Below, piece after piece: positions 1-64,000 of a stretch of 64,000 nucleotides of DNA (position 1 is the first letter of the stretch; every line of letters begins with the position of its first letter). Location of the stretch: NCBI GenBank assembly GCA_037042915.1, contig CM073198.1, forward strand, positions 4,216,001-4,280,000. The letters run 5' to 3'. This stretch comes from Auricularia sp. M13. Its lineage: Eukaryota > Basidiomycota > Agaricomycetes > Auriculariales > Auriculariaceae. A program made the translations under genes and the position numbers. Under the pieces are notes generated by a model, which was given only the letters and a program-made list of their open reading frames with translations, was not told the origin of the DNA and ran no database searches.

Positions 1-1795
1 ACCCTTCGCCCCCCCTATGGCCCCCGGCCCACTGTATATATCCCCCATGTTAGCTTCATGAACCATTCCGTGCGATTCTTGACCGAATCTGTATTTACTG
101 CAGTGAATGTCGATGACATGATTTGAGCATTGCCTGAACCGCGTCCGATAAACGCGCAAATTCACGAGCAGGCCGAGGACGCCGCGTTACATTCACGCGA
201 TTGCAGTCGAACCTGACTATATATCCTTGGCGAGCAATGCAGTGCGAGACGTGTTACGGATTCTGCTTTAGATGTGTTTGCGAGGACGGGTCCTCCTGGA
301 CCGTGAGGGAGAAAGGATTAAGCGCGTGGCCGACGCGCGAGAATGCCGTCTCAGACCTCAATATGCTGCTGTCTGCGTGATCTGCCGCTGCGTGCGTCGC
401 AGGCGCTGGAACGCGGTTTAAAGCGCCGACCGCAGGCATATCTGCGGCCGGCGGCAAGCGCCGCATGTTTCCCACCCTCACGTCCCAGCGCCCGCACTGA
501 GTTGTGCCGCGCGCCGACGAGAGCTTCTCGACGCTAGTGTACTGTGTTGTACCTCTAGCATCGTTGGAGTTCTGCATCGAGGACATTGGCGGCCTACCGA
601 CAGTAGAGGGCACTGAACGGCGCAACAGCAGCGCAAGCACGCCAGAGCTCAACTCCACGAGCGGTACCCCCGTACAGTGGGCTGCATGCAACGTTGCTGA
701 CGGCGCCGAATAGATTAAGACTTCGACGAGATCTTGTGGACGAGCACGCGACCGCAACGGTAAGTACTGGTGCTGCATCCATCGCGTCATTATCTCCCTT
801 CGACTTGGCTTCTTTCGTTGAGGGCCGCGCTCTCGAATGCCAGCGCGCTACGCACTGGCTTGTGCCGCCCGCTGGCGAGGGCTCAGCGGTAGTCAGACCT
901 GTACTGGTTGGTACCTCTGACGTTGACGACTTGGCCGTCGTTGTACATTCTCCCACCCGCGTTGCTCGTATCCATGAAAAAGTCACTCATAATCTTTACA
1001 GACACCCGAACGCGCACGACAGCCGCACACTCCAGCCGCGTCTGCAACTGTACGTACTTCTGCTGCGCCGCGTCATTCCTCGCACTTCGACTTGGCTTCT
1101 TTCGTTGAGGGCCGCGCTCTCGAATGCCAGCGCGCTACGCACTGGCTTGTGCCGCCCGCTGGCGAGGGCTCAGCGGTAGTCAGACCTGTACTGGTTGGTA
1201 CCTCTGACGTTGACGACTTGGCCGTCGTTGTACATTCTCCCACCCACGTTGCTCGTATCCATGAAAAAGTCACTCATAATCTTTACAGACACCCGAACGC
1301 GCACGACAGCCGCACACTCCAGCCCGCGTCTGCAACTGTACGTACTTCTGCTGCGCCGTCGTCATTCCTCGCACTTCGACTTGGCTTCTTTCGTTGAGGG
1401 CCGCGCTCTCGAATGCCAGCGCGCTACGCACTGGCTTGTGCCGCCCGCTGGCGAGGGCTCAGCGGTAGTCAGACCTGTACTGGTTGGTACCTCTGACGTT
1501 GACGACTTGGCCGTCGTTGTACATTCTCCCACCCGCGTTGCTCGTATCCATGAACAAGTCACTCATAATCTTTACAGACACCCGAACGCGCACGACAGCC
1601 GCACACTCCAGCCCGCGTCTGCAACTGTACGTACTTCTGCTGCGCCGTCGTCAATCCTCGTCGTCATCCCTCGCACCGACTTGGCTTCTTCGTTGAGGGC
1701 CGCGCTCTCGAATGCCAGCGCGCTACGCACTGGCTTGTGCCGCCCGCTGGCGAGGGCTCAGCGGTAGTCAGACCTGTACTCGTTGGTACCTCTGC
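1..1795 (+). repeat. Left long repeat arm with ~289-bp tandem units
   Basis: This is the inverted counterpart of 12615-14740. The outer ~250 bp (from the window edge) is matched base for base over long stretches by the complement of about 14490-14740. Segment 250-800 matches 13970-14490. From about 800 to 1795 there are three full units and one partial unit, with equivalent positions near 820, 1109, 1396 and 1695 (period about 287-300 bp). The period is not a multiple of three, so the long open frames across it are not one repeat protein. Because homology already exists at base 1, the arm probably continues upstream of the window. Segment 250-700 itself looks like an older, diverged unit of the same array. 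Confidence 0.93.
883..1566 (-). other. Recurrent 35-codon ORF, three copies in left arm
   Basis: Each tandem unit holds one short ATG-to-TGA frame pointing toward the outer end of the arm, at 883-990, 1170-1277 and 1459-1566. The peptides begin MSDFFMDTSN or MSDLFMDTSN and end RGTNQYRSDYR. Differences are single bases. It is too short to call coding on sequence alone. See the matching entries in the other two arms. Confidence 0.4.
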
Positions 1796-2061
1796 CGCCG
1801 TTCAGGACCGCGCGAGCGGCTGTCGTCCCTTCGTCTTCCGCCGTGCCCAGTATCGCGCAGTGTTACTGGTATTCATCTACGCTAAGATTTCCCGGAACTT
1901 GCGAACGACGAACCTCTCGCCCATCCAACCTCTCGATTCGCACTGTAAGTTTGTAACCGCCCTGCTCTGAACGCAACTGAGGTGGCGCTTGGGCCGCTGC
2001 ACAGCAACTCACGATGTCAACCGACGGGTGGCTGAACAATATTCAGAATCGGAGCTATGAG

Positions 2062-5000
2062 GACCGGGGTACTTCCAGCGATCGCATCGTGCCTGCTACC
2101 GTTGCACTGACGAGTACGGAACAGAACTGGAACCCCCCGAGGTGTTGGCGCGGAGTCTGCTGGAGTGGGAACGCGAGAAGTACGTCGCTGCGCTGAAGAA
2201 AGATGCTGTTGAGCGTGAGGCGGAGCGGCGCGAACGAGAGAGGACTCCGCCAATGGAAAGGTAGGCAGCTAACGTGTCGCGCATGCATGCATTTATCACT
2301 GGTACAGCGGGGCCGGCATGCCGTCGGCCTTCCTCTCGTCGACAGAGAAGGAGCTCAGATTGGTGAACCTGTCCACACTCGAGCGACCGACGCGACTGTT
2401 GCAACCCGGAGGCGTGCTAGACCCGGTTATGACGGGCTTTCTTCAATGCGTCAAAGTTATCCAGAAGACTGAACTTCTCCGGAAACGGCGCACGCCCCAA
2501 GTCAACGACGCACTCGTGATGGCGGAGACTCCATGGCGGGAGCCACCCAACTTCCCGTTCGACCATGCGCCCTGGCACGAGTGGTTGCTTAAGTCTCCTC
2601 CAGACGGCGCTGCGTCTGATGGGCGCTTCGTACTCGGGCCTATGCCTTTACCGCCGCCATGGCGCCCGGACCAGGCTCAGTTCACGAGCCCGGAGGACCT
2701 GCTGCACCATCTGAAGACGGACTGGCTTAAGGAGGCGGACGAATGGGTAGAGAAAACCAACCAGGACATCAGGATTGCGGAACTCATGACGGGTACTCTG
2801 CGGGAGGCGGAATCGCGCGAGCAGCAGGAAGAGGCGTATCGCAAGCGCCTCCCTCCGCCTCCGGAACCGCTCTCTGCAGCTCCCTATGTGCTGTGGAACT
2901 GGCTGCCGCGGGAAGTATACCGCAACGATCCCCTGGCGCCCACACTTCGGCGACACGGCTATTTCGTAGCCTACACGCTGATGCGAGCCCCGAGACCCAA
3001 CCCCAACGGTAACCTGGTTTACATACGGACGAACGTAGATTACATCCCGCCACTTCCGGCTGGCAAGCCGGCGAGACGACGGACAGATGGACGCTTCGGC
3101 CCCGCTGAAATATCAAGATACGCTCAGTGGCACCAGATCGGGCAGTGGCATGCGGCGTTCATCCCGATGATGCGCAAGGACGGTCTGCCGCACAAGAACG
3201 AGCACAGCAATCTGGAAGGCGACATAGCATGGTACATCCCCGACTTCACACAGCACTTCAGGCCCTGCGGGGATGACGCGTACTACCTCTCTCCCGAACT
3301 CGTTCAAGCGCTCATCGCCGCATGGAAGGTCGACTACGGGCGGTTCCAGAGTTTCATGAAGAAATATCCCAAGTTCGTCGGCCAGCCGTTCAACGCTGTC
3401 GCCCAAGCGAAACTGTCGCTCGACCTGCTCAAGCGTTGTCCACTTTCGCCGCGCGATATCGTCGAGGAGTTGGCGAGCTTTCAGCGCTGTATACTCGAGG
3501 TGCGAGGGTGGAACTCGTACCTGCGCTGCCGTCTCTGGCTGCGCGGGTACGAAGAACGACTCAGCAAGCCGTCGATCCTGCCCGCGGCGGACGCGCGCGA
3601 CCCCCTTGCTCGCCGTTGGACGCGCGGCGTGTTCACCGACGACATCGACGTCGCGCAGCGCTACGCGCAGTACGCCGTGCCCGTCTTTCATGTCGAGGTA
3701 GTCAACTCTGGCTTCAAGCCGCCTGCGGACCACTTTGTGCCGGAAGGGCCGCTATACATACCACGGCTGCTGGAGCTGCAATACGTCAAGGAGGCGTGGA
3801 ACGATATGCGCATGCTACCGCATGTGCGCGCCGTTCTCGAGGATATCAACCTGCATGGCGGCCAGCAGAACCCCGCGCCCCACCCGATAGAAGATGATCA
3901 GCCGGCGCCGCTCGACGACGAGATGCGGCCGCCGGACGATGTCATGATGAGAGACGATGTGCGACCACCGGACGACGACGTGGTGATGGGCGACGATTCC
4001 TTGCCGCCACCGCCGCCGCCGCCGCCGCCGCCAGAAACAGCGTCCGCTCCGTTGCCGACGATGCTGCCATTGGCGCCGGCTCCTTCAACATCCAGCAGCT
4101 CACAGCAGCCGATAAAGCGCAAAGGTAAGTTTACTATGGGCACACTCAGCTACCTATCTGATGGTCATGGAGTGATCGACTACAGCGACATCGATATGAC
4201 AAGGATTCGCGGAGCCGTCGAGAGGGCAGAGACTAGCGGGGGAACAAAACGCAAGCGGGACGGTAAGCACAGCTGCGCATAGCAGTTCAAGACGAATATT
4301 TACGCACGCGCGACTAAGCAGCGAAGATCAAGAACCCGCGGGACACGGGCGACAAGAAGCGCAAGACGAACAAGTTGAACGCAAGGGAGAGGCAACCTTC
4401 CGTGCTGCAGCAGAGGTTCCCTTACGGTCGGCGCCGCGACGGGCTTCCAGCATTGCCGGCATGGTGGCCGCAGCCGTGGGCTACGGCGGCCGAGCAGGTC
4501 GGTTTGACCCTGGGTCGGGACGAGGAGCGCATGAAGATGCTCAAGGACGCGCCCGACTTCCCCGTCGACCTGAGTGCAAATCCAGGACGGGAGCTACTGA
4601 TACCTGTCATGGAGCACCTTGTCGGCTTCGCAGGAGAGGAAAGGAAACGCTCATACATGATCGCGTCGTGGATAAGGCTCCGTCCGCATCGCATGCGGGT
4701 CCTGGCGACGCAGCCGGTGCGCGAAGTGACTACGTACACTGCGCGTAATTGGCGGAACATTCTGCGCAAGGTCATTCCGGCGGCGATGGATATCGAGTGG
4801 GGACTTCAGCTTGGACTGCGCCAGGAGCAGGAGCCCGCGCGCGTCGTTGTCGAAGACGACGACGAAGATGAGCAGCTTGAGGTGGAGATGGCGTGCGAAG
4901 CGTTGGTCTCTGAGGCGTCATCGGTCATATCCAGCGCGGCTCCATCAACGACGGCTTCTGCACCACCCTCGACAGCAGCGACGACGCAGGCCTCGTCATC

Positions 5001-6568
5001 GGACAGCGAGCACGAGCACTGGGAGGACTTGGACGACGACGACATAGACATGACGCGCGTCAACCCCGACGGCTCCGCCATCGCCGTAGTCAGTCAATAC
5101 TTCGAGCCGCAGATCGGAGGGCAGCGCACGGACGACGGCGAACTGCTGGCGGTGGAGGACGAGCGCTACCTGTACGAGCCGTCCGGCTGGCGATGGAAGA
5201 AGTTGGGCAACCAGCGCGGCTTACGGGAGTTCACCTGGTACGCGGAGGATGGCGCGGGTGACGACGGCGTCCTCGAGTTCAAGTTATTCGGTGCAGCCCA
5301 GCGCGAGGAATACGAGGACTACGCGCAGTGGTGGGACTACATGGGCGGTAGGATTTTTCACTTCCTCGACCACGACGGCATTCGCAAAGGTGGTGACTTC
5401 GCCGGGGAGCGATTGACGAAGCCGCTGCGCCTGTTCCACCAGGATGGGGCTCGGAGGCCCGTGTACGACTTTAACACCAAGGACAGCCCGTGCGGCTGCG
5501 TCTCTGGCCAGCGCAGGCATTCCGCGCACCGTGAGTACGCGATAAGCGCAAAAGAATCGTACTGACTGCAGCTTGTTTAGGCTGAAGGTACCGCACGATG
5601 CGCTGGGCGCTGTTGGCTCGCGCACTCGCAGCCAGAAGTTTGCTCTGCCGAACGGCGAGTATGAGAAAGTGTACCCCAATGCACCGCGGCCGGGGGGCAT
5701 TACACGGCCGCAAACTGCAGTGGCGAAGATCACTGCCCCTGCGCCGCCCTTGTCTTCCTCGTCGACCTCGGCGTCGTCAGTACCGCTGCCCGCACCACCC
5801 TCAGCGATGGCAGCATCCTCTTCCTCGTCCGCATCACCAGCGGCATCGTCGGCGGCGCAGCGTGAGACGCGAAGCGCCGCGCAACCAGCAGCGCCGTCCA
5901 CAAGTTCGTCGTCGTCGTCTGCGCCGCCAACGGCGGCGACCGCGGTCTCTTCATCGCCGACAACAACATATATGTCGTCTGCGGCGCCGCAAGCTGCGCA
6001 ACCGGCTGCTGCTGCCGCCGTGAGTGCCCCGACTCCATTGTACGACTTGCTGCAGCCGAAGGGCCCGATGTACTACAACGATCGCGAGCTGCCCGCGTTC
6101 GCGGGCACCCCGGACGCGAACTACTGTTGGCCGAGCGCAGAATGGAGGGCGCTCATTATTTGGGACATGGCGGAGCTCACTTTCCGTACGGCGCTGTTTG
6201 CGCTGGACGACTGTCTGCGGAGGACGTACACTTGGTGCAAGCCCTTGAACACGGAGACAGCGGTCCAACGCCAGAGTATGTTGTGCGCGATTTGGGGAGA
6301 TTCGTCATTTGTCCCGGACGGGCCGAGCCCTCTCACAGCGACGGACTGGCGCGCGCGACAAGACTCGATCAGAGCGTTTCACTGTATAGTGTCGACATGG
6401 CCGCGTGCCGCTCTACCATCTCCACCTGCTGCGTTCGACGATGAGGCGGACTTTGTCGCTTTCGAGAAGCAAGTCTGGAACGTATATACGCAGACCTACG
6501 CGGATTACTTCTTTCGGGAGCCCCCTGTCCCGATGCAGTACCCACCAGTTGTCCCGTGGTCCGAGTAG
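2062..6568 (+). CDS. Large Agaricomycete-specific family protein, at least 4 exons
   Basis: Function unknown. Exons that join in frame: about 2062-2260, 2308-4262, 4322-5534 and 5581-6568 (introns of 47, 59 and 46 bp; the last donor, GTACGC, is weak). From base 2070 this gives 1,448 codons without a stop. Visible parts: an N-terminal CYRC pair and a charged coiled-coil-like stretch; a central region with a MRAPRPN..WHQIGQWHAAF block and later RRWTRGVFTDD...YAVPVFHVEV, which I recognise from memory as the hallmark of a large family of hypothetical proteins in mushroom genomes; proline runs near 4008-4032; KRKR/KKRK nuclear-signal-like clusters around the third exon junction; acidic patches; a Ser/Ala/Pro-rich linker (5740-6010); and a C-terminal domain ending PMQYPPVVPWSE. 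The true start is unresolved: an ATG at 2014 is in another frame, and the coding frame meets TGA at 2058. It sits directly inside the left arm and is transcribed away from it. Confidence 0.8.
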
Positions 6569-7189
6569 GAACGTTTCTGGATATTTTCTGCCGTCTCTCA
6601 ATATATGTATCAGTTTCTTGAAACGGAATTGCGTGTCTTTGTTACTATATGGTTGCTGCTGAATCGAATTCAACGAATCTTGTAATATACCACTTGCATC
6701 GTCAGTCTCAACAGTCGAATTAACGTCATCCTGATAATATCGATTGCTACCTACTGTTCAACTGCCTCATCGAAATCTGGGGACGACCGGGGATAAGCTG
6801 TTGCGTTGAATACCGGTACCACTCGTGTTCGCCGCTCCACCCGGGTCCATTGCTCCCCTGAACCTGCGATTCACAAATACTACCCAGGCTTCGAGTGCAT
6901 TGGACTTCTCCGGGCGAGGAATTGGATAGGATGGATGTGGTACTTTGGATCGTCTCGTAGAAGTCCTCATCAAATAATAGTGCTGGTTTTGCAGCTCCTT
7001 TATTTCGTTTGATACCTCAGGCGTTGGCTATGGGATCGATTGAGTCGCATACAAAACGAAGTATAATGCGCGCACTGGGCTAACCGCGGAAGCACCGTTG
7101 CTGCGAGCTTGACTATGATTACGGCCTCGCCTGGAACGTCTACTCTGTTGAATTGATGTCATCGTGGTGTCGCATGCGTTCGTGACCGA
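6569..7189. other. Intergenic stretch, nothing recognised
   Basis: 3' flank of the large gene. Only short open frames without splice support; no repeat shared with other parts of the window was seen. Confidence 0.5.
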
Positions 7190-7637
7190 CGCACTGTGTT
7201 TGAAAGCGTCTCGAACCAGTTTGCGCGAGTTGGACTAGCTGCGTTTTGCAGGATCGGTGTCTCCGCCAGTTGGCTCCCTTCTGTCCCAACGTTATCCTCC
7301 GCACCGACCTCGTCGACATCTTCTTCCATCTACTTATGTCAATTAGCGAGTTCACAAACTCGGCGAGTTGACAATGCCTTGTCAGTGTCGGAATCTGTCA
7401 CAGTTCCCCACGATCCTGCATCCAGTCGTTGTCGAAGCTTACGGATGGATTTCCCGTATGAGACAGCATGAACTGAGGCTGCTGTGTGACCGGCGCCTGG
7501 GACCGAAGGAAGCCATCCTGGATATCCGGCAGAGCAGAGTGATTTTCGGCTGGCAGAGATTGATGATGATTCGCATCAGGGGTGACCGAGCTGGCCATGG
7601 CATGAGGCAGAATCGAACATGACTTATATGGTGACAC
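7190..7637 (-). CDS. Putative exon-bearing orphan gene, structure unresolved
   Basis: Two minus-strand segments look coding by composition. One, within 7398-7637, encodes a Gln/Pro/Ser-rich stretch (HHQSLPAENHSALPD). The other, around 7200-7335, encodes an acidic stretch starting MEEDVDEVGAEDN and ending near ANWFETLSNT, followed by a GTGCGT donor. A GTTTGT...TAG segment could link them, but I could not find a set of splice sites that keeps frame throughout. No family recognised. Confidence 0.3.
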
Positions 7638-7984
7638 GGGTTGATAAATTACGAAATAGGATGATAATAGATCAAGAATTCATATACTGACTCGTCACAG
7701 AAATGTGCGTAGAGTGAGGCAGGAGCGCACACAATATGCCGGGCATACTCTGCGAGTTATCTAGTACCCCTCACCTCGGAAACCTATCCGGTGAATAGAG
7801 TATTCCATCGGAGCGCACAACATTGATACAGGGCGAATGGTGGGACAGCGGCGCTCCGGTGGCGGGAGGGCGGGCTGGCAGATGAATCCCACCAGGGGCT
7901 CGCAACGATCGCACCGGAGGCGTGCGCATTCCGAATCGCAGTCGCGCCAAGCTCATGGTGCTGAGCGACTGTGAGCATGATACT

Positions 7985-8475
7985 GGGTCTTGCGCGATAA
8001 GCACTCACGCTTGAGGCGTGCGCCTGGACCTGCTTGTCGTTGGAATTGGCCGCGACCGCGGGTAGCTTGCGCAAGTTCGATTCCAATACCTACGACGAGG
8101 ACCTGCTGGAGCTGGCGCAGCCGCTGGCCCGGGCGCACGGTCGAACAGACCAGCAGAACGCGTAGCAGAGCTGGCGGCAAGGGACGCTCGGCACGCGCCG
8201 GACATTCCTTCGCTCCTACCAGCACGAGCGAGCAATATGTCCCTGGCCTGCTCGTGACACGCGATGGCCGATATCTCGGAGTCTTGCTGATTTCTCGGTA
8301 TTTCTCTCGCTGATTGCTCAGTACGTTGCCCGCCGCTGGCTCAATATGTCGCCCGTGTCGCTCGCGGCTCCAATACGTACCTGGCGCACAATATGACATC
8401 GATATCTCTAGGTCTTGCTGCTGACTCAATATATCACCGGTTCTGGTTCAATATGTCCCCGTGGTCGCTCGCAGC
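7985..8475 (+). repeat. Degenerate copy of the CTTGAGGC / CAATATGTC repeat family
   Basis: Contains ACGCTTGAGGCGTGCGCCTGG followed by GGACCTGCTTG, as in the 2.5-kb repeat near 16738 and at 23131. The tail carries scattered CAATATGTC motifs (8232, 8344 and 8450 regions) like the minisatellite tails of the better copies. It lies inside the 1-14740 block, so that block has been hit by this repeat family. Confidence 0.6.
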
Positions 8476-8612
8476 TTCGATACGCACCGGGCGCCCCCAG
8501 TAGTTCTTCCCCAACCCCAACACGAAGTGTTGAGTTTTGCACTAATCCATCATAAGGCTCGAGCTCCGAATCGTATTGATGTAAACTTGGTCTCATAACA
8601 GCATCAGCTCAT

Positions 8613-9245
8613 CTACATGATTGGCCCTTCTTGCGACGCAGCGGCTTTGACTACTTTGCGACGCTCGTCAGCCACTGCGTTACAGAGATGCAGAAATCGC
8701 GGCTGCGTCTTGGCCACCCCCCATACCCGCGAAAACAGCAAGCTGATCCGCGCCTCGCGTTCCCATTCGATGCTAGGATGTATGGCTAGAAGTTCGACCT
8801 CCGAGCTCCGCATGGCCCGTCGAAGTGCACAGCGGAACACCATAAACACATTTGCAGTCTGGCGCGATGTAGGCGGATCGTTGGCCTCCCAGTCTTGCAG
8901 CAATTCGCCTGACTCCAGGATGCGCAACGTCTCCGCGATGATGTCCGAATACACAGTTTGGCATATGTGCGTCCACACTGGCTGAGCAAATCAGACCTAT
9001 ATCGTCCGAAAAAGCTGAAATCGAATTACAGGTGACTCGAATGCCGAGTTCTCTCGCTGTGCTCGGCCGCGATGCCTTGCAGGGGAAGAGCCTAGAGCAC
9101 GGCTTTGACCAGACCGTCGTGACGACTTTGATACAGATACGCACCTGCTGGCTATTCTGATCTGCGGACATGTAGCCTGATTACTTGTTGTCGTGGCTGG
9201 AAGCCGGTAGGACAAGATTGTCGTAGCTGGAAGCGGGTAGGGCAA
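8613..9245 (-). CDS. Putative two-exon orphan gene
   Basis: Last exon 8613-8981 encodes 122 residues starting PVWTHICQTVYSDII and containing FRCALRRAMRSSEVELL; it ends at a stop at 8613. A GTAATT..CAG intron of 48 bp (8982-9029) joins it in phase 0 to an upstream open frame covering 9030-9245 (GRAQRENSAFESP at its end). No ATG begins that frame, so the real start lies further upstream or in a missed exon. A different-frame ATG at 9171 is less likely. No known domain is recognised. It is convergent with nothing obvious and lies inside the arm-flanked block. Confidence 0.45.
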
Positions 9246-9782
9246 GACTCGTGCAATGGAGTGGCCCTGTTTGTGAGCATATATGCATTTGCGTTGTTAG
9301 CTGAGTTCATGTCCACCACGTGTTCGCCAGGGGCGCATGGAATCATGTCATTCGGCCTGCCCGGTCCGAATACGCCGCGTGTACTTATGATAATCGAGAT
9401 CTTATCCCCGTCAAGATCCAAGCAAATGCAAGACGCCGTCCGAACGGTATGCCCCTTCCCTTACCGAGGCGTAGCAGCGGTCTACATAGTGCAGCGGGGA
9501 GGGTGAGGACTCGTGACCTCGCCGAGAATGCTGTGCGCAGTGCGAGTGCTTTGGTCGCCCATGTGCCTGGCTAACTCAATACGGACATATTGCGAGTACG
9601 CTGCTCGGTCCCCATTTGGACTAGCCGCTACTTAATCAGTCAGAACCGCGTAAGGCGTCGAACAAGCCAGATCTGCCTCGTGGCAACCTCGACGCGCGCA
9701 AGTGACTCTCAGTGCACGTTCCTATCTCCTGGCGTGTAAATGGCAGAGGCAGATCGCTCCTGCGAAATCGTCGCTTGCCGTC
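9246..9782. other. No confident gene; short tandem duplication at its edge
   Basis: A minus-strand open frame 9152-9421 (MDLDGDKISIIIS start) is exon-like but unsupported by splice sites. Around 9185-9246 a roughly 30-bp segment (TTGTCGTGGCTGGAAGC) is repeated in tandem with few changes. Confidence 0.4.
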
Positions 9783-10611
9783 ATGTCCCCAACTCGCTCT
9801 AAACCGCCCTCTTCGCCGACGACTGCAATGAAACGCGGCTGGAAACCTGCGACAGAGGAACACCATGCAGACCTTGCTGCTCTTAGCGACGGCCTTATCA
9901 CTAGCCTTCTATCTGCCTGTGGCAACTCCGGGACCATGATTGCTGTACGTCTTATCTAGTTCATTTGCTACGACGAAGCACTAGTACTGACGGTGCCATA
10001 GTCTGACGCGCCGTCTGGCACGAGCAGATCCCGCCGCAAGACGACGAGCCCACGCAAAGTCGTCGATCCGGAGACCGAGGTAATGTGAACTGCCGGACCT
10101 TTAAGAGAAGCCACTGACAATCTGTGAGGAATGCGACGGGCGGCCGATGAAGGAACTTGTGTCGGTGCGTTGCAAGTCGAGGTCTGCAAGACATTAACAC
10201 TCACCGACCAAGCTCGTTCGCCTTTTGCCATTTCGCAGAGATTTTGTCTGGGATCCAACCCCTCTGATTTTCGAGATCGTTTGGGTATGGGTCTGCATCC
10301 GCTTACTACACTGTTCTGCGCTGAAATTGAATGAATAGACCGTGGTTGCGCGCGGGTTCACGGCTCACGACATCCTAAGCATCACCATCATCACCGACAG
10401 GATCGAAACGGTGAGCTATGCATTAGGCTATCTGTAGACATTGAGTCTGACGAATCAGACGTATTCTGGCCCGCCGATCGCGTCCGGGGTGAGTGTAACC
10501 CCTTCATGTTATTTCCTAGTTGACGCGGACAAGATCCCGAACGCGACCTACCATTATCTGGATGACGTCGTATTTGAAGTCGAACTCGTCAAGACTAGGG
10601 TCGAGACGTGA
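9783..10611 (+). CDS. Seven-exon orphan gene, 179 residues
   Basis: Exons 9783-9944, 10002-10079, 10129-10175, 10239-10284, 10339-10410, 10446-10488 and 10520-10611 join in frame to a stop at 10609. The product starts MSPTRSKPPSS, has a basic SRSRRKTTSPRK segment, then MKELVSVRCKDFVWDPTPL, TVVARGFTAHDILS and ends DDVVFEVELVKTRVET. No family is recognised and no signal peptide or membrane helix is evident. Donors include GTACGT, GTAATG, GTCGAG, GTATGG, GTGAGC and GTGAGT. The fifth intron would be only 35 bp, short even for a basidiomycete, so that junction is the weakest part. Reading frame is preserved across all six introns, which is hard to obtain by chance. Confidence 0.6.
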
Positions 10612-10859
10612 TAATGTACACTGAAATACACGGCCTTTGTAAAGACTCGATGGATTAATATAGTCCCCCTCTCACGAGCTTATCAAATCGAAACCTCAGT
10701 GCGCATTATTCGAAATTATTTACATAATCATGATTGGACATGAAGACGAAAGTCTATCAGCAACCGATCCCACAACGTAAAATGACCCGAGGCTCAGGCA
10801 CTGCCGCAAGACTCTGAAAACCTGTTTCCTCCTCCGACACGTTCGCTTGACCATCTCTC

Positions 10860-11376
10860 ATGTCGACGCAAAGTTGCAAGCCTGAGAGCCTGGGGCAGGA
10901 AGAAGTTCAGCGCGAGATCCCGCCACCACCCGACTCGTATGCTGCCCACGCCGCTGAATTACCGCCGCCCGAACCTCGTATCTTCGCTGCTAGTGACTCC
11001 CTGGCGATCAGCCTACTGCGCTCCTCAGAAAGCCCGACAGTTCGACAGCGGAATGCACACTTCCGCGAGGAAGTGCGAGCTCTAGCGGTCCAGGTTCGTA
11101 CGTTGCGCAGCAAGATAAGCCTTGTACTACCCATATGCCTAGAATATGGCTCTCGACGAGGAAGCGTGGGCCTGTTATAGGAAATTGGTACGCTCATCAG
11201 TACTCGTGGAGCTGGAATCTCGAGTAATGCTCCGACAGAGATCTATTCAGATAGCATACGTGGAGCTCAGAGGGAAATACGAGGCTATCAAGCGCGAGAT
11301 GACAGGTTTGCCTGCCGCGGGAAGAGCGGGCGGAGGAAACCAGACTTCGGGGAAACGGAGAGCGTCTGCCAAGTGA
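10860..11376 (+). CDS. Three-exon orphan gene, 138 residues
   Basis: Exons 10860-11093, 11143-11187 and 11239-11376, with introns of 49 and 51 bp (GTTCGT..TAG and GTACGC..CAG), both phase 0. The product starts MSTQSCKPESLGQEE, has a Pro-rich REIPPPPDSY stretch, a likely helical middle (FREEVRALAVQ, NMALDEEAWACYRKL, AYVELRGKYEAIKREM) and a basic tail ending GKRRASAK. No domain recognised. It is 250 bp downstream of the seven-exon gene on the same strand. It could be an orphan or a rapidly evolving nuclear protein; nothing here decides. Confidence 0.65.
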
Positions 11377-12179
11377 TGACAGTGGAGACCAGCGTAGTTC
11401 TCGAATTGGGTGAATGAAACAGTGTACGAGCCTGATGAACTCGTCTACGTGTTGGCCAAATGCACAGACTGAACACAACGAAGGACAGTTGCTTAGCGGA
11501 TACCTGGACCACTCTCCTTGTGGGAGAATTACCCCGCCTGTGGGGTACTTTTGCCTGCTGACACCGCTACCAAGTTAAGGCGGTCTCAGCGACTAAGTCA
11601 TGTAGCGACAAGCAAGATAGTACAAAATTACTGTGATACTGTACCATTACGACCATTTATTCATCTTATCAGAAAAATCTAATCTGATGAAGCTCCGATA
11701 AGTAATCGGAGGCGATTTCTGGTATCTAACCTTTTTCTCGTAGGCCAGTGTTACACGTTACAACGAACATATGGTCGTAATGGTACAGTTCGGAGCGGAT
11801 GTACGGTCTATCTTGTAAGTCTGGCAGGCGGCACGATGTCAAATGGGTACGTGGGCATGAGGAAGATACTACACGGAATCGGGACAGGTCGAGACGGAAA
11901 TGCGGCGCGAATGCGATGCAAGACGAGACGCCTGGTGAAGCAGACGCGCGGCACATGCAGAATCCTCATCGTGCGCATGAGACAAGTAAACGAGCCCAAA
12001 AAAGTCTCAGGAGGGGTGTCTGGCAATGTACGCCCAGCACTGCGCCGTCAGCTGGCCGCATTGCAATGCCATCACGCTGTGTGCTCGACTACGGCCGGGC
12101 GGCGGGGCATGCAACATGAGCATCGGACACATGATTAATCGAGTGGGGTGGTCGAAAGAGGCAGATGTTTTCGGCTATT
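11377..12179. other. No gene recognised
   Basis: Open frames at 11799-12138 overlap on both strands and show no splice or composition support. Motif CGACCATTTATTC/ATGGTCGTAATGGTACAG occurs as a short inverted pair near 11650 and 11770. Confidence 0.45.
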
Positions 12180-12540
12180 AAGCCTGACAGCACGAAGCTC
12201 CCCGCTCCTCTCTCGGCATCTCACGCTGCGCACGTGACGATGCGCTGCTGACGCGGACGACAACAGGGTGGTTCCTGTTGCTGAGGGTGGTGCGGGCGGC
12301 GGTCCTCCCGGCGGAGGTCGGGTGAAGTTGGGCGCGTCTTTGAACATTGTATGCTCCTCATCCCGACGAAGGATTAAACGATCTCCTCGCCACGGGAGTC
12401 CGAGGCTGCGGTCACCATTCCGGCAACGATGGCTACCCGTCGCGGCGCCGACTGTAAGGGGCCGTTGCTGCTGTACGGCAGGATTCCTCTTGCTCGGATT
12501 CGACTTATTCAGGGTGCCAGGGCAGATGGTCGAACGGAAA
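12180..12540 (-). pseudogene. Internally deleted inverted remnant of the large family gene
   Basis: Read on the minus strand, about 12320-12540 matches 4345-4575 of the large gene. The shared bases include the run encoding RRDEE...M(F/L)KDAP and the CAGTCGGCGCCGCGACGGG block. About 12200-12310 matches 5785-5885, in the Ser/Ala/Pro-rich linker. The 1.2 kb of gene between these two pieces, and the 5' half of the gene, are missing. It lies immediately inside the right arm, just as the full gene lies inside the left arm, so the arm-gene order is conserved in inverse orientation. Similarity is clear but well below identity, so this is a diverged paralogue rather than a fresh copy. Confidence 0.75.
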
Positions 12541-12614
12541 CGCCACGGAGGCATCAATTTCACGAGCGCGTGGTTGACGTGGGCGCGTGCGCTGAACCGG
12601 AGGAGGTCAATATC

Positions 12615-14740
12615 AACAGACGCGGGCTGGAGTGTGCGGCTGTCGTGCGCGTTCGGGTATCTGTAAAGATTATGAGTGACTTGTTCATGGATACGAGCAA
12701 CGCGGGTGGGAGAATGTACAACGACGGCCAAGTCGTCAACGTCAGAGGTACCAACCAGTACAGGTCTGACTACCGCTGAGCCCTCGCCAGCGGGCGGCAC
12801 AAGCCAGTGCGTAGCGCGCTGGCATTCGAGAGCGCGGCCCTCAACGAAGAAGCCAAGTCGAAGTGCGAGGGATGACGAAGTGCGAGGATTGACGACGGCG
12901 CAGCAGAAGTACGTACAGTTGCAGACGCGGGCTGGAGTGTGCGGCTGTCGTGCGCGTTCGGGTGTCTGTAAAGATTATGAGTGACTTGTTCATGGATACG
13001 AGCAACGTGGGTGGGAGAATGTACAACGACGGCCAAGTCGTCAACGTCAGAGGTACCAACCAGTACAGGTCTGACTACCGCTGAGCCCTCGCCAGCGGGC
13101 GGCACAAGCCAGTGCGTAGCGCTGGCATTCGAGAGCGCGGCCCTCAACGAAGAAGCCAGTGGGATGAGCGAGGATTGACGACGGCGCAGCAGGCAGTTGC
13201 AGACGCGGGCTGGAGTGTGCGGCTGTCGTGCGCGTTCGGGTGTCTGTAAAGATTATGAGTGACTTGTTCATGGATACGAGCAACGCGGGTGGGAGAATGT
13301 ACAACGACGGCCAAGTCGTCAACGCCAGAGGTACCAACCAGTACAGGTCTGACTACCGCTGAGCCCTCGCCAGGCGGCACAAGTACAGTTGCAGACGCTG
13401 GCATTCGAGAGTGCCCTCAACGCGAAGCTGAGGGTGCGAGGAATGACGACGGCGCAGCAGAAGTACGTACAGTTGCAGACGCTGGCTGGAGTGTGCGGCT
13501 GTCGTGCGCGTTCGGGTGTCTGTAAAGATTATGAGTGACTTTTTCATGGATACGAGCAACGCGGGTGGGAGAATGTACAACGACGGCCAAGTCGTCAACG
13601 TCAGAGGTACCAACCAGTACAGGTCTGACTACCCTGAGCCCTGAGCCCACAAGCCAGCTGGCATTCGAGAGCGGCCCTCAACGAAAGAAGCCAGTGCGTA
13701 GCGCGCTGGCATTGACGACGGCGCAGCCTCAACGAAAGTTGCAGACGCGGGCTGGAAGTTCGGGTGTCTGTAAAGATTATGAGTGACTTGTTCATGGATA
13801 CGAGCAACGCGGGTGGGAGAATGTACAACAGCACCAACGTCAGAGGTACCAACCAGTACAGGTCTGACTACCGCTGAGCCTCGCCAGCGGGCGGCACAAG
13901 CCAGTGCGTAGCGCGCTGGCATTCGCCCTCAACAAGAGCCAAGTCGAAGGGAGATAATGACGTCGATGGATGCAGCACCAGTCTACCGTTCGGTCGTGCT
14001 CGTCCACAAGATCTCGTCGAAGTCTTAATCTATTCGGCGCAGCCCAACGTTGCATGCAGCCCACTGTACGGGGGTACCGCTCGTGGAGTTGAGCTCTGGC
14101 GTGCTTGCGCTGCTGTTGCGCCGTTCAGTGCCCTCTACTGTCGGTAGGCCGCCAATGTCCTCGATGCAGAACTCCAACGATGCTAGAGGTACAACACAGT
14201 ACACTAGCGTCGAGAAGCTCTCGTCGGCGCGCGGCACAACTCAGTGCGGGCGCGCTGGGACGTGAGGGTGGGAAACATGCGGCGCTTGCCGCCGGCCGCA
14301 GATATGCCTGCGGTCGGCGCTTTAAACCGCGTTCCAGCGCCTGCGACGCACGCAGCGGCAGATCACGCAGACAGCAGCATATTGAGGTCTGAGACGGCAT
14401 TCTCGCGCGTCGGCCACGCGCTTAATCCTTTCTCCCTCACGGTCCAGGAGGACCCGTCCTCGCAAACACATCTAAAGCAGAATCCGTAACACGTCTCGCA
14501 CTGCATTGCTCGCCAAGGATATATAGTCAGGTTCGACTGCAATCGCGTGAATGCGACGCGGCGTCCTCGGCCTGCTCGTGAATTTGCGCGTTTATCGGAC
14601 GCGGTTCAGGCAATGCTCAAATCATGTCATCGACATTCACTGCAGTAAATACAGATTCGGTCAAGAATCGCACGGAATGGTTCATGAAGCTAACATGGGG
14701 GATATATACAGTGGGCCGGGGGCCATAGGGGGGGCGAAGG
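12615..14740 (-). repeat. Right long repeat arm, inverted copy of 1-1795
   Basis: This arm contains five tandem units, whose shared GAGCCCTCGCC core falls near 12777, 13083, 13362, 13640 and 13877, followed by the same distal segment as the left arm in inverse orientation. Several units carry deletions, so spacing shrinks from about 306 to 252 bp, and this arm is more eroded than the left arm or the copy at 46 kb. The last base aligned to the left arm is about 14740, which pairs with base 1 of the window. The true outer end therefore lies somewhere between 14740 and the next repeat at 14805. Confidence 0.93.
12672..13877 (+). other. Recurrent 35-codon ORF, five copies in right arm
   Basis: Copies lie at 12672-12779, 12977-13084, 13255-13362, 13531-13644 and 13779-13877. 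Three are full length (35 residues, TGA stop). The fourth has lost the usual stop and ends a few codons later. The fifth carries an in-frame 9-base deletion and keeps the same start and stop. All begin MSD(L/F)FMDTSN and contain GGRMYN. No Shine-Dalgarno-type argument applies in a eukaryote, and no transcript evidence is available. Confidence 0.4.
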
Positions 14741-14913
14741 GTCAGAGACTCGGATTATCGTTTGAAAACACGTCGTAAGGTCGCGGCGCCCATGTAAACA
14801 TCCAATACAGCCTACGCATCACTCTCCTCGCTTTCCTCTACGTAAAACCAATGTTTCGCGTCGTCCTTTCGCGGCTACGGAGTGAGTGAGTAGAGGAAGA
14901 GTGAATATTGCGA

Positions 14914-15279
14914 TTAACGCACCAGGCTACGGCACTTCTTCGTTGCATGGCTATGCATGTTGGCGAGTTTGACCCAGCAACCGCACGCATCGCACTGGCC
15001 GTTTGCTCCGCGTACGGAGCGAACCTGAGCGGTGACATCTTGGGAGACCACTGTGGGGGATGCGGCTCGGTCTGAAGCGGAGACGCGTCGCGCAGGAGAG
15101 CGCAGCGAACGAAGGTGTCGGCCAGCAGGCAGGTTCTCGCGGCTTTCTCCAACATCTTGCTCGGGTGCGACGGTACCAACGACGCCGGGCGAGAGCTCTG
15201 ACGACCGACCCGACGGGTCCGTAGGCGTGGTAGAGATGATCTGGGTCTCGGGCTGGACCATGTCAGCATGAGGAGACAA
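14914..15279 (-). CDS. C2HC zinc-finger-like ORF in 2.5-kb repeat, copy 1
   Basis: A 121-codon frame with a Ser/Pro/Thr-rich body and a C-terminal CDACGCWVKLANMHSHATKKC block, that is C-x2-C...H-x-H...C, a plausible zinc-binding module. It ends CRSLVR at a stop at 14914. The copy at 52897-53262 differs by only a couple of residues. It is probably the last exon of a longer gene whose upstream exons would lie at about 15.5-16.2 kb, but I could not join them with confidence. Family unknown; a nucleic-acid-binding role is only an inference. Confidence 0.45.
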   Translation of the reverse strand: MSPHADMVQPETQIISTTPTDPSGRSSELSPGVVGTVAPEQDVGESRENLPAGRHLRSLRSPARRVSASDRAASPTVVSQDVTAQVRSVRGANGQCDACGCWVKLANMHSHATKKCRSLVR

Positions 15280-15555
15280 GCAAGGTTACACGCACGCGAC
15301 CGACAGGGTGCGCGCAAGACGGGGGTCGGGATGACTCGTCGGTTGCGGTGCAGGTCCGCTGGTGTATACAGGCGACTACGTCAAAGTTAGCCAGTTGCTC
15401 GTAAAGAGGACTAGGATCCGCAGACGAACCCGAAGCCAGTTGCTACGTTCAGAGTCGGTAGGAGGCAAAGAAGGATGAGGATGATAGATGGTGCCGAATG
15501 CCGGAGAGAGCGGGTGGAACGGCGGTAACGCCTTAACTGGCTCCAGAGGCAGAGG

Positions 15556-16241
15556 CTACGGAATAATGAGGTTAATCGAAGGAGCGCAAGCGACCAAAGA
15601 CGCGACATACGGCAGGTGGCCGCGACAGACTGGGCTGATCGACCGGTACCATCGGCGCCGGACGTAGGTGGATGAGGTTGGGGGAAGCGGAGGGAGCAAC
15701 GCGCAAGGTGGGAGTGCGCTGACCGGACGGGCGAAGACGAGCGGACTGTACAACATTAATCGAAGTCGGGAGCGAGCGTAGGCGCGCCAACGTACCATAT
15801 CCTCAGCGGGTGCGCGGTCATGGTCGAGCATAAGCGGGCTGGGCAGCCTCGGCGGTGCTGGTGGCTGCAACAGAGACGGAGCGAGACCGGCGGCGTGCCG
15901 GGGCCGATCGAGCGTACGAGGTGTTGCCGCAGGCTTGTCGAGAGGTTTCAAGCGGGGCAACTGAAATGGAATTCGGTCAAGATGGAAGGGCGGGAGAAAT
16001 AGCGAATGTGGACGCACCACGGGCTGCTTGTAGTGCTTTGCGGTCTGGGCCGGCGACTCTGGCGACGGCGACGGTGGCGCGGCGGCGGGTTTTCGTAGTA
16101 CAGACGGTGATAGGTCCGAGGCGACAAAGCCGGGGCGTGCCCAGGCTTTGAGAAGGCCGGGGGCGGGGGCGGCGTAGCAGGCGCGGGCGCGACCGGGCTC
16201 TGCGCTCGAGGTGAGCTACAGACGGGGCAGGCGAGCGGCAA
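15556..16241 (-). pseudogene. Pro-rich ORF of the 2.5-kb repeat, frame broken in this copy
   Basis: Counterpart of the single open frame 53540-54226. In this copy the frame is split into 15948-16241 (starting MPLACPVCSS) and 15556-16020 (ending ACAPSINLIIP) by a small indel near 16070, where the other copy has two extra bases. Proline- and arginine-rich composition, one CPVC pair, no recognised domain. Confidence 0.4.
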
Positions 16242-17185
16242 CTAACCGATGAGGCGACGGATACCGCGCTCGACACGGCCCAGTGAGGTGTTGGCGGCCG
16301 CGCGAAGGAACGCGAGGGCGGCGAATGTACCGTCGGAGGCGTTCTGTGAACGGGGAGAACAGAACGCTGGCGCGAGGTTAGCATTTGAAGCTTCAGAGGA
16401 AGTGAACGCTTACGCGACTGAGTGCCGGAACGGCCGGGTAAGACAACTGCTGGCTGTAAGAAACAGCGGGCGCTGCCGTCAAGGGCGTCGTGTCGCGGTG
16501 GTGGAAGGAGGCCTGCTGCGACCGGAGGTGAATGCGCGTTGGCCGGAGACATCACACGTACCGGAAGCCGCGCTCGCACGCTGTCCTCGCCGTCGACCGG
16601 GTTTACGAGGACCATCGACGACTGTCGGCCGCCTGGCGCGACGACGGCGTGCGCATTCATAGTCCCGGTCGCGCCGGACTCGGTGTGCTAAGCGCCGGTG
16701 AGCAAGAGGGCCGACTCTGGCGAACGAAAAGAGCTCACGCTTGAGGCACGGGCCTGGACCTGCTTGCGATGGGAACGAATCTTGAGCATGTGGGCCTGCG
16801 ATTCCTTGGCCGCATTCGCCTACGACGGGATATTGTCAGCAGCGACCAGCCAGGCGACTGCGCACACGCACGATTTTTTCGCTATGCTCCCGTTTCGGCG
16901 AGAGCGACGGCTTGGGCGAGTTGGAGTCCATTGCCATGCAGTCTGGTGTAGACGACGGTTCCCCAGCAGAGGCCCATTCGCGGCCTTATATACGACTCGG
17001 CCCACATTCTGGCAGTGGTGCAGACCCTGGCTAGGGCGCGGTCGAACAGATTAGGCACGGCGGGCAGGACGGGCAGCAAAGCAATATGCCATCGTGTACG
17101 AGGACAAGCGATACCCGGCACGTGCCGCTCTTGACAATAGGTCCCTGAACTTGCACGTGCCCCGCACATGTCGCCTGCGGTTTGC

Positions 17186-17325
17186 TCAATCCTTGCTCAA
17201 TATGTTGCTGCGTCTGGCCCAATGTGTCGCCCGCGTCTGGCTCAATATGTCGCCCGCGTCTTGTTCAATATGTCGCCCGCATCTGGCTCGATCTGTCGCC
17301 CGTGTCTTGCTCACCATGTTCCTGG
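17186..17325 (+). repeat. CAATATGTC minisatellite, copy 1
   Basis: About five imperfect units of roughly 24 bp with core CTGGCTCAATATGTCGCCCG. It forms the 3' end of the 2.5-kb repeat and is shared with arrays at 55170-55306, 24395-24485 and 40370-40450. Confidence 0.8.
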
Positions 17326-17336
17326 CCTTCCGCGCG

Positions 17337-18031
17337 GCGCGCTCGTACAAGCTTTCCCGGCTGCTCAATACGCTTACCCCTGGCTGCTTTCTTCCCTTTC
17401 TTCTGCTGTCCTTGGCGTGGGCCTCGCGCGAACAGCCAGACTCGCTCGCTACCTCCGCTTTGCCTTCGCGCGTCTCTCACTTGCAGCACAAAGTCGCTTG
17501 CTTCATCATGCCTTGCAATGTCTTGCCCTCTCTCTCGTCTGGCGCACAGCGCATCGCCTTGTTCGACGGTCTCTGGCCGCCGCCCGGTGAACTGTCTTTG
17601 ACGCTCTTTCGCTCACGCCTCACTGCTTCAATCGGCCGTTCCCAAGCCTACAGTATTGTAACTCCCGCTCGCATCGTCGACCGAAGCCGGCCAGCCCGCT
17701 CAGCCGGGATATGACAAGAATGTCCCCGGACTGGGGTCGCCACCGCGGTTACGCCGCCGGTTATCTTCCGTCACCGGCCGGAGGTCGAATTCACTCCCGA
17801 TACCTCCGTCTTGTGCATATGAAACACTCCCCCCCCCCCCCCAAGTAGGTACACGCTGTATCTCGAGAAAATTAGCCCCGCGGTGTCTCCGACGTTGATA
17901 CCTGGGCTCGAACAATCCACCAGCAATGTGTACTACAACTTGCACTTCGACGGCGATCGTGGGCAACAACGCAGTCGTCGCCGTCATACGGACCTGATTG
18001 AAGCGGCAATACAGGTCTCGCCGACTCGAGA
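17337..18031. other. No gene recognised; C14 tract
   Basis: Contains a run of 14 C at 17829-17842. Open frames are short and overlapping on both strands. Confidence 0.5.
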
Positions 18032-18490
18032 ATGACTGGCAACAGATGCACCAGCAAAACCAGCGATGGAGCCGTTCATGTTGTCACTCTCGCAGGCAAA
18101 CCCGTCCGATATCGACGAGATGCAGGCAACGGAGAGGACGTGCTTCCGCCACACCAGATGTCGGCCGTGGCCAGCGCTGTCCCCAGCAGCAATCATCATT
18201 CCGTCTCGGGCGGCACGCCGCACTATCCTTCGGACGCTTTTGCCGCGTCAATGCGCTCGACAACGCTGGAGGACAAGATGCTGTGCGGCGCTCTTCCGTC
18301 GCGGCCGATGACACCTCTGCCGTCGTTCGCGGGCATGTCAATAATCTCGAACGGCGAGCTCGACGAGGCCATCACCATGTGCAGCGAGGAGAGCAGCAAA
18401 AGGTGCGCACAGTTATTTGGATCGTGCAGATGCTGGATCAAACAAAGCTTATTAGCAGTGCAGGCAAGGAGAGGATGGATATGGTCATTT
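18032..18490 (+). other. Exon-like open frame, possible gene fragment
   Basis: The frame beginning MTGNRCTSKTSDGAVHVV runs through PSRPMTPLPSFAGMS and ELDEAITMCSEESSKR, then meets a GTGCGC donor-like site near 18403. Composition is coding-like but no partner exon or family was recognised. The relic of an SNF2 ATPase begins 0.8 kb downstream; a link between them is not shown. Confidence 0.3.
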
Positions 18491-19320
18491 CCATTACGGC
18501 GAAGATGCCAGGGCGACGCGGACGACATTTGGACCGAGAACATTGTCCGTGCCGCCCATGCATGCACTCCAATATGGTTCTGACAGCTTGCTAGCTTCGG
18601 GCAGTTCGTCCATGTCAACTCCAAGAACTTGTAATCGCACATCACAACACCAATGAGCAGCAGCCGACCATCCCGGTGTCAACCTTGCCGATGGACTTCT
18701 TCTCCTGCGTCGTATTCCTCCGCGCAACCTCTCGCCCACGCGTTCACGCTCCCCGCAGCCTCAGCCGTAGCCCCAAGCGTTCAACTACCAGGCCCAGGCG
18801 ACGAGCTCGGCGCGGCGCTCGCCCGAGTTGCCAGCGTCGTTGAATCCGTTTGCGGACTGCAAAGCACGCACAGCATGCCGTCGCCCGCGGTGCCGAGCCT
18901 GCAGGTGCGACGCAACGGACAGCTCAGGTGGAAGACCTCTCGACCACTTCGACCCGTTCCAGCTCTTTTTTACCAATGTCATCCTCAGCTTGCCCCGCTC
19001 AAACTTCCGCTCGCGCTCGCCCCAGCCACATCGCGATCGCACCGCCGTGCGCCTCAGCCTTGCGCCCTTCTGCTCCTCGCGCCTCGCGCTTAACATGGTC
19101 GATCTGCTCTTGCTCCTCGCGACTCGCATGCTGAGCGCGCTTCTCCTCGTCGTACTGCTCTCGATTTCCTCCCGACGCGCACCTGCTCAGCACGCTTGTG
19201 ACGTTCTTCAGCCTCGCCGCAGCCGCTCGCGCTTTGCGGGCTGCACAGGAAGAACGTGTTCGCTCCAGCGTTGCGTTGCACGGCTTCCCCGCACGCTCAT
19301 AAATCTGCCAGTGCGACTGC

Positions 19321-19795
19321 CGCCCGCAGTTCACGCAGATCACGTCCGACCCGGAGTTCGTCGATGTCACGGGCAACGAGCTCAAGGACCTCCAGCTGAC
19401 CGGCCTCGACTGGCTCGCGTATATCTGGTGGTGAGAACGGCATCCTGGCCGACAGGATGGGTCTCGGCAAGACGATGCAGACGTCTATCGTCGTACCTCG
19501 TCCACCGCATGCGCCGGCTCGGGCCCTTCCTCGTTATTGTCCCGCTGTCGACCGTCTCGGCTTGGAAGGCGACGTTCCAGAACTGGGTGCCCGACCTAGA
19601 CGTCATCACTTACAAGGGCAACGGGCGCGCTCGCAGCATGTTCCGCCGATACGAGTTCGGCCAGACGGGCGGCCACAAAAAGCCACAGCTCAAGTTCAAC
19701 GTGCTCCTAACGACATACGAACTCGTGCTCAAGGATGCGTCCGAGCTTTCAGGCATCAAATGGCTCGCGTACGCAGTTGACAAGGTGCGTTTCAT
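19321..19795 (+). pseudogene. CHD1/SNF2-like ATPase fragment, broken
   Basis: Matches, from memory, the start of the SNF2 helicase core of CHD1-type remodellers. In order: PEFVDVTGNELKDLQLTGLDW (DFQLTGLNW-like) from 19321; GENGILADRMGLGKTMQT (Walker A region, with Arg where DEMGLGKT has Glu) from about 19431; then LGPFLVIVPLSTVSAWKATF and FNVLLTTYELVLKDASEL to about 19780. These lie in three different frames: a stop follows IWW at 19432, and further shifts separate the other pieces. After AYAVDK there is a GTGCGT donor-like site and no DEAH-box continuation. Only part of lobe 1 survives, and the upstream chromodomain part and helicase lobe 2 are absent. Clearly a non-functional relic or captured fragment. 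Confidence 0.85.
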
Positions 19796-19970
19796 TTTTG
19801 ACTGTCCTACTGTGCTCTGCAACCGAGCGCTGATTGATTCTTGTCGGTCGTTGGCATTGTATTCGATCGCTGCGCCTCAGAGACAGTGCAAGACGACATG
19901 GACCAGCTTGCACTGCGTCCAGCCTGTACCTAGTCAGCGCCGGCCTCCGCGAGCCCTTACCGCCAGCTGA

Positions 19971-20762
19971 TACGTCGCGCATACTATCCAAAGCAGCCCC
20001 TGCGATCGTAGTGCCCAAGCTCACGCTGGTGTTCTTTGACGCAGCTGGCCTCAGACTCAATGACACGCACAACGGCCGAATTGGCGGCAGTCGTACCCCG
20101 CCTGCAGCTCGCAGTCCTTCAACTCGTGATTCTTCCTCGCGTCGGCCCATCGACCGCGCCTGACTTGCATGTGGCCTGTAAGTTGGCTGTAAGGGCTACT
20201 GGCGTGTACGCTGGATCGCGTTGTATGCCATATTCCTCTCCCAGCGCCTCATGTATGCTGCGCGCCGCATGTTCCTACACGACTGCTCAACCTCATGGCT
20301 ATAATCGCGCGAGGTCAAAGCACTCCCTGACCAGCTCGCCCAGTCTCCGTCCCGCCCACGTCTCCGCGCTGCAGATGTCTCTTGCATCATCCCCGCCGGC
20401 TGACCTTTCACGTCGCTGAACCGGTCTGGTGCGAACAAAATCGCGGCGGATTCTTGATCCATGAGACATGGATTCTACTCGCTGTCCCCCCGTGAGGTGT
20501 CCGGCACAACGAAAGGTTCCTGCAATGATGTACAAATGGGAGGCCACGTGTTTCAAATACATACCACCAGCCTTCTACAACCTGTACTGTGGGTAGTACT
20601 CGTGTAAATTTCACAACATTTGTGGTGCTCTTGGAGCTCAGCCGCCAGCTGTGCCAGGCCGCGCTGGTCACGAGCCAAGCCAGTTCCTTAACTGGGTCGT
20701 CCATCCTAGTGGTAAAGCTGCACTGCGCAGCAGAAGTCTCCGTGTGTCGTATTCGGTGTATA
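19971..20762. other. No gene recognised
   Basis: Only overlapping short frames. No homology to other parts of the window noticed. Confidence 0.5.
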
Positions 20763-21521
20763 TTACATGTCCTCCCATGTAGTAATGTTGAGATGAGATT
20801 GCTCAGGCGAGGGCGTGCACCGCGCCACCTTGACTAAGTATTCAACTGTCAAACCGGGAATAGGACACTCCTCACAGCAATTATCACAGCCCGTGACCAT
20901 ACAGTTATAATCGTGAACAGAAAATCGTCGTTTAAGACAGTCCTCGCAATACGTATGTCCTATACAACATGAGTGCTCGTATGTATAGCATGTATTAACA
21001 AACAACATACCGCACTCCCAGAAGCTACAGTACGTTATCAAACGCTGTGAGCTAAACAGGAATTAGGGGGAGCACCTACATCCATGGTTTTTCCAGTAGG
21101 CCCTGGCACTCGGGGCATCTAGCAAATTTGTCAAAGAGCGCGTGCATCTGTATCGTAAGAGATTGGAACGTTCACAATAAAATTTCAGACTCACTTCTTC
21201 CAGAGATAGTCGTAGGCGAGCATTCTCCAGTAGAAAACTCTCCAATTCCCTCCTTATTTCAGCCTCTGACGCAACAGCGCGATCTACGGACTGTTGCGCG
21301 TCAGTGACTGCATTACGGGTGAGAGGAGAAGACAACAGACCGTGCTTGCCTCATCTGCAGCATAGAGCAGACTGAGGTTAATTTCTGAGAGCATGCGTAG
21401 TTCTTCGTTGAGCCCCTCGACTGTTTCGCATCCCTTTGCCTGAGACAGCAGGATTTGCATGTTGTATTAGGAAACTGCTGATAGGTATGAGATGGGCGAA
21501 GCACACCTCGTCTGTATCCAT
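20763..21521 (-). CDS. Coiled-coil/RING-type zinc-finger protein, 188 residues, 5 exons
   Basis: Exons (minus strand) 21507-21521, 21341-21439, 21076-21290, 21011-21051 and 20959-20763 join in frame with introns of 67, 50, 24 and 51 bp; the third (GTGCTC..TTTAG, 24 bp) is suspiciously short. The first two thirds are helical with coiled-coil character (EGLNEELRMLSEINLSLL, EAEIRRELESFLLENARL). The C-terminal part has the RING core CGHTYCEDCLKRRF, created exactly across the GTATGT..TAG intron, followed by CDNCCEECPIPG. Fungal proteins of this plan act as E3 ubiquitin ligases, but the first Cys pair of a canonical RING is not clear here, so activity is doubtful. The odd third intron may mean a missed exon carrying that pair, or a decaying gene. 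Confidence 0.65.
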
Positions 21522-22058
21522 GTTAGCCGACCCAGTACGAAGCGAGGTGGGTGTCTAGGCCGTCTCGGCTCTTTATACCAGTGCACCGTACTCAGCGAAT
21601 CCGACTCTTGAAAGCCCAAGTGTTACATATGACTCGCCCTACGGAGGCTTAGTACTCGGAGTAACAAAATGAGTCATAGCCAACGCCGCTCTGATAGATA
21701 TGTCCCATACTTCAAGTCGCGAAAAGATACTGAATACTGCAACCCTCTCCGATTAGTACATATCGCAGCTGCTTTGTTGTACATGGTTCTGTTCCGCGTC
21801 TTGACCATCTGTGCGTCGATCCGCGGCCGAGCCGGATTTGGTTGCAGATCCGTCGATCCGCGGTAATTGCCAAGTTAGTAGGATTCACATGGTGATCACG
21901 TATTAGGCAGTTCACATCATTGCCATCAGGCACCAGCGACCGAGAGAGAGAAAATCAAGCGTTGTGTCGTGGGAAAATCTTTTCAAAATGACGACTAAGG
22001 TCCACTGTGAATAAGGAAAACAAAGAGTCATGTTACAGAGAAGCGAGGTTACTGAAAT
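21522..22058. other. No gene recognised
   Basis: Upstream of the RING gene. A CCGCGG-containing short palindromic element (GATCCGCGG) occurs twice near 21820-21860. Confidence 0.45.
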
Positions 22059-22240
22059 CTATTTCAACACAATCGTAACCTGGCCGTGAAAAACATGTTT
22101 AGGGGTTCCACCGCTGGGAGGACAGTTTCCCGCCGCATCGTGAGGTTTCGTCTGACTGCTGGACGACGCGGGGCCGGTAGGAAGCGAGTGAGATGGGACG
22201 CTGCCTCCACCACCGGCGGAGGCACCGAGCTGTCCGTTGA
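22059..22240 (-). other. Dispersed C-terminal coding module, copy A
   Basis: The minus-strand frame ends GTPKHVFHGQVTIVLK at a stop at 22059 and is preceded by a Ser-rich stretch (GPASSSSQTKPHDAAG). The same frame with matching stop occurs at 31554-31754, ending RHVFHGQVKIVLK. Conservation extends a few bases past the stop (TAGATTTCAGTA versus TAGATCTCTGTA). It is likely the 3' end of a gene or repeat family; the rest is not recognisable. Confidence 0.45.
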
Positions 22241-22479
22241 GATGGCCACGCGAAGGGCCGATGCTGGCAGGTTGGACCTGAGTAGATGTGTCACGCTAGA
22301 GGGTAGAGCGATGAGATCAAGGGCACATTTTCTGGCAGACGAAGAAGGCGTACGGATTGCATGGGTAGGAAATCCGCTGCTGGTGTGCAAGAATGGGGTG
22401 TGTGGTACTGTAGATATCATTGGTGAAGTCATATTTTATACGGGAAGAGGTCCTTGTCTCAAACAAGGAATACTCTAGG

Positions 22480-23016
22480 CTAGTGTGGACGAGGGAGCAC
22501 AAAGGTTCGCTTGAAGACAATGTCGACACAAGCGAGTGATCGGACGCTTGTGAAGCTGGAATTATCGCAGGAAATGACCTTCAACGGCGAAGCGCGCCAG
22601 ATCGAAAGCAGTCCCAATGACAACGAAGACTGGAGCAGAGGATGGTTTAACTGTGGTGGAGACAATCGAACGTAACTCGAAGGATATGTACCGCGCGTTT
22701 GGAAGATCCCAGAGCAGCCGCTATTCACGTGCGAGGTCGAAGAATTGTCTGGACTCTGGGCTACGATGACCACCCTTCCTAGGCCTGGGATACCATCCTC
22801 CGGGCTATCGTTAGGATACCATCGTTCGTCCAGTAGTTCTTCCAGCGGTGACGCAATGGGTTGGCCGTTCTGCCCCAGACATCTGGCTTTCGTGAGAGCA
22901 AGCGAGTCAACATGTCAGGGAGGATTGGAGGCATGTGTTGCATTTCAAGGAACACGTCAACAATATGGCTATTATTCCTCGCTTGGAACGGCGCACTGCC
23001 ATACACGAGTTTACTA
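22480..23016 (-). CDS. Unrecognised gene fragment, cut by a repeat
   Basis: Minus-strand frame from about 23016 reads LVYGSAPFQARNNSHIVD, then LPDMLTRLLSRKPDVWGRT and HRWKNYWTND. A GTATCC..CCCAG intron of about 35 bp near 22782-22818 joins it in frame to VVIVAQSPDNSSTSHV and GIFQTRGTYPSSYVRL. The frame stays open to 22480, with a possible further donor at 22609 (GTCATT). Upstream coding sequence is lost where a piece of the CTTGAGGC repeat family begins at about 23000. No domain recognised. Confidence 0.4.
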
Positions 23017-23190
23017 GGTGTCGACCGCCTGGCGCGACGACGGCATGCGCATTCATAGTCCTGGTCGCGCCGGACTCGGTGTGCTAAGCGCCGGTGAGCA
23101 AAAGGGCCGACTCTGGCGAAAGAAAAGAGCTCACGCTTGAGGCGCAGGGCTGGACCTGCTTGCGATGGGAACGAATCTCGAGCATGTGGG
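22997..23190 (+). repeat. Partial copy of the 2.5-kb repeat interior
   Basis: About 180 bp match 16620-16798 and 54590-54785 (GCCTGGCGCGACGACGGC through GAGCATGTGGGCCT) with a handful of differences. It stops abruptly at the GTGGGCCT motif and unrelated sequence follows. Confidence 0.85.
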
Positions 23191-23449
23191 CCTACGGTTA
23201 CACAGAAGGTAGACGGATTGCATCTGGCGCGCGATCTCGGCACCGATTTGCGTGACCCATTTCTGCGAAATTCAGCGCACGTCCGCATGGGTAGGATATG
23301 CGGGAAAACTGACCGTCAAACAGCAGCAGACCCGACAATAGCCCAACCTCTCGCACGCTCCGATGTCGGCACCGCTGTCGGCCGCGACGTCGTAGTGCTG
23401 GCGCGTGTTTGCAATGCGGTGTGTCGAGTCGACCTGCACGAGCGACCAT

Positions 23450-24500
23450 CCTGGGCTCCGTCATCTCGCGCCGACAGGACGAGTATAAGGCGCGGACCCA
23501 GCATAGTTTTTGCCAATTTGGTAGTCGTGGGGGCGAGTCGGCGGGCGGCGGCCGCGACGGGCGTTCCCTGCGGTAAGCATGAGTCTTTCAAGTAGATACT
23601 GTAATGAAGGTGGTTGCGATACCTACCTTGTGTTGAGGGATGCTGTAGTGGACAGAAAATGGGGCCCGTTTCACCTCGCCCGAGGCGGCAAACGCGCTAT
23701 GGAGCGCGCCATTGCCCGCGGAGAGAGACGTTCACACCGCGACCTCGTGAACGCGCCGGATGTGGCCATCGGACGATGACAGGTCACGTGGTGGATGACG
23801 GGGAAGAGAGCTCACGCGCGGAAGCCGGCGTTGGATTCGGTTCTGGAGACGGACAAGGTGGCTAGCGTACAGCGAGCCGTTCATCCAGGCAAACCGGAGG
23901 GTGTCCGTCGACTCGGGCTGGCGCGTACCCATCGGCGTGCCTGAACGAGACGCGCTATCAGATTCGCGCCCGCGCCAGAGTCATTGCGCTAGGCGTCGGT
24001 GAGCAAGAAAGCAATCCTGGCCTGCACAGAAACTCACTTGAGGCTCGCGCCCAGGCCAGCCTTCGGAGGCGGCGAATTCTGACAACAGGCCAGACGGCTG
24101 TGAGTCGATTGCGATGCAGTCGGTTTTAGACGACGGTCCGCCAGCACAGTGCACGCTGGCGGCGACCGCGTGGTATGTCCGGACTGGCACAGGGCCCAGC
24201 TAGAGAGCACGCCGTCGGCGGGCAGCAAGCGGTCGGCCGTCGCGCAGCGGCGAAGCAATCGCGTGGAGGTGACGCCCGGCGTGTGCCGCATGCTCCTTGC
24301 CCCGTAACCAACATGACCAATATGTCCTGGCCTCGCACGTGCCCTCCGGCAGCCCAGTATCCTGTCTGTGGCTGATCGATCCGTTGCCCGGGGCCTGCTT
24401 TGTTCAATATGTCTGCCCGTCGCCTGCTTGCTCAATATGTCTGCCTGTCGACCGCTTGCTCAATATGTCTGCCTGCCGCCCGCGTTCAACTACAGATGAT
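23450..24500 (+). repeat. ~1.05-kb repeat, left member of inverted pair
   Basis: Matches the complement of 40345-41402 almost throughout. The outer edge is at about 23450 (CTGGGCTCCGTCATC) and the inner edge at CAACTACAG near 24494. It includes a CTTGAGGC module (24028), a run of CAATATGTC units (24395-24485) and unrelated GC-rich sequence. Open frames in it (for example RYCNEGGCDTYLVLRDAVVD) are conserved in both copies but differ at their ends, so I do not call them genes. Confidence 0.92.
24395..24485 (+). repeat. CAATATGTC minisatellite in the 1.05-kb repeat
   Basis: Three units of about 27 bp with core GCTTGCTCAATATGTCTGCC; the inverse array is at 40370-40450. The same core word forms the tail of the 2.5-kb repeats. 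Confidence 0.8.
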
Positions 24501-24934
24501 CTTCAGGTACATTTCGACGGCTTTCCCTTGTGGTATGCGCCGGTACCACTTGCAGCCTACTTCCGTAATCATGATTCCAGGGTTTGGAAACCTAGTGGCG
24601 CGGCCACGGTACCAGGACTATCGGATGGTTGCGGGATGTCGACGCGGAACTCCATACAGACGCACAACCAGTTACTACAGCGCTTGCGGAACGCGCGGAC
24701 GTGGGAAAGCACTTGCATTCGGACACCCCGCTGATCATACTCATACTAAAACCACGGTCGATCGTTATATTCATGCTACGCGCAGCCCATGAATATCATG
24801 GCCCACTCTGCACACTGCTACGTGTTGGGCCTGGTGGGCACTGACTCGCCGTCTGAACTCGTGCCATAGATGTACGACTTGAGCAGTGTCAGGTTCTCAA
24901 CTGCTGCTCATCCAAGCCCCTCCACTCTTTCTGA

Positions 24935-25125
24935 ATGCCTCAGAGGATTTGTCACTGTACAACATTTGGGTGCGGGGGCCGCAAGTCACGTAGCATGTCG
25001 GGAAAGGTCGTTCAGGGGTGTTTCGTATCTCCATCTCAGCTACAGTCGCATGCCGAAGAAGACCACATTAGACGGGTTCTCCAGGACAAAACCGTTTTCA
25101 CGCCTACTTGCAAGTATGGCTCGAG
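24935..25125 (+). other. Exon-like frame with N-terminal Cys motif, possibly transposase-related
   Basis: The frame starts MPQRICHCTTFGCGG and continues QLQSHAEEDHIRRVLQ. The C-x-C...C..//..H-x3-D layout at the very N-terminus resembles, from memory, the start of many Agaricomycete proteins linked to DNA transposons (Tnp2/Plavaka-like or related). The rest of such a protein is not recognisable downstream, so this could be a fragment or an unrelated gene start. Confidence 0.3.
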
Positions 25126-25299
25126 CTCGCTTTCACCACGACCAAGTCCTTCGACCCACCGCTCCCAGGAACGACGTACCATGCAAATGACTTCACTGTC
25201 TGCTGGATGCATTCCTGTAGCCCTTTGCTATCTGTCTGCGTCTCACGCAGACAATGTCAGCACAGGGAAAACCAGCACATAGATCACGGGATTCATATC

Positions 25300-27480
25300 A
25301 GGACTATATATACCGAGGGTCCACCACCGATCTATTCTAAAGGTGCGTCACTCGAAATCTCATCTCGACCTGTTGCTCCCTTCGCCGCCCAATCTCACCT
25401 CGTCCGTCCCATACACCGTCGTATTCATACCTTTCCCTGTAGCCCTCGAGAAGACGTTTCACCGATTGCAGAAATGTCTTAATGGTGTCACAGCGCTCGT
25501 CAAACTCCTCGTTGCCCCTATCGTTGTAATCTCTGTCGCCCTGCATCAGGCCAACGCGGTAATTCCCAGGACTGCCATGGCACCTTTACCCGAATATAGT
25601 AACCTACACGCACAGGCATCTGGCTTGAATAGCAATGTCCAGGCGTTCCCTGAGCGGCCTCTTCCATTTGGGGCCAAACCTCTCAAGCAAGCATGGTCCC
25701 AGACAGCAGGTAATAATTTCGCCTGCCCCGGGATACTGTATCTACTGATTCTTCAGTCGTAGTGACTGCTAAAGAGCCGCTGGCACTCGCTGGCTGCATC
25801 ATTGGCGCTATTGTCGCATACCTACAGAGTTCTTCCCGTTCAATTGTCGAGACCTCCGTAGGACTCATAGCGCGGGCCCCTTCGCTCGCAAGAACGCCGA
25901 ATGCCTCGCCACAGGGCCTCTTGAAGCCGAATCTGTCGGACAGCGATCCTGCTTTCGACAAATGTACCTCTTCCTCGTCTGTGCCACCGCTGTCGCCGTC
26001 GCCATCGCCGTCGTTGGTTCGGCGAGAACACAGCCGCTCCGATCACTCGCTCCGTCGACGGGCTGCTTCTAACCGCGTTTTTGGAAGCGTAAGTCGTATC
26101 TCTCTCGGATCTCACGACACCTCACCCGGGTCCCGCTACGTCTGCGCCTTTCTCTCCGCGGGCATCTCCATGCAGGGTGATTTCTGCGCTCATCACCGTC
26201 TTCCTCCCGTGGCCGACGCTTTGCTGGTATCGAGGGATCACTGTACAAGGGTATTATTACACTCTAGGGTGAAATCCATCAAGACGGCCCCCAATCATCT
26301 TGCTACGATCCACCTTCGAGACTCCTACAAACTGCTGCGCTTCGGGCTGAGCCACGGTTGGTCGAAGGGACACGAGAGGCAGGTTGCTCTTATCCAAATA
26401 GCAAAAGCCTCCATTCAGGAACGCTTCGGTGAGATTCTGGCAAATGATAAACTGAACTCAGGAGCTGACATAGACCGGATAAGTAACTGACGTGGTCCCC
26501 ATCATTTTGTGCCCTTGGCCAGATGATGCTTGCCTGCTGACCAAGCGAAGGTGAATGGCCTTTGATTACTCCATCCTATAATAAGTCATACAGGCCTTGT
26601 GGACATCGTCCCCCACCCTTATCAAATAATGAAAAGAATATGTTTCTTACAGAGGACTGGACTCGATGGATCTGCACCACACCAAAAGACGAGTGTCATG
26701 TCGACCAGCACTGTGCTTGTTCCGGTTCTGAACTTCCACGCGAGTGACTCAATTTTCCTGCGGCTTGAGATGAGTCATGACCAATGCTGCCGGATAAAAA
26801 TCACGTGATTGTTCTGCATAGCAAATTGTACGAGCGGTTCCTTCTTGCGCTACTTGTCTTTCCGTCCTGATAGAATTGAACTTGTCACTGCGGGAGATGC
26901 ATGTGCACGGCTGAAAGCATTACTGGCGACGGTTATCGTAGCGCCGCTAGCGCGGCAGTCACCGCCTCCTAAGGTATCTCTCTCATACATATTCTACGCC
27001 AGAGTTAGATCCCAGCTACATGGTATTATCCAAGAAAAAATCACCTCTCAAGTGATTGCGCTGCGCGCGCGTTTAAATGATAGACCATGGACGAGCTGGG
27101 TTTAACAGATTCTACGATCACATCATGTTCTGCCTCGCGAGCGCCTCACGCTAAAGGTCGCAGCTGCTGCTGAGCGACTTGAGGTTGCGGCCAATCTAGC
27201 GGAGCAAACTGCCGTTCGTCGACTGACCGGGGTTGCAGCCGGCAGTGAGCGCATTTGCGGTGTGCGGGTACTTCGCCCGACACTGAGTTAACACGCCTGT
27301 GGTCCGAAGAATAGAAAATCAGCTATATCATGAGGAAGTGCGTGAGGGAGAAGGGAGCGCACCTTTGGTACTCACAAGTAACAGCATTGCATACTTACGC
27401 GTGAAGGCGCCTTCCATGTCAAACACACTCAACATCCAGCTGCCTGTGCCACGCCAAGGTACCCTGAGAAGTACGGCAGC
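25300..27480. other. Several open frames, none assignable
   Basis: Plus-strand frames 25343-25762 and 25762-26490 (starting MTAKEPLALAGCII, with a Ser/Pro-rich middle) and 26809-27105 are coding-like in places, but no consistent exon chain, family or domain was found. The minus-strand frame 25337-25546 is highly charged (EGYRERYEYDGVW). Confidence 0.3.
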
Positions 27481-27499
27481 CTGAGCCAGTCTACAAGCT

Positions 27500-28890
27500 G
27501 CTGGTCACTTGGCGGTGCGACATCGCGGCGAACATGTCTTCGCCACCCAGCAACGAGCCGCTATTGTCGAGCCCGGCGTCGCAGTCAGAGCCCATTTCCT
27601 GTGAGAAGGAGCCCGTAGACGCGGTCTCAGCGCGGGCGCAGCACACGACGTGCTGAGCGAGATGATACACTGGCTCGTGCATTCGAGCCGTGGGACTCTT
27701 GCATCCTTTTCCCTCTCACTTCTTCAGGGCCAGAGTGAGTAGTTGGCAGGTGGCGGCAGTGTACCGCGAGAAGGCGGAGCTGGAGAGGACGCTGACGCTG
27801 ACGCACAGTAACCATCAGCTGGTGATCGGGACCAGGATGTTCTGCCCAACCGCGGCACGTCGCGCGACGTTGGCTGGCTGTGCCACGTTCCCGCCATCCC
27901 TAATCCAACCCAAAACACCAGGCGCACCAGCACGTACGTCCCTGGCTCCAGACGACTAAGCTTCAAGAATTTGACACCAGAATATGCGCCAGAACGTTCC
28001 ATATAGCCCACGCCAGAACGCCGCGCAGCAGAACGGATATCAGTACCTCCAGCAGGGACAGCAGCATGCACAGGTCGCAGCAGCACGATATGGAGTCCAG
28101 CACCAGCACTAGGTGTATCAGAACGACCATCAGCACCAGCGGCGAGACCACCGCGACCGACGCCCACCAGAGTGTGAGCGGTTGCCTTGTACAGAACGCG
28201 ATAGGCGAATAAACATGTCCCGGGCTGCGTGCCGTCCCAGTGCGCAGTGAGGAATACGTATACGAGTGCTTGCGTTGGTAGGAGGATGATGATGGGCGCC
28301 CGTCCGTCGCGAGCAGGTTCGGCGGGAGAGACGGCGGGAAAACCGAGCACAACCACGTGTCGTACGTCGCCGTTTCCATTTCCATGCCTAGGCGCGGCTG
28401 CTGCCTCTCAGCAGTTCTCTCAGCCGTGGTGGGGGATGACACGGTGTGCGCGGGTGGCCGATGTCGTGGCCGATGGAAACGATGTAGAGAATGAAGACGT
28501 CGACATCGCGCAGCGTCTTGTTGTGCAGGCCCGGCGCGCGGTCACGCTTCTAAATGCGACCCGGCGGGTATAGTTGCAGGACGCTCATGCGGGGCAGGAT
28601 ACGGGCGCGCGAGAGAAATGTGAAGGTCGCCTGCCAGAGCTGCTAGGCAGAACGAGCGAACGGCACGCGCGATTGGAGCTGCAGAGCTTGAGCGCAGCGC
28701 TGGACGGACACCGGCCCATATTGGAGCTCATGGAGGAGCTGCGCACCGTCACCCAGCAGCGTGACGCGAAAAAGGGTCGAGCAGAAGAACTGTATGCCGT
28801 GCGTCACCGGGCATCCACTCGCCGCCAAGGCTCCGTCGCGTCCCAACGCGTGCTCGACGTCGACTGTTTGAAAGTCGAAACAAGATAGAA
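27500..28890. other. Fragments of a membrane protein and a coiled-coil ORF
   Basis: On the minus strand, 27963-28442 encodes long hydrophobic stretches (PLVLMVVLIHLVLVLD, LCMLLSLLEVLISVLL), with coding character jumping to another frame at 28230-28300 (PIIILLPTQALVYVFL). It looks like a decayed membrane protein. On the plus strand, 28574-28888 contains a helical stretch ILELMEELRTVTQQRD. Neither is assignable. Confidence 0.35.
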
Positions 28891-29181
28891 ACAACATGCA
28901 TATGCGCTTAGCCTGTGCAAGCTCGTCCGCTCGATGACGACCCGTGTTGTAACTTGGTCATAGTTGAACGTTGAAGCAGTGCATACTGGGTTAACAGAAT
29001 TGCTGCAACAGTTGCATGGTCTAATTTGAGCGTCGAGGAAAGAGTGGTGTGATGGTTAATAGTGGGTGAGACTACGGGGAGAGAAGTGGACGCAGGTATT
29101 TGCACTTTCGGGTGGTCTCGGAAAGCGTTTTCGGAGAGGACCGGGTTGTCCAATCTGATTACCCCCCCTCCCAAGTGAAGA

Positions 29182-29199
29182 ACCGACTTAGGAGTCGGT
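29182..29199 (+). other. Perfect hairpin motif, copy 1
   Basis: ACCGACTTAGGAGTCGGT has 7-bp arms and a 4-base loop. The same 18 bp recurs in inverse orientation at 63113-63130, and the right half plus downstream bases recur at 49272-49295. Confidence 0.7.
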
Positions 29200-29409
29200 G
29201 AATGCCGTGGCCGGATCTCTCATACCTACCTACTCACGCCTGTCTGCACGGTCTATGTGTCGCAGCGTCTGCAGATCTGAAGGTCCACAACGCCTGCCAG
29301 GACAACGACCGCGACCCCACGTAACCGCCGCATGCCGAAGCAACACTATCGCCGCGTCCGGACATCGATTATGTCCACCTCAGGCGCCAAGTCGATGGGC
29401 TGACTTCGC

Positions 29410-30028
29410 GTGTCGACTACCGCACGCTCAACTCTGTTGAAGGAGCGGGAACAGACCGAATTCCTAAAAGATCCACCCGCCATCCCTTTGGACCAGCCGC
29501 ACTGGAGTTCAAGGCGTATGCAGGCGGCGGAGCGGCGCAAAGGCGAGACCGGACCCAAATACCCAATTCCAGTGCAAATGTCCAGTGAGTTCTATGTAGC
29601 TGTTCCAGTACCTGGATACCTACGCGAAGGACTGTCGGGCGTGGTTGAATTCGATAGAGCACGCGCGCAAATGCCTCGATTTCTCCACCGGCAACCCGGA
29701 CCCTCCCAAATTGCCCTCGTTCATGCCCAAAACGGTGCCTCACTTCGATCCTTTCGCACCGAAGATGGCTCCCCAAAATGTTCAGCTATCTCACGCAGGT
29801 CGAGGTGCTGGACGTCGAAGACAGCGGCGCGCCCGCCATCACACGCGGACACTCGACGAGCCATACCCCCAGCTCTATGTCGTCGGCGATGCCGAGTGGC
29901 CCATGAACAACACTCTGCTTCACGGACGCAAGCTCAGGATCCCGACACCCAGCTTGTTTGCGCGCGTCACGAAGCAGGGATACCTATCACGCGTCATTCA
30001 TCAAAGCGACGTCGACGCGCTCCTTTAA
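29410..30028 (+). pseudogene. Decayed fungal gene of unknown family
   Basis: The coding signal starts in the frame with REQTEFLKDPPAIPLDQPHW and KGETGPKYPIPVQMSSEF, then shifts to the frame with FQYLDTYAKDCRAWLNSIEH, SFMPKTVPHFDPFAPK and, at the end, PMNNTLLHGRKLRIPTPS and VTKQGYLSRVIHQ, with a stop at 30026. The shift falls at a GTGAGT..TAG pair only 16 bp apart, too short for an intron, so the gene is probably broken. No domain recognised. A hairpin motif lies 210 bp upstream. Confidence 0.5.
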
Positions 30029-31553
30029 AAGCGCACACCGGTTCTCGTCAGCGCAGTGGTAAATATTCTCAGTGGCTTTGTGCCAGCGCCGGTGCACATG
30101 CAACGGTCTCTGGAGCAAAGTCGCGTGCAGCACCCACTTCTGACGAAGGTCTCCGGCGCGAGGAGTCCGTTCAGTTGCTTCACATCTGCTTGTGGAATCT
30201 GACGACTTTGAAGTCTGTGACTAGGTTATAACCCGCTCGGCCAAGTTTGAGTACGCACTCAATGCCCCAACTGGCTCGTGCTCGAGCCCGAGGCGTATGC
30301 AGTGATCTCGCAGGGCCTGGAGACGTCGCGCGCCTCGCCGCTCAACGGCAGCGCGCGGAACGAGAGCGTCGCGCAGAGGAGGAGCGTCTCGGAGAGGAGC
30401 ATTGTCTTTCAGAAGGACAACGTGACGCTGCCGAGCAGCAAGATATAGACGAACAGCGCGGCACCTATGAGCGCGGTGCTCGGGAAGTTCGGTCCGCCGC
30501 CGTCGTATCGCGCTGCCAGCCATTTCGGCCGTATAGCCCAACGCCACTGTCTTCAAGGGACCTAAGCCCAACAAAAGCAAGGGTATGGGCAAACGTCAGG
30601 CCAAGCAGGGCGACGATGCGGGTGGCTGCGATGTAGGCGCGGGAACCGCCAGCCATGCGCGAACTCCGTGCGCCGGTTGGAATCTCAGGTTGGTGGCTTG
30701 CAAGCGGCCATGAGGTAGCGGGAAAACCACCTGCAGTCCTGCATGGGAGAATAGCTTAAATACTTTGCAGCGATATGGGCGCAAAGCAAATGTTCCGACG
30801 TGATTGTAGATTCGACATCGTCGAAGGGGTCTATTCCGGCCTCCACGCTTGTCGCAGGCCACGAGAGTTGTGGGGAGGAAAACTAGAACGCCTCGCCTCT
30901 ATGTCCGAAGAAGTCGTAATGTCGAAGCTCGGCGCGACGGGATGTGCCAGGGACATGCGGCACGTTATCGCTGCAGCTGTGGGACCGCTCGCCATTCAGA
31001 GCACGTTGCCAAGCGTGTACCGTTCAGCGCCGAAGCGCTGTCCGCGCGAAGACGCGGCGGGTGCACGCTAATCGAGCTGGCGGCGCTCGTCGGGCGTCTG
31101 CCCAAGCATCATACGGGAGTATATGTTGTAAATGACCTCCGGATATTTGATCCTACTCCGCTCCAGATTACTTTCCCACAGTCACTGTTAGCATCTTTGG
31201 CGGCACTTAGGCCATCGTCTTGTTCTCATTGTCTTTGAGCAAGCGATTGTGTTGCCGAGATTTCCTTCAAGCAAACGCTTGTCTTCCCTTGTGAACGCTA
31301 GCCCAGAGCAGTCCTTGTGCGAGACGAAGATCTCGTCCCATATAAATACTGGATGTCTATGCCGAGGGTTTCTGCACCCAGCATATTCACATACGCCCTC
31401 TGCATCCAACACATTGATATCCACTCTCTCACTGGCAACTAGCCTATCTATATCAATGCAGTCGGTGCGCGCGTCGTCTGCTTGACTCCGCGTCCTCCAT
31501 CCCTAATCACAGAAACCTCCTAGAGCTACCTAAATTATGATCAATCTAAAAAC
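30029..31553. other. Exon-like pieces, no gene assignable
   Basis: A plus-strand frame near 30241-30460 (AYAVISQGLETSRASPLNG, VFQKDNVTLPSSKI) and another at 30849-31238 have coding composition but are interrupted. No family recognised. Confidence 0.35.
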
Positions 31554-31754
31554 ATGGCTCAGTCGTCCGTTGGTCCTCCAAATGAACAGCTGTCCTCCGC
31601 CGCTGGAGGCAGCGGCCCATCTCACTCGCACCCCGCCGACACCGCGTCATCCAGCAGCCAGAAATCATTGCACAATACGGCAGGGCGCTCTAATGCAGGC
31701 AATGACACGCCTCGACATGTTTTCCACGGACAAGTTAAGATCGTGTTGAAATAG
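31554..31754 (+). CDS. Dispersed C-terminal coding module, copy B
   Basis: A 66-codon ATG-to-TAG frame starting MAQSSVGPPNEQLSSAAGG, Ser-rich in the middle and ending DTPRHVFHGQVKIVLK. The 3' half aligns codon for codon with the minus-strand copy ending at 22059, including the stop. It could be a small gene or the last exon of a repeat-encoded gene. Function unknown. Confidence 0.4.
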   Translation: MAQSSVGPPNEQLSSAAGGSGPSHSHPADTASSSSQKSLHNTAGRSNAGNDTPRHVFHGQVKIVLK

Positions 31755-33516
31755 ATCTCTGTAGATTCGATGCCGACTTCTCTGGGTCATACTCGTCGCG
31801 TTTTCGAATATACATAAAGGTTATGGGCCTATATTTCTTTTCGAGAATAGCCTTTCCAATAGACATCCTATTATCGAGCTCTGCAGCTTTTGCAACACTC
31901 AAAACAGGCGTCACGTGCGTCCGGGCAAATCCCGAAGCTACGGTGTTGTAAGGTCCCTAACGCCGCTCATTCTCTGGTGAAAAGCTACTCTGCCTCCTCA
32001 TACATGCGCTCGAAAGTGCCGTCATGTGAGCACCATGAGAAGCTCCAGTACGCTCGGGTGTACTCCGACGAGTCGTGTGCAACTGTCATTCCCACAGTAT
32101 ACGTCTTATCGAGAAGGCATAGTCAGTAAGTCCCCTGCCGCCGCTGTCTTGCATTTCCCTTGAGTATGTCCTACTTGGGTCTACTGAGGGAAACAACCCC
32201 TTCGGATGCGCAGTCGATCGAGCCAGAAACTGAAGAGTAACTTCGCGAATCTCAGGAGACTCAATATATCAATAAGACAATAGATCGCAGCTGTATAGTA
32301 AGTACATCGTCTCGTCTATTATTCCGGTGATTAATATGACTCCATATCACCTATAAAGACTCGTTTATTTACAGATGCCTTCCCCATTGCCCAGTACTAG
32401 TTCCCAGTTGCGATGGACTACAAACACCCGATTACAGACCCTCGAGGCTCGTCGAACTCTAACTATCACCACATTCGCCTGTCAAGAACGTGCCACGAAG
32501 GGGTGATGTCGTTCGATATAGACAGTGACGAATCCCGTGCGTTCACTCTCGAGAAATCCGTCCACGACTACACTCATAATGCACAGAACAGGATAGCTCG
32601 ACCTTTGAACGAGTGAGCATCCGGGATAGCAAGACGGTGTTCTCGGCGCAGGTTTCACTGAAAGCCCGTTATGTAGGAGTGATCTGTTCATCTTTGCTAC
32701 ACCTCGTAAGCTAATCGGAATCTGTCCTTAATTTGATTAGCCGAAAACTTCAACATTCATCTTAATCGTTGCACTCATATGTCTCACTGCCTATGGTGTC
32801 GGTACAGCCTGCCAGTATGCGAAAAAGAGCCCACTCCCCAAGGCTGGCCGAGTCATAGGATCGCAGAGGCAGACCGTACGGAGCCTCTGAAGAGCGATTT
32901 GCGATTGTTGCAGAGGGTCGTCAATATAGTCATTACTAGTGCATTACGGAAGCGGCCTTGATTGGTTTGTGCACAGACTGCTCCAGAGCGCTTCCTAGCC
33001 GTACAAGCGCCCGTCTTGAGTCAAAAGAGGTCCTACTTGAGCAGACGGCACTGAGTATGTGTCGAGTGTCTTCTGCGTACACACCAGACGCAAATTCAGA
33101 GTTGCGAGCCTATTCCATTACGCAGTTCTGAAATTCGCTCACCAGTGAAGTCTTATTGGACTTGTAAAAACAGATCAAACGAGCGCGGCCTGTGCAGACA
33201 TTAACGTGCGCCGGCTCTTCAGAACGTTAACGGCTGCACCACCGAACCTTGCAGTTGAAGGGACGGCAATTTCAGAGTGGCGCGGGCACGGCGTCGTCGT
33301 AATACTCGAATGCGGAGATTGCGGCGCGGAATGCGAGCGCGTCCGGTCGGCATGATCGCTTTGTTCCCGACGCTGTGACGTCGATGAGCGGCGCCCGCAC
33401 CGCCCTTCGCCCCGTGGTTGGTGTCCCCGCCCGTCCCGCGAGCGATTTGGTGCGCACGAGCTCAAGCTCGGTCGGCGAGTCCGTGCTGTAGCTTGTGCAT
33501 AGTACGGTGAGCTGAG
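31755..33516. other. No confident gene
   Basis: One exon-like plus-strand frame at 32413-32616 (MDYKHPITDPRGSSNSN start, GTGAGC donor-like site after LNE). The rest is AT-richer and featureless to my reading. Confidence 0.4.
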
Positions 33517-36029
33517 TCACACTACCAACTGGTTGATGCCGACGACGGAGGCATCAGCGGCAGTCGTTGCGCGCTCGCGAAACCTGAACGCACAAGCCAT
33601 CAAAGACAACTTGTAGTAGAGCGGCACGCGCGGCCACATGAGCTTGTGGAACTGGTGGTTCATCGGGCCCAGCCATTGGACAAGCGGGTTGAACATCAAT
33701 TCAGACGTAGCTGAAGAACTTGCGGAAATCCTAATCAGCCTCCGCGCAGACCCAAAGTCAGGGAGTTAGACGCACTGCGTGCGCATTTCCAGCGGTTCAT
33801 CTCGTCGTCGGACGTCAGCGAGACGCCCTCCTTGAAGCCGGCTTTGGACGACGTGGCCCAGCGTACGGTGTACCCACAGCCTCCTCCGACACGTTGGCCT
33901 CGGTCCAGATTTTGCGCTTCCCATCCGTGGGGAACTGCACAATGATAAATCATCAGCAAGCGACAGAAAAACAAAAGCAATGTGCATACGCGTTGTGCCC
34001 GACGAAGGGTGTGCAACGTCGCCGTTAACACACGCCATGGCAATAGCCTGGGTGACGCGACGCGTGAAGTGGGCCATGATGTTCTATAAATAATGGCGCG
34101 CGACTTGCAGGACGTCAGACCCATGCTGCAGAATGGCAACTTCGGACGGTATGGCCAGTTCACGTGCGCCGTCGCGCAGACAATCCTGACGCGAATCAGC
34201 TGATAGAGAGGGCCGTACCTCGGGGACCTGAGTGTCCGAGTCGACGAGCAGAAGAATGTCTCAAATACGAAGCGACCTACCGCCCGCAGCCCATGCCTCT
34301 GCATGTGTCTCCTCAGCGGCAATTTCGAGCGCCTTACTGGTGAGCGCAGACTCCTCACCGATATACGGGTCCGAGAGGTCGATGCCAAGTTCCGCGGCGA
34401 GCGCCCCATCGCTCATCAGCTCCTCGAGGATCTCCATGCGCAGCGCTAGCGACAGGCCACAGTTCATGTTGCTCGCTTTCTACAGAGGCGTCAGCATTTG
34501 TAAAAGCGGTAATGGGTAACAAGACTCAGCCTCGCGACGCTTCGGCACAATGAGGGGCAAGGCTGAAAATACGATTATTAGACTGCGTTGGAGTCCGAGG
34601 GAACGGCAGTGCACAGCTTATTCAGGCGTGGCGGCGGTGGGAAATACTATCGTCTCTGGCGCGTAGAGCAGAGGTAGAGACTTGGTCAACGTGCCCCCAA
34701 CACTCATTGCCTCAGTGGAAATACGAAGCTGAGCAACTGGTGAGATCAGCTGTACTTTTCTGTTTGAACCAAGGTGAATTGTACATGGTAGTATTGGCAT
34801 TACAGCTTTCAGATACGTCGGGGACACCTCTTATTTACGTCAGTTACTGCAGCTGTGAGACACCGGAGACGGAGGGACCTACGATACTGCTTGGACCGCG
34901 GATGGTCATGGGTTAGAGTTGGACCGGCGTCAGTTGTATATAAGACAGCGGCAGTGAGAGTGGCCCCACCGTCGGTCCTAGAGCAGACTAAGAACACAAA
35001 CCAGAATTCCTAATGTTCGTCATATGGTTAATATAAGGGTAATGGCTATGTGCGCACCTTGAACCGGCCAGAGCGCACGAGACCGTTCTGGGCCGCGCGA
35101 CCTAGTCACCCGACGTCGTGGTTCTCGTAGGAGCGCATGCGGTCCTCGCGCAGCTGCATCCCGTCGTCGTTGATGAAAATGTACGAGATGGAGTTGATTG
35201 ACGGCACGCTGCACGGATGTCAGGGGACCTGCAGAATTTATGTATGATGCAAAAGCCTACACCGTGGCTTCGAGCGATTCCTTGTAGTCGGGCATCTGGA
35301 TAGTTACATGCGGAATGGTGCCCAACTTGAATTTTTCGGCAGTATGCCGTTGTAGTACTTCGAGTTTTCGTAGAATTGCGAGACAAGACCAATACTAAGA
35401 TAAGAAAGACAAGACACAAAGAGTATGCGCTACTCACATGTAGAACACGCCGTTCACTAACTTCTGCGTGAAGACCTGTTCATGCCTTGGTCAGCCAGCC
35501 TATCACGATAAAGAAGATGAAGCGCTAGGACGTACCAGCGACACGCAGGACAAAAGTGACGCAGAGGCGACAAGAGCGAAGCAGGTATAAGAACCGTCCA
35601 CGACGACTTGCGCGGCGGTTCCTCCGCCTCTCGAGCGCAACGATGTAGAGCGTATCAACAGCAGCGTTAGACTCCTTCCCATCGACGTCCATTCCCAACA
35701 ACGACGCGTTATGTGACGCATTTACCACGCCGTGACTCTCGACTGCGCTGCTATCGTGATTTTCGCTGCTGCCCGCGTGCAGGTCGCTCATCGACGATTC
35801 AGCAGTGGTATCGCTGACGGCGCGGTGGCCGCAGTTTACCGCTATCGCGATCGGGCTCGCCAATGACGAACTGCTCGGGCTCATCGGAGGCTTCTACGTC
35901 TGGCAACGCGGGCGGTGGCGGCACCGGCGCGCGGTCGAAGTCCGCCGGGAAGGAGGCCGCGAAGTCGTAGATCGGTTCGGTGTGCGCCGCGGAATACGGT
36001 ATGCTGAGCCGCGAGCGACTTATCATCAC
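33517..36029 (-). pseudogene. Family 2 glycosyltransferase (chitin-synthase-like), decayed
   Basis: Minus-strand pieces follow the order of fungal GT2 proteins. In order: LGTIPHVTIQMPDYKESLE at about 35276-35344; NSISYIFINDDGMQL...ENHDVG at about 35100-35190; NMNCGLSLALRMEILEEL...AEAWAAGGRSLRI at 34261-34467; IMAHFTRRVTQAIAMACVNG just below 34080; RWATSSKAGFKEGVSL...DDEMNRWK at about 33790-33870; and FNPLVQWLGPMNHQFHKLMW at 33580-33700. Such enzymes are membrane processive glycosyltransferases for cell-wall polysaccharide. The acidic metal-binding DSD segment expected after GGRSLRI is not readable, and the pieces sit in different frames with intervening stops (for example GGGTGACTAGG after ENHDVG), so the gene is broken. 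An N-terminal piece with a hydrophobic segment may extend to 36029. Confidence 0.8.
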
Positions 36030-36099
36030 TGCTGGCAGTTGAAATTACACCTACGGAGCTCGGTCAGTGTCGCCAGACGAATGCGAGGAGCCGCATCTT

Positions 36100-37035
36100 G
36101 AAGTCTTTTACCGCGGGCGCGATGTCGTCCACTTCGTCCGCCCAGATTGACGTCGAACTTCTTGCAGTTCTCGATGCGAGGTTGTCGCAGCCCTTTTCCA
36201 GCGTCTCGAGGTTCTCCTTAGTGTACGTGTCCTACGGCGGCTTGCCAGGCGTCACTTCCGGCGCTTCACCATGCATCTTCAGCGCGGGCGTCGTGGCGAC
36301 TCTGACCGTCGCATCCGGCTTGAGGCCCGACACGCGGTACTTGAGGTTGAAGAACTTCTCCGCGCACAAATCCGCGCCAAACCGACCTTCAGTGAGCACG
36401 AAACCCGCGCGGGCGGTATTGGCGGGCGGGCCCGCGTGCACGATCACGGGCATGCCCTCGAGCGTCTGCATGAGGTTCGCCTTGAACGTGTCCTTCATCT
36501 GCACCGTCAGCCACGCCGATGTCGTCCGCCGTCACGGGCTCGCCCACGCTACTCGTCGCGACGACCATCGCAACGAGCCGCCCGCGCATGTCCTTGAGGT
36601 CGTTGCTCGGCCCCAGCACCGCCAAGCACTCGCTGGCCACCGAGATGTCGAACCCGGTGACGCGCTCGCGCCCCTCCGTGTCGTTCTGCCTAATCGTGAT
36701 GCCCCGGAGGAACCGGTCTTTCAGGTCCACAACGCGGTTCCACGTGATGGTCTCCAGGTCGATGTTCGAGCGTGCATGAGTGGCGCAACTCGCGCTTGAG
36801 CGCCGCTGCGAGGAAGTTGTTTGCGGTAGACACGGCGTGGATGTCACCGGTTAGGTGCAGATTGAACTCGTCCAGAGCGAAGCGCGGCAGCGTCAACTGC
36901 ACGCCGAGCGCATGTCTGCTCAGCGACGAGAACGTGTCTATACGACAGCGCTGGGCAGGTTCTGCGTCTGTTGCTGATCTCGTGCGCGGCGAGAGACTCC
37001 TGGCGACTGTTGCGCGTTGCGATGCTCATGATTAA
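36100..37035 (-). pseudogene. Formate-tetrahydrofolate ligase domain (C1-THF synthase), decayed
   Basis: The minus strand carries recognisable pieces of this folate enzyme in the right order. [20 protein letters not shown] lies at about 36840-36890; [20 protein letters not shown] and [20 protein letters not shown] at about 36560-36780; [38 protein letters not shown] and [19 protein letters not shown] at 36232-36504; and KENLETLEKGCDNLR at about 36180-36225. The nucleotide-binding GEGKST part is not readable, about 25 residues after HAGPPAN are lost, and frames change between pieces. It lies head-to-tail directly upstream of the glycosyltransferase relic. Normal fungal C1-THF synthases are ~940 residues, so only part is left. 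Confidence 0.85.
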
Positions 37036-37383
37036 CGATCCAGTAGTTCATGTGCAGCTTCCTTGCGAGCAGGGCGAGTTCCTAGCGCCGAAGACAGGTT
37101 TTATGTCAGCTATCATGGCTTGAACAGACTAGTAATACCGCTGGAATACATGGCAGCGGCGGGGCCCACAATTCTCACAAGGGTAGCCCGAAGTGCGCGA
37201 AGCGGCGCAAATGGTTGGTGAATCATTCGAGAAAACGGTTCGCTACACGCAGAAGGCGGAGGTATCGGGAATGAATTCGAAGTCCGGCCGGTGACGGAAG
37301 ATCATGATAACCGCCGGCGTGCACAGACTCTTCGGCGACGTGGGCAAGGAGTCCAGTAGCTCTCGCCGATTGAGTCTGCCCGT

Positions 37384-37585
37384 TCAGCATGCGTGCGCCG
37401 GACACTGCCCCGCGCAAGCATGAGGTGATATGTTCTGGCTTCCCTCAATATTCATCATGTGTGCTGCTGCCTGTTGCCTTGCTGTTGCCAGGAGCCTGCT
37501 CTGTCCATTGCCCCGCGCCATGTGCATGCTTGGTATGTTTGCCTGTCTGCCCGCTGGGCTGACCAATCGCAGATGATCGTTAGGC
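37384..37585 (+). repeat. Degenerate copy of the CAATATGTC repeat end
   Basis: Diverged match to 24330-24510: TGCCCCGCGC...CTGTCTGCCCGC and then CGCAGATGATCGTTAGGCAC, compared with CTACAGATGATCTTCAGGTAC at 24494. Confidence 0.5.
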
Positions 37586-38619
37586 ACACGTGACCTTGAC
37601 GGTTTACGTTCGAGGCGGGCCCCCTCTAATTCTACGGTCTGAACGGCCACCACTAGGGAGAAATGCATCATAGTACTGAAGTTGCGTCATGCGTCCCTGC
37701 GCGGCACGAATCGTACGCCTATCCTGTCTTTATACAAACATACTTCATCGTGGTTGGCTCGCCTTGTATGACGATGCAACCCATTTGCTACCTTTTGCGA
37801 ACGAATGCAGGCGATCAATCATCGAACCCAACTCGTGTATCTAGAGTTTTCACCCGTAATTGAACGCTTTCCTTCAAGCTCCTGGAGCGGGCGCCGTGAC
37901 CGATAGGGTATGGACGTGATCCATGCTGGCCCGCTTCCCAAGCGTGCCACTGGGTTTACACCCTAGCGCATCTCTATCACGTCCTCGCATGTCGAACCTC
38001 GCCGTTCTTGACCTGATGTCTCCAATAACCACATGTATTGAACGTGGATGATTGTCTCCGAATACCTGTTGGGATGACTCGTGTGCCATCTGATCCTGCT
38101 TCGTCAATGTCACAGATCAGCCAACAAAAATCGATATATGGGCATAAACGTACTGCACCACGCTCACCGAGAGCAGTATGTTGTTGGCCGGTGGTAGTGC
38201 AGGGGTAGTCTTGCTAGATAGACCCTGTAAGTGATACGAGGGAATGTTGAGTTGGGCTCTCCTACCGGCATGGAAGCTGCGAAGGGGGCGGAGGACGCCT
38301 GAACCGGAGATGTTCGAGGCGGCCAGCCTTTATGCGATTATCCGTGGTATCGACTATGGCATCATAACTTACTGTAGGCGTTGTGCCTGGACTCATATTG
38401 TTCCATAATGTGCGGTCAGAAAAACTCTCTACTACCCGTTAACGATTATACTGTACAGTATGTCAGGCATGGCAGTATGACAGTCAGCGTCGTGATGCAT
38501 CGCGCGATCCCTATGATTGCCCCGTCCGTTGTCTCTGTCTTCCTTCTCTCTCGCCAATTCCCGCTCACAAAAAGCACACCGTCTTCCCCGCCAACGGAAC
38601 ATGAGGTCGCCACGCTACT

Positions 38620-38946
38620 GGATGACTTCCCGTCGCGTTTAGGGAGAGTTTAGGACGAGTTTAGGGAACGTGATGGAGAGGATGATGCTCCGCATCACTC
38701 GCTGATGGCTTTTCTAAACCTCTGGTCCTGCTCAAATGGACTCAAAAGTCCCTGGGGTTATGGGCATGGTTCAGGAGCAAATAAAGAGCTCAATAAGTCT
38801 GTAACGGCCTAAAAGAGTCTCTTGCAGGCAGGAGGAGTAATCCGGATTTGATGTAGGTGTCCGCAGATTGATAACCGAGCGAGCGCGATCGACGAGTTTC
38901 CTAAACTCTTCCTAAACTTTTCCTAAACTGCGACGGGAAGTCATCC
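38620..38946. mobile_element. 327-bp MITE with ~50-bp imperfect TIRs and 3-bp ACT duplication
   Basis: Both ends read inward GGATGACTTCCCGTCGC followed by three copies of a GTTTAGG(A/G) word. The left end is 38620-38671 and the right end 38897-38946. The bases ACT flank it on both sides (38617-38619 and 38947-38949). There is no coding capacity. A 3-bp target duplication fits several DNA-transposon superfamilies, including PIF-Harbinger, but the family cannot be decided from this copy. Confidence 0.8.
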
Positions 38947-38949
38947 ACT

Positions 38950-40282
38950 CGCTCGCATCTCCAGCCCAATCTTGCGGGATCTGACGTCCGACTGGCACGC
39001 ACAGCCACGTCGGCAGCCGGCGAGTATCTTGCCGACTATTAACATGGTGGGATCGACGGGGTTCAGGCTCGGATTGCTCGAACTGTTACTCATAACAAAT
39101 CAGTTGATCGCAGGCTGACACACGTTTCGATATTCCTGAATATGCTTTCACTATGTATCCGAGAAAGTACTTTCTATATCAGTGACAAGAACCAAGTATG
39201 ACTCGCATGAAATACATCGGAATAGATCGGAGAAATTCAGTATGTGCATTTTTCCAGTATGTGCAAGATATGATCCCGATTTCCCATCATCCGGAGCTAA
39301 AGGTACCAGTGAGTCAGATACGAAGATAGATGAAATGAGATGGGTGAGACTATTTAAACGCTCATCGCTTAAGTGACGGGAGATCGTCATGTTTGCCCTG
39401 CACCCTGATAGCGTGGACTCTCTGGACGTACGTTGCAATTGCACTGCAGACCGATTACATTCGGACTGAATGGATGGTGTATAGAGCTCGAGAAATAGTT
39501 GGTCGACGGACTCGGAGATGCCTGATCAACGACACGATACTCCGAGTCCAGCGCGTAGGAGACTTTTCTCGGATTCCGTAACGCGCTTTCCATCTCTCCC
39601 TAGGTTTAACAATTAATTCCTTCATAGCCTGCAGTGTACGTTCCAGGAGTAACGGACCACGAAACGGCGACGCCGGTTCGCCAAGTGGATCCCGTGTGCG
39701 TTACTTGTGGGAATGCGCATCCGTTCGGTGACAATTCACTCGGTCACGACGAGGGGCATATGTGCGGGGCCTACATGTCTAAGGAGTGGAAAGGGGGTGC
39801 TAATGCTGAACGGGACACTTCGGCGCACGGAAAACCGAAGGCAGTAGCGATTGTTTTCAAGGGGAGAGTTGGACGCGTTTGCATTTACAGCAGTTAGAGA
39901 TTTGAGAATCATCGAATATGTTGACAACAGTCACGATTCAAATACGTAGTGAGAAGGAGGGATCCAAAGTTCGTGGTGTGCTGCTTGGCAGCTTAAGAAG
40001 TGCCGAGGCACATCTGTAACAAATTTTGAGCTCCGGGGGGAGGCATGCAGAAGAGTGGGTCCAGGCGAGCGGGAGGCATGGTCGCAGGCTAGAAACGCTC
40101 TCTATTCCGGCAAGAAAAGTCATTGGATGGTAGTAGCCTGGCAGGGGCGTAGCCGGGAGTTGGAGCTGTGCAGAACGTTGACGAGGCAGTGTTTAGGCGG
40201 AAAGCCGCGTGATGAGAGAGTATACTGCAAAGCAAAAGGATAAACGTAGTGGCTGACTGGTGGGTATGTCGCAGGGCGATCA
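38950..40282. other. One exon-like frame, otherwise empty
   Basis: Plus-strand frame 39634-39897 contains VCVTCGNAHPFGDNSLGHD and HMCGAYMSKEW, with Cys/His spacing that could bind zinc, but no partner exon was identified. Confidence 0.35.
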
Positions 40283-41402
40283 GAGCAGGCCCGGGGCAAC
40301 GGATCGATCAGCCACAGACAGGATACTGGGCTGCCGGAGGGCACGCGAGGCCACTGTAGTTGAACGCGGGCGGCAGGCAGACATATTGAGCAAGCGGTCG
40401 ACAGGCAGACATATTGAGCAAGCAGGCGACGGGCAGACATATTGAACAAAGCAGGCCCCGGGCAACGGATCGATCAGCCACAGACAGGATACTGGGCTGC
40501 CGGAGGGCACGTGCGAGGCCAGGACATATTGGTCATGTTGGTTACGGGGCAAGGAGCATGCGGCACACGCCGGGCGTCACCTCCACGCGATTGCTTCGCC
40601 GCTGCGCGACGGCCGACCGCTTGCTGCCCGCCGACGGCGTGCTCTAGCTGGGCCCTGTGCCAGTCCGGACATACCACGCGGTCGCCGCCAGCGTGCACTG
40701 TGCTGGCGGACCGTCGTCTAAAACCGACTGCATCGCAATCGACTCACAGCCGTCTGGCCTGTTGTCAGAATTCGCCGCCTCCGAAGGCTGGCCTGGGCGC
40801 GAGCCTCAAGTGAGTTTCTGTGCAGGCCAGGATTGCTTTCTTGCTCACCGACGCCTAGCGCAATGACTCTGGCGCGGGCGCGAATCTGATAGCGCGTCTC
40901 GTTCAGGCACGCCGATGGGTACGCGCCAGCCCGAGTCGACGGACACCCTCCGGTTTGCCTGGATGAACGGCTCGCTGTACGCTAGCCACCTTGTCCGTCT
41001 CCAGAACCGAATCCAACGCCGGCTTCCGCGCGCTTGAGCTCTCTTCCCCGTCATCCACCACGTGACCTGTCATCGTCCGATGGCCACATCCGGCGCGTTC
41101 ACGAGGTCGCGGTGTGAACGTCTCTCTCCGCGGGCAATGGCGCGCTCCATAGCGCGTTTGCCGCCTCGGGCGAGGTGAAACGGGCCCCATTTTCTGTCCA
41201 CTACAGCATCCCTCAACACAAGGTAGGTATCGCAACCACCTTCATTACAGTATCTACTTGAAAGACTCATGCTTACCGCAGGGAACGCCCGTCGCGGCCG
41301 CCGCCCGCCGACTCGCCCCACGACTACCAAATTGGCAAAAACTATGCTGGGTCCGCGCCTTATACTCGTCCTGTCGGCGCCGCGAGATGACGGCGCCCAG
41401 CA
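40283..41402 (-). repeat. ~1.1-kb repeat, right member of inverted pair
   Basis: Inverse of 23450-24500. It differs by an internal duplication: the segment GGCAACGGATCGATCAGCC...GAGGGCACG is present twice, near 40288-40351 and 40452-40516, separated by the CATATTGAGCAAG minisatellite. Small indels distinguish the copies, so they are not a recent assembly artefact. Confidence 0.92.
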
Positions 41403-41410
41403 TACGAACT

Positions 41411-42387
41411 TCATCCCCGGTCCTTCCCATCGCAGATCGGGTTTATTATTTCGGACCGATGGTTTACTCGCCGACGCTTAGCATAACGATTTTGGTGGGT
41501 GCCAACATTTGATGGCCACGTGTACTTTGGCTCTCCATTGTCGTTCCTGCTCCTCGGTGCTGCACTGTAAAATTTCCCGTCATGCTCGCTCTTCTGACGT
41601 TTTCCCTGAATCCAGCTCCAGAGCTGACAAGTTCTTGGCTTCGACTTATCGCGTCCTCTTCGGTGGCCATCGCGCTCACGTAAGTGACGATAATGCGGTA
41701 ACATCAAGAGTTTAGTCTTCTTTCCCATGTTTGAAGTGGTACTTCCGCTACAAAAAACCCATCTCGAATCCGAAAGCGCCACCGACTCTACTTCGCCCTC
41801 TCAGACTGCGACGCACGCCGGTCAGGTTTGTCCTCCGTACACGAACACCCTTTCGACCGTCCCAGCAAACTGAATCTGGATGGCACTGCCGCGTTGCCCT
41901 CGCTTACCATGGGCGCGATCTTGTTCCTCCGGTTCGCTGTCGCCTTCAACTCCCTCACTTTCGAAGTGGTACCTGTTGGCCGTCGGGTGCGTCTTGCCGC
42001 ATGTGCGACGACGCGGGTTTGTAGGTGGGCATGTGTTAGAAGAGTCGAAGAACGATTGAAGTAGTGGGTCAACCTGGAAGTCATCAGCCAATTGACGTCG
42101 CCTTCTCCATATATCCACTCACAGCCCGTCCAAATGGCTCGTTGAGCGTTGACCGTGGCGCAGACTCAAAGATCTGTTATTTAGATGAGGGTTGATCGCA
42201 CGGATCGGAGTCTCCTTACGTTCTGCGAGCCAACAACGCGATTCGTAGAACGAGGAGCCACATTCGGGCCCGTGTTCGCACCAGTGCTGTCCGCGTCGCT
42301 GTCCATCTGCAGTACTGGCGCGTTGACGACAGTCACTGGTCTTACCCGCAGCGGAGAGGTGCTAGGAGATAGCTCGGGTTGGGACAT
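41411..42387 (-). CDS. Four-exon orphan gene (~250 residues)
   Basis: Minus-strand exons 42220-42387, 42123-42173, 41908-42073 and 41787 down to a stop at 41411 join in frame through introns of 46 (GTAAGG), 49 (GTGAGT) and 120 bp (GTAAGC). The product starts MSQPELSPSTSPLRVR, has IFESAPRSTLNEPFGRA, then VDPLLQSFFDSSNTCPP and a charged ESEGVEGDSEPEEQDRAH segment; the last exon is basic (GHRRGRDKSKPR, KRRRVNHRSEI). An alternative extra intron (GTGAGC at about 41690 to CAG at about 41616) would instead end the protein at 41464 with TKIVMLSVGE. No domain recognised. The 3' end abuts the right member of the 1.05-kb inverted repeat. Confidence 0.6.
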
Positions 42388-42857
42388 CCTGACGGAGCAG
42401 TGTATCAGTCTGCAGGTTTTATAGGCATGATCAAGTGCGTCTGACGGTTCTCAACGCTCCTGCCACCCTACAGACTCCTGTTGATTCAATACGTCAACGC
42501 TCGAGCATATTGAACAATATGTATGTTAGATATTGTTTATATCACTCGAGGACATGTCGAATCAATAGCATCAGTACATATCGCATGCAGCTCAGAGGCA
42601 CATATTAGGCTGTCCGTCACACATACACGAGCCACTGCCTTAATTTATCCCTTCGGAGCAACCCTCTAGACCTAAAGCCGGCATCCAGTTGGAGCCCGCG
42701 GCGCCCACTCAGCCAAATGCGGACCCTTGACGCTGAATATGTGAGTTTGCAAGGCGGCTCACGTGCGATACTCCCTTGAGCACCTAGTCTCCTTCGCAGA
42801 CTTTGACGTTCGAAGATAATCGTTCGAAGTAAAGTCTGCATCAATACGCGCCCCTCT

Positions 42858-43098
42858 GATTGAGAGCCCCCAATTCGGAGGCAATCCCTGATCCGGGGAC
42901 GGCGCTTAATCCGGTGGACGGCTCGTATGGCTTGTTGCATGAGCTAGACCCTGCGGACTGAGGTTCCAATTTCATTGACGGTCAATTCTCACTTGAGCCT
43001 CACCAAGGAAAGAGGTGAAATTGGGTCCCAGCCATTGAGACCAGACGCGTTTTGGATCACGTGCATCACGGCCAGAGCCGAATTGGGGGCTCTCAATC
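42858..43098. repeat. Nested inverted repeat, MITE-like hairpin
   Basis: Outer arms GATTGAGAGCCCCCAATTCGG (42858-42878) and its exact complement (43078-43098) enclose a second pair, CCAATTTCA/TGAAATTGG, at about 42969 and 43015. The whole 241 bp could fold into one long hairpin. No convincing target-site duplication was seen. Confidence 0.6.
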
Positions 43099-43589
43099 GG
43101 GCAGGTGTGATTTGATACAGACTATTGAGCACCCATGGTGGGAGAGAACCTGTGTCACTTGAGTGTAACTATTCATGCCCGCTCAGAGATATGACCAATA
43201 TGGCGGAAGAGAATATACGGCAGCACACAGTAAGAGTACAATAGTCAGCCATATATTCTTGTCCGACTGTCGGCTGTGTAAAACGCGCAGACCACGTGAT
43301 CGTTGAGTGATCGTATAAATGCGCCCCACATACTCCGTTAACAGCCCAACACGCTCAAATGCCTTCGAGATTTCCTATTCCTGGCGCAATGGCATGAAAA
43401 ACCAACCTGCTTTGTGGAAGGCGCGCGTACTGATTGTTCCACAGCCTAGCGTAACCTCAACGGAACCAGAAAGCCTATCCGACTCCGGATCGTCGGTTTC
43501 GTACATTGACTGGCAGGTTTGTCTGTGACTCTCGGTGTAGTTGGGCATATTGCTGAGGATACTCGAAGTCTGCATTTTCGAAAGGCTCG

Positions 43590-44434
43590 ATGTCTAGCCA
43601 AGCTGAGACAGTTATCATCCGCAACAGTGGTGATTGGTCCCGCACCGAATTTGCACACCGCATCCTCGTGAAGGCAGATGAGTACGGAGACGATGCTGCG
43701 CTAGCTGAGATCTCCCGCGCGTTCCCCCACGTCACGAAGGAGAACACACGCCTATGGTTGGCTTATCTCAAGAGTATCCGCGCTCAGGGCAGATCGGACT
43801 TCGCGCCGTTTTACATGGACACCTTTAGACACCTCGACTGGTGCAAGGTCCTTCGCGAAGGCGCTGTAGGTGATGTAGCTGTGAGATCGATATTTTCCCG
43901 TCCGTTGATAGCCCGCTGAGTCGTTACACAGCCCGAACTTGTCGGCTTGCTGCCCGATGTTGTCGCAGAGCAAGGCTATCCTAAAATGGTCAGCGAAAGA
44001 CGAGCTGCGCTCGGATGTGGCTCAATTCTTCATAGGTTGGCATGGAAGAGCGTGAGAGCCCGCAGAGGCTTTCTCCTGATTCCTCGGCGCCGAACATCGG
44101 CCCGATACCACAAGATCCCTGTGTGGCTCGTCGTGGGCACGACCATGCACAGAGACTCGGCCATTTGGGCAAGACCTCGACGTCTCCCCCTATCGAAAAC
44201 CCAGCCGATGAATCTGCACCGGTGAGCGCTTAGCTGGGCGTGAGTGCCGAAAGCTCACTTTCTGCGCAGGTGCACGCGGCCAAAGAAGTTTTGGAAGCGA
44301 TCCTAGTAAGCAATAGACACTGCATTCCTGCTCTCACTGATCTTCATCTATCTTAGGCTGGCACGCAAGGTGGTGGAGCGTTGAGTATCATTATAGGGAA
44401 TATAACCGCCGACCGCCTGGATTTCTTCATGTAA
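43590..44434 (+). CDS. Five-exon orphan gene, 215 residues
   Basis: Exons 43590-43880, 43932-43988, 44036-44221, 44270-44305 and 44357-44434. All four introns (51, 47, 48 and 51 bp) are phase 0, and every junction keeps frame. The product starts MSSQAETVIIRNSGDWSR, contains HVTKENTRLWLAYLKSIRAQ, a disordered SPDSSAPNIGPIPQDP middle and ends AGTQGGGALSIIIGNITADR with DFFM at the stop. The last codons overlap a strong GTAAGT donor (44431), so the gene may continue in a further exon. No domain or signal peptide recognised. Confidence 0.65.
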
Positions 44435-45985
44435 GTGGATATACAAGTTCATCTCAGCTACTTTGAAAGTCGATTCGTTCTTGAATAAACAATGTCACAA
44501 ACGCCTCATGAACAAGTACTAGGGTCAGATCATTGTCTCGAGGGCGGACGGAAACATCACCAGTTGAGGCTACCACATCGCCCGCAGGTGGCGGCGTGAG
44601 CGGAGCGCTGAGTTAATGCATCAGCCTTTGTGCCTGTTATACTCGCTAATTCTTCCTCATCCGCTGGATAAGTTTGGGCTGAGCAGTGGGTTCGCGCCGT
44701 GCTCAAGATATTGGAATAAGCCGTGTGAACTGACTGATGGTCGAGAACGTTGAGATAAACCGCCCTCGGATCCCCAAGAGTTTGTATAAGATACTGGCAA
44801 TGCTTGCTCCGGCGTATCGGCCGCCCGCGCCTCCTGATTGAAGGAAGGCTGGGCTCGTACGATAATGTATGCTCCTCACGCAGCAGCCTCTATGACCAAG
44901 GATCAGAAAGCGCAGCTGCACCCCAATGAGTTTCACGACCATGTCAGCCGTTGAACAGACGAAAACTCACCTAGCGGGTTGTCGATTTGCACTGTGCGCT
45001 TACGGGGAGTCAAGATACGATGCGCGACAACGGCGTTAAGATTGACCCTCGGCTCTTCATCAGCCACGGAGTGGCGCAGGAACGCGACGGTGCAAAGCAA
45101 TACGGACGCGGCAGTATTGGGTTCGTGTTTGTGAGCCCTCGAGGTCTCGGGCGCAGCGCATCGAGGAGAGTACAGCACTTGCCCGCGCCCGTTGCCCGTT
45201 GATCTCCAGGTCTTGCTGTTTCTCTTCGCGCCGGCGATGGTACCCGTGACCTGCGATCCAATCGCTCAATCTGTCTGGCAGTCGACGTTCTTCGAGCGGA
45301 TATAGACTGCGGATGTATGGCGCGCGCGATGTCCCAGGCTGGGACGGTGTTGCGCTCGACGGTACGCGCTATCACGCGCCCCGCAAGTTGGTCGACGTCG
45401 AACGGCAGCCAGGTATGCTCATGGTGCATCTTCGCGGGCAGCAAGTGCTGCCCCGCCCGCACCAGGGCGCCCTCATTCTGCCGGTCTACACGCGTTGTGA
45501 CCACGAGGGATGTACACCTCCCTCAGGGCACTCAGTGGGCCAGAAATTGTGCACCGCTCATATCCAAATGAAGGACATATAACTTGTATTATAACACTGG
45601 CAGATTTACGTTGCCTGTCATCCCATAAGTTTGAATGTGACCAACAGTTCGTGCCCGCGGAAAACGTACTACGAATTTGCGAGATAAATTACCGAAACTA
45701 ATAAATCGTTCGAACACGCCGTACCTCAAGGACTGGTACTCAATGATGCACAATCTCCAAATCAGACTGCTTTGGATCCCCTCCCTCAACCGCAGCTGCG
45801 ACGAGCGGTCGCCGGCGACGACGCTGCGGGGCGCTTGCACGGCAGGTCCAGCTCCCAAATCAACAATTGTCAGGTCTAAACCATGCCGAACAGACGCAGC
45901 TGCGAGGTGAGTCAACTTGCAGACGGTCGTCAGGCGGTTCGCATAGCGCTAGTTGCAGAAGTTAACTAAATGGTCCGAGCCCACT
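44435..45985. other. No confident gene
   Basis: Frames at 45010-45582 on both strands are exon-like (for example DWIAGHGYHRRREEK on minus; GARDVPGWDGVALDG on plus), but neither could be chained or assigned. Confidence 0.35.
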
Positions 45986-47484
45986 GGCATTCGAGAGCGC
46001 GGCCCTCAACGGAAGAAGCCAAGTCGAAGTGCGAGGATTGACGACGGCGCAGCAGAAGTACGTACAGTTGCAGACGCGGGCTGGAGTGTGCGGCTGTCGT
46101 GCGCGTTCGGGTGTCTGTAAAGATTATGAGTGACTTGTTCATGGATACGAGCAACGTGGGTGGGAGAATGTACAACGACGGCCAATTCGTCAACGTCAGA
46201 GGTACCAACCAGTACAGGTCTGACTACCGCTGAGCCCTCGCCAGCGGGCGGCACAAGCCAGTGCGTAGCGCGCTGGCATTCGAGAGCGCGGCCCTCAACG
46301 AAAGAAGCCAAGTCGAAGTGCGAGGATTGACGACGGCGCAGCAGAAGTACGTACAGTTGCAGACGCGGGCTGGAGTGTGCGGCTGTCGTGTGCGTTCGGG
46401 TGTCTGTAAAGATTATGAGTGACTTGTTCATGGATACGAGCAACGCGGGTGGGAGAATGTACAACGACGGCCAAGTCGTCAACGTCAGAGGTACCAACCA
46501 GTACAGGTCTGACTACCGCTGAGCCCTCGCCAGCGGGCGGCACAAGCCAGTGCGTAGCGCGCTGGCATTCGAGAGCGCGGCCCTCAACGAAAGAAGCCAA
46601 GTCGAAGTGCGAGGATTGACGACGGCGCAGCAGAAGTACGTACAGTTGCAGACGCGGGCTGGAGTGTGCGGCTGTCGTGTGCGTTCGGGTGTCTGTAAAG
46701 ATTATGAGTGACTTGTTCATGGATACGAGCAACGCGGGTGGGAGAATGTACAACGACGGCCAAGTCGTCAACGTCAGAGGTACCAACCAGTACAGGTCTG
46801 ACTACCGCTGAGCCCTCGCCAGCGGGCGGCACAAGCCAGTGCGTAGCGCGCTGGCATTCGAGAGCGCGGCCCTCAACGAAAGAAGCCAAGTCGAAGGGAG
46901 ATAATGACGCGATGGATGCAGCACCAGTACTTACCGTTGCGGTCGCGTGCTCGTCCACAAGATCTCGTCGAAGTCTTAATCTATTCGGCGCCGTCAGCAA
47001 CGTTGCATGCAGCCCACTGTACGGGGTACCGCTCGTGGAGTTGAGCTCTGGCGTGCTTGCGCTGCTGTTGCGCCGTTCAGTGCCCTCTACTGTCGGTAGG
47101 CCGCCAATGTCCTCGATGCAGAACTCCAACGATGCTAGAGGTACAACACAGTACACTAGCGTCGAGAAGCTCTCGTCGGCGCGCGGCACAACTCAGTGCG
47201 GGCGCGCTGGGACGTGAGGGTGGGAAACATGCGGCGCTTGCCGCCGGCCGCAGATATGCCTGCGGTCGGCGCTTTAAACCGCGTTCCAGCGCCTGCGACG
47301 CACGCAGCGGCAGATCACGCAGACAGCAGCATATTGAGGTCTGAGACGGCATTCTCGCGCGTCGGCCACGCGCTTAATCCTTTCTCCCTCACGGTCCAGG
47401 AGGACCCGTCCTCGCAAACACATCTAAAGCAGAATCCGTAACACGTCTCGCACTGCATTGCTCGCCAAGGATATATAGTCAGGT
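45986..47484 (-). repeat. Third copy of the repeat arm
   Basis: Same orientation as the 12615-14740 arm. Three units follow each other at exactly 289 bp (equiv. positions 46126, 46415 and 46704) and differ at only a few bases, so this array looks younger or better homogenised than the one at 13 kb. The distal segment follows and stops abruptly at 47484, just after the GGATATATAGTCAGG motif. The other arm continues for about 250 bp beyond that motif. The inner edge near 45986 is also abrupt, and no remnant of the large gene is visible inside it. Confidence 0.93.
46126..46811 (+). other. Recurrent 35-codon ORF, three copies in third arm
   Basis: Intact copies at 46126-46233, 46415-46522 and 46704-46811, exactly one repeat period apart, with two amino-acid changes among them (Ala/Val and Val/Phe). 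Both changes alter the protein, so there is no sign of purifying selection in this small sample. Confidence 0.4.
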
Positions 47485-49307
47485 GTCGACCTGACCTCCA
47501 CTGCAGTCGTTGCGGATCCGGAGGACTTTGGACCTGTGCGCGACCTTCGGCGCCTGTATATAAGGCCCAAGTATGACAACTTCTGCGTGACGTTTCTCTC
47601 GCCGGCTTGTCGCTGAACGTCCAGGGCTTCTCTGACCCTATTCCTTCTTGCTGTAAGAGCTGCATATCTGCATTGCTATGGAAACCCCCGCTGCACACTG
47701 CATCTGTCTTCGTCCATTTTCGCTTCGCTTGTCGACATGGATCACGATAGTCTGTCTGTCTGCTTGTTCTCGATATTCTTTCTGTTGGTCCGTTTTTTGC
47801 ACCATGCCGTTGCCGAACATCGACGTCCGCCTGCGAAGGGCAGCGCGTTGAACTTCTTCGTCCTGTTATCTACGAACGTGCCGTTCTTCTTCGCTGTGCT
47901 CCTGCCCTCGCTCTTGCTTCGTCGGCCCACTTCGTCAGCATTGCCGCCAAGCACGGACCCGTTTGCGGACGACGTCGCCCTCAATGACGCACCGCACCGG
48001 CTGGGCAACACTGTTATCTCCTCGCTGTCGCTGATCGGCGGCCCCTGCGCGCCCGTGTCATCATCGGCCCACCTCGCTGCTCGATTCCGGTGTCATCTTC
48101 CTCTCGCCCGCCTGCCGCCGGCGTTGTCGCGTGCAGCCAAGAATGACACACTGCACTGCACGGCGCGGGCGCGATATCGGGTCCTTTGAGTCAGGACGGA
48201 CGGCGAAGACCACCGCGCGCAGCAGATCGTCTGACAACGAGGACGATGGCCCGAACGCGAGCACAACATCGCTCATTCCGCTCGCACCGGCGCGCGCTTG
48301 TTCGTCCCGGACCGGTTGGCGAGCAGTCTTATCTTAGATGTGCTCCAGACTTAGTCGGGCTTGCGGCGCATGAGTAGGCTCTTGGCGTGCAGCTCGAAGC
48401 AGCACCGAAACGGCCACGCCAAAGGAAAACCACGGCCGCCGTATGGTCGCCGCCGTGCTTGAGCGCTGGGTCGTGCAGCTCCCCAGCGAGCTCGAATATC
48501 ATACGCTTCTCGACATCTTCCTCGTGTCTCGCTCGTTGCGCTCTGCGACCTGCTCCAGCTCTTGCAGGTACGCTTCGCTTGACACTGAACGAGACGAGCA
48601 GTACTGCGAGTCGTATTGTGCGCGTGCATACATTCGTGGATATGCTGTACTGCATGGCAACTTTATCCCTTGTGGGTTGCTTGCACGACGAGGTGCTCTG
48701 CTCCTTTCCCCGATGTGCTTATTCCGTATCTTATGCGCACACTTCGCGGGGTCGCCCGTCCTAGCCTGCCGCTCCGACGTCCAGCCCAGCGTCTAGCCCC
48801 GCTGCCGAGAAGAGGCTTTTGCTCTCGGGCTGTTGCCGGGAGGGCGCTGTGCTGCCGCTCGTTCTCCTGGCGTTCGTGTGAGATCCCTCTTTCAGGTCTT
48901 GCTGAGTTGCCATCTTACACGTTACCACCGCAGCTCGAGTTCCGTCTTAGCATCTTCACATTTTTGCATAGATGCTGCACCAACTCAGGAAGGCGCTGCC
49001 ATTGGCATATTACTCAAGCAACTTCTGCGATGGCCGGAGTCACGTTATCAGCATCATGGAACATCAACGCGACGCATTTGTCGTAAGCGGTCATCGCGCG
49101 CGAACGGCGAGGCTCGCAGAGCCGAGCCTCGCGCGGTCCTGGGGCTTGAGCTCGAGAATATTTGACTGTGGACATCATTGCGACCCAGGGATCATAGGAA
49201 CTTGTCAGTGGTCACAGAGTGCCAATAGGAGTATAAACTATGCAGTTTCAGAGCTGTGCGCAAGTTTTGTACCTTAGGAGTCGGTGACTGCCGTTAGCGG
49301 CGCTACG
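47485..49307. other. 1.8-kb insert between pieces of the third arm
   Basis: Sequence unrelated to the other arms. A plus-strand frame 47737-48189 encodes a hydrophobic start (SVCLFSIFFLLVRFLHHAV) and a second helix-like stretch (STNVPFFFAVLLPSLLL), which looks like part of a membrane protein; 48443-48796 and 48616-49086 are weaker frames. No family recognised. Confidence 0.4.
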
Positions 49308-49352
49308 ATAAATACAGATTCGGTCAAGCATCGCACGGAATGCTTCATGAAG
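49308..49352 (-). repeat. Remnant of the outer end of the repeat arm
   Basis: About 45 bp match 14646-14692, the outer part of the right arm, with about three mismatches. It lies 1.8 kb beyond the point where the third arm copy breaks off, in the same orientation. This suggests that the outer part of that copy was separated or replaced by the unrelated sequence at 47485-49307. Confidence 0.75.
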
Positions 49353-49429
49353 CTTGCCCACTCCCCCGTGAGCGTGATAGTCCCAGTTAGACTCAAAACT
49401 CGACAGGCGAAAGTCTGCGCCAGGGAATA

Positions 49430-50425
49430 TCAAATGTCCTCCTCGTCTGTGTCGGCGGTCAAGTCGATCACTTCACGATTCAGGACGGGTTCCGCGATAT
49501 CGACATTGCCTCCGGCGATGGACCTGGTGAGGCAATATGCTCTGTATCAAGACACTGGTGACGAGATTAAATCTTTCACTTGCCTGCTGGACTTCGAGGA
49601 GGCAATGCCAGCAGCTTGCTCCTCCATCGCAATCTCCTCTTTTCGCTGCAAAGCCCGCTGGCGCATCATTTTCTCACTCACAGACTCCTCCTCCTCGTCG
49701 TCGTCGGCGTCGTCCGGAAACATAGAACTGCCGTAGTCCCAACTTGCCCTCATGATCTTGAGCGCTTCAGAGCGTGGGGACTTCGAATCTTCCATAATCA
49801 GCGCGAGTGCTGCTTCGGGTACCAGTACTGAGGAGAGAAACGTCTGAGCGCTGAGGGGAGCATAACGGTCACTGGCGTCTTGAAGGTCGGATAAGGGATA
49901 GAGAACGGCCAATATTTGGTGCAGCACGTATGCCCCGCGTTCGCCGTAGCTGAGACAAAGTAAGCCAGAGCGACTGTAATTCAAATTACGCACTATCCTG
50001 GCTGTATCCGCTCAAAAATGGCATACTGTCCCATGGCACTCTCCGCGACCCGCGTTCCGACGCGCGCGGCGTATTCAATCGCTTCGGCGAAGAAACTACT
50101 GAACGTTGGATCGATAAGTAGACGGTCGAGCACGTGCCGGAGTGCAGAGATACGGGCAGGCAATGCGTTAAAGTCTATGTGCGTTGGCCATCCAGCGCGT
50201 ATGGCGTGTGGAAGCGTCCTTGCCTCAAATTGATGGCGGTAACAAACGCTGGCGAAATCCAAAAAGTTGGCTTTGAGGCCCAGTGGATTAGTAGATCGGG
50301 GATTGCGCCAGGACTTGGGCCGGGCGTTTCTGAGGAGTTCTTCGAATTTCTCGGAGCAGGTCTCCGGCAAGACCTCGTCACAGTAGGGGCAGAGACGACA
50401 GATTGTTGATTTCAGGGAAGGTATC
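49430..50425 (-). CDS. RTC4-like domain protein with C-terminal SIM
   Basis: Minus-strand exons 49994-50425, 49584-49949 and 49430-49541. The first visible exon has CRLCPYCDEVLPE, then DFASVCYRHQFEA and AGWPTHIDFNALPARI. The GTGCGT..CAG intron (49950-49993) recreates PGYYGERGAYVLHQIL. The next exon runs through SVLVPEAALALIMED and WDYGSSMFPDDADDDEEEE. These are features I recognise from the RTC4 (restriction of telomere capping 4) domain, which is widely expanded in basidiomycetes. The last intron appears to be GC-AG type (GCAAGT..CAG, 42 bp, 49542-49583). It keeps frame into a tail ending EVIDLTADTDEEDI, a classic SUMO-interaction motif flanked by acids. N-terminal exons upstream of 50425 were not resolved. 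Probably nuclear; the molecular role is unknown. Confidence 0.85.
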
Positions 50426-51972
50426 CTGGAGTTGCAACGTCAGTCGTGCTCGTCAAAGCATGGGAAAAATGGTGCACCGGTTATCAGAACTGGCCCGGAT
50501 ACGCTTGAAGTTTCCGGCGGTATCATACTGGTCGTTCGACGGCGTTGAACGTCGTTTGAGCGGGGATGCCTCCCTGGAGAGAACTAAGTCGACTGCAGTG
50601 CGTTATGGATGTGCGAACCGATAAGTGACTGCTGCGGGACCCATGTCTCGAACTTCGACTGGCGAGGACTGGTGACAAGCATGGTCAGAGAAATAAGCAT
50701 CGGATGCTCCAGATGCTCACTCGCTGTTGCAGACGATTGCTCACGGAGGGCCTGCGTCATACGACGGACAGATAGAGAAATCGCTGTCTCCTTATACTGT
50801 CAGCTCATCCTAAAGGAGTAAGTAAGGGTCGGCCACGTTTAAGTTCTCCAAAACTCTGCCGGCGCCGCGCCTGTGCCAAGAGGCACAATATCTGTTCAAT
50901 ATGTTACATATTGACAATATAATGATACCTGTGTGAGGCGCAAACCAGGGCGTAGTGAGTATGGAAAGACAAAGCACTATTGGGCATTGGTAGCAGGCTC
51001 GTGGCTATACGAGTCACAAGATATAGCGGTTTCAGGTGCGTCCAGACGAGGCGGCGGGCACGCAGCGGATGAGACGAAGGCATCCCTCCGAGCAGACCGA
51101 GGGTGTGTTGACTAAGAAGACAAGTACTGTGACGACATATTGAGGATACAATAAGTCGGCGCATTCCGTCGCAGTCTCGTGACCAGACCTCGGGCTTACG
51201 GAGCCGGCCCGGCAGCTCCCCCATTTTGAATTTCAGGGAGGTTGGTTCCGGATTCATCAGCCGATAGATCCGTTGCCGCCGACCCATCGCATTCGAACCT
51301 CCTATGAAGCCTGGTCATGAGGCTAACCGACATCTTGATTCAAGCTATTATGTAACAACATGGGACTATCAACATACATATGTTGCGCGACCGCAAAACA
51401 CACGCAAGCCGAAGGACATATTGTTTCGACTGGCACGAGGCCATGGATCAATTTGGGCGTATCCTATTGTTATGCTGACTGCTCGCCGTGCCTAATCTCG
51501 CACTTTTCCATGGCGTGGACCATGAAGCCTGCGTTAGAGAATAGAATAGACCACACGGCACGAAATTGTCCGAGCCGTCCGCCAGTATGTGCCATGGATA
51601 GCCTTCGCTTTCGAGCCATTTCTGAGATCATGTTGCTCGATGTTGAATGCCTGAAGTGGCGCGTATCCAGCCTTATGTCCGGTTTCAATGTGGGAAGGTC
51701 TTTCCCCGCCTATAAAACCCGCGCCTTGACATCGAGGAAGTCGCTCATCAGGCATGCCTCATACATCCCGCCGCTGCTTTAGTCCTCCTGCGATAAACGG
51801 GCCCGATTGGCAACACTGTCCCCCGGCTCAATGGTTCAACAGACGGTCCGTAGTATTTCAGAGCGACCTTGCCTCTACACTCCGTCCACGAGTTGGCCCT
51901 CCCGAGACTACTGCACATTCGGACGAAGGTAGCAGGGGTATATGCGCCTGCAGAACCCTGTGTCAATGCTCA
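50426..51972. other. Probable 5' part of the RTC4-like gene, unresolved
   Basis: Minus-strand frames at 50904-51287 and 51470-51755 may hold N-terminal exons, but no in-frame chain was found. Plus-strand frames here are overlapping and unconvincing. Confidence 0.35.
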
Positions 51973-52648
51973 ATGAGACGACAATCTCTTAGCGATGACA
52001 TGGATAGTCGCAGCGAGTTTGTATCGCCATCCATTCAAAGCCAACCACCGAGTGGTAGCCAGACAGCAGTCGCAGCCGAACGTTCCCAGAGCAGGAATTG
52101 TGTTCGACCACCCATACCTACCGAGCCTACGCGTACAAGTGAGGCTGAGACTGAAGATGCTGGTCTCGACGAAGCGACCAGCTCGAGCAAGATAGGCCCT
52201 GGGATTCAGACGCAGGAAAGGTAGGAATGGCTTGACTTGTAGAACGCAGATTAACCTTCCTCTAGACGGGCAGCTGTATCAGTCTCGGAGCCAGCCAGTC
52301 CATCAAAAGGACTCGTGCCCAAACCTCGGGGATACGTTGCGCTCGCTAACAGAAGCGGATACGATTTGCGCGAGAGTCTGGGATGGGATGAAAAGAGATA
52401 CAATGAGGTGCAGGTGAGCCAATGCGGATTTTCTTGGCAGCATTATGTACCGATTGCACATGCGGCAGGATGAAATCAAGGCGTTGGCCGAAGCGCATTT
52501 GGAGATGTCCACCACATATGGAAAACAGGACAGCCGGAAGGTTGATATTGTCTGCCAACTGGTACGCGGATTTCATAAGTTACAAGTCGCTATCAAACTC
52601 ACCCTGGGAGTAGGCGTGTCAGAAGGATGCGAGACTAATGGAGTATGA
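51973..52648 (+). CDS. Three-exon orphan gene, 191 residues
   Basis: Exons 51973-52220, 52266-52413 and 52469-52648, with introns of 45 (GTAGGA..TAG) and 55 bp (GTGAGC..CAG), join in frame. The product starts MRRQSLSDDMDSRSEF, is Ser/Pro/Gln-rich in the first half (SPSIQSQPPSGSQTA), then has GYVALANRSGYDLRESLGWD and a helical EIKALAEAHLEMSTTYGK segment, ending CETNGV. No known domain recognised. It lies 145 bp before copy 2 of the 2.5-kb repeat and is divergent from the RTC4-like gene. Confidence 0.6.
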
Positions 52649-52896
52649 AGGCTATTGGCCCGTGAGAGATATCCTCAAGTGCTTACTCTATATCAACGCT
52701 GGGCGAGCCGGGGCCAAAGGGCGCGGCAAGGAGCTGGATATTTGATACAATGCGAGTTGGGGCCTGCACGAAAGAAATTGAAGTCGATAAACAGCCTACA
52801 CATCACTCTCCTCGCTTTCCTCTACGTAAACCAGTGTTTCGCGTCGTCCTTTCGCGGCTACGGAGTGAGTGAGTAGAGGAAGAGTGAATATTGCGA

Positions 52897-53262
52897 TTAA
52901 CGCACCAGGCTACGGCACTTCTTCGTTGCATGGCTATGCATGTTGGCGAGTTTGACCCAGCAACCGCACGCATCGCACTGGCCGTTTGCTCCGCGTACGG
53001 AGCGAACCTGAGCGGTGACATCTTGGGAGACCACTGTGGGGGATGCGGCTCGGTCTGAAGCGGAGACGCGTCGCACAGGAGAGCGCAGCGAACGAAGGTG
53101 TCGGCCAGCAGGCAGGTTCTCGCGGCTTTCTCCAACATCTTGCTCGGGTGCGACGGTACCAACGACGCCGGGCGAGAGCTCTGACGACCGACCCGACGGG
53201 TCCGTAGGCGTGGTAGAGATGATCTGGGTCTCGGGCTGGACGATGTCAGCATGAGGAGACAA
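52897..53262 (-). CDS. C2HC zinc-finger-like ORF in 2.5-kb repeat, copy 2
   Basis: A 121-codon frame almost identical to that at 14914-15279 (Met/Ile and Ala/Val changes only), with the same C-terminal CDACGCWVKLANMHSHATKKC block. Retention of the frame in both copies is expected from their near-identity and is not by itself evidence of function. Confidence 0.45.
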   Translation of the reverse strand: MSPHADIVQPETQIISTTPTDPSGRSSELSPGVVGTVAPEQDVGESRENLPAGRHLRSLRSPVRRVSASDRAASPTVVSQDVTAQVRSVRGANGQCDACGCWVKLANMHSHATKKCRSLVR

Positions 53263-53539
53263 GCAAGGTTACACGCACCGCGACCGACAGGGTGCGCGCA
53301 AGACGGGGGTCGGGATGACTCGTCGGTTGCGGTGCAGGTCCGCTGGTGTATACAGGCGACTACGTCAAAGTTAGCCAGTTGCTCGTAAAGAGGACTAGGA
53401 TCCGCAGACGAACCCGAAGCCAGTTGCTACGTTCAGAGTCGGTAGGAGGCAAAGAAGGATGAGGATGATAGATGGTGCCGAATGCCGGAGAGAGCGGGTG
53501 GAACGGCGGTAACGCCTTAACTGGCTCCAGAGGCAGAGG

Positions 53540-54226
53540 CTACGGAATAATGAGGTTGATCGAAGGAGCGCAAGCGACCAAAGACGCGACATACGGCAGG
53601 TGGCCGCGACAGACTGGGCTGATCGACCGGTACCATCGGCGCCGGACGTAGGTGGATGAGGTTGGGGGAAGCGGAGGGAGCAACGCGCAAGGTGGGAGTG
53701 CGCTGACCGGACGGGCGAAGACGAGCGGACTGTACAACATTAATCGAAGTCGGGAGCGAGCGTAGGCGCGCCAACGTACCATATCCTCAGCGGGTGCGCG
53801 GTCATGGTCGAGCATAAGCGGGCTGGGCAGCCTCGGCGGTGCTGGTGGCTGCAACAGAGACGGAGCGAGACCGGCGGCGTGCCGGGGCCGATCGAGCGTA
53901 CGAGGTGTTGCCGCAGGCTTGTCGAGAGGTTTCAAGCGGGGCAACTGAAATGGAATTCGGTCAAGATGGAAGGGCGGGAGAAATAGCGAATGTGGACGCA
54001 CCACGGGCTGCTTGTAGTGCTTTGCGGTCTGGGCCGGCGACTCTGGCGACGGCGACGGCGGGCGCGGCGGCGGGTTTTCGTAGTACAGACGGTGATAGGT
54101 CCGAGGCGACAAAGCCGGGGCGTGCCCAGGCATTGAGAAGGCCGGGGGCGGGGGCGGCGTAGCAGGCGCGGGCGCGACCGGGCTCTGCGCTCGAGGTGAG
54201 CTACAGACGGGGCAGGCGAGCGGCAA
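53540..54226 (-). CDS. 228-codon Pro-rich ORF of the 2.5-kb repeat, open in this copy
   Basis: The frame starts MPLACPVCSSPRAQSPV and ends ACAPSINLIIP at a stop at 53540. It is Pro/Arg-rich with one CPVC pair. It is intact here and split in copy 1. If it is the upstream exon of the C2HC finger ORF at 52897-53262, the intervening 280 bp must hold one or more introns, which I could not place. The function is unknown; it may equally be non-coding repeat sequence with a chance frame. Confidence 0.4.
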   Translation of the reverse strand: MPLACPVCSSPRAQSPVAPAPATPPPPPAFSMPGHAPALSPRTYHRLYYENPPPRPPSPSPESPAQTAKHYKQPVVRPHSLFLPPFHLDRIPFQLPRLKPLDKPAATPRTLDRPRHAAGLAPSLLQPPAPPRLPSPLMLDHDRAPAEDMVRWRAYARSRLRLMLYSPLVFARPVSALPPCALLPPLPPTSSTYVRRRWYRSISPVCRGHLPYVASLVACAPSINLIIP

Positions 54227-55169
54227 CTAACCGATGAGGCGACGGATACCGCGCTCGACACGGCCCAGTGAGGTGTTGGCGGCCGCGCGAAGGAACGCGA
54301 GGGCGGCGAATGTACCGTCGGAGGCGTTCTGTGAACGGGGAGAACAGAACGCTGGCGCGAGGTTAGCATTTGAAGCTTCAGAGGAAGTGAACGCTTACGC
54401 GACTGAGTGCCGGAACGGCCGGGTAAGACAACTGCTGGCTGTAAGAAACAGCGGGCGCTGCCGTCAAGGGCGTCGTGTCGCGGTGGTGGAAGGAGGCCTG
54501 CTGCGACCGGAGGTGAATGCGCGTTGGCCGGAGACATCACACGTACCGAAGCCGCGCCGCACGCTGTCCTCGCCGTCGACCGGGTTTACGAGGACCATCG
54601 ACGACTGTCGGCCGCCTGGCGCGACGACGGCGTGCGCATTCATAGTCCCGGTCGCGCCGGACTCGGTGTGCTAAGCGCCGGTGAGCAAGAGGGCCGACTC
54701 TGGCGAACGAAAGAGCTCACGCTTGAGGCACGGGCCTGGACCTGCTTGCGATGGGAACGAATCTTGAGCATGTGGGCCTGCGATTCCTTGGCCGCATTCG
54801 CCTACGACGGGATATTGTCAGCAGCGACCAGCCAGGCGACTGCGCACACGCACGATTTTTTCGCTATGCTCCCGTTTCGGCGAGAGCGACGGCTTGGGCG
54901 AGTTGGAGTCCATTGCCATGCAGTCTGGTGTAGACGACGGTTCCCCAGCAGAGGCCCATTCGCGGCCTTATATACGACTCGGCCCACATTCTGGCAGTGG
55001 TGCAGACCCTGGCTAGGGCGCGCGGTCGAACAGATTAGGCACGGCGGGCAGGACGGGCAGCAAAGCAATATGCCATCGTGTACGAGGACAAGCGATACCC
55101 GGCACGTGCCGCTCTTGACAATAGGTCCCTGAACTTGCACGTGCCCCGCACATGTCGCCTGCGGTTTGC

Positions 55170-55306
55170 TCAATCCTTGCTCAATATGTTGCTGCGTCTG
55201 GCCCAATGTGTCGCCCGCGTCTGGCTCAATATGTCGCCCGCGTCTTGTTCAATATGTCGCCCGCATCTGGCTCGATCTGTCGCCCTTGTCTTGCTCACCA
55301 TGTTCC
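55170..55306 (+). repeat. CAATATGTC minisatellite, copy 2
   Basis: Same array as 17186-17325, about five units of ~24 bp at the end of copy 2 of the 2.5-kb repeat. Confidence 0.8.
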
Positions 55307-55456
55307 CTTCCGCGCGGCGTCCTCCCAGTCGTACACGAAGTGACCACTCATTTACCCGGTCAATGTCTCGCCAGCGGCTTGCAGTAGCACTGCACAATCT
55401 CCTGCTCAATCTATTTGGCTCCACATACAAAGTTCTGTCATCTACCTCGACGTCAT

Positions 55457-56653
55457 CTACACTTCAGGCTTCCGAAACTGCCGAAGGTGCTGTGGTAGCA
55501 CACGGGATATTACCGTCAGTCGACTATGCATCCCGCTCGTCACTCGTCCCAACTTTCGTAAGTAATCCTCGTGCTCCTCCAATCTTGCTTCTAGGCGCAT
55601 GATTCGCCCTGCTAGGATATCCCAAGTTCGCCGTGTCTCCCTATCAACGATATCTCCTGGGAATTCTAGGTCATTAGTAGGATCCTGGAATAGAGTATTC
55701 CCAGGCATCATTCCCTGTGGTCCAGTCTGCTCACAACGGTTAGGCCGCGTGAACTGCTCTTAACGGGCACGTCTTACTACGGGAGTTCGGCGCTCGGTGC
55801 TCTCCTGGTATATTTGCGAGGTCGTGATCGCAGGCTGTGTCTGCATGTTACCTGTCTTCGCGCCCTCGGCCATGCTTACACTCGCCACAGTTGCTTGATC
55901 TGGTGCAGCCTGTCCCGACGCGGCTAGAGTCATTGTGGCCGAATTCGTCGGCAAATTCGCGACTGAGTTCCCTCCCCCACTGATAGCAGAAGCTAATTGA
56001 TTAGGCTGCCCGCTCGAGATGGCTGCCAATGCAGACGGATCGTTCCAGGGCCAGGGAAGTTGCAGCCCGAGGTCGTTGGGTTGTCCTGTCGCGGAAGTAC
56101 TAATCGAGTTCGCAAATGACTGTCTCTACTGAGTCGGAGTCTTCGAGCGAGACAATATTAACGAACCTGGTACCATTCGTCGTCCTTTGTGCCCACAGCG
56201 AGGTTTCCGTCTGCCGGCGCACTCTGGATTGTCTGTGCATTCTCCCCAGCCATACCAGGCTCTTGTGGAAATCCACCTGACTATTGCAAGGTGACTACAG
56301 CAAAGGGTGATATCTATGCTTACGCACACCGTGGACATTGATGGCAGCAGACCCAGGGTAGTTTGCGCCATCCATCGCTGGAAGTTTGAAGGAAAACTGA
56401 TGCGCGGACTTTAGGTATACTGCAGCTGCTGAGGAGGGTAAACGAACCTGTGCACTGGGATGAGTTTGCTTGTTGTGGCCTTGCTGCCGGCGGATTTCCC
56501 GACTCTTTAGCGCTTGTTCCACGGCTCGCTGGGCTGCTTTACTCTGTCACAGCAACATGAACTTCTTTATACCTATGCTATGTGGAGCCGCCGTACTGCT
56601 TTGTCGCGATGTATCCGGGCAGATGATGCCTGTGGAGTAGAGAGAGTCGACAT
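55457..56653 (-). CDS. Six-exon orphan gene, ~316 residues
   Basis: Minus-strand exons 56597-56653, 56448-56543, 56328-56396, 56167-56280, 55778-56119 and 55457-55729. All five introns (48-53 bp) are phase 0, with donors GTACGG, GTTCGT, GTGCGT, GTTCGT and GTAAGA. The product starts MSTLSTPQASSARIHRDKA with a basic, helical N-terminus (AVEQALKSREIRRQQ) that could contact DNA. A long Ala/Ser/Gln-rich low-complexity centre follows (LAAISSGQPNQLAS). The C-terminal part is helical and probably coiled-coil (RIMRLEARLEEHEDYLRKLG). No domain recognised; the layout resembles a small nuclear regulator but this is inference. The stop at 55457 lies 140 bp after copy 2 of the 2.5-kb repeat. Confidence 0.7.
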
Positions 56654-57200
56654 GGCGCTTCGTCGATTCGTAGGCCATACGCGTTAAATAGCAGTTCTGC
56701 TATTCGGGATGAGAGAGCCATCAGCTGACAAGTCTAGTTCACAGTATGTGCGTGCACAACAATATATGTAGTGCATACACATTGTCAATAGGGCCTCAGC
56801 ATTAATATAGCGAAGGCACGGGTCTATTGTGTCTCAGTCGAGCCTCGAGCTTCTTGGGGGACTGCTCGTTGCGAACGGAGAGAGCTGGTCGGGAGTCTCG
56901 AGCCCCTTTGAGTACCTCGCGCCCGTGTTCCCGAAGCCTCATCAAACCCGCCAACTTGCGCTGATACTAGGGCAGTATATCTCTGACAAAGGTTGGGGCT
57001 CGGTTGGCTTTTCGTCCCGGCACTGCCTCTTGCTTACGTAAATACACGTTTTGGGAGGTCAATACATACCTACCTACCGGTGAACATTGAATATTGAGAC
57101 CTGACATCCGTATACTAGACCGAAGAACCACGATATACTGTGCGTCGATGGCGCTTGGATGGCGCCCAGAGACGTCCGCGCAATATGTCCATAGGAGGAA
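56654..57200. other. No gene recognised
   Basis: Upstream region of the six-exon gene; a possible short frame at 56829-57041 has no support. Confidence 0.45.
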
Positions 57201-57899
57201 GTGCGGTGCATACCGGTGGTTACTGCAGCCGCTGGACTTCCGTCCTCCCACAGCGCCCAACACATCCTGCACCAGGTCGAGCACGCAATCCTTGGCGTCG
57301 CGGCCATGCCCGGCGACAATGTTGTGACAACGAACGTACAGCAGCCCGTTCGAGTTGCGCAAGCCCCAGACAGCCGCCCCAGAGAACGCGACGCGTATTA
57401 GGCGGACGGGCTCAGCGCGCAGTACATAGCTGTGCCTGCTCGTCCGCCTCCCTGGAGGACGATCCACTCGACGAACTTCAATCTACAGGGTTCAAAGCCA
57501 GCACGCCCGTCTTGCCGACGCCGCGTCGTTTCGCTGCTCGCTTCCTCCACTTACTCACATTGCAGCCGCGCATTCGTCGTTACGCCTGCAGGTTCTGCTC
57601 GCGCAGTCTCCCCACGCCGTTCGGCGCACAACGCAGGCATATCGCTGACGAGCAGCTTTCCACTCGGTTTCAACTTTCGGACGACCACCTCCCATAATAC
57701 CGACCATTTCGATCGATCGTCTGCTGCATTGTACGTCCCTCAGCCGCAGCCGCCGCGCGCGCCTGTCGCTCAAATGTTTGCAGCTTTCCGCCAAGTTCAA
57801 CAACAGGGCACGCCGACTCAACGCGTAGAGCGCCCACGCCGAACAAGCCTCCCAGCTCAGTCCGCAGCCAGGGCGAACCTATGGAAGGCGTCACAGTGA
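57201..57899 (+). pseudogene. Single reading frame with one internal stop
   Basis: The same frame runs from 57201 (CIPVVTAAAGLPSSHSAQH) to 57899 (RTSLPAQSAARANLWKASQ) interrupted only by a TAG at 57399. It includes YIAVPARPPPWRTIHST just after the stop and VAQMFAAFRQVQQQGTP near the end. It is either a gene with one nonsense change or two exons whose intron I misread; no family recognised. Confidence 0.4.
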
Positions 57900-60775
57900 G
57901 CAGCAAACGGGCAGTCAATGCGACGTTAACCATGCCTTTGCCCCTGGACTGGACGGCGAAGCAGCGGCGCCGCGCGAGGGTATATTCCACACGGACGGTC
58001 GGGCGTCGGGCTGACGGACAACAGCATCATCATTATTGATAGCTCTATTGTCGCACACAACCACTGGGTCAGCGACGAGCCGGGTTACCAATGTCGCATG
58101 CTCGGACACATCGACCATCCGGGTTTCCCGTCATCGCGTTCTCGCTGTCGCTGCTGCCTGGTCCCGTCCTCGCGCCACTTCCTGATTACAGCGCCTGTAG
58201 CCCACGCCGCGAGGAGGACGAGTCCATCCCCAGCCCACGCAAGAGCTCGACATACAGGAGGCCAACGACTCAGGTCGCGGCTCGGTGTCGGCGCATGGGC
58301 CAGCGTCGCGCGCGCGCCGCCGAGCTGGTGTACTGTGTCCATATGCGTGCTGACGGGCTCGTCGCTCCGGCTGGGTGCGTGGCGCGTGGAGCTCGAGAGC
58401 GCGGAGCGTGATACACCAGCGGAAGACGTTTGTTAGTGCCTCCCGCTCCGTCCTGCTGCTGCTACCGTAGCTGCTGCAGGAATGAACTGGTCAGATGGGC
58501 CTCGAAGACGTCCTCATAATTTTGTTAGCAGTATTAATGAAGAAGATCGAAATTGTCTTCCATCAGACATTCGAGACTCGCGATCGGAGCTGGTCGCCAT
58601 TGCCGTGTCCGTTAAACGTTTTTGCGACGGAAAGCAGACGACGGACATTGCAATGTGTCGCCGAATTATTGACTCGTTCAGGCCAGCCTTCTAACCCCGC
58701 AGTTCGAGATGCAGAGCGATAGAAGGGGGACAGGTGGGCATCTATGATAAAACAGCTGACGATTTCCTGTCAAGTATATAGCTCATCTACGTCTCACAAT
58801 GAATTGTCTCGTATGAGTGAGTTGGTGGAACGACGGACTTCGTATATCGTAATTACAGCGAGTCTTCCGCACTTTCCAGATGTAATGCACTAACCAATGC
58901 GTCGCTCAGTGAGCATCAATCAGTCGTTTCGTGTATACAGTCGTAAACCGAAACGCGAAAGGGAGAAAGCAGGCACAAACTAGCGCTGTTACTGACATCA
59001 GGACCGTGCGCTGAAAATTGCGCTATGTTTGATGTCAAGACGTGGTGTCCGAGCAGCTCTGAGGACTCACATTCGGGTTGTCCGGTTTCATTGACACTTG
59101 GACTTGGAACTGTGAGGTTTTTTCTAGGAAATCGACATTATCGATAGCAGGCACGTTATTATCTAAAAGAACGACACAGGGTGAATTTATGAGTTGGACA
59201 TGAGGTTACACCCACCGGATGCTTCGCTGGCTACGTCCACCGCCATGACACCATTGAAATTGGTTCGCGAGATACGGATGAGGTGCACAGCTGGGAGTGG
59301 CATTTCTTGGTCCATGGACTCCTCCTGCCGACAAGCGATGGTGAGACGTCAGGAAAGAGACGTCTTATATGCCAGACGAGCTCGAGGCACGCATTTGAAA
59401 CAGTACAGGAAGGCCGCAGAAACAGTATGCCAGGGGGGCTACTGACTAACTGACTTCTAGGACGCATAATACATAGAGTATCTGTCAGTCAACGGGCAAC
59501 GGAGACGGAGAACACAATAAGAGATATATTGGGCAAGAAGCAGATACGGCCAAAAGCGGGTGAGTATATTGATCTGGTAGGTCATTGTCAAGATGCAGAT
59601 AGCCTCGCGAGTATAACATGCCGCTGGAGAGATATTGAATAGTGAAGCATGGCAACAAGGAGAGCATTGAGAGCAACATCCTCCGAGCGTTCGCCAAGCT
59701 GGAGAAACCCGCGAACAGCGCGAGAGTCAACACGAGCAAGAAAACATGTAGCACGCGCGTGCGCTGAGACGAGGCCGCCGCCCGACTCAGCTTCATGCAG
59801 GAAGAAACTCCGAATTCCCTCGCTGTAACGGCGATCGGATAAATCGGGATATGACAGGATAAGATGGGTGCAAATACTTATCCCGATAAAGGTGATCCGC
59901 CGATCATCTCCATACGCAGATAGATACAGGATACAAACCTCAATAAGTAGCAGCGACCGCCTGACAGTCAAGGCGAGAAAAAGTCAAGATTGGGGTGAAT
60001 GCCGGGTTTTTCAAGGCGGTGCACGGAGAAAATGGAGCAGAAATTCTTAGGATAGTGTCAGTAAGGAGTAAAGTGCACGGGGGAACAATCTCCGCACGCT
60101 AATGTTGCGGTCCTTCCTCACTCTTCCTTCGCTCACTCTTCCTCTCTGTCGCTCAATCAGCGGACGCTGAGCCGCTCTTCCTTGCTATATCCGATCTCGG
60201 CTCGTCGTCCGTCGTCGACTGAATCGACCTGCACGCTGACGAGTGCACACCGCGCCGCCGCGCATCTCGCCCTCCGCGTAGTCCATTCGCTTTCTGCAGA
60301 AGCATACCTAATTACTACATCATCATATCTTGGCATTCAGATAGGAAAGCGGCTTTCCACTGCAGAAGACGGCCGATCCATTCACTACGAACCCATATTC
60401 CACGTCCTATCGTCGATCTCCTCGTCACCAAAATTTACTCGCCGATCGTCAGTGTGGATCCTGGAGCATTTCTTAGCCGCTCAACTAACCAATGCATCAT
60501 CAGCCTCTGGATTACAATCGAGGACTGCTTAGTAGCAGTTCGCCCAACCCGATCAACACCGTGCCCTTCCACGCTCGACGTCCATTTCCCCTCCCTGCCG
60601 TTCGAGCTCTTGAATCCGATGAGCATAACCTGTCCTCCGAACTCATACAGCCCTCTAATAGAACTTCACGCCACAGAATACATTGGATATGTGTCGGTTG
60701 TTGTACAGACACAACGGCGTGCATCACTCTCGATCGGCCAACCATCAACGCAGGTACGGTTTTTCCTGCTCAATT
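57900..60775. other. No gene assignable
   Basis: Weak frames only: plus 57936-58110 with SIIIIDSSIVAHNHWVSDE; minus 59485-59796 with a hydrophobic N-terminal segment (VFLLVLTLALFAGFSSL); plus 60492-61115. None could be chained. Confidence 0.35.
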
Positions 60776-61843
60776 TCACAGGCCATTCGCACTGCTGATC
60801 GAACATCGCGCCAGAGAAATTGCTATTGCCGCGTCCGAGGCGCGCACTTCGGGGAAATGCAAAATAGTTGATTGCGCAGGCTGCCTAAATACATACACAC
60901 CCATTCCTGGCCCGCGCGTGTTATTTCCCACGCCCATACCGCTCCAGGAGACCATGCGCACGTCGTCCTGCGCAAGTTTGCGCCCGCAGACGACGTTGGG
61001 AACACGATGTCCGACCATCGAACGGCACACCGCCGAATCCGCGTTGAAGCGCGACATCCCGTGGATGTTGTCAGCGCGTTTCGACAAGCCGAACGCGAGC
61101 CGAGTGTCCGCGTGAAGCTGCGAGCCGCCTCGGTCGGCGCACGCTCGACGCTGAGCGCGCGGCGGCCAGTCTGATGCAGAAAAACGCGACTGCTTCAGTC
61201 ATACAATCTATGCGAACATCTGGCTTACCTATTTTGCGTCTGTAGATGCACGCCGAGGTTCTGGCTGCCCGAGTCGGTGCCGGCCATCGACAGCCGTAGC
61301 GTCGAATCGCGCCGACCCACCATACAGTGCGTCGGGAGTGTATGCTGGGTGATCGCAAGAACGCGTTACAGGCGGTAAAATTGCGAAACGAAGCCTGCGC
61401 GATGCGGTCAGTTGGTTTGGCACTCGCGCCAACGCCGAAGTGTCCGCGCGGTCGGGAGATAATAAGTGTATATCTTACATGCCGTAGATGAGCGCCGAAT
61501 CGCTGATTGATTTTCCTATCATTAGTACCAGGTTAAGATACTCAGAGAACGTGCTCACCAAGTCACCGATTGCAGAAGTGATGCTGGACCGTTTTCGCGG
61601 ACGGGAGTGATAGAGCGAGATGTGTGCTGGGGTGGTGTTGTGCCTATCACGAGTTGAGCTAGCGCCTGGGCAACGATGGCTGTCACGGCCGCTGCGCGTC
61701 TTAGGCGTGTATTTCGTGGCGGCAACGCGTCGAGGTGCACCCAATGATCTTCCGTGTAACGGTTTCCGCGGCGGTGCTGGGTAGATCGCGAAGGCGCGAA
61801 TTCGGTCAATCCCTGTACAACGAAAATGAATTGTGTCCCGCAT
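60776..61843 (-). CDS. Possible multi-exon gene, unrecognised
   Basis: Minus-strand exon 61477-61843 ends SISDSALIYG at a GTAAGA donor. It joins in frame, after a CAG near 61404, to a stretch reading LPPVTRSCDHPAYTPDALYG and RHRLGQPEPRRASTDAK, which meets TAG just before a GTAAGC donor at about 61228. A further exon-like stretch (GLSKRADNIHGMSRFNADSA) lies at 60776-61190. The internal stop makes this either a pseudogene or a misread frame. Confidence 0.3.
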
Positions 61844-64000
61844 TTATGGATTGTATCCTATCCTTATGATGCTTACCTATCGATAGCCTGATTGAACCCG
61901 CATCGAATGCGCCCTTAATCGAGCAATATAATTAACAAATGGATGAACTGGTTGGATCTTGGTAAGCAGATGAAAAAGACACAAATGTTGTTCAATTCCC
62001 CCCAAAAAAAACGTACTCACCGGTAGCCCCATGATAGACGCGACTGGTGACGGTGTTTGCGTTGCGAATCGAGGAGATGGTCGAGGTAGAAGGAAGGCGC
62101 GGTGCCGGTGGTCTCCGGGCAAACGCGAACTGCGACCGCGCGCGCCAGACAATGGTAGGGATCGATGGGCGGCATGGGGAGGAAGACGAGAGGCACGCGG
62201 CGGCGAACACAGCGCAGACTGTAGCACAAGCGGCAGTGGTGCGCTAGGCCGGCGAAGGCGCGTCTTGGGCAAACAACCCGCCGGTCCACTGGGATGCCTT
62301 GAGAGCGTCACGAGTAATGAACTCGCATCCAGCACGCTGTCCGCAGCGGCGCCGAGCTGGGCAGGCGGGCGCGAGGACGAGCGCGGACCAGGAATTGGTT
62401 AGCGGCTCGAGCGCGAGTTGAACGTTGAACGGGCGGCTCGAGCGTGGGTTGAACGGTCGGTTGCGCGTGCCAAGTGGGAGTCGTGCGACGCGCTCAGTTC
62501 GCGCGAGATGCTAAGCGCAAATCAGTCAGCATGCGCGACAGCTGCGGTTGGCGATGAGCTTACCATGGGTTCGACGTTGGCAACGGCGATGAGCAGGGCG
62601 CGTTGTAAGGGGGGTCGAGTAAGACTTTCTCTGCGGGCGCGGTGCTACGAGCGTAGATACAGCGGAAAGCAGGGTGGGTGACGAGGACGGGCGGCTTGTC
62701 GCTGGCGCGTGAGTTGGCTCTGCGGGCGGCGACGAGCAGATGGTGCGGACGTCGGAGCTGGCGTTCGCCGCGGTGGGTGAGCTCGTCTGCGGCCGCGGGC
62801 AGGACGAGCGTAGCGGGGAGCTGGACTCGGTGCGCGGATGAGCGAGCCCAAGCGTCGCGAGCGACTCGGCACAGGAGACTTGGGCAGCGCGACGGCGCCA
62901 CTGGCAATGCGACCGGCAGAGTGGTCCGTGCGGGAGAGCTCGACTGTCGAGCGCGTTGCGCGAGCGCTTCGCACTTCTTGCAGTGCTCCTGCAGTGTGCG
63001 ATTGGTGTGCGATGCATGTAGAAGCCGGGCCGGTCCCCAGAGCCCGTACCGCCGGAGTTCGGAGCAAACCGGCATTTCTCCTATGTAGTTCAACGGGGAA
63101 TCAGACACATTCACCGACTCCTAAGTCGGTCTCTCTCACCCTCTTCTTGCTGAGGACATCCCCGCCCGACGTCCAGACTCACTACTTTTCAGACCCTCTG
63201 CCACTCATTTGACTCGGGTCTCACTTGATATATTACGGTAGAAACAGCCCGGCCTTGCTGCACATCCCACAATTTCGTTTTGTACACAATCTATGACTTA
63301 CATAATCCATTGGATTGACCTCAGTCTGCCGTTCCGTGCGCCTACTAGGATGGTGGCTGTCAAAGATACCAATATATCTTTTCTTTACGCATTGAGGAGC
63401 ATCGATCTGTATGTTCGACGAGCTGCGGAGACATGTCGTAGTCCACACGCTGCACGTCGAATTTCAAGCCTATGCTCTGCTCGTTCAAACTCGATTTCTC
63501 GCTGCGAACTTCGAAGTGCGTCATCCTGCAGGTTCCTGATTACGCTGCTCAATGTACCTCGCGTGTCACGTGTGCTGCATAGTAGCCACAGCGCATTCTA
63601 TCCGAGCCACAAAATTACAGATTTGGCGGGCCATCCCGCCCCACCATCTTTCCATACTGGCTGCTTCTGCCTGCTTTGCTTCAGGCCACCTTGTAGCCTG
63701 ACGTCTGGCTTGTGACAGTACCCTGTCTCTTTCAGTTGTCGCTTTCTAAAATCTGCACTTTCAAGATCGGGCTCTATTCTGCTGGAGATGCTGTGACTAT
63801 AACTCTTATGCCTCGATATCTATAACACACGTTTTGTCACCGGCAGCCCTTTGCCCCACCGGGCGCAGCCATTGCAACGCGCGAGGCGGTCAACTGAGCG
63901 CCGAGCAAGTTCTTCACGTAAGAGAGAGGGATGCACGACGCTGCTTACACTCAACTTGCGCCCAATCTTCACTCACCGGACCAGAACGCATGCCACGGGA
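61844..64000. other. No gene assignable
   Basis: A GTGAGT donor at about 62018 on the minus strand follows an exon-like SSIRNANTVTSRVYHGATG frame. Pro/Ser/Arg-rich frames cover 62526-63114 on both strands. No domain or chain found. Confidence 0.35.
63113..63130 (-). other. Perfect hairpin motif, copy 2
   Basis: Inverse of 29182-29199: the same 18 bases on the minus strand, also followed by GAATG. The surrounding sequence is otherwise unrelated. Confidence 0.7.

Follow-up and report, generated by a model that had tools for sequence, protein, structure and literature searches.

The locus described here raises the question of whether a long fungal gene and the repeat-built arm that precedes it form a transposable unit. 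A preliminary description of the window (the whole stretch of 64,000 nucleotides analyzed, C6:4216001–4280000) had read an arm of ∼2 kb 5′ of a family gene at the left, together with an inverted arm and a shortened gene copy at the right, as autonomous and non-autonomous copies of one element. These features were analyzed in the window and across the assembly searched (52.1 Mb in 14 contigs).

Tandem Repeats Finder detected three arrays of a 276–289-bp unit in the window (798–1794, 12880–13925, and 45984–46896), and by pairwise comparison the second array begins at 12617 and continues through 13925 with a unit spacing of 239–305. The left array (798–1794, + strand) holds 3.4 copies of a 289-bp unit and is part of a left arm of core, spacer, and array (382–1797, + strand). 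Near-identical copies of this arm reach window position 1 and extend ∼2.5 kb further left, so that the duplicated stretch exceeds the window. The second arm (12617–14742, − strand), delimited by pairwise comparison and Tandem Repeats Finder, is inverted; 1–1797 (+) and 13045–14742 (−) are 91% identical, and two inverted stretches (1–491 with 14252–14742, and 488–696 with 14045–14253) are 100% identical. The left and middle arrays are thus parts of one inverted repeat. A third arm had been placed near 46 kb, and we find it at 45978–47490 (−), 97.9% identical to 206–1724 of the left arm. The arm-gene order that had been called conserved holds at two of the three window arms but not at the third, where no gene was detected.

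The left arm is followed by an open gene, as the preliminary description stated. This gene (2014–6568, + strand; ∼1,450 codons) consists of one or more uncertain 5′ exons and three open exons, E2 (∼2308–4262), E3 (∼4322–5489), and E4 (∼5581–6568), with intron limits (2261–2307, 4263–4321, and 5490–5580) set by eye and an uncertain frame in the first exon. When five loci were aligned, identity was 0.62–0.76 over window positions ∼1881–2057, 0.7–0.95 across most exon sequence, and 0.47–0.65 in low-complexity parts, and it fell below 0.35 from ∼6697, 130 bp past the stop codon at 6566–6568. The distance from the last array motif to the conserved ATG was 228–271 bp in all five loci measured. The protein had no match in Pfam or NCBIfam and nothing usable among PDB sequences (best E value 0.34). 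Structure models were weak (mean pLDDT 58 for E2 and 64 for the end of E4), and PDB fold searches with them returned no match at E ≤ 0.001. A scan of viral contigs found no relative, and among the titles and abstracts found in a literature search, none dealt with arms of this kind or with this protein family. The left gene represents, in full length, a large and so far undescribed superfamily of fungal proteins whose conserved parts are E2, E3, and E4.

The assembly was then surveyed for arms and gene copies; the genome match lists are lower bounds, and the counts below hold for the matches listed. A core probe gave at least 30 matches, made up of 24 arms and six extra copies, each inverted relative to its adjacent arm. 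These arms, at least 24 in number, form seven clusters: A (C6 4.12–4.31 Mb, seven arms, including the window), B (C6 0.64–0.71 Mb, three), C (C3 30–77 kb, three), D (C12 576 and 673 kb, two), E (C1 8.88–8.90 Mb, three), F (C10 2.86–2.88 Mb, three), and G (C9 3.22–3.24 Mb, three). In cluster C, core and array lie ∼1.6 kb apart. Neither the 289-bp unit (at least 74 matches) nor the core (at least 30) was found outside the seven clusters among the matches listed. The distance of the clusters to the closer end of their contig ranges from ∼28 kb (A) to ∼0.77 Mb (F), and the idea of a purely subtelomeric family was dropped; an exact fourfold TTAGGG repeat occurs nowhere in the assembly.

Each cluster holds one close gene copy directly behind an arm on the same strand (seven of seven among the matches listed), and the proposed association of arm and gene stands in this respect. 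It does not extend to every array: seven arms have a close gene, one has the gene remnant of the window, one (C3:30 kb) is followed by a first-exon region, and no gene was detected at 15 of the 24 arms among the matches listed. The window remnant itself escaped the genome protein searches, and further small remnants may exist beside the arms counted as solo. Conversely, no gene of the close subfamily lacks an arm (0 of 7), but at least 44 loci of the wide family have none; a second search added four weak family loci. The wider family amounts to ∼50 scattered loci among the matches listed, a few of which fall inside the spans of clusters B and D without adjoining an arm. Every one of the 24 arms lies within 100 kb of a gene copy.

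Each arm contains a core of ∼100 bp that is conserved far beyond its surroundings. In the left arm, this core (479–575, + strand) contains two dyads, GCAC-N6-GTGC and, ∼45 bases further on, GTAC-N6-GTAC, and all genome matches listed for it are at arms. Mean pairwise identity between clusters, taken in steps of 30 columns, is 0.80–0.85 at 422–476, 0.89–0.95 at 489–546, and 0.80 at 561, and it drops to 0.48–0.58 from 576 onward. The array units carry versions of both core dyads, which in the left array are looser. Ninety-one aligned motif copies (56 distinct) showed no covariation, and the fold of the 56 distinct motifs contained one 4-bp stem with no gain from covariation; because covariation is lacking, the dyads appear to resemble DNA-binding sites more than RNA stems. 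An Rfam scan of window positions 1–2300 (E up to 1) gave no match, which together with the absent covariation speaks against the arms as structured RNA genes, and a tRNA scan found none.

The right-hand gene is a remnant (12216–12608, − strand) made up of a short piece of E2 (∼12608–12513), a piece of E3 with stops (12510–12315), and a piece of E4 (∼12320–12216). For the E3 fragment, identity over 145–204 columns is 77.5% with the cluster G gene, 76.6% with that of D, 75.5% with that of A (the window gene), 73.4% with that of F, and 73.0% with that of C. Since it is nearly equidistant from the five clusters compared (73–77%), the remnant dates from roughly the time at which the clusters separated. 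The arm beside it is 91–100% identical to the left arm. The gene fragments being old and the arm near-identical to the left one, the two parts of the right unit differ in history, which argues against a recent internal-deletion derivative. These data show that an old, decayed gene is paired with a recently copied or overwritten arm. The right copy had been described as lacking its 5′ half and an internal 1.2 kb; the inverted arm and the decayed gene are there, but fragments of E2, E3, and E4 are all retained, and the unit is not simply an inverted deletion copy of the left one.

The close gene copies are under purifying selection. For the 10 pairs formed by the genes of clusters A, C, D, F, and G, Ka/Ks was 0.25–0.43 at Ks 0.17–0.44 over 1,367–1,380 codons. 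Apparent frame shifts interrupt E2 and E4 in the gene of cluster F. One TGA each was reported in the E2 matches of B and G, in G with none among the codons compared for Ka/Ks. The grouping of the arms matches the distances between the genes (D with F, B with C, and G outside). Two solo arms group outside their own cluster: the one at C12:576 kb falls among the A arms, and the third F arm is separate from the other two of its cluster. Arms can therefore move or be exchanged without the gene.

Several arms were copied together with their surroundings. Cluster A contains six copies of a 2.5-kb block 5′ of the arm, five of which match the copy in the window at 98.9–99.6% identity. Four of the six adjoin arms, and two lie ∼5 and 10 kb from theirs. 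A stretch of 8.2 kb is also duplicated in this cluster (99.4% identity). These data show that the arms of cluster A were recently multiplied along with other DNA. Between clusters, 7.7 kb of E and F align at 99% identity, extending 2.2 kb beyond the last arm, and the arms of B and C have zero differences over 310 bp. Two pairs of clusters on different contigs or in distant places, E/F and (for the arms) B/C, are thus near-identical in the parts compared. Contiguous homology between clusters otherwise amounts to arm plus gene, and a bounded transposed unit would give the same. It ends 43–77 bp after the stop codon between A and the others (with an extra A–C piece to 139) and runs somewhat further between D and F than in pairs involving A; its 5′ limits are staggered.

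Some clusters also have neighboring genes in common. Only matches longer than 300 bases and one adjoining F/G piece were used in this comparison, short matches with low E values being linked-HSP noise. Clusters C and G have in common a stretch 0.3–1.3 kb 3′ of the gene (65–67% identity, two copies in G) that contains a long frame on the other strand and recurs 3′ of the solo arm at C3:30 kb. Clusters F and G have genes in common order 5′ of an arm (F:2455–4462 and C9b:7001–9000), A and F have in common a stretch 3′ of an arm (68%), and F-box-type genes lie close to arms in A (two), D, and F. The common neighbors therefore favor copied neighborhoods that were later scrambled. The genes of F, E, and G have an ORF with an integrase core (rva_4) nearby, which was not counted; it occurs elsewhere too and has the opposite direction in G.

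Direct signs of transposition were sought at the arm-gene unit. At loci D and F, there was no direct repeat of 8 or more bases across the limits, and inverted matches were confined to 8–10 bases without order. The unit has no common 3′ terminus, as homology fades 43–140 bp after the stop codon in pairs with A, and the 3′ flanks of the window-type genes contained neither the end motif of the sister element described below above chance nor its TGGGAG repeats. No known type of transposase adjoining the unit was found with Pfam and NCBIfam or in the ORF scan of cluster A. That scan covered 141 pieces of 154 ORFs, with arm and gene ORFs excluded, and gave single matches to Transposase_21/Plavaka, CxC2 (KDZ-associated), RNase H, SNF2, F-box, and others. 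Arms as long terminal repeats were also rejected: arms 2 and 3 of cluster F are ∼73% identical and arm 3 is ∼79% identical to B/C arms, so the F arms are not nearest relatives.

A different picture was obtained for a sister branch of the family, whose protein has the same three parts and is 27–29% identical to the window-type protein in E2 and E3 and 35% in E4. At least 12 sister copies are dispersed on nine contigs, with 98–99% identity over a 1.2-kb probe. A 1.5-kb 5′ flank is present in 12 of 12, in one of them over 1–1235 only. With a 3′ probe (87–98% identity), 10 of the 11 other copies end at base 1152–1153; the eleventh is interrupted, ending at 1050 with the remainder 8.7 kb away. At the right ends of seven copies, the junctions examined all read TCTAACATATCTG and then pass into unrelated DNA. 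The right end is 287 bp past the stop codon, the terminal stretch contains six TGGGAG motifs (0.07 expected), and two copies of a 141-bp repeat stand 5′ of the gene. Dispersed near-identical copies and an exact right end together mean that the family includes a real mobile element.

In a separate observation, the sister 5′ flank has a 77% match in cluster G, which on visual inspection resembles a short palindromic insertion.

On the sequence evidence, the protein family is transposon-linked, a link that rests on a distant branch with ∼28% identity in E2 and E3. The suggested connection of the family to mobile DNA was borne out by this branch, and it is the sister element, not the window pair, that supports it. 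Likewise, a precise end exists, but at the right of the sister element and not at the arm-gene unit of the window.

Based on the above results, we see about an even chance that the window contains a transposon-linked gene with its own 5′ recognition or control region, which spread long ago together with parts of its neighborhood and was kept by selection while its arms multiplied locally by duplication and exchange. The preliminary description had also offered the alternative that the arms are a 5′ region peculiar to the family and copied along with its gene, and this fits better than a mobile pair. Much of the evidence would equally suit an ordinary host gene family with a minisatellite promoter that was duplicated along with its neighborhood, its link to the mobile branch being ancient and the solo arms left-overs: purifying selection acts on all five genes compared, neighbor genes are common to clusters, E/F and B/C are near-identical, and no termini were found. 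We consider this unlikely, though far from negligible, given that 15 solo arms were retained with an unusually conserved core and that ∼50 scattered wider-family loci exist beside one recently multiplied branch. Rather improbable is an accessory gene of a known DNA transposon (Kyakuja or CACTA-like), whose protein would help or shield an element with a transposase in the left part of the sister. The six subterminal TGGGAG motifs and the Transposase_21/Plavaka-like and CxC2 (KDZ-associated) ORFs of cluster A favor it, and so does the sister's end in CTG, which fits the CA..TG termini of Kyakuja and most CACTA-clade elements (PMC12730594); agreement in two terminal bases is weak, and no known type of transposase was found next to the arm-gene unit.

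Arm and gene could also be an autonomous element of a new class, with the protein as its mobility factor and gene-less arms as its non-autonomous copies. The sister branch does encode a family protein in a mobile element, where a short tandem repeat likewise precedes the gene; gene-less arms outnumber gene-bearing ones among the matches listed, and two arms sit in the "wrong" cluster. This reading is nevertheless very improbable. There are no target duplications (D and F) and no conserved 3′ end, the 5′ limits are staggered, none of the arms listed lies more than 100 kb from a gene copy, large flanks and common neighbors were copied along, and a remnant as old as the cluster split stands beside a young arm. 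The autonomous/non-autonomous pair proposed for the window is not supported, on the same results. We give similarly little credence to the bolder form in which an undescribed class of eukaryotic elements has the three-part protein as its only mobility factor, the window loci being old or tamed and the arms still spreading locally through the action of the protein; core and array may then be the protein's putative recognition sites.

If the window gene is instead, as we prefer, a transposon-linked gene with its own 5′ region, the arm would be the control or recognition region of that gene, composed of one strongly conserved core of ∼100 bp and 3–5 looser tandem copies of the paired dyads. Its older origin would lie in a mobile element, and its later spread would be due mainly to segmental duplication and ectopic exchange of neighborhoods in transposon-rich islands. 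What the data show is seven arm-gene loci that purifying selection has maintained and in which the divergence of the arms parallels that of the genes. The dyads of core and array might serve as binding sites for the family protein or for a partner; because no function was found for the protein, its binding to the arm is a guess. Such predicted binding could act on expression of the gene or on movement of the element.

A family without Pfam or NCBIfam entry, with ∼50 loci in one fungus and a clearly mobile branch, would be a missing piece of fungal transposon biology, its protein being either an accessory factor or a mobility enzyme of a new kind. The arm core, ∼100 bp long and found only at arms, allows a direct test of protein binding. 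If the protein binds it, this would be a mobile family with its own control region that has partly settled as seven long-kept genes, in a form open to experiment.

Known systems resemble these loci in part. Like LTR retrotransposons, some clusters have repeated same-strand arms around the gene, but the two arms on either side of the F gene have closer relatives elsewhere than in one another. In expression-site families, repeat-fronted genes occur as one full copy with solo arrays. The clusters are similar in having an array directly 5′ of one gene with solo arrays around it, and differ in an unrelated protein and in showing no sign of switching or a telomere link. CACTA/EnSpm-type elements have subterminal repeats that are bound by a TnpA-like protein. 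Neither a CACTA transposase nor a protein relation was found here, whereas the short repeats near the end of the sister element and the array beside the window gene are similar in placement. Kyakuja elements are recognized by a KDZ transposase within the element and a 7-bp target duplication. Finally, Kyakuja and most CACTA-clade elements end in 5′-CA..TG-3′, and Kyakuja/KDZ DNA transposons are mobile in Agaricomycetes and carry extra proteins (Kojima 2025, PMC12730594). No KDZ transposase was seen with the arm-gene unit of the window, and this unit lacks CA..TG ends, but the right end of the sister element (...CTG) is TG, as in the Kyakuja termini (PMC12730594).

An F-box-type gene lies close to arms in the window's own cluster A, cluster D on contig C12 and cluster F on contig C10 (C12:576477-578325 and, within individual assembly stretches, L027:4711-6387 on the minus strand, L012/L013 and L016:6593-8470). 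In clusters D and F, an extra core copy, inverted relative to the neighboring arm, is found at the 5' end of this gene. Three other stretches have in common a segment located 3' of the gene or arm (L032:1-1040, L030:2540-2950 and L029:1330-1830, all on the minus strand), which contains a long opposite-strand frame with many hydrophobic residues. An open reading frame with an SNF2-related helicase domain is present on the plus strand of the window at 18771-19967.

A 2.5-kb block present at window positions 14807-17339 and 52791-55319 (99.2% identity between both) has six copies in cluster A, four of which are upstream of arms. Matching short tandem arrays (23-28 bp) are at 17195-17313 and 55179-55297, and a 1-kb repeat at 23448-24495 is found inverted at 40354-41403 (99% identity). 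A shorter repeat inside the 2.5-kb block recurs at further cluster A sites.

Outside the window, C1:8877065-8884755 and C10:2877300-2885000, each with an arm within, are 99% identical, reflecting either a recent inter-chromosome duplication or an assembly effect. A search of all 14 contigs found no exact run of four TTAGGG units; chromosome ends may be missing or trimmed, or a different telomere repeat may be used.

The assembly search also placed a sister element, coding for a distant member of the window-gene family, in 12 dispersed copies, one at C3:441600-447351 and the others at 11 further sites. Comparison of 3' ends, together with reading of seven junctions, showed that the copies have a single exact right end in common.
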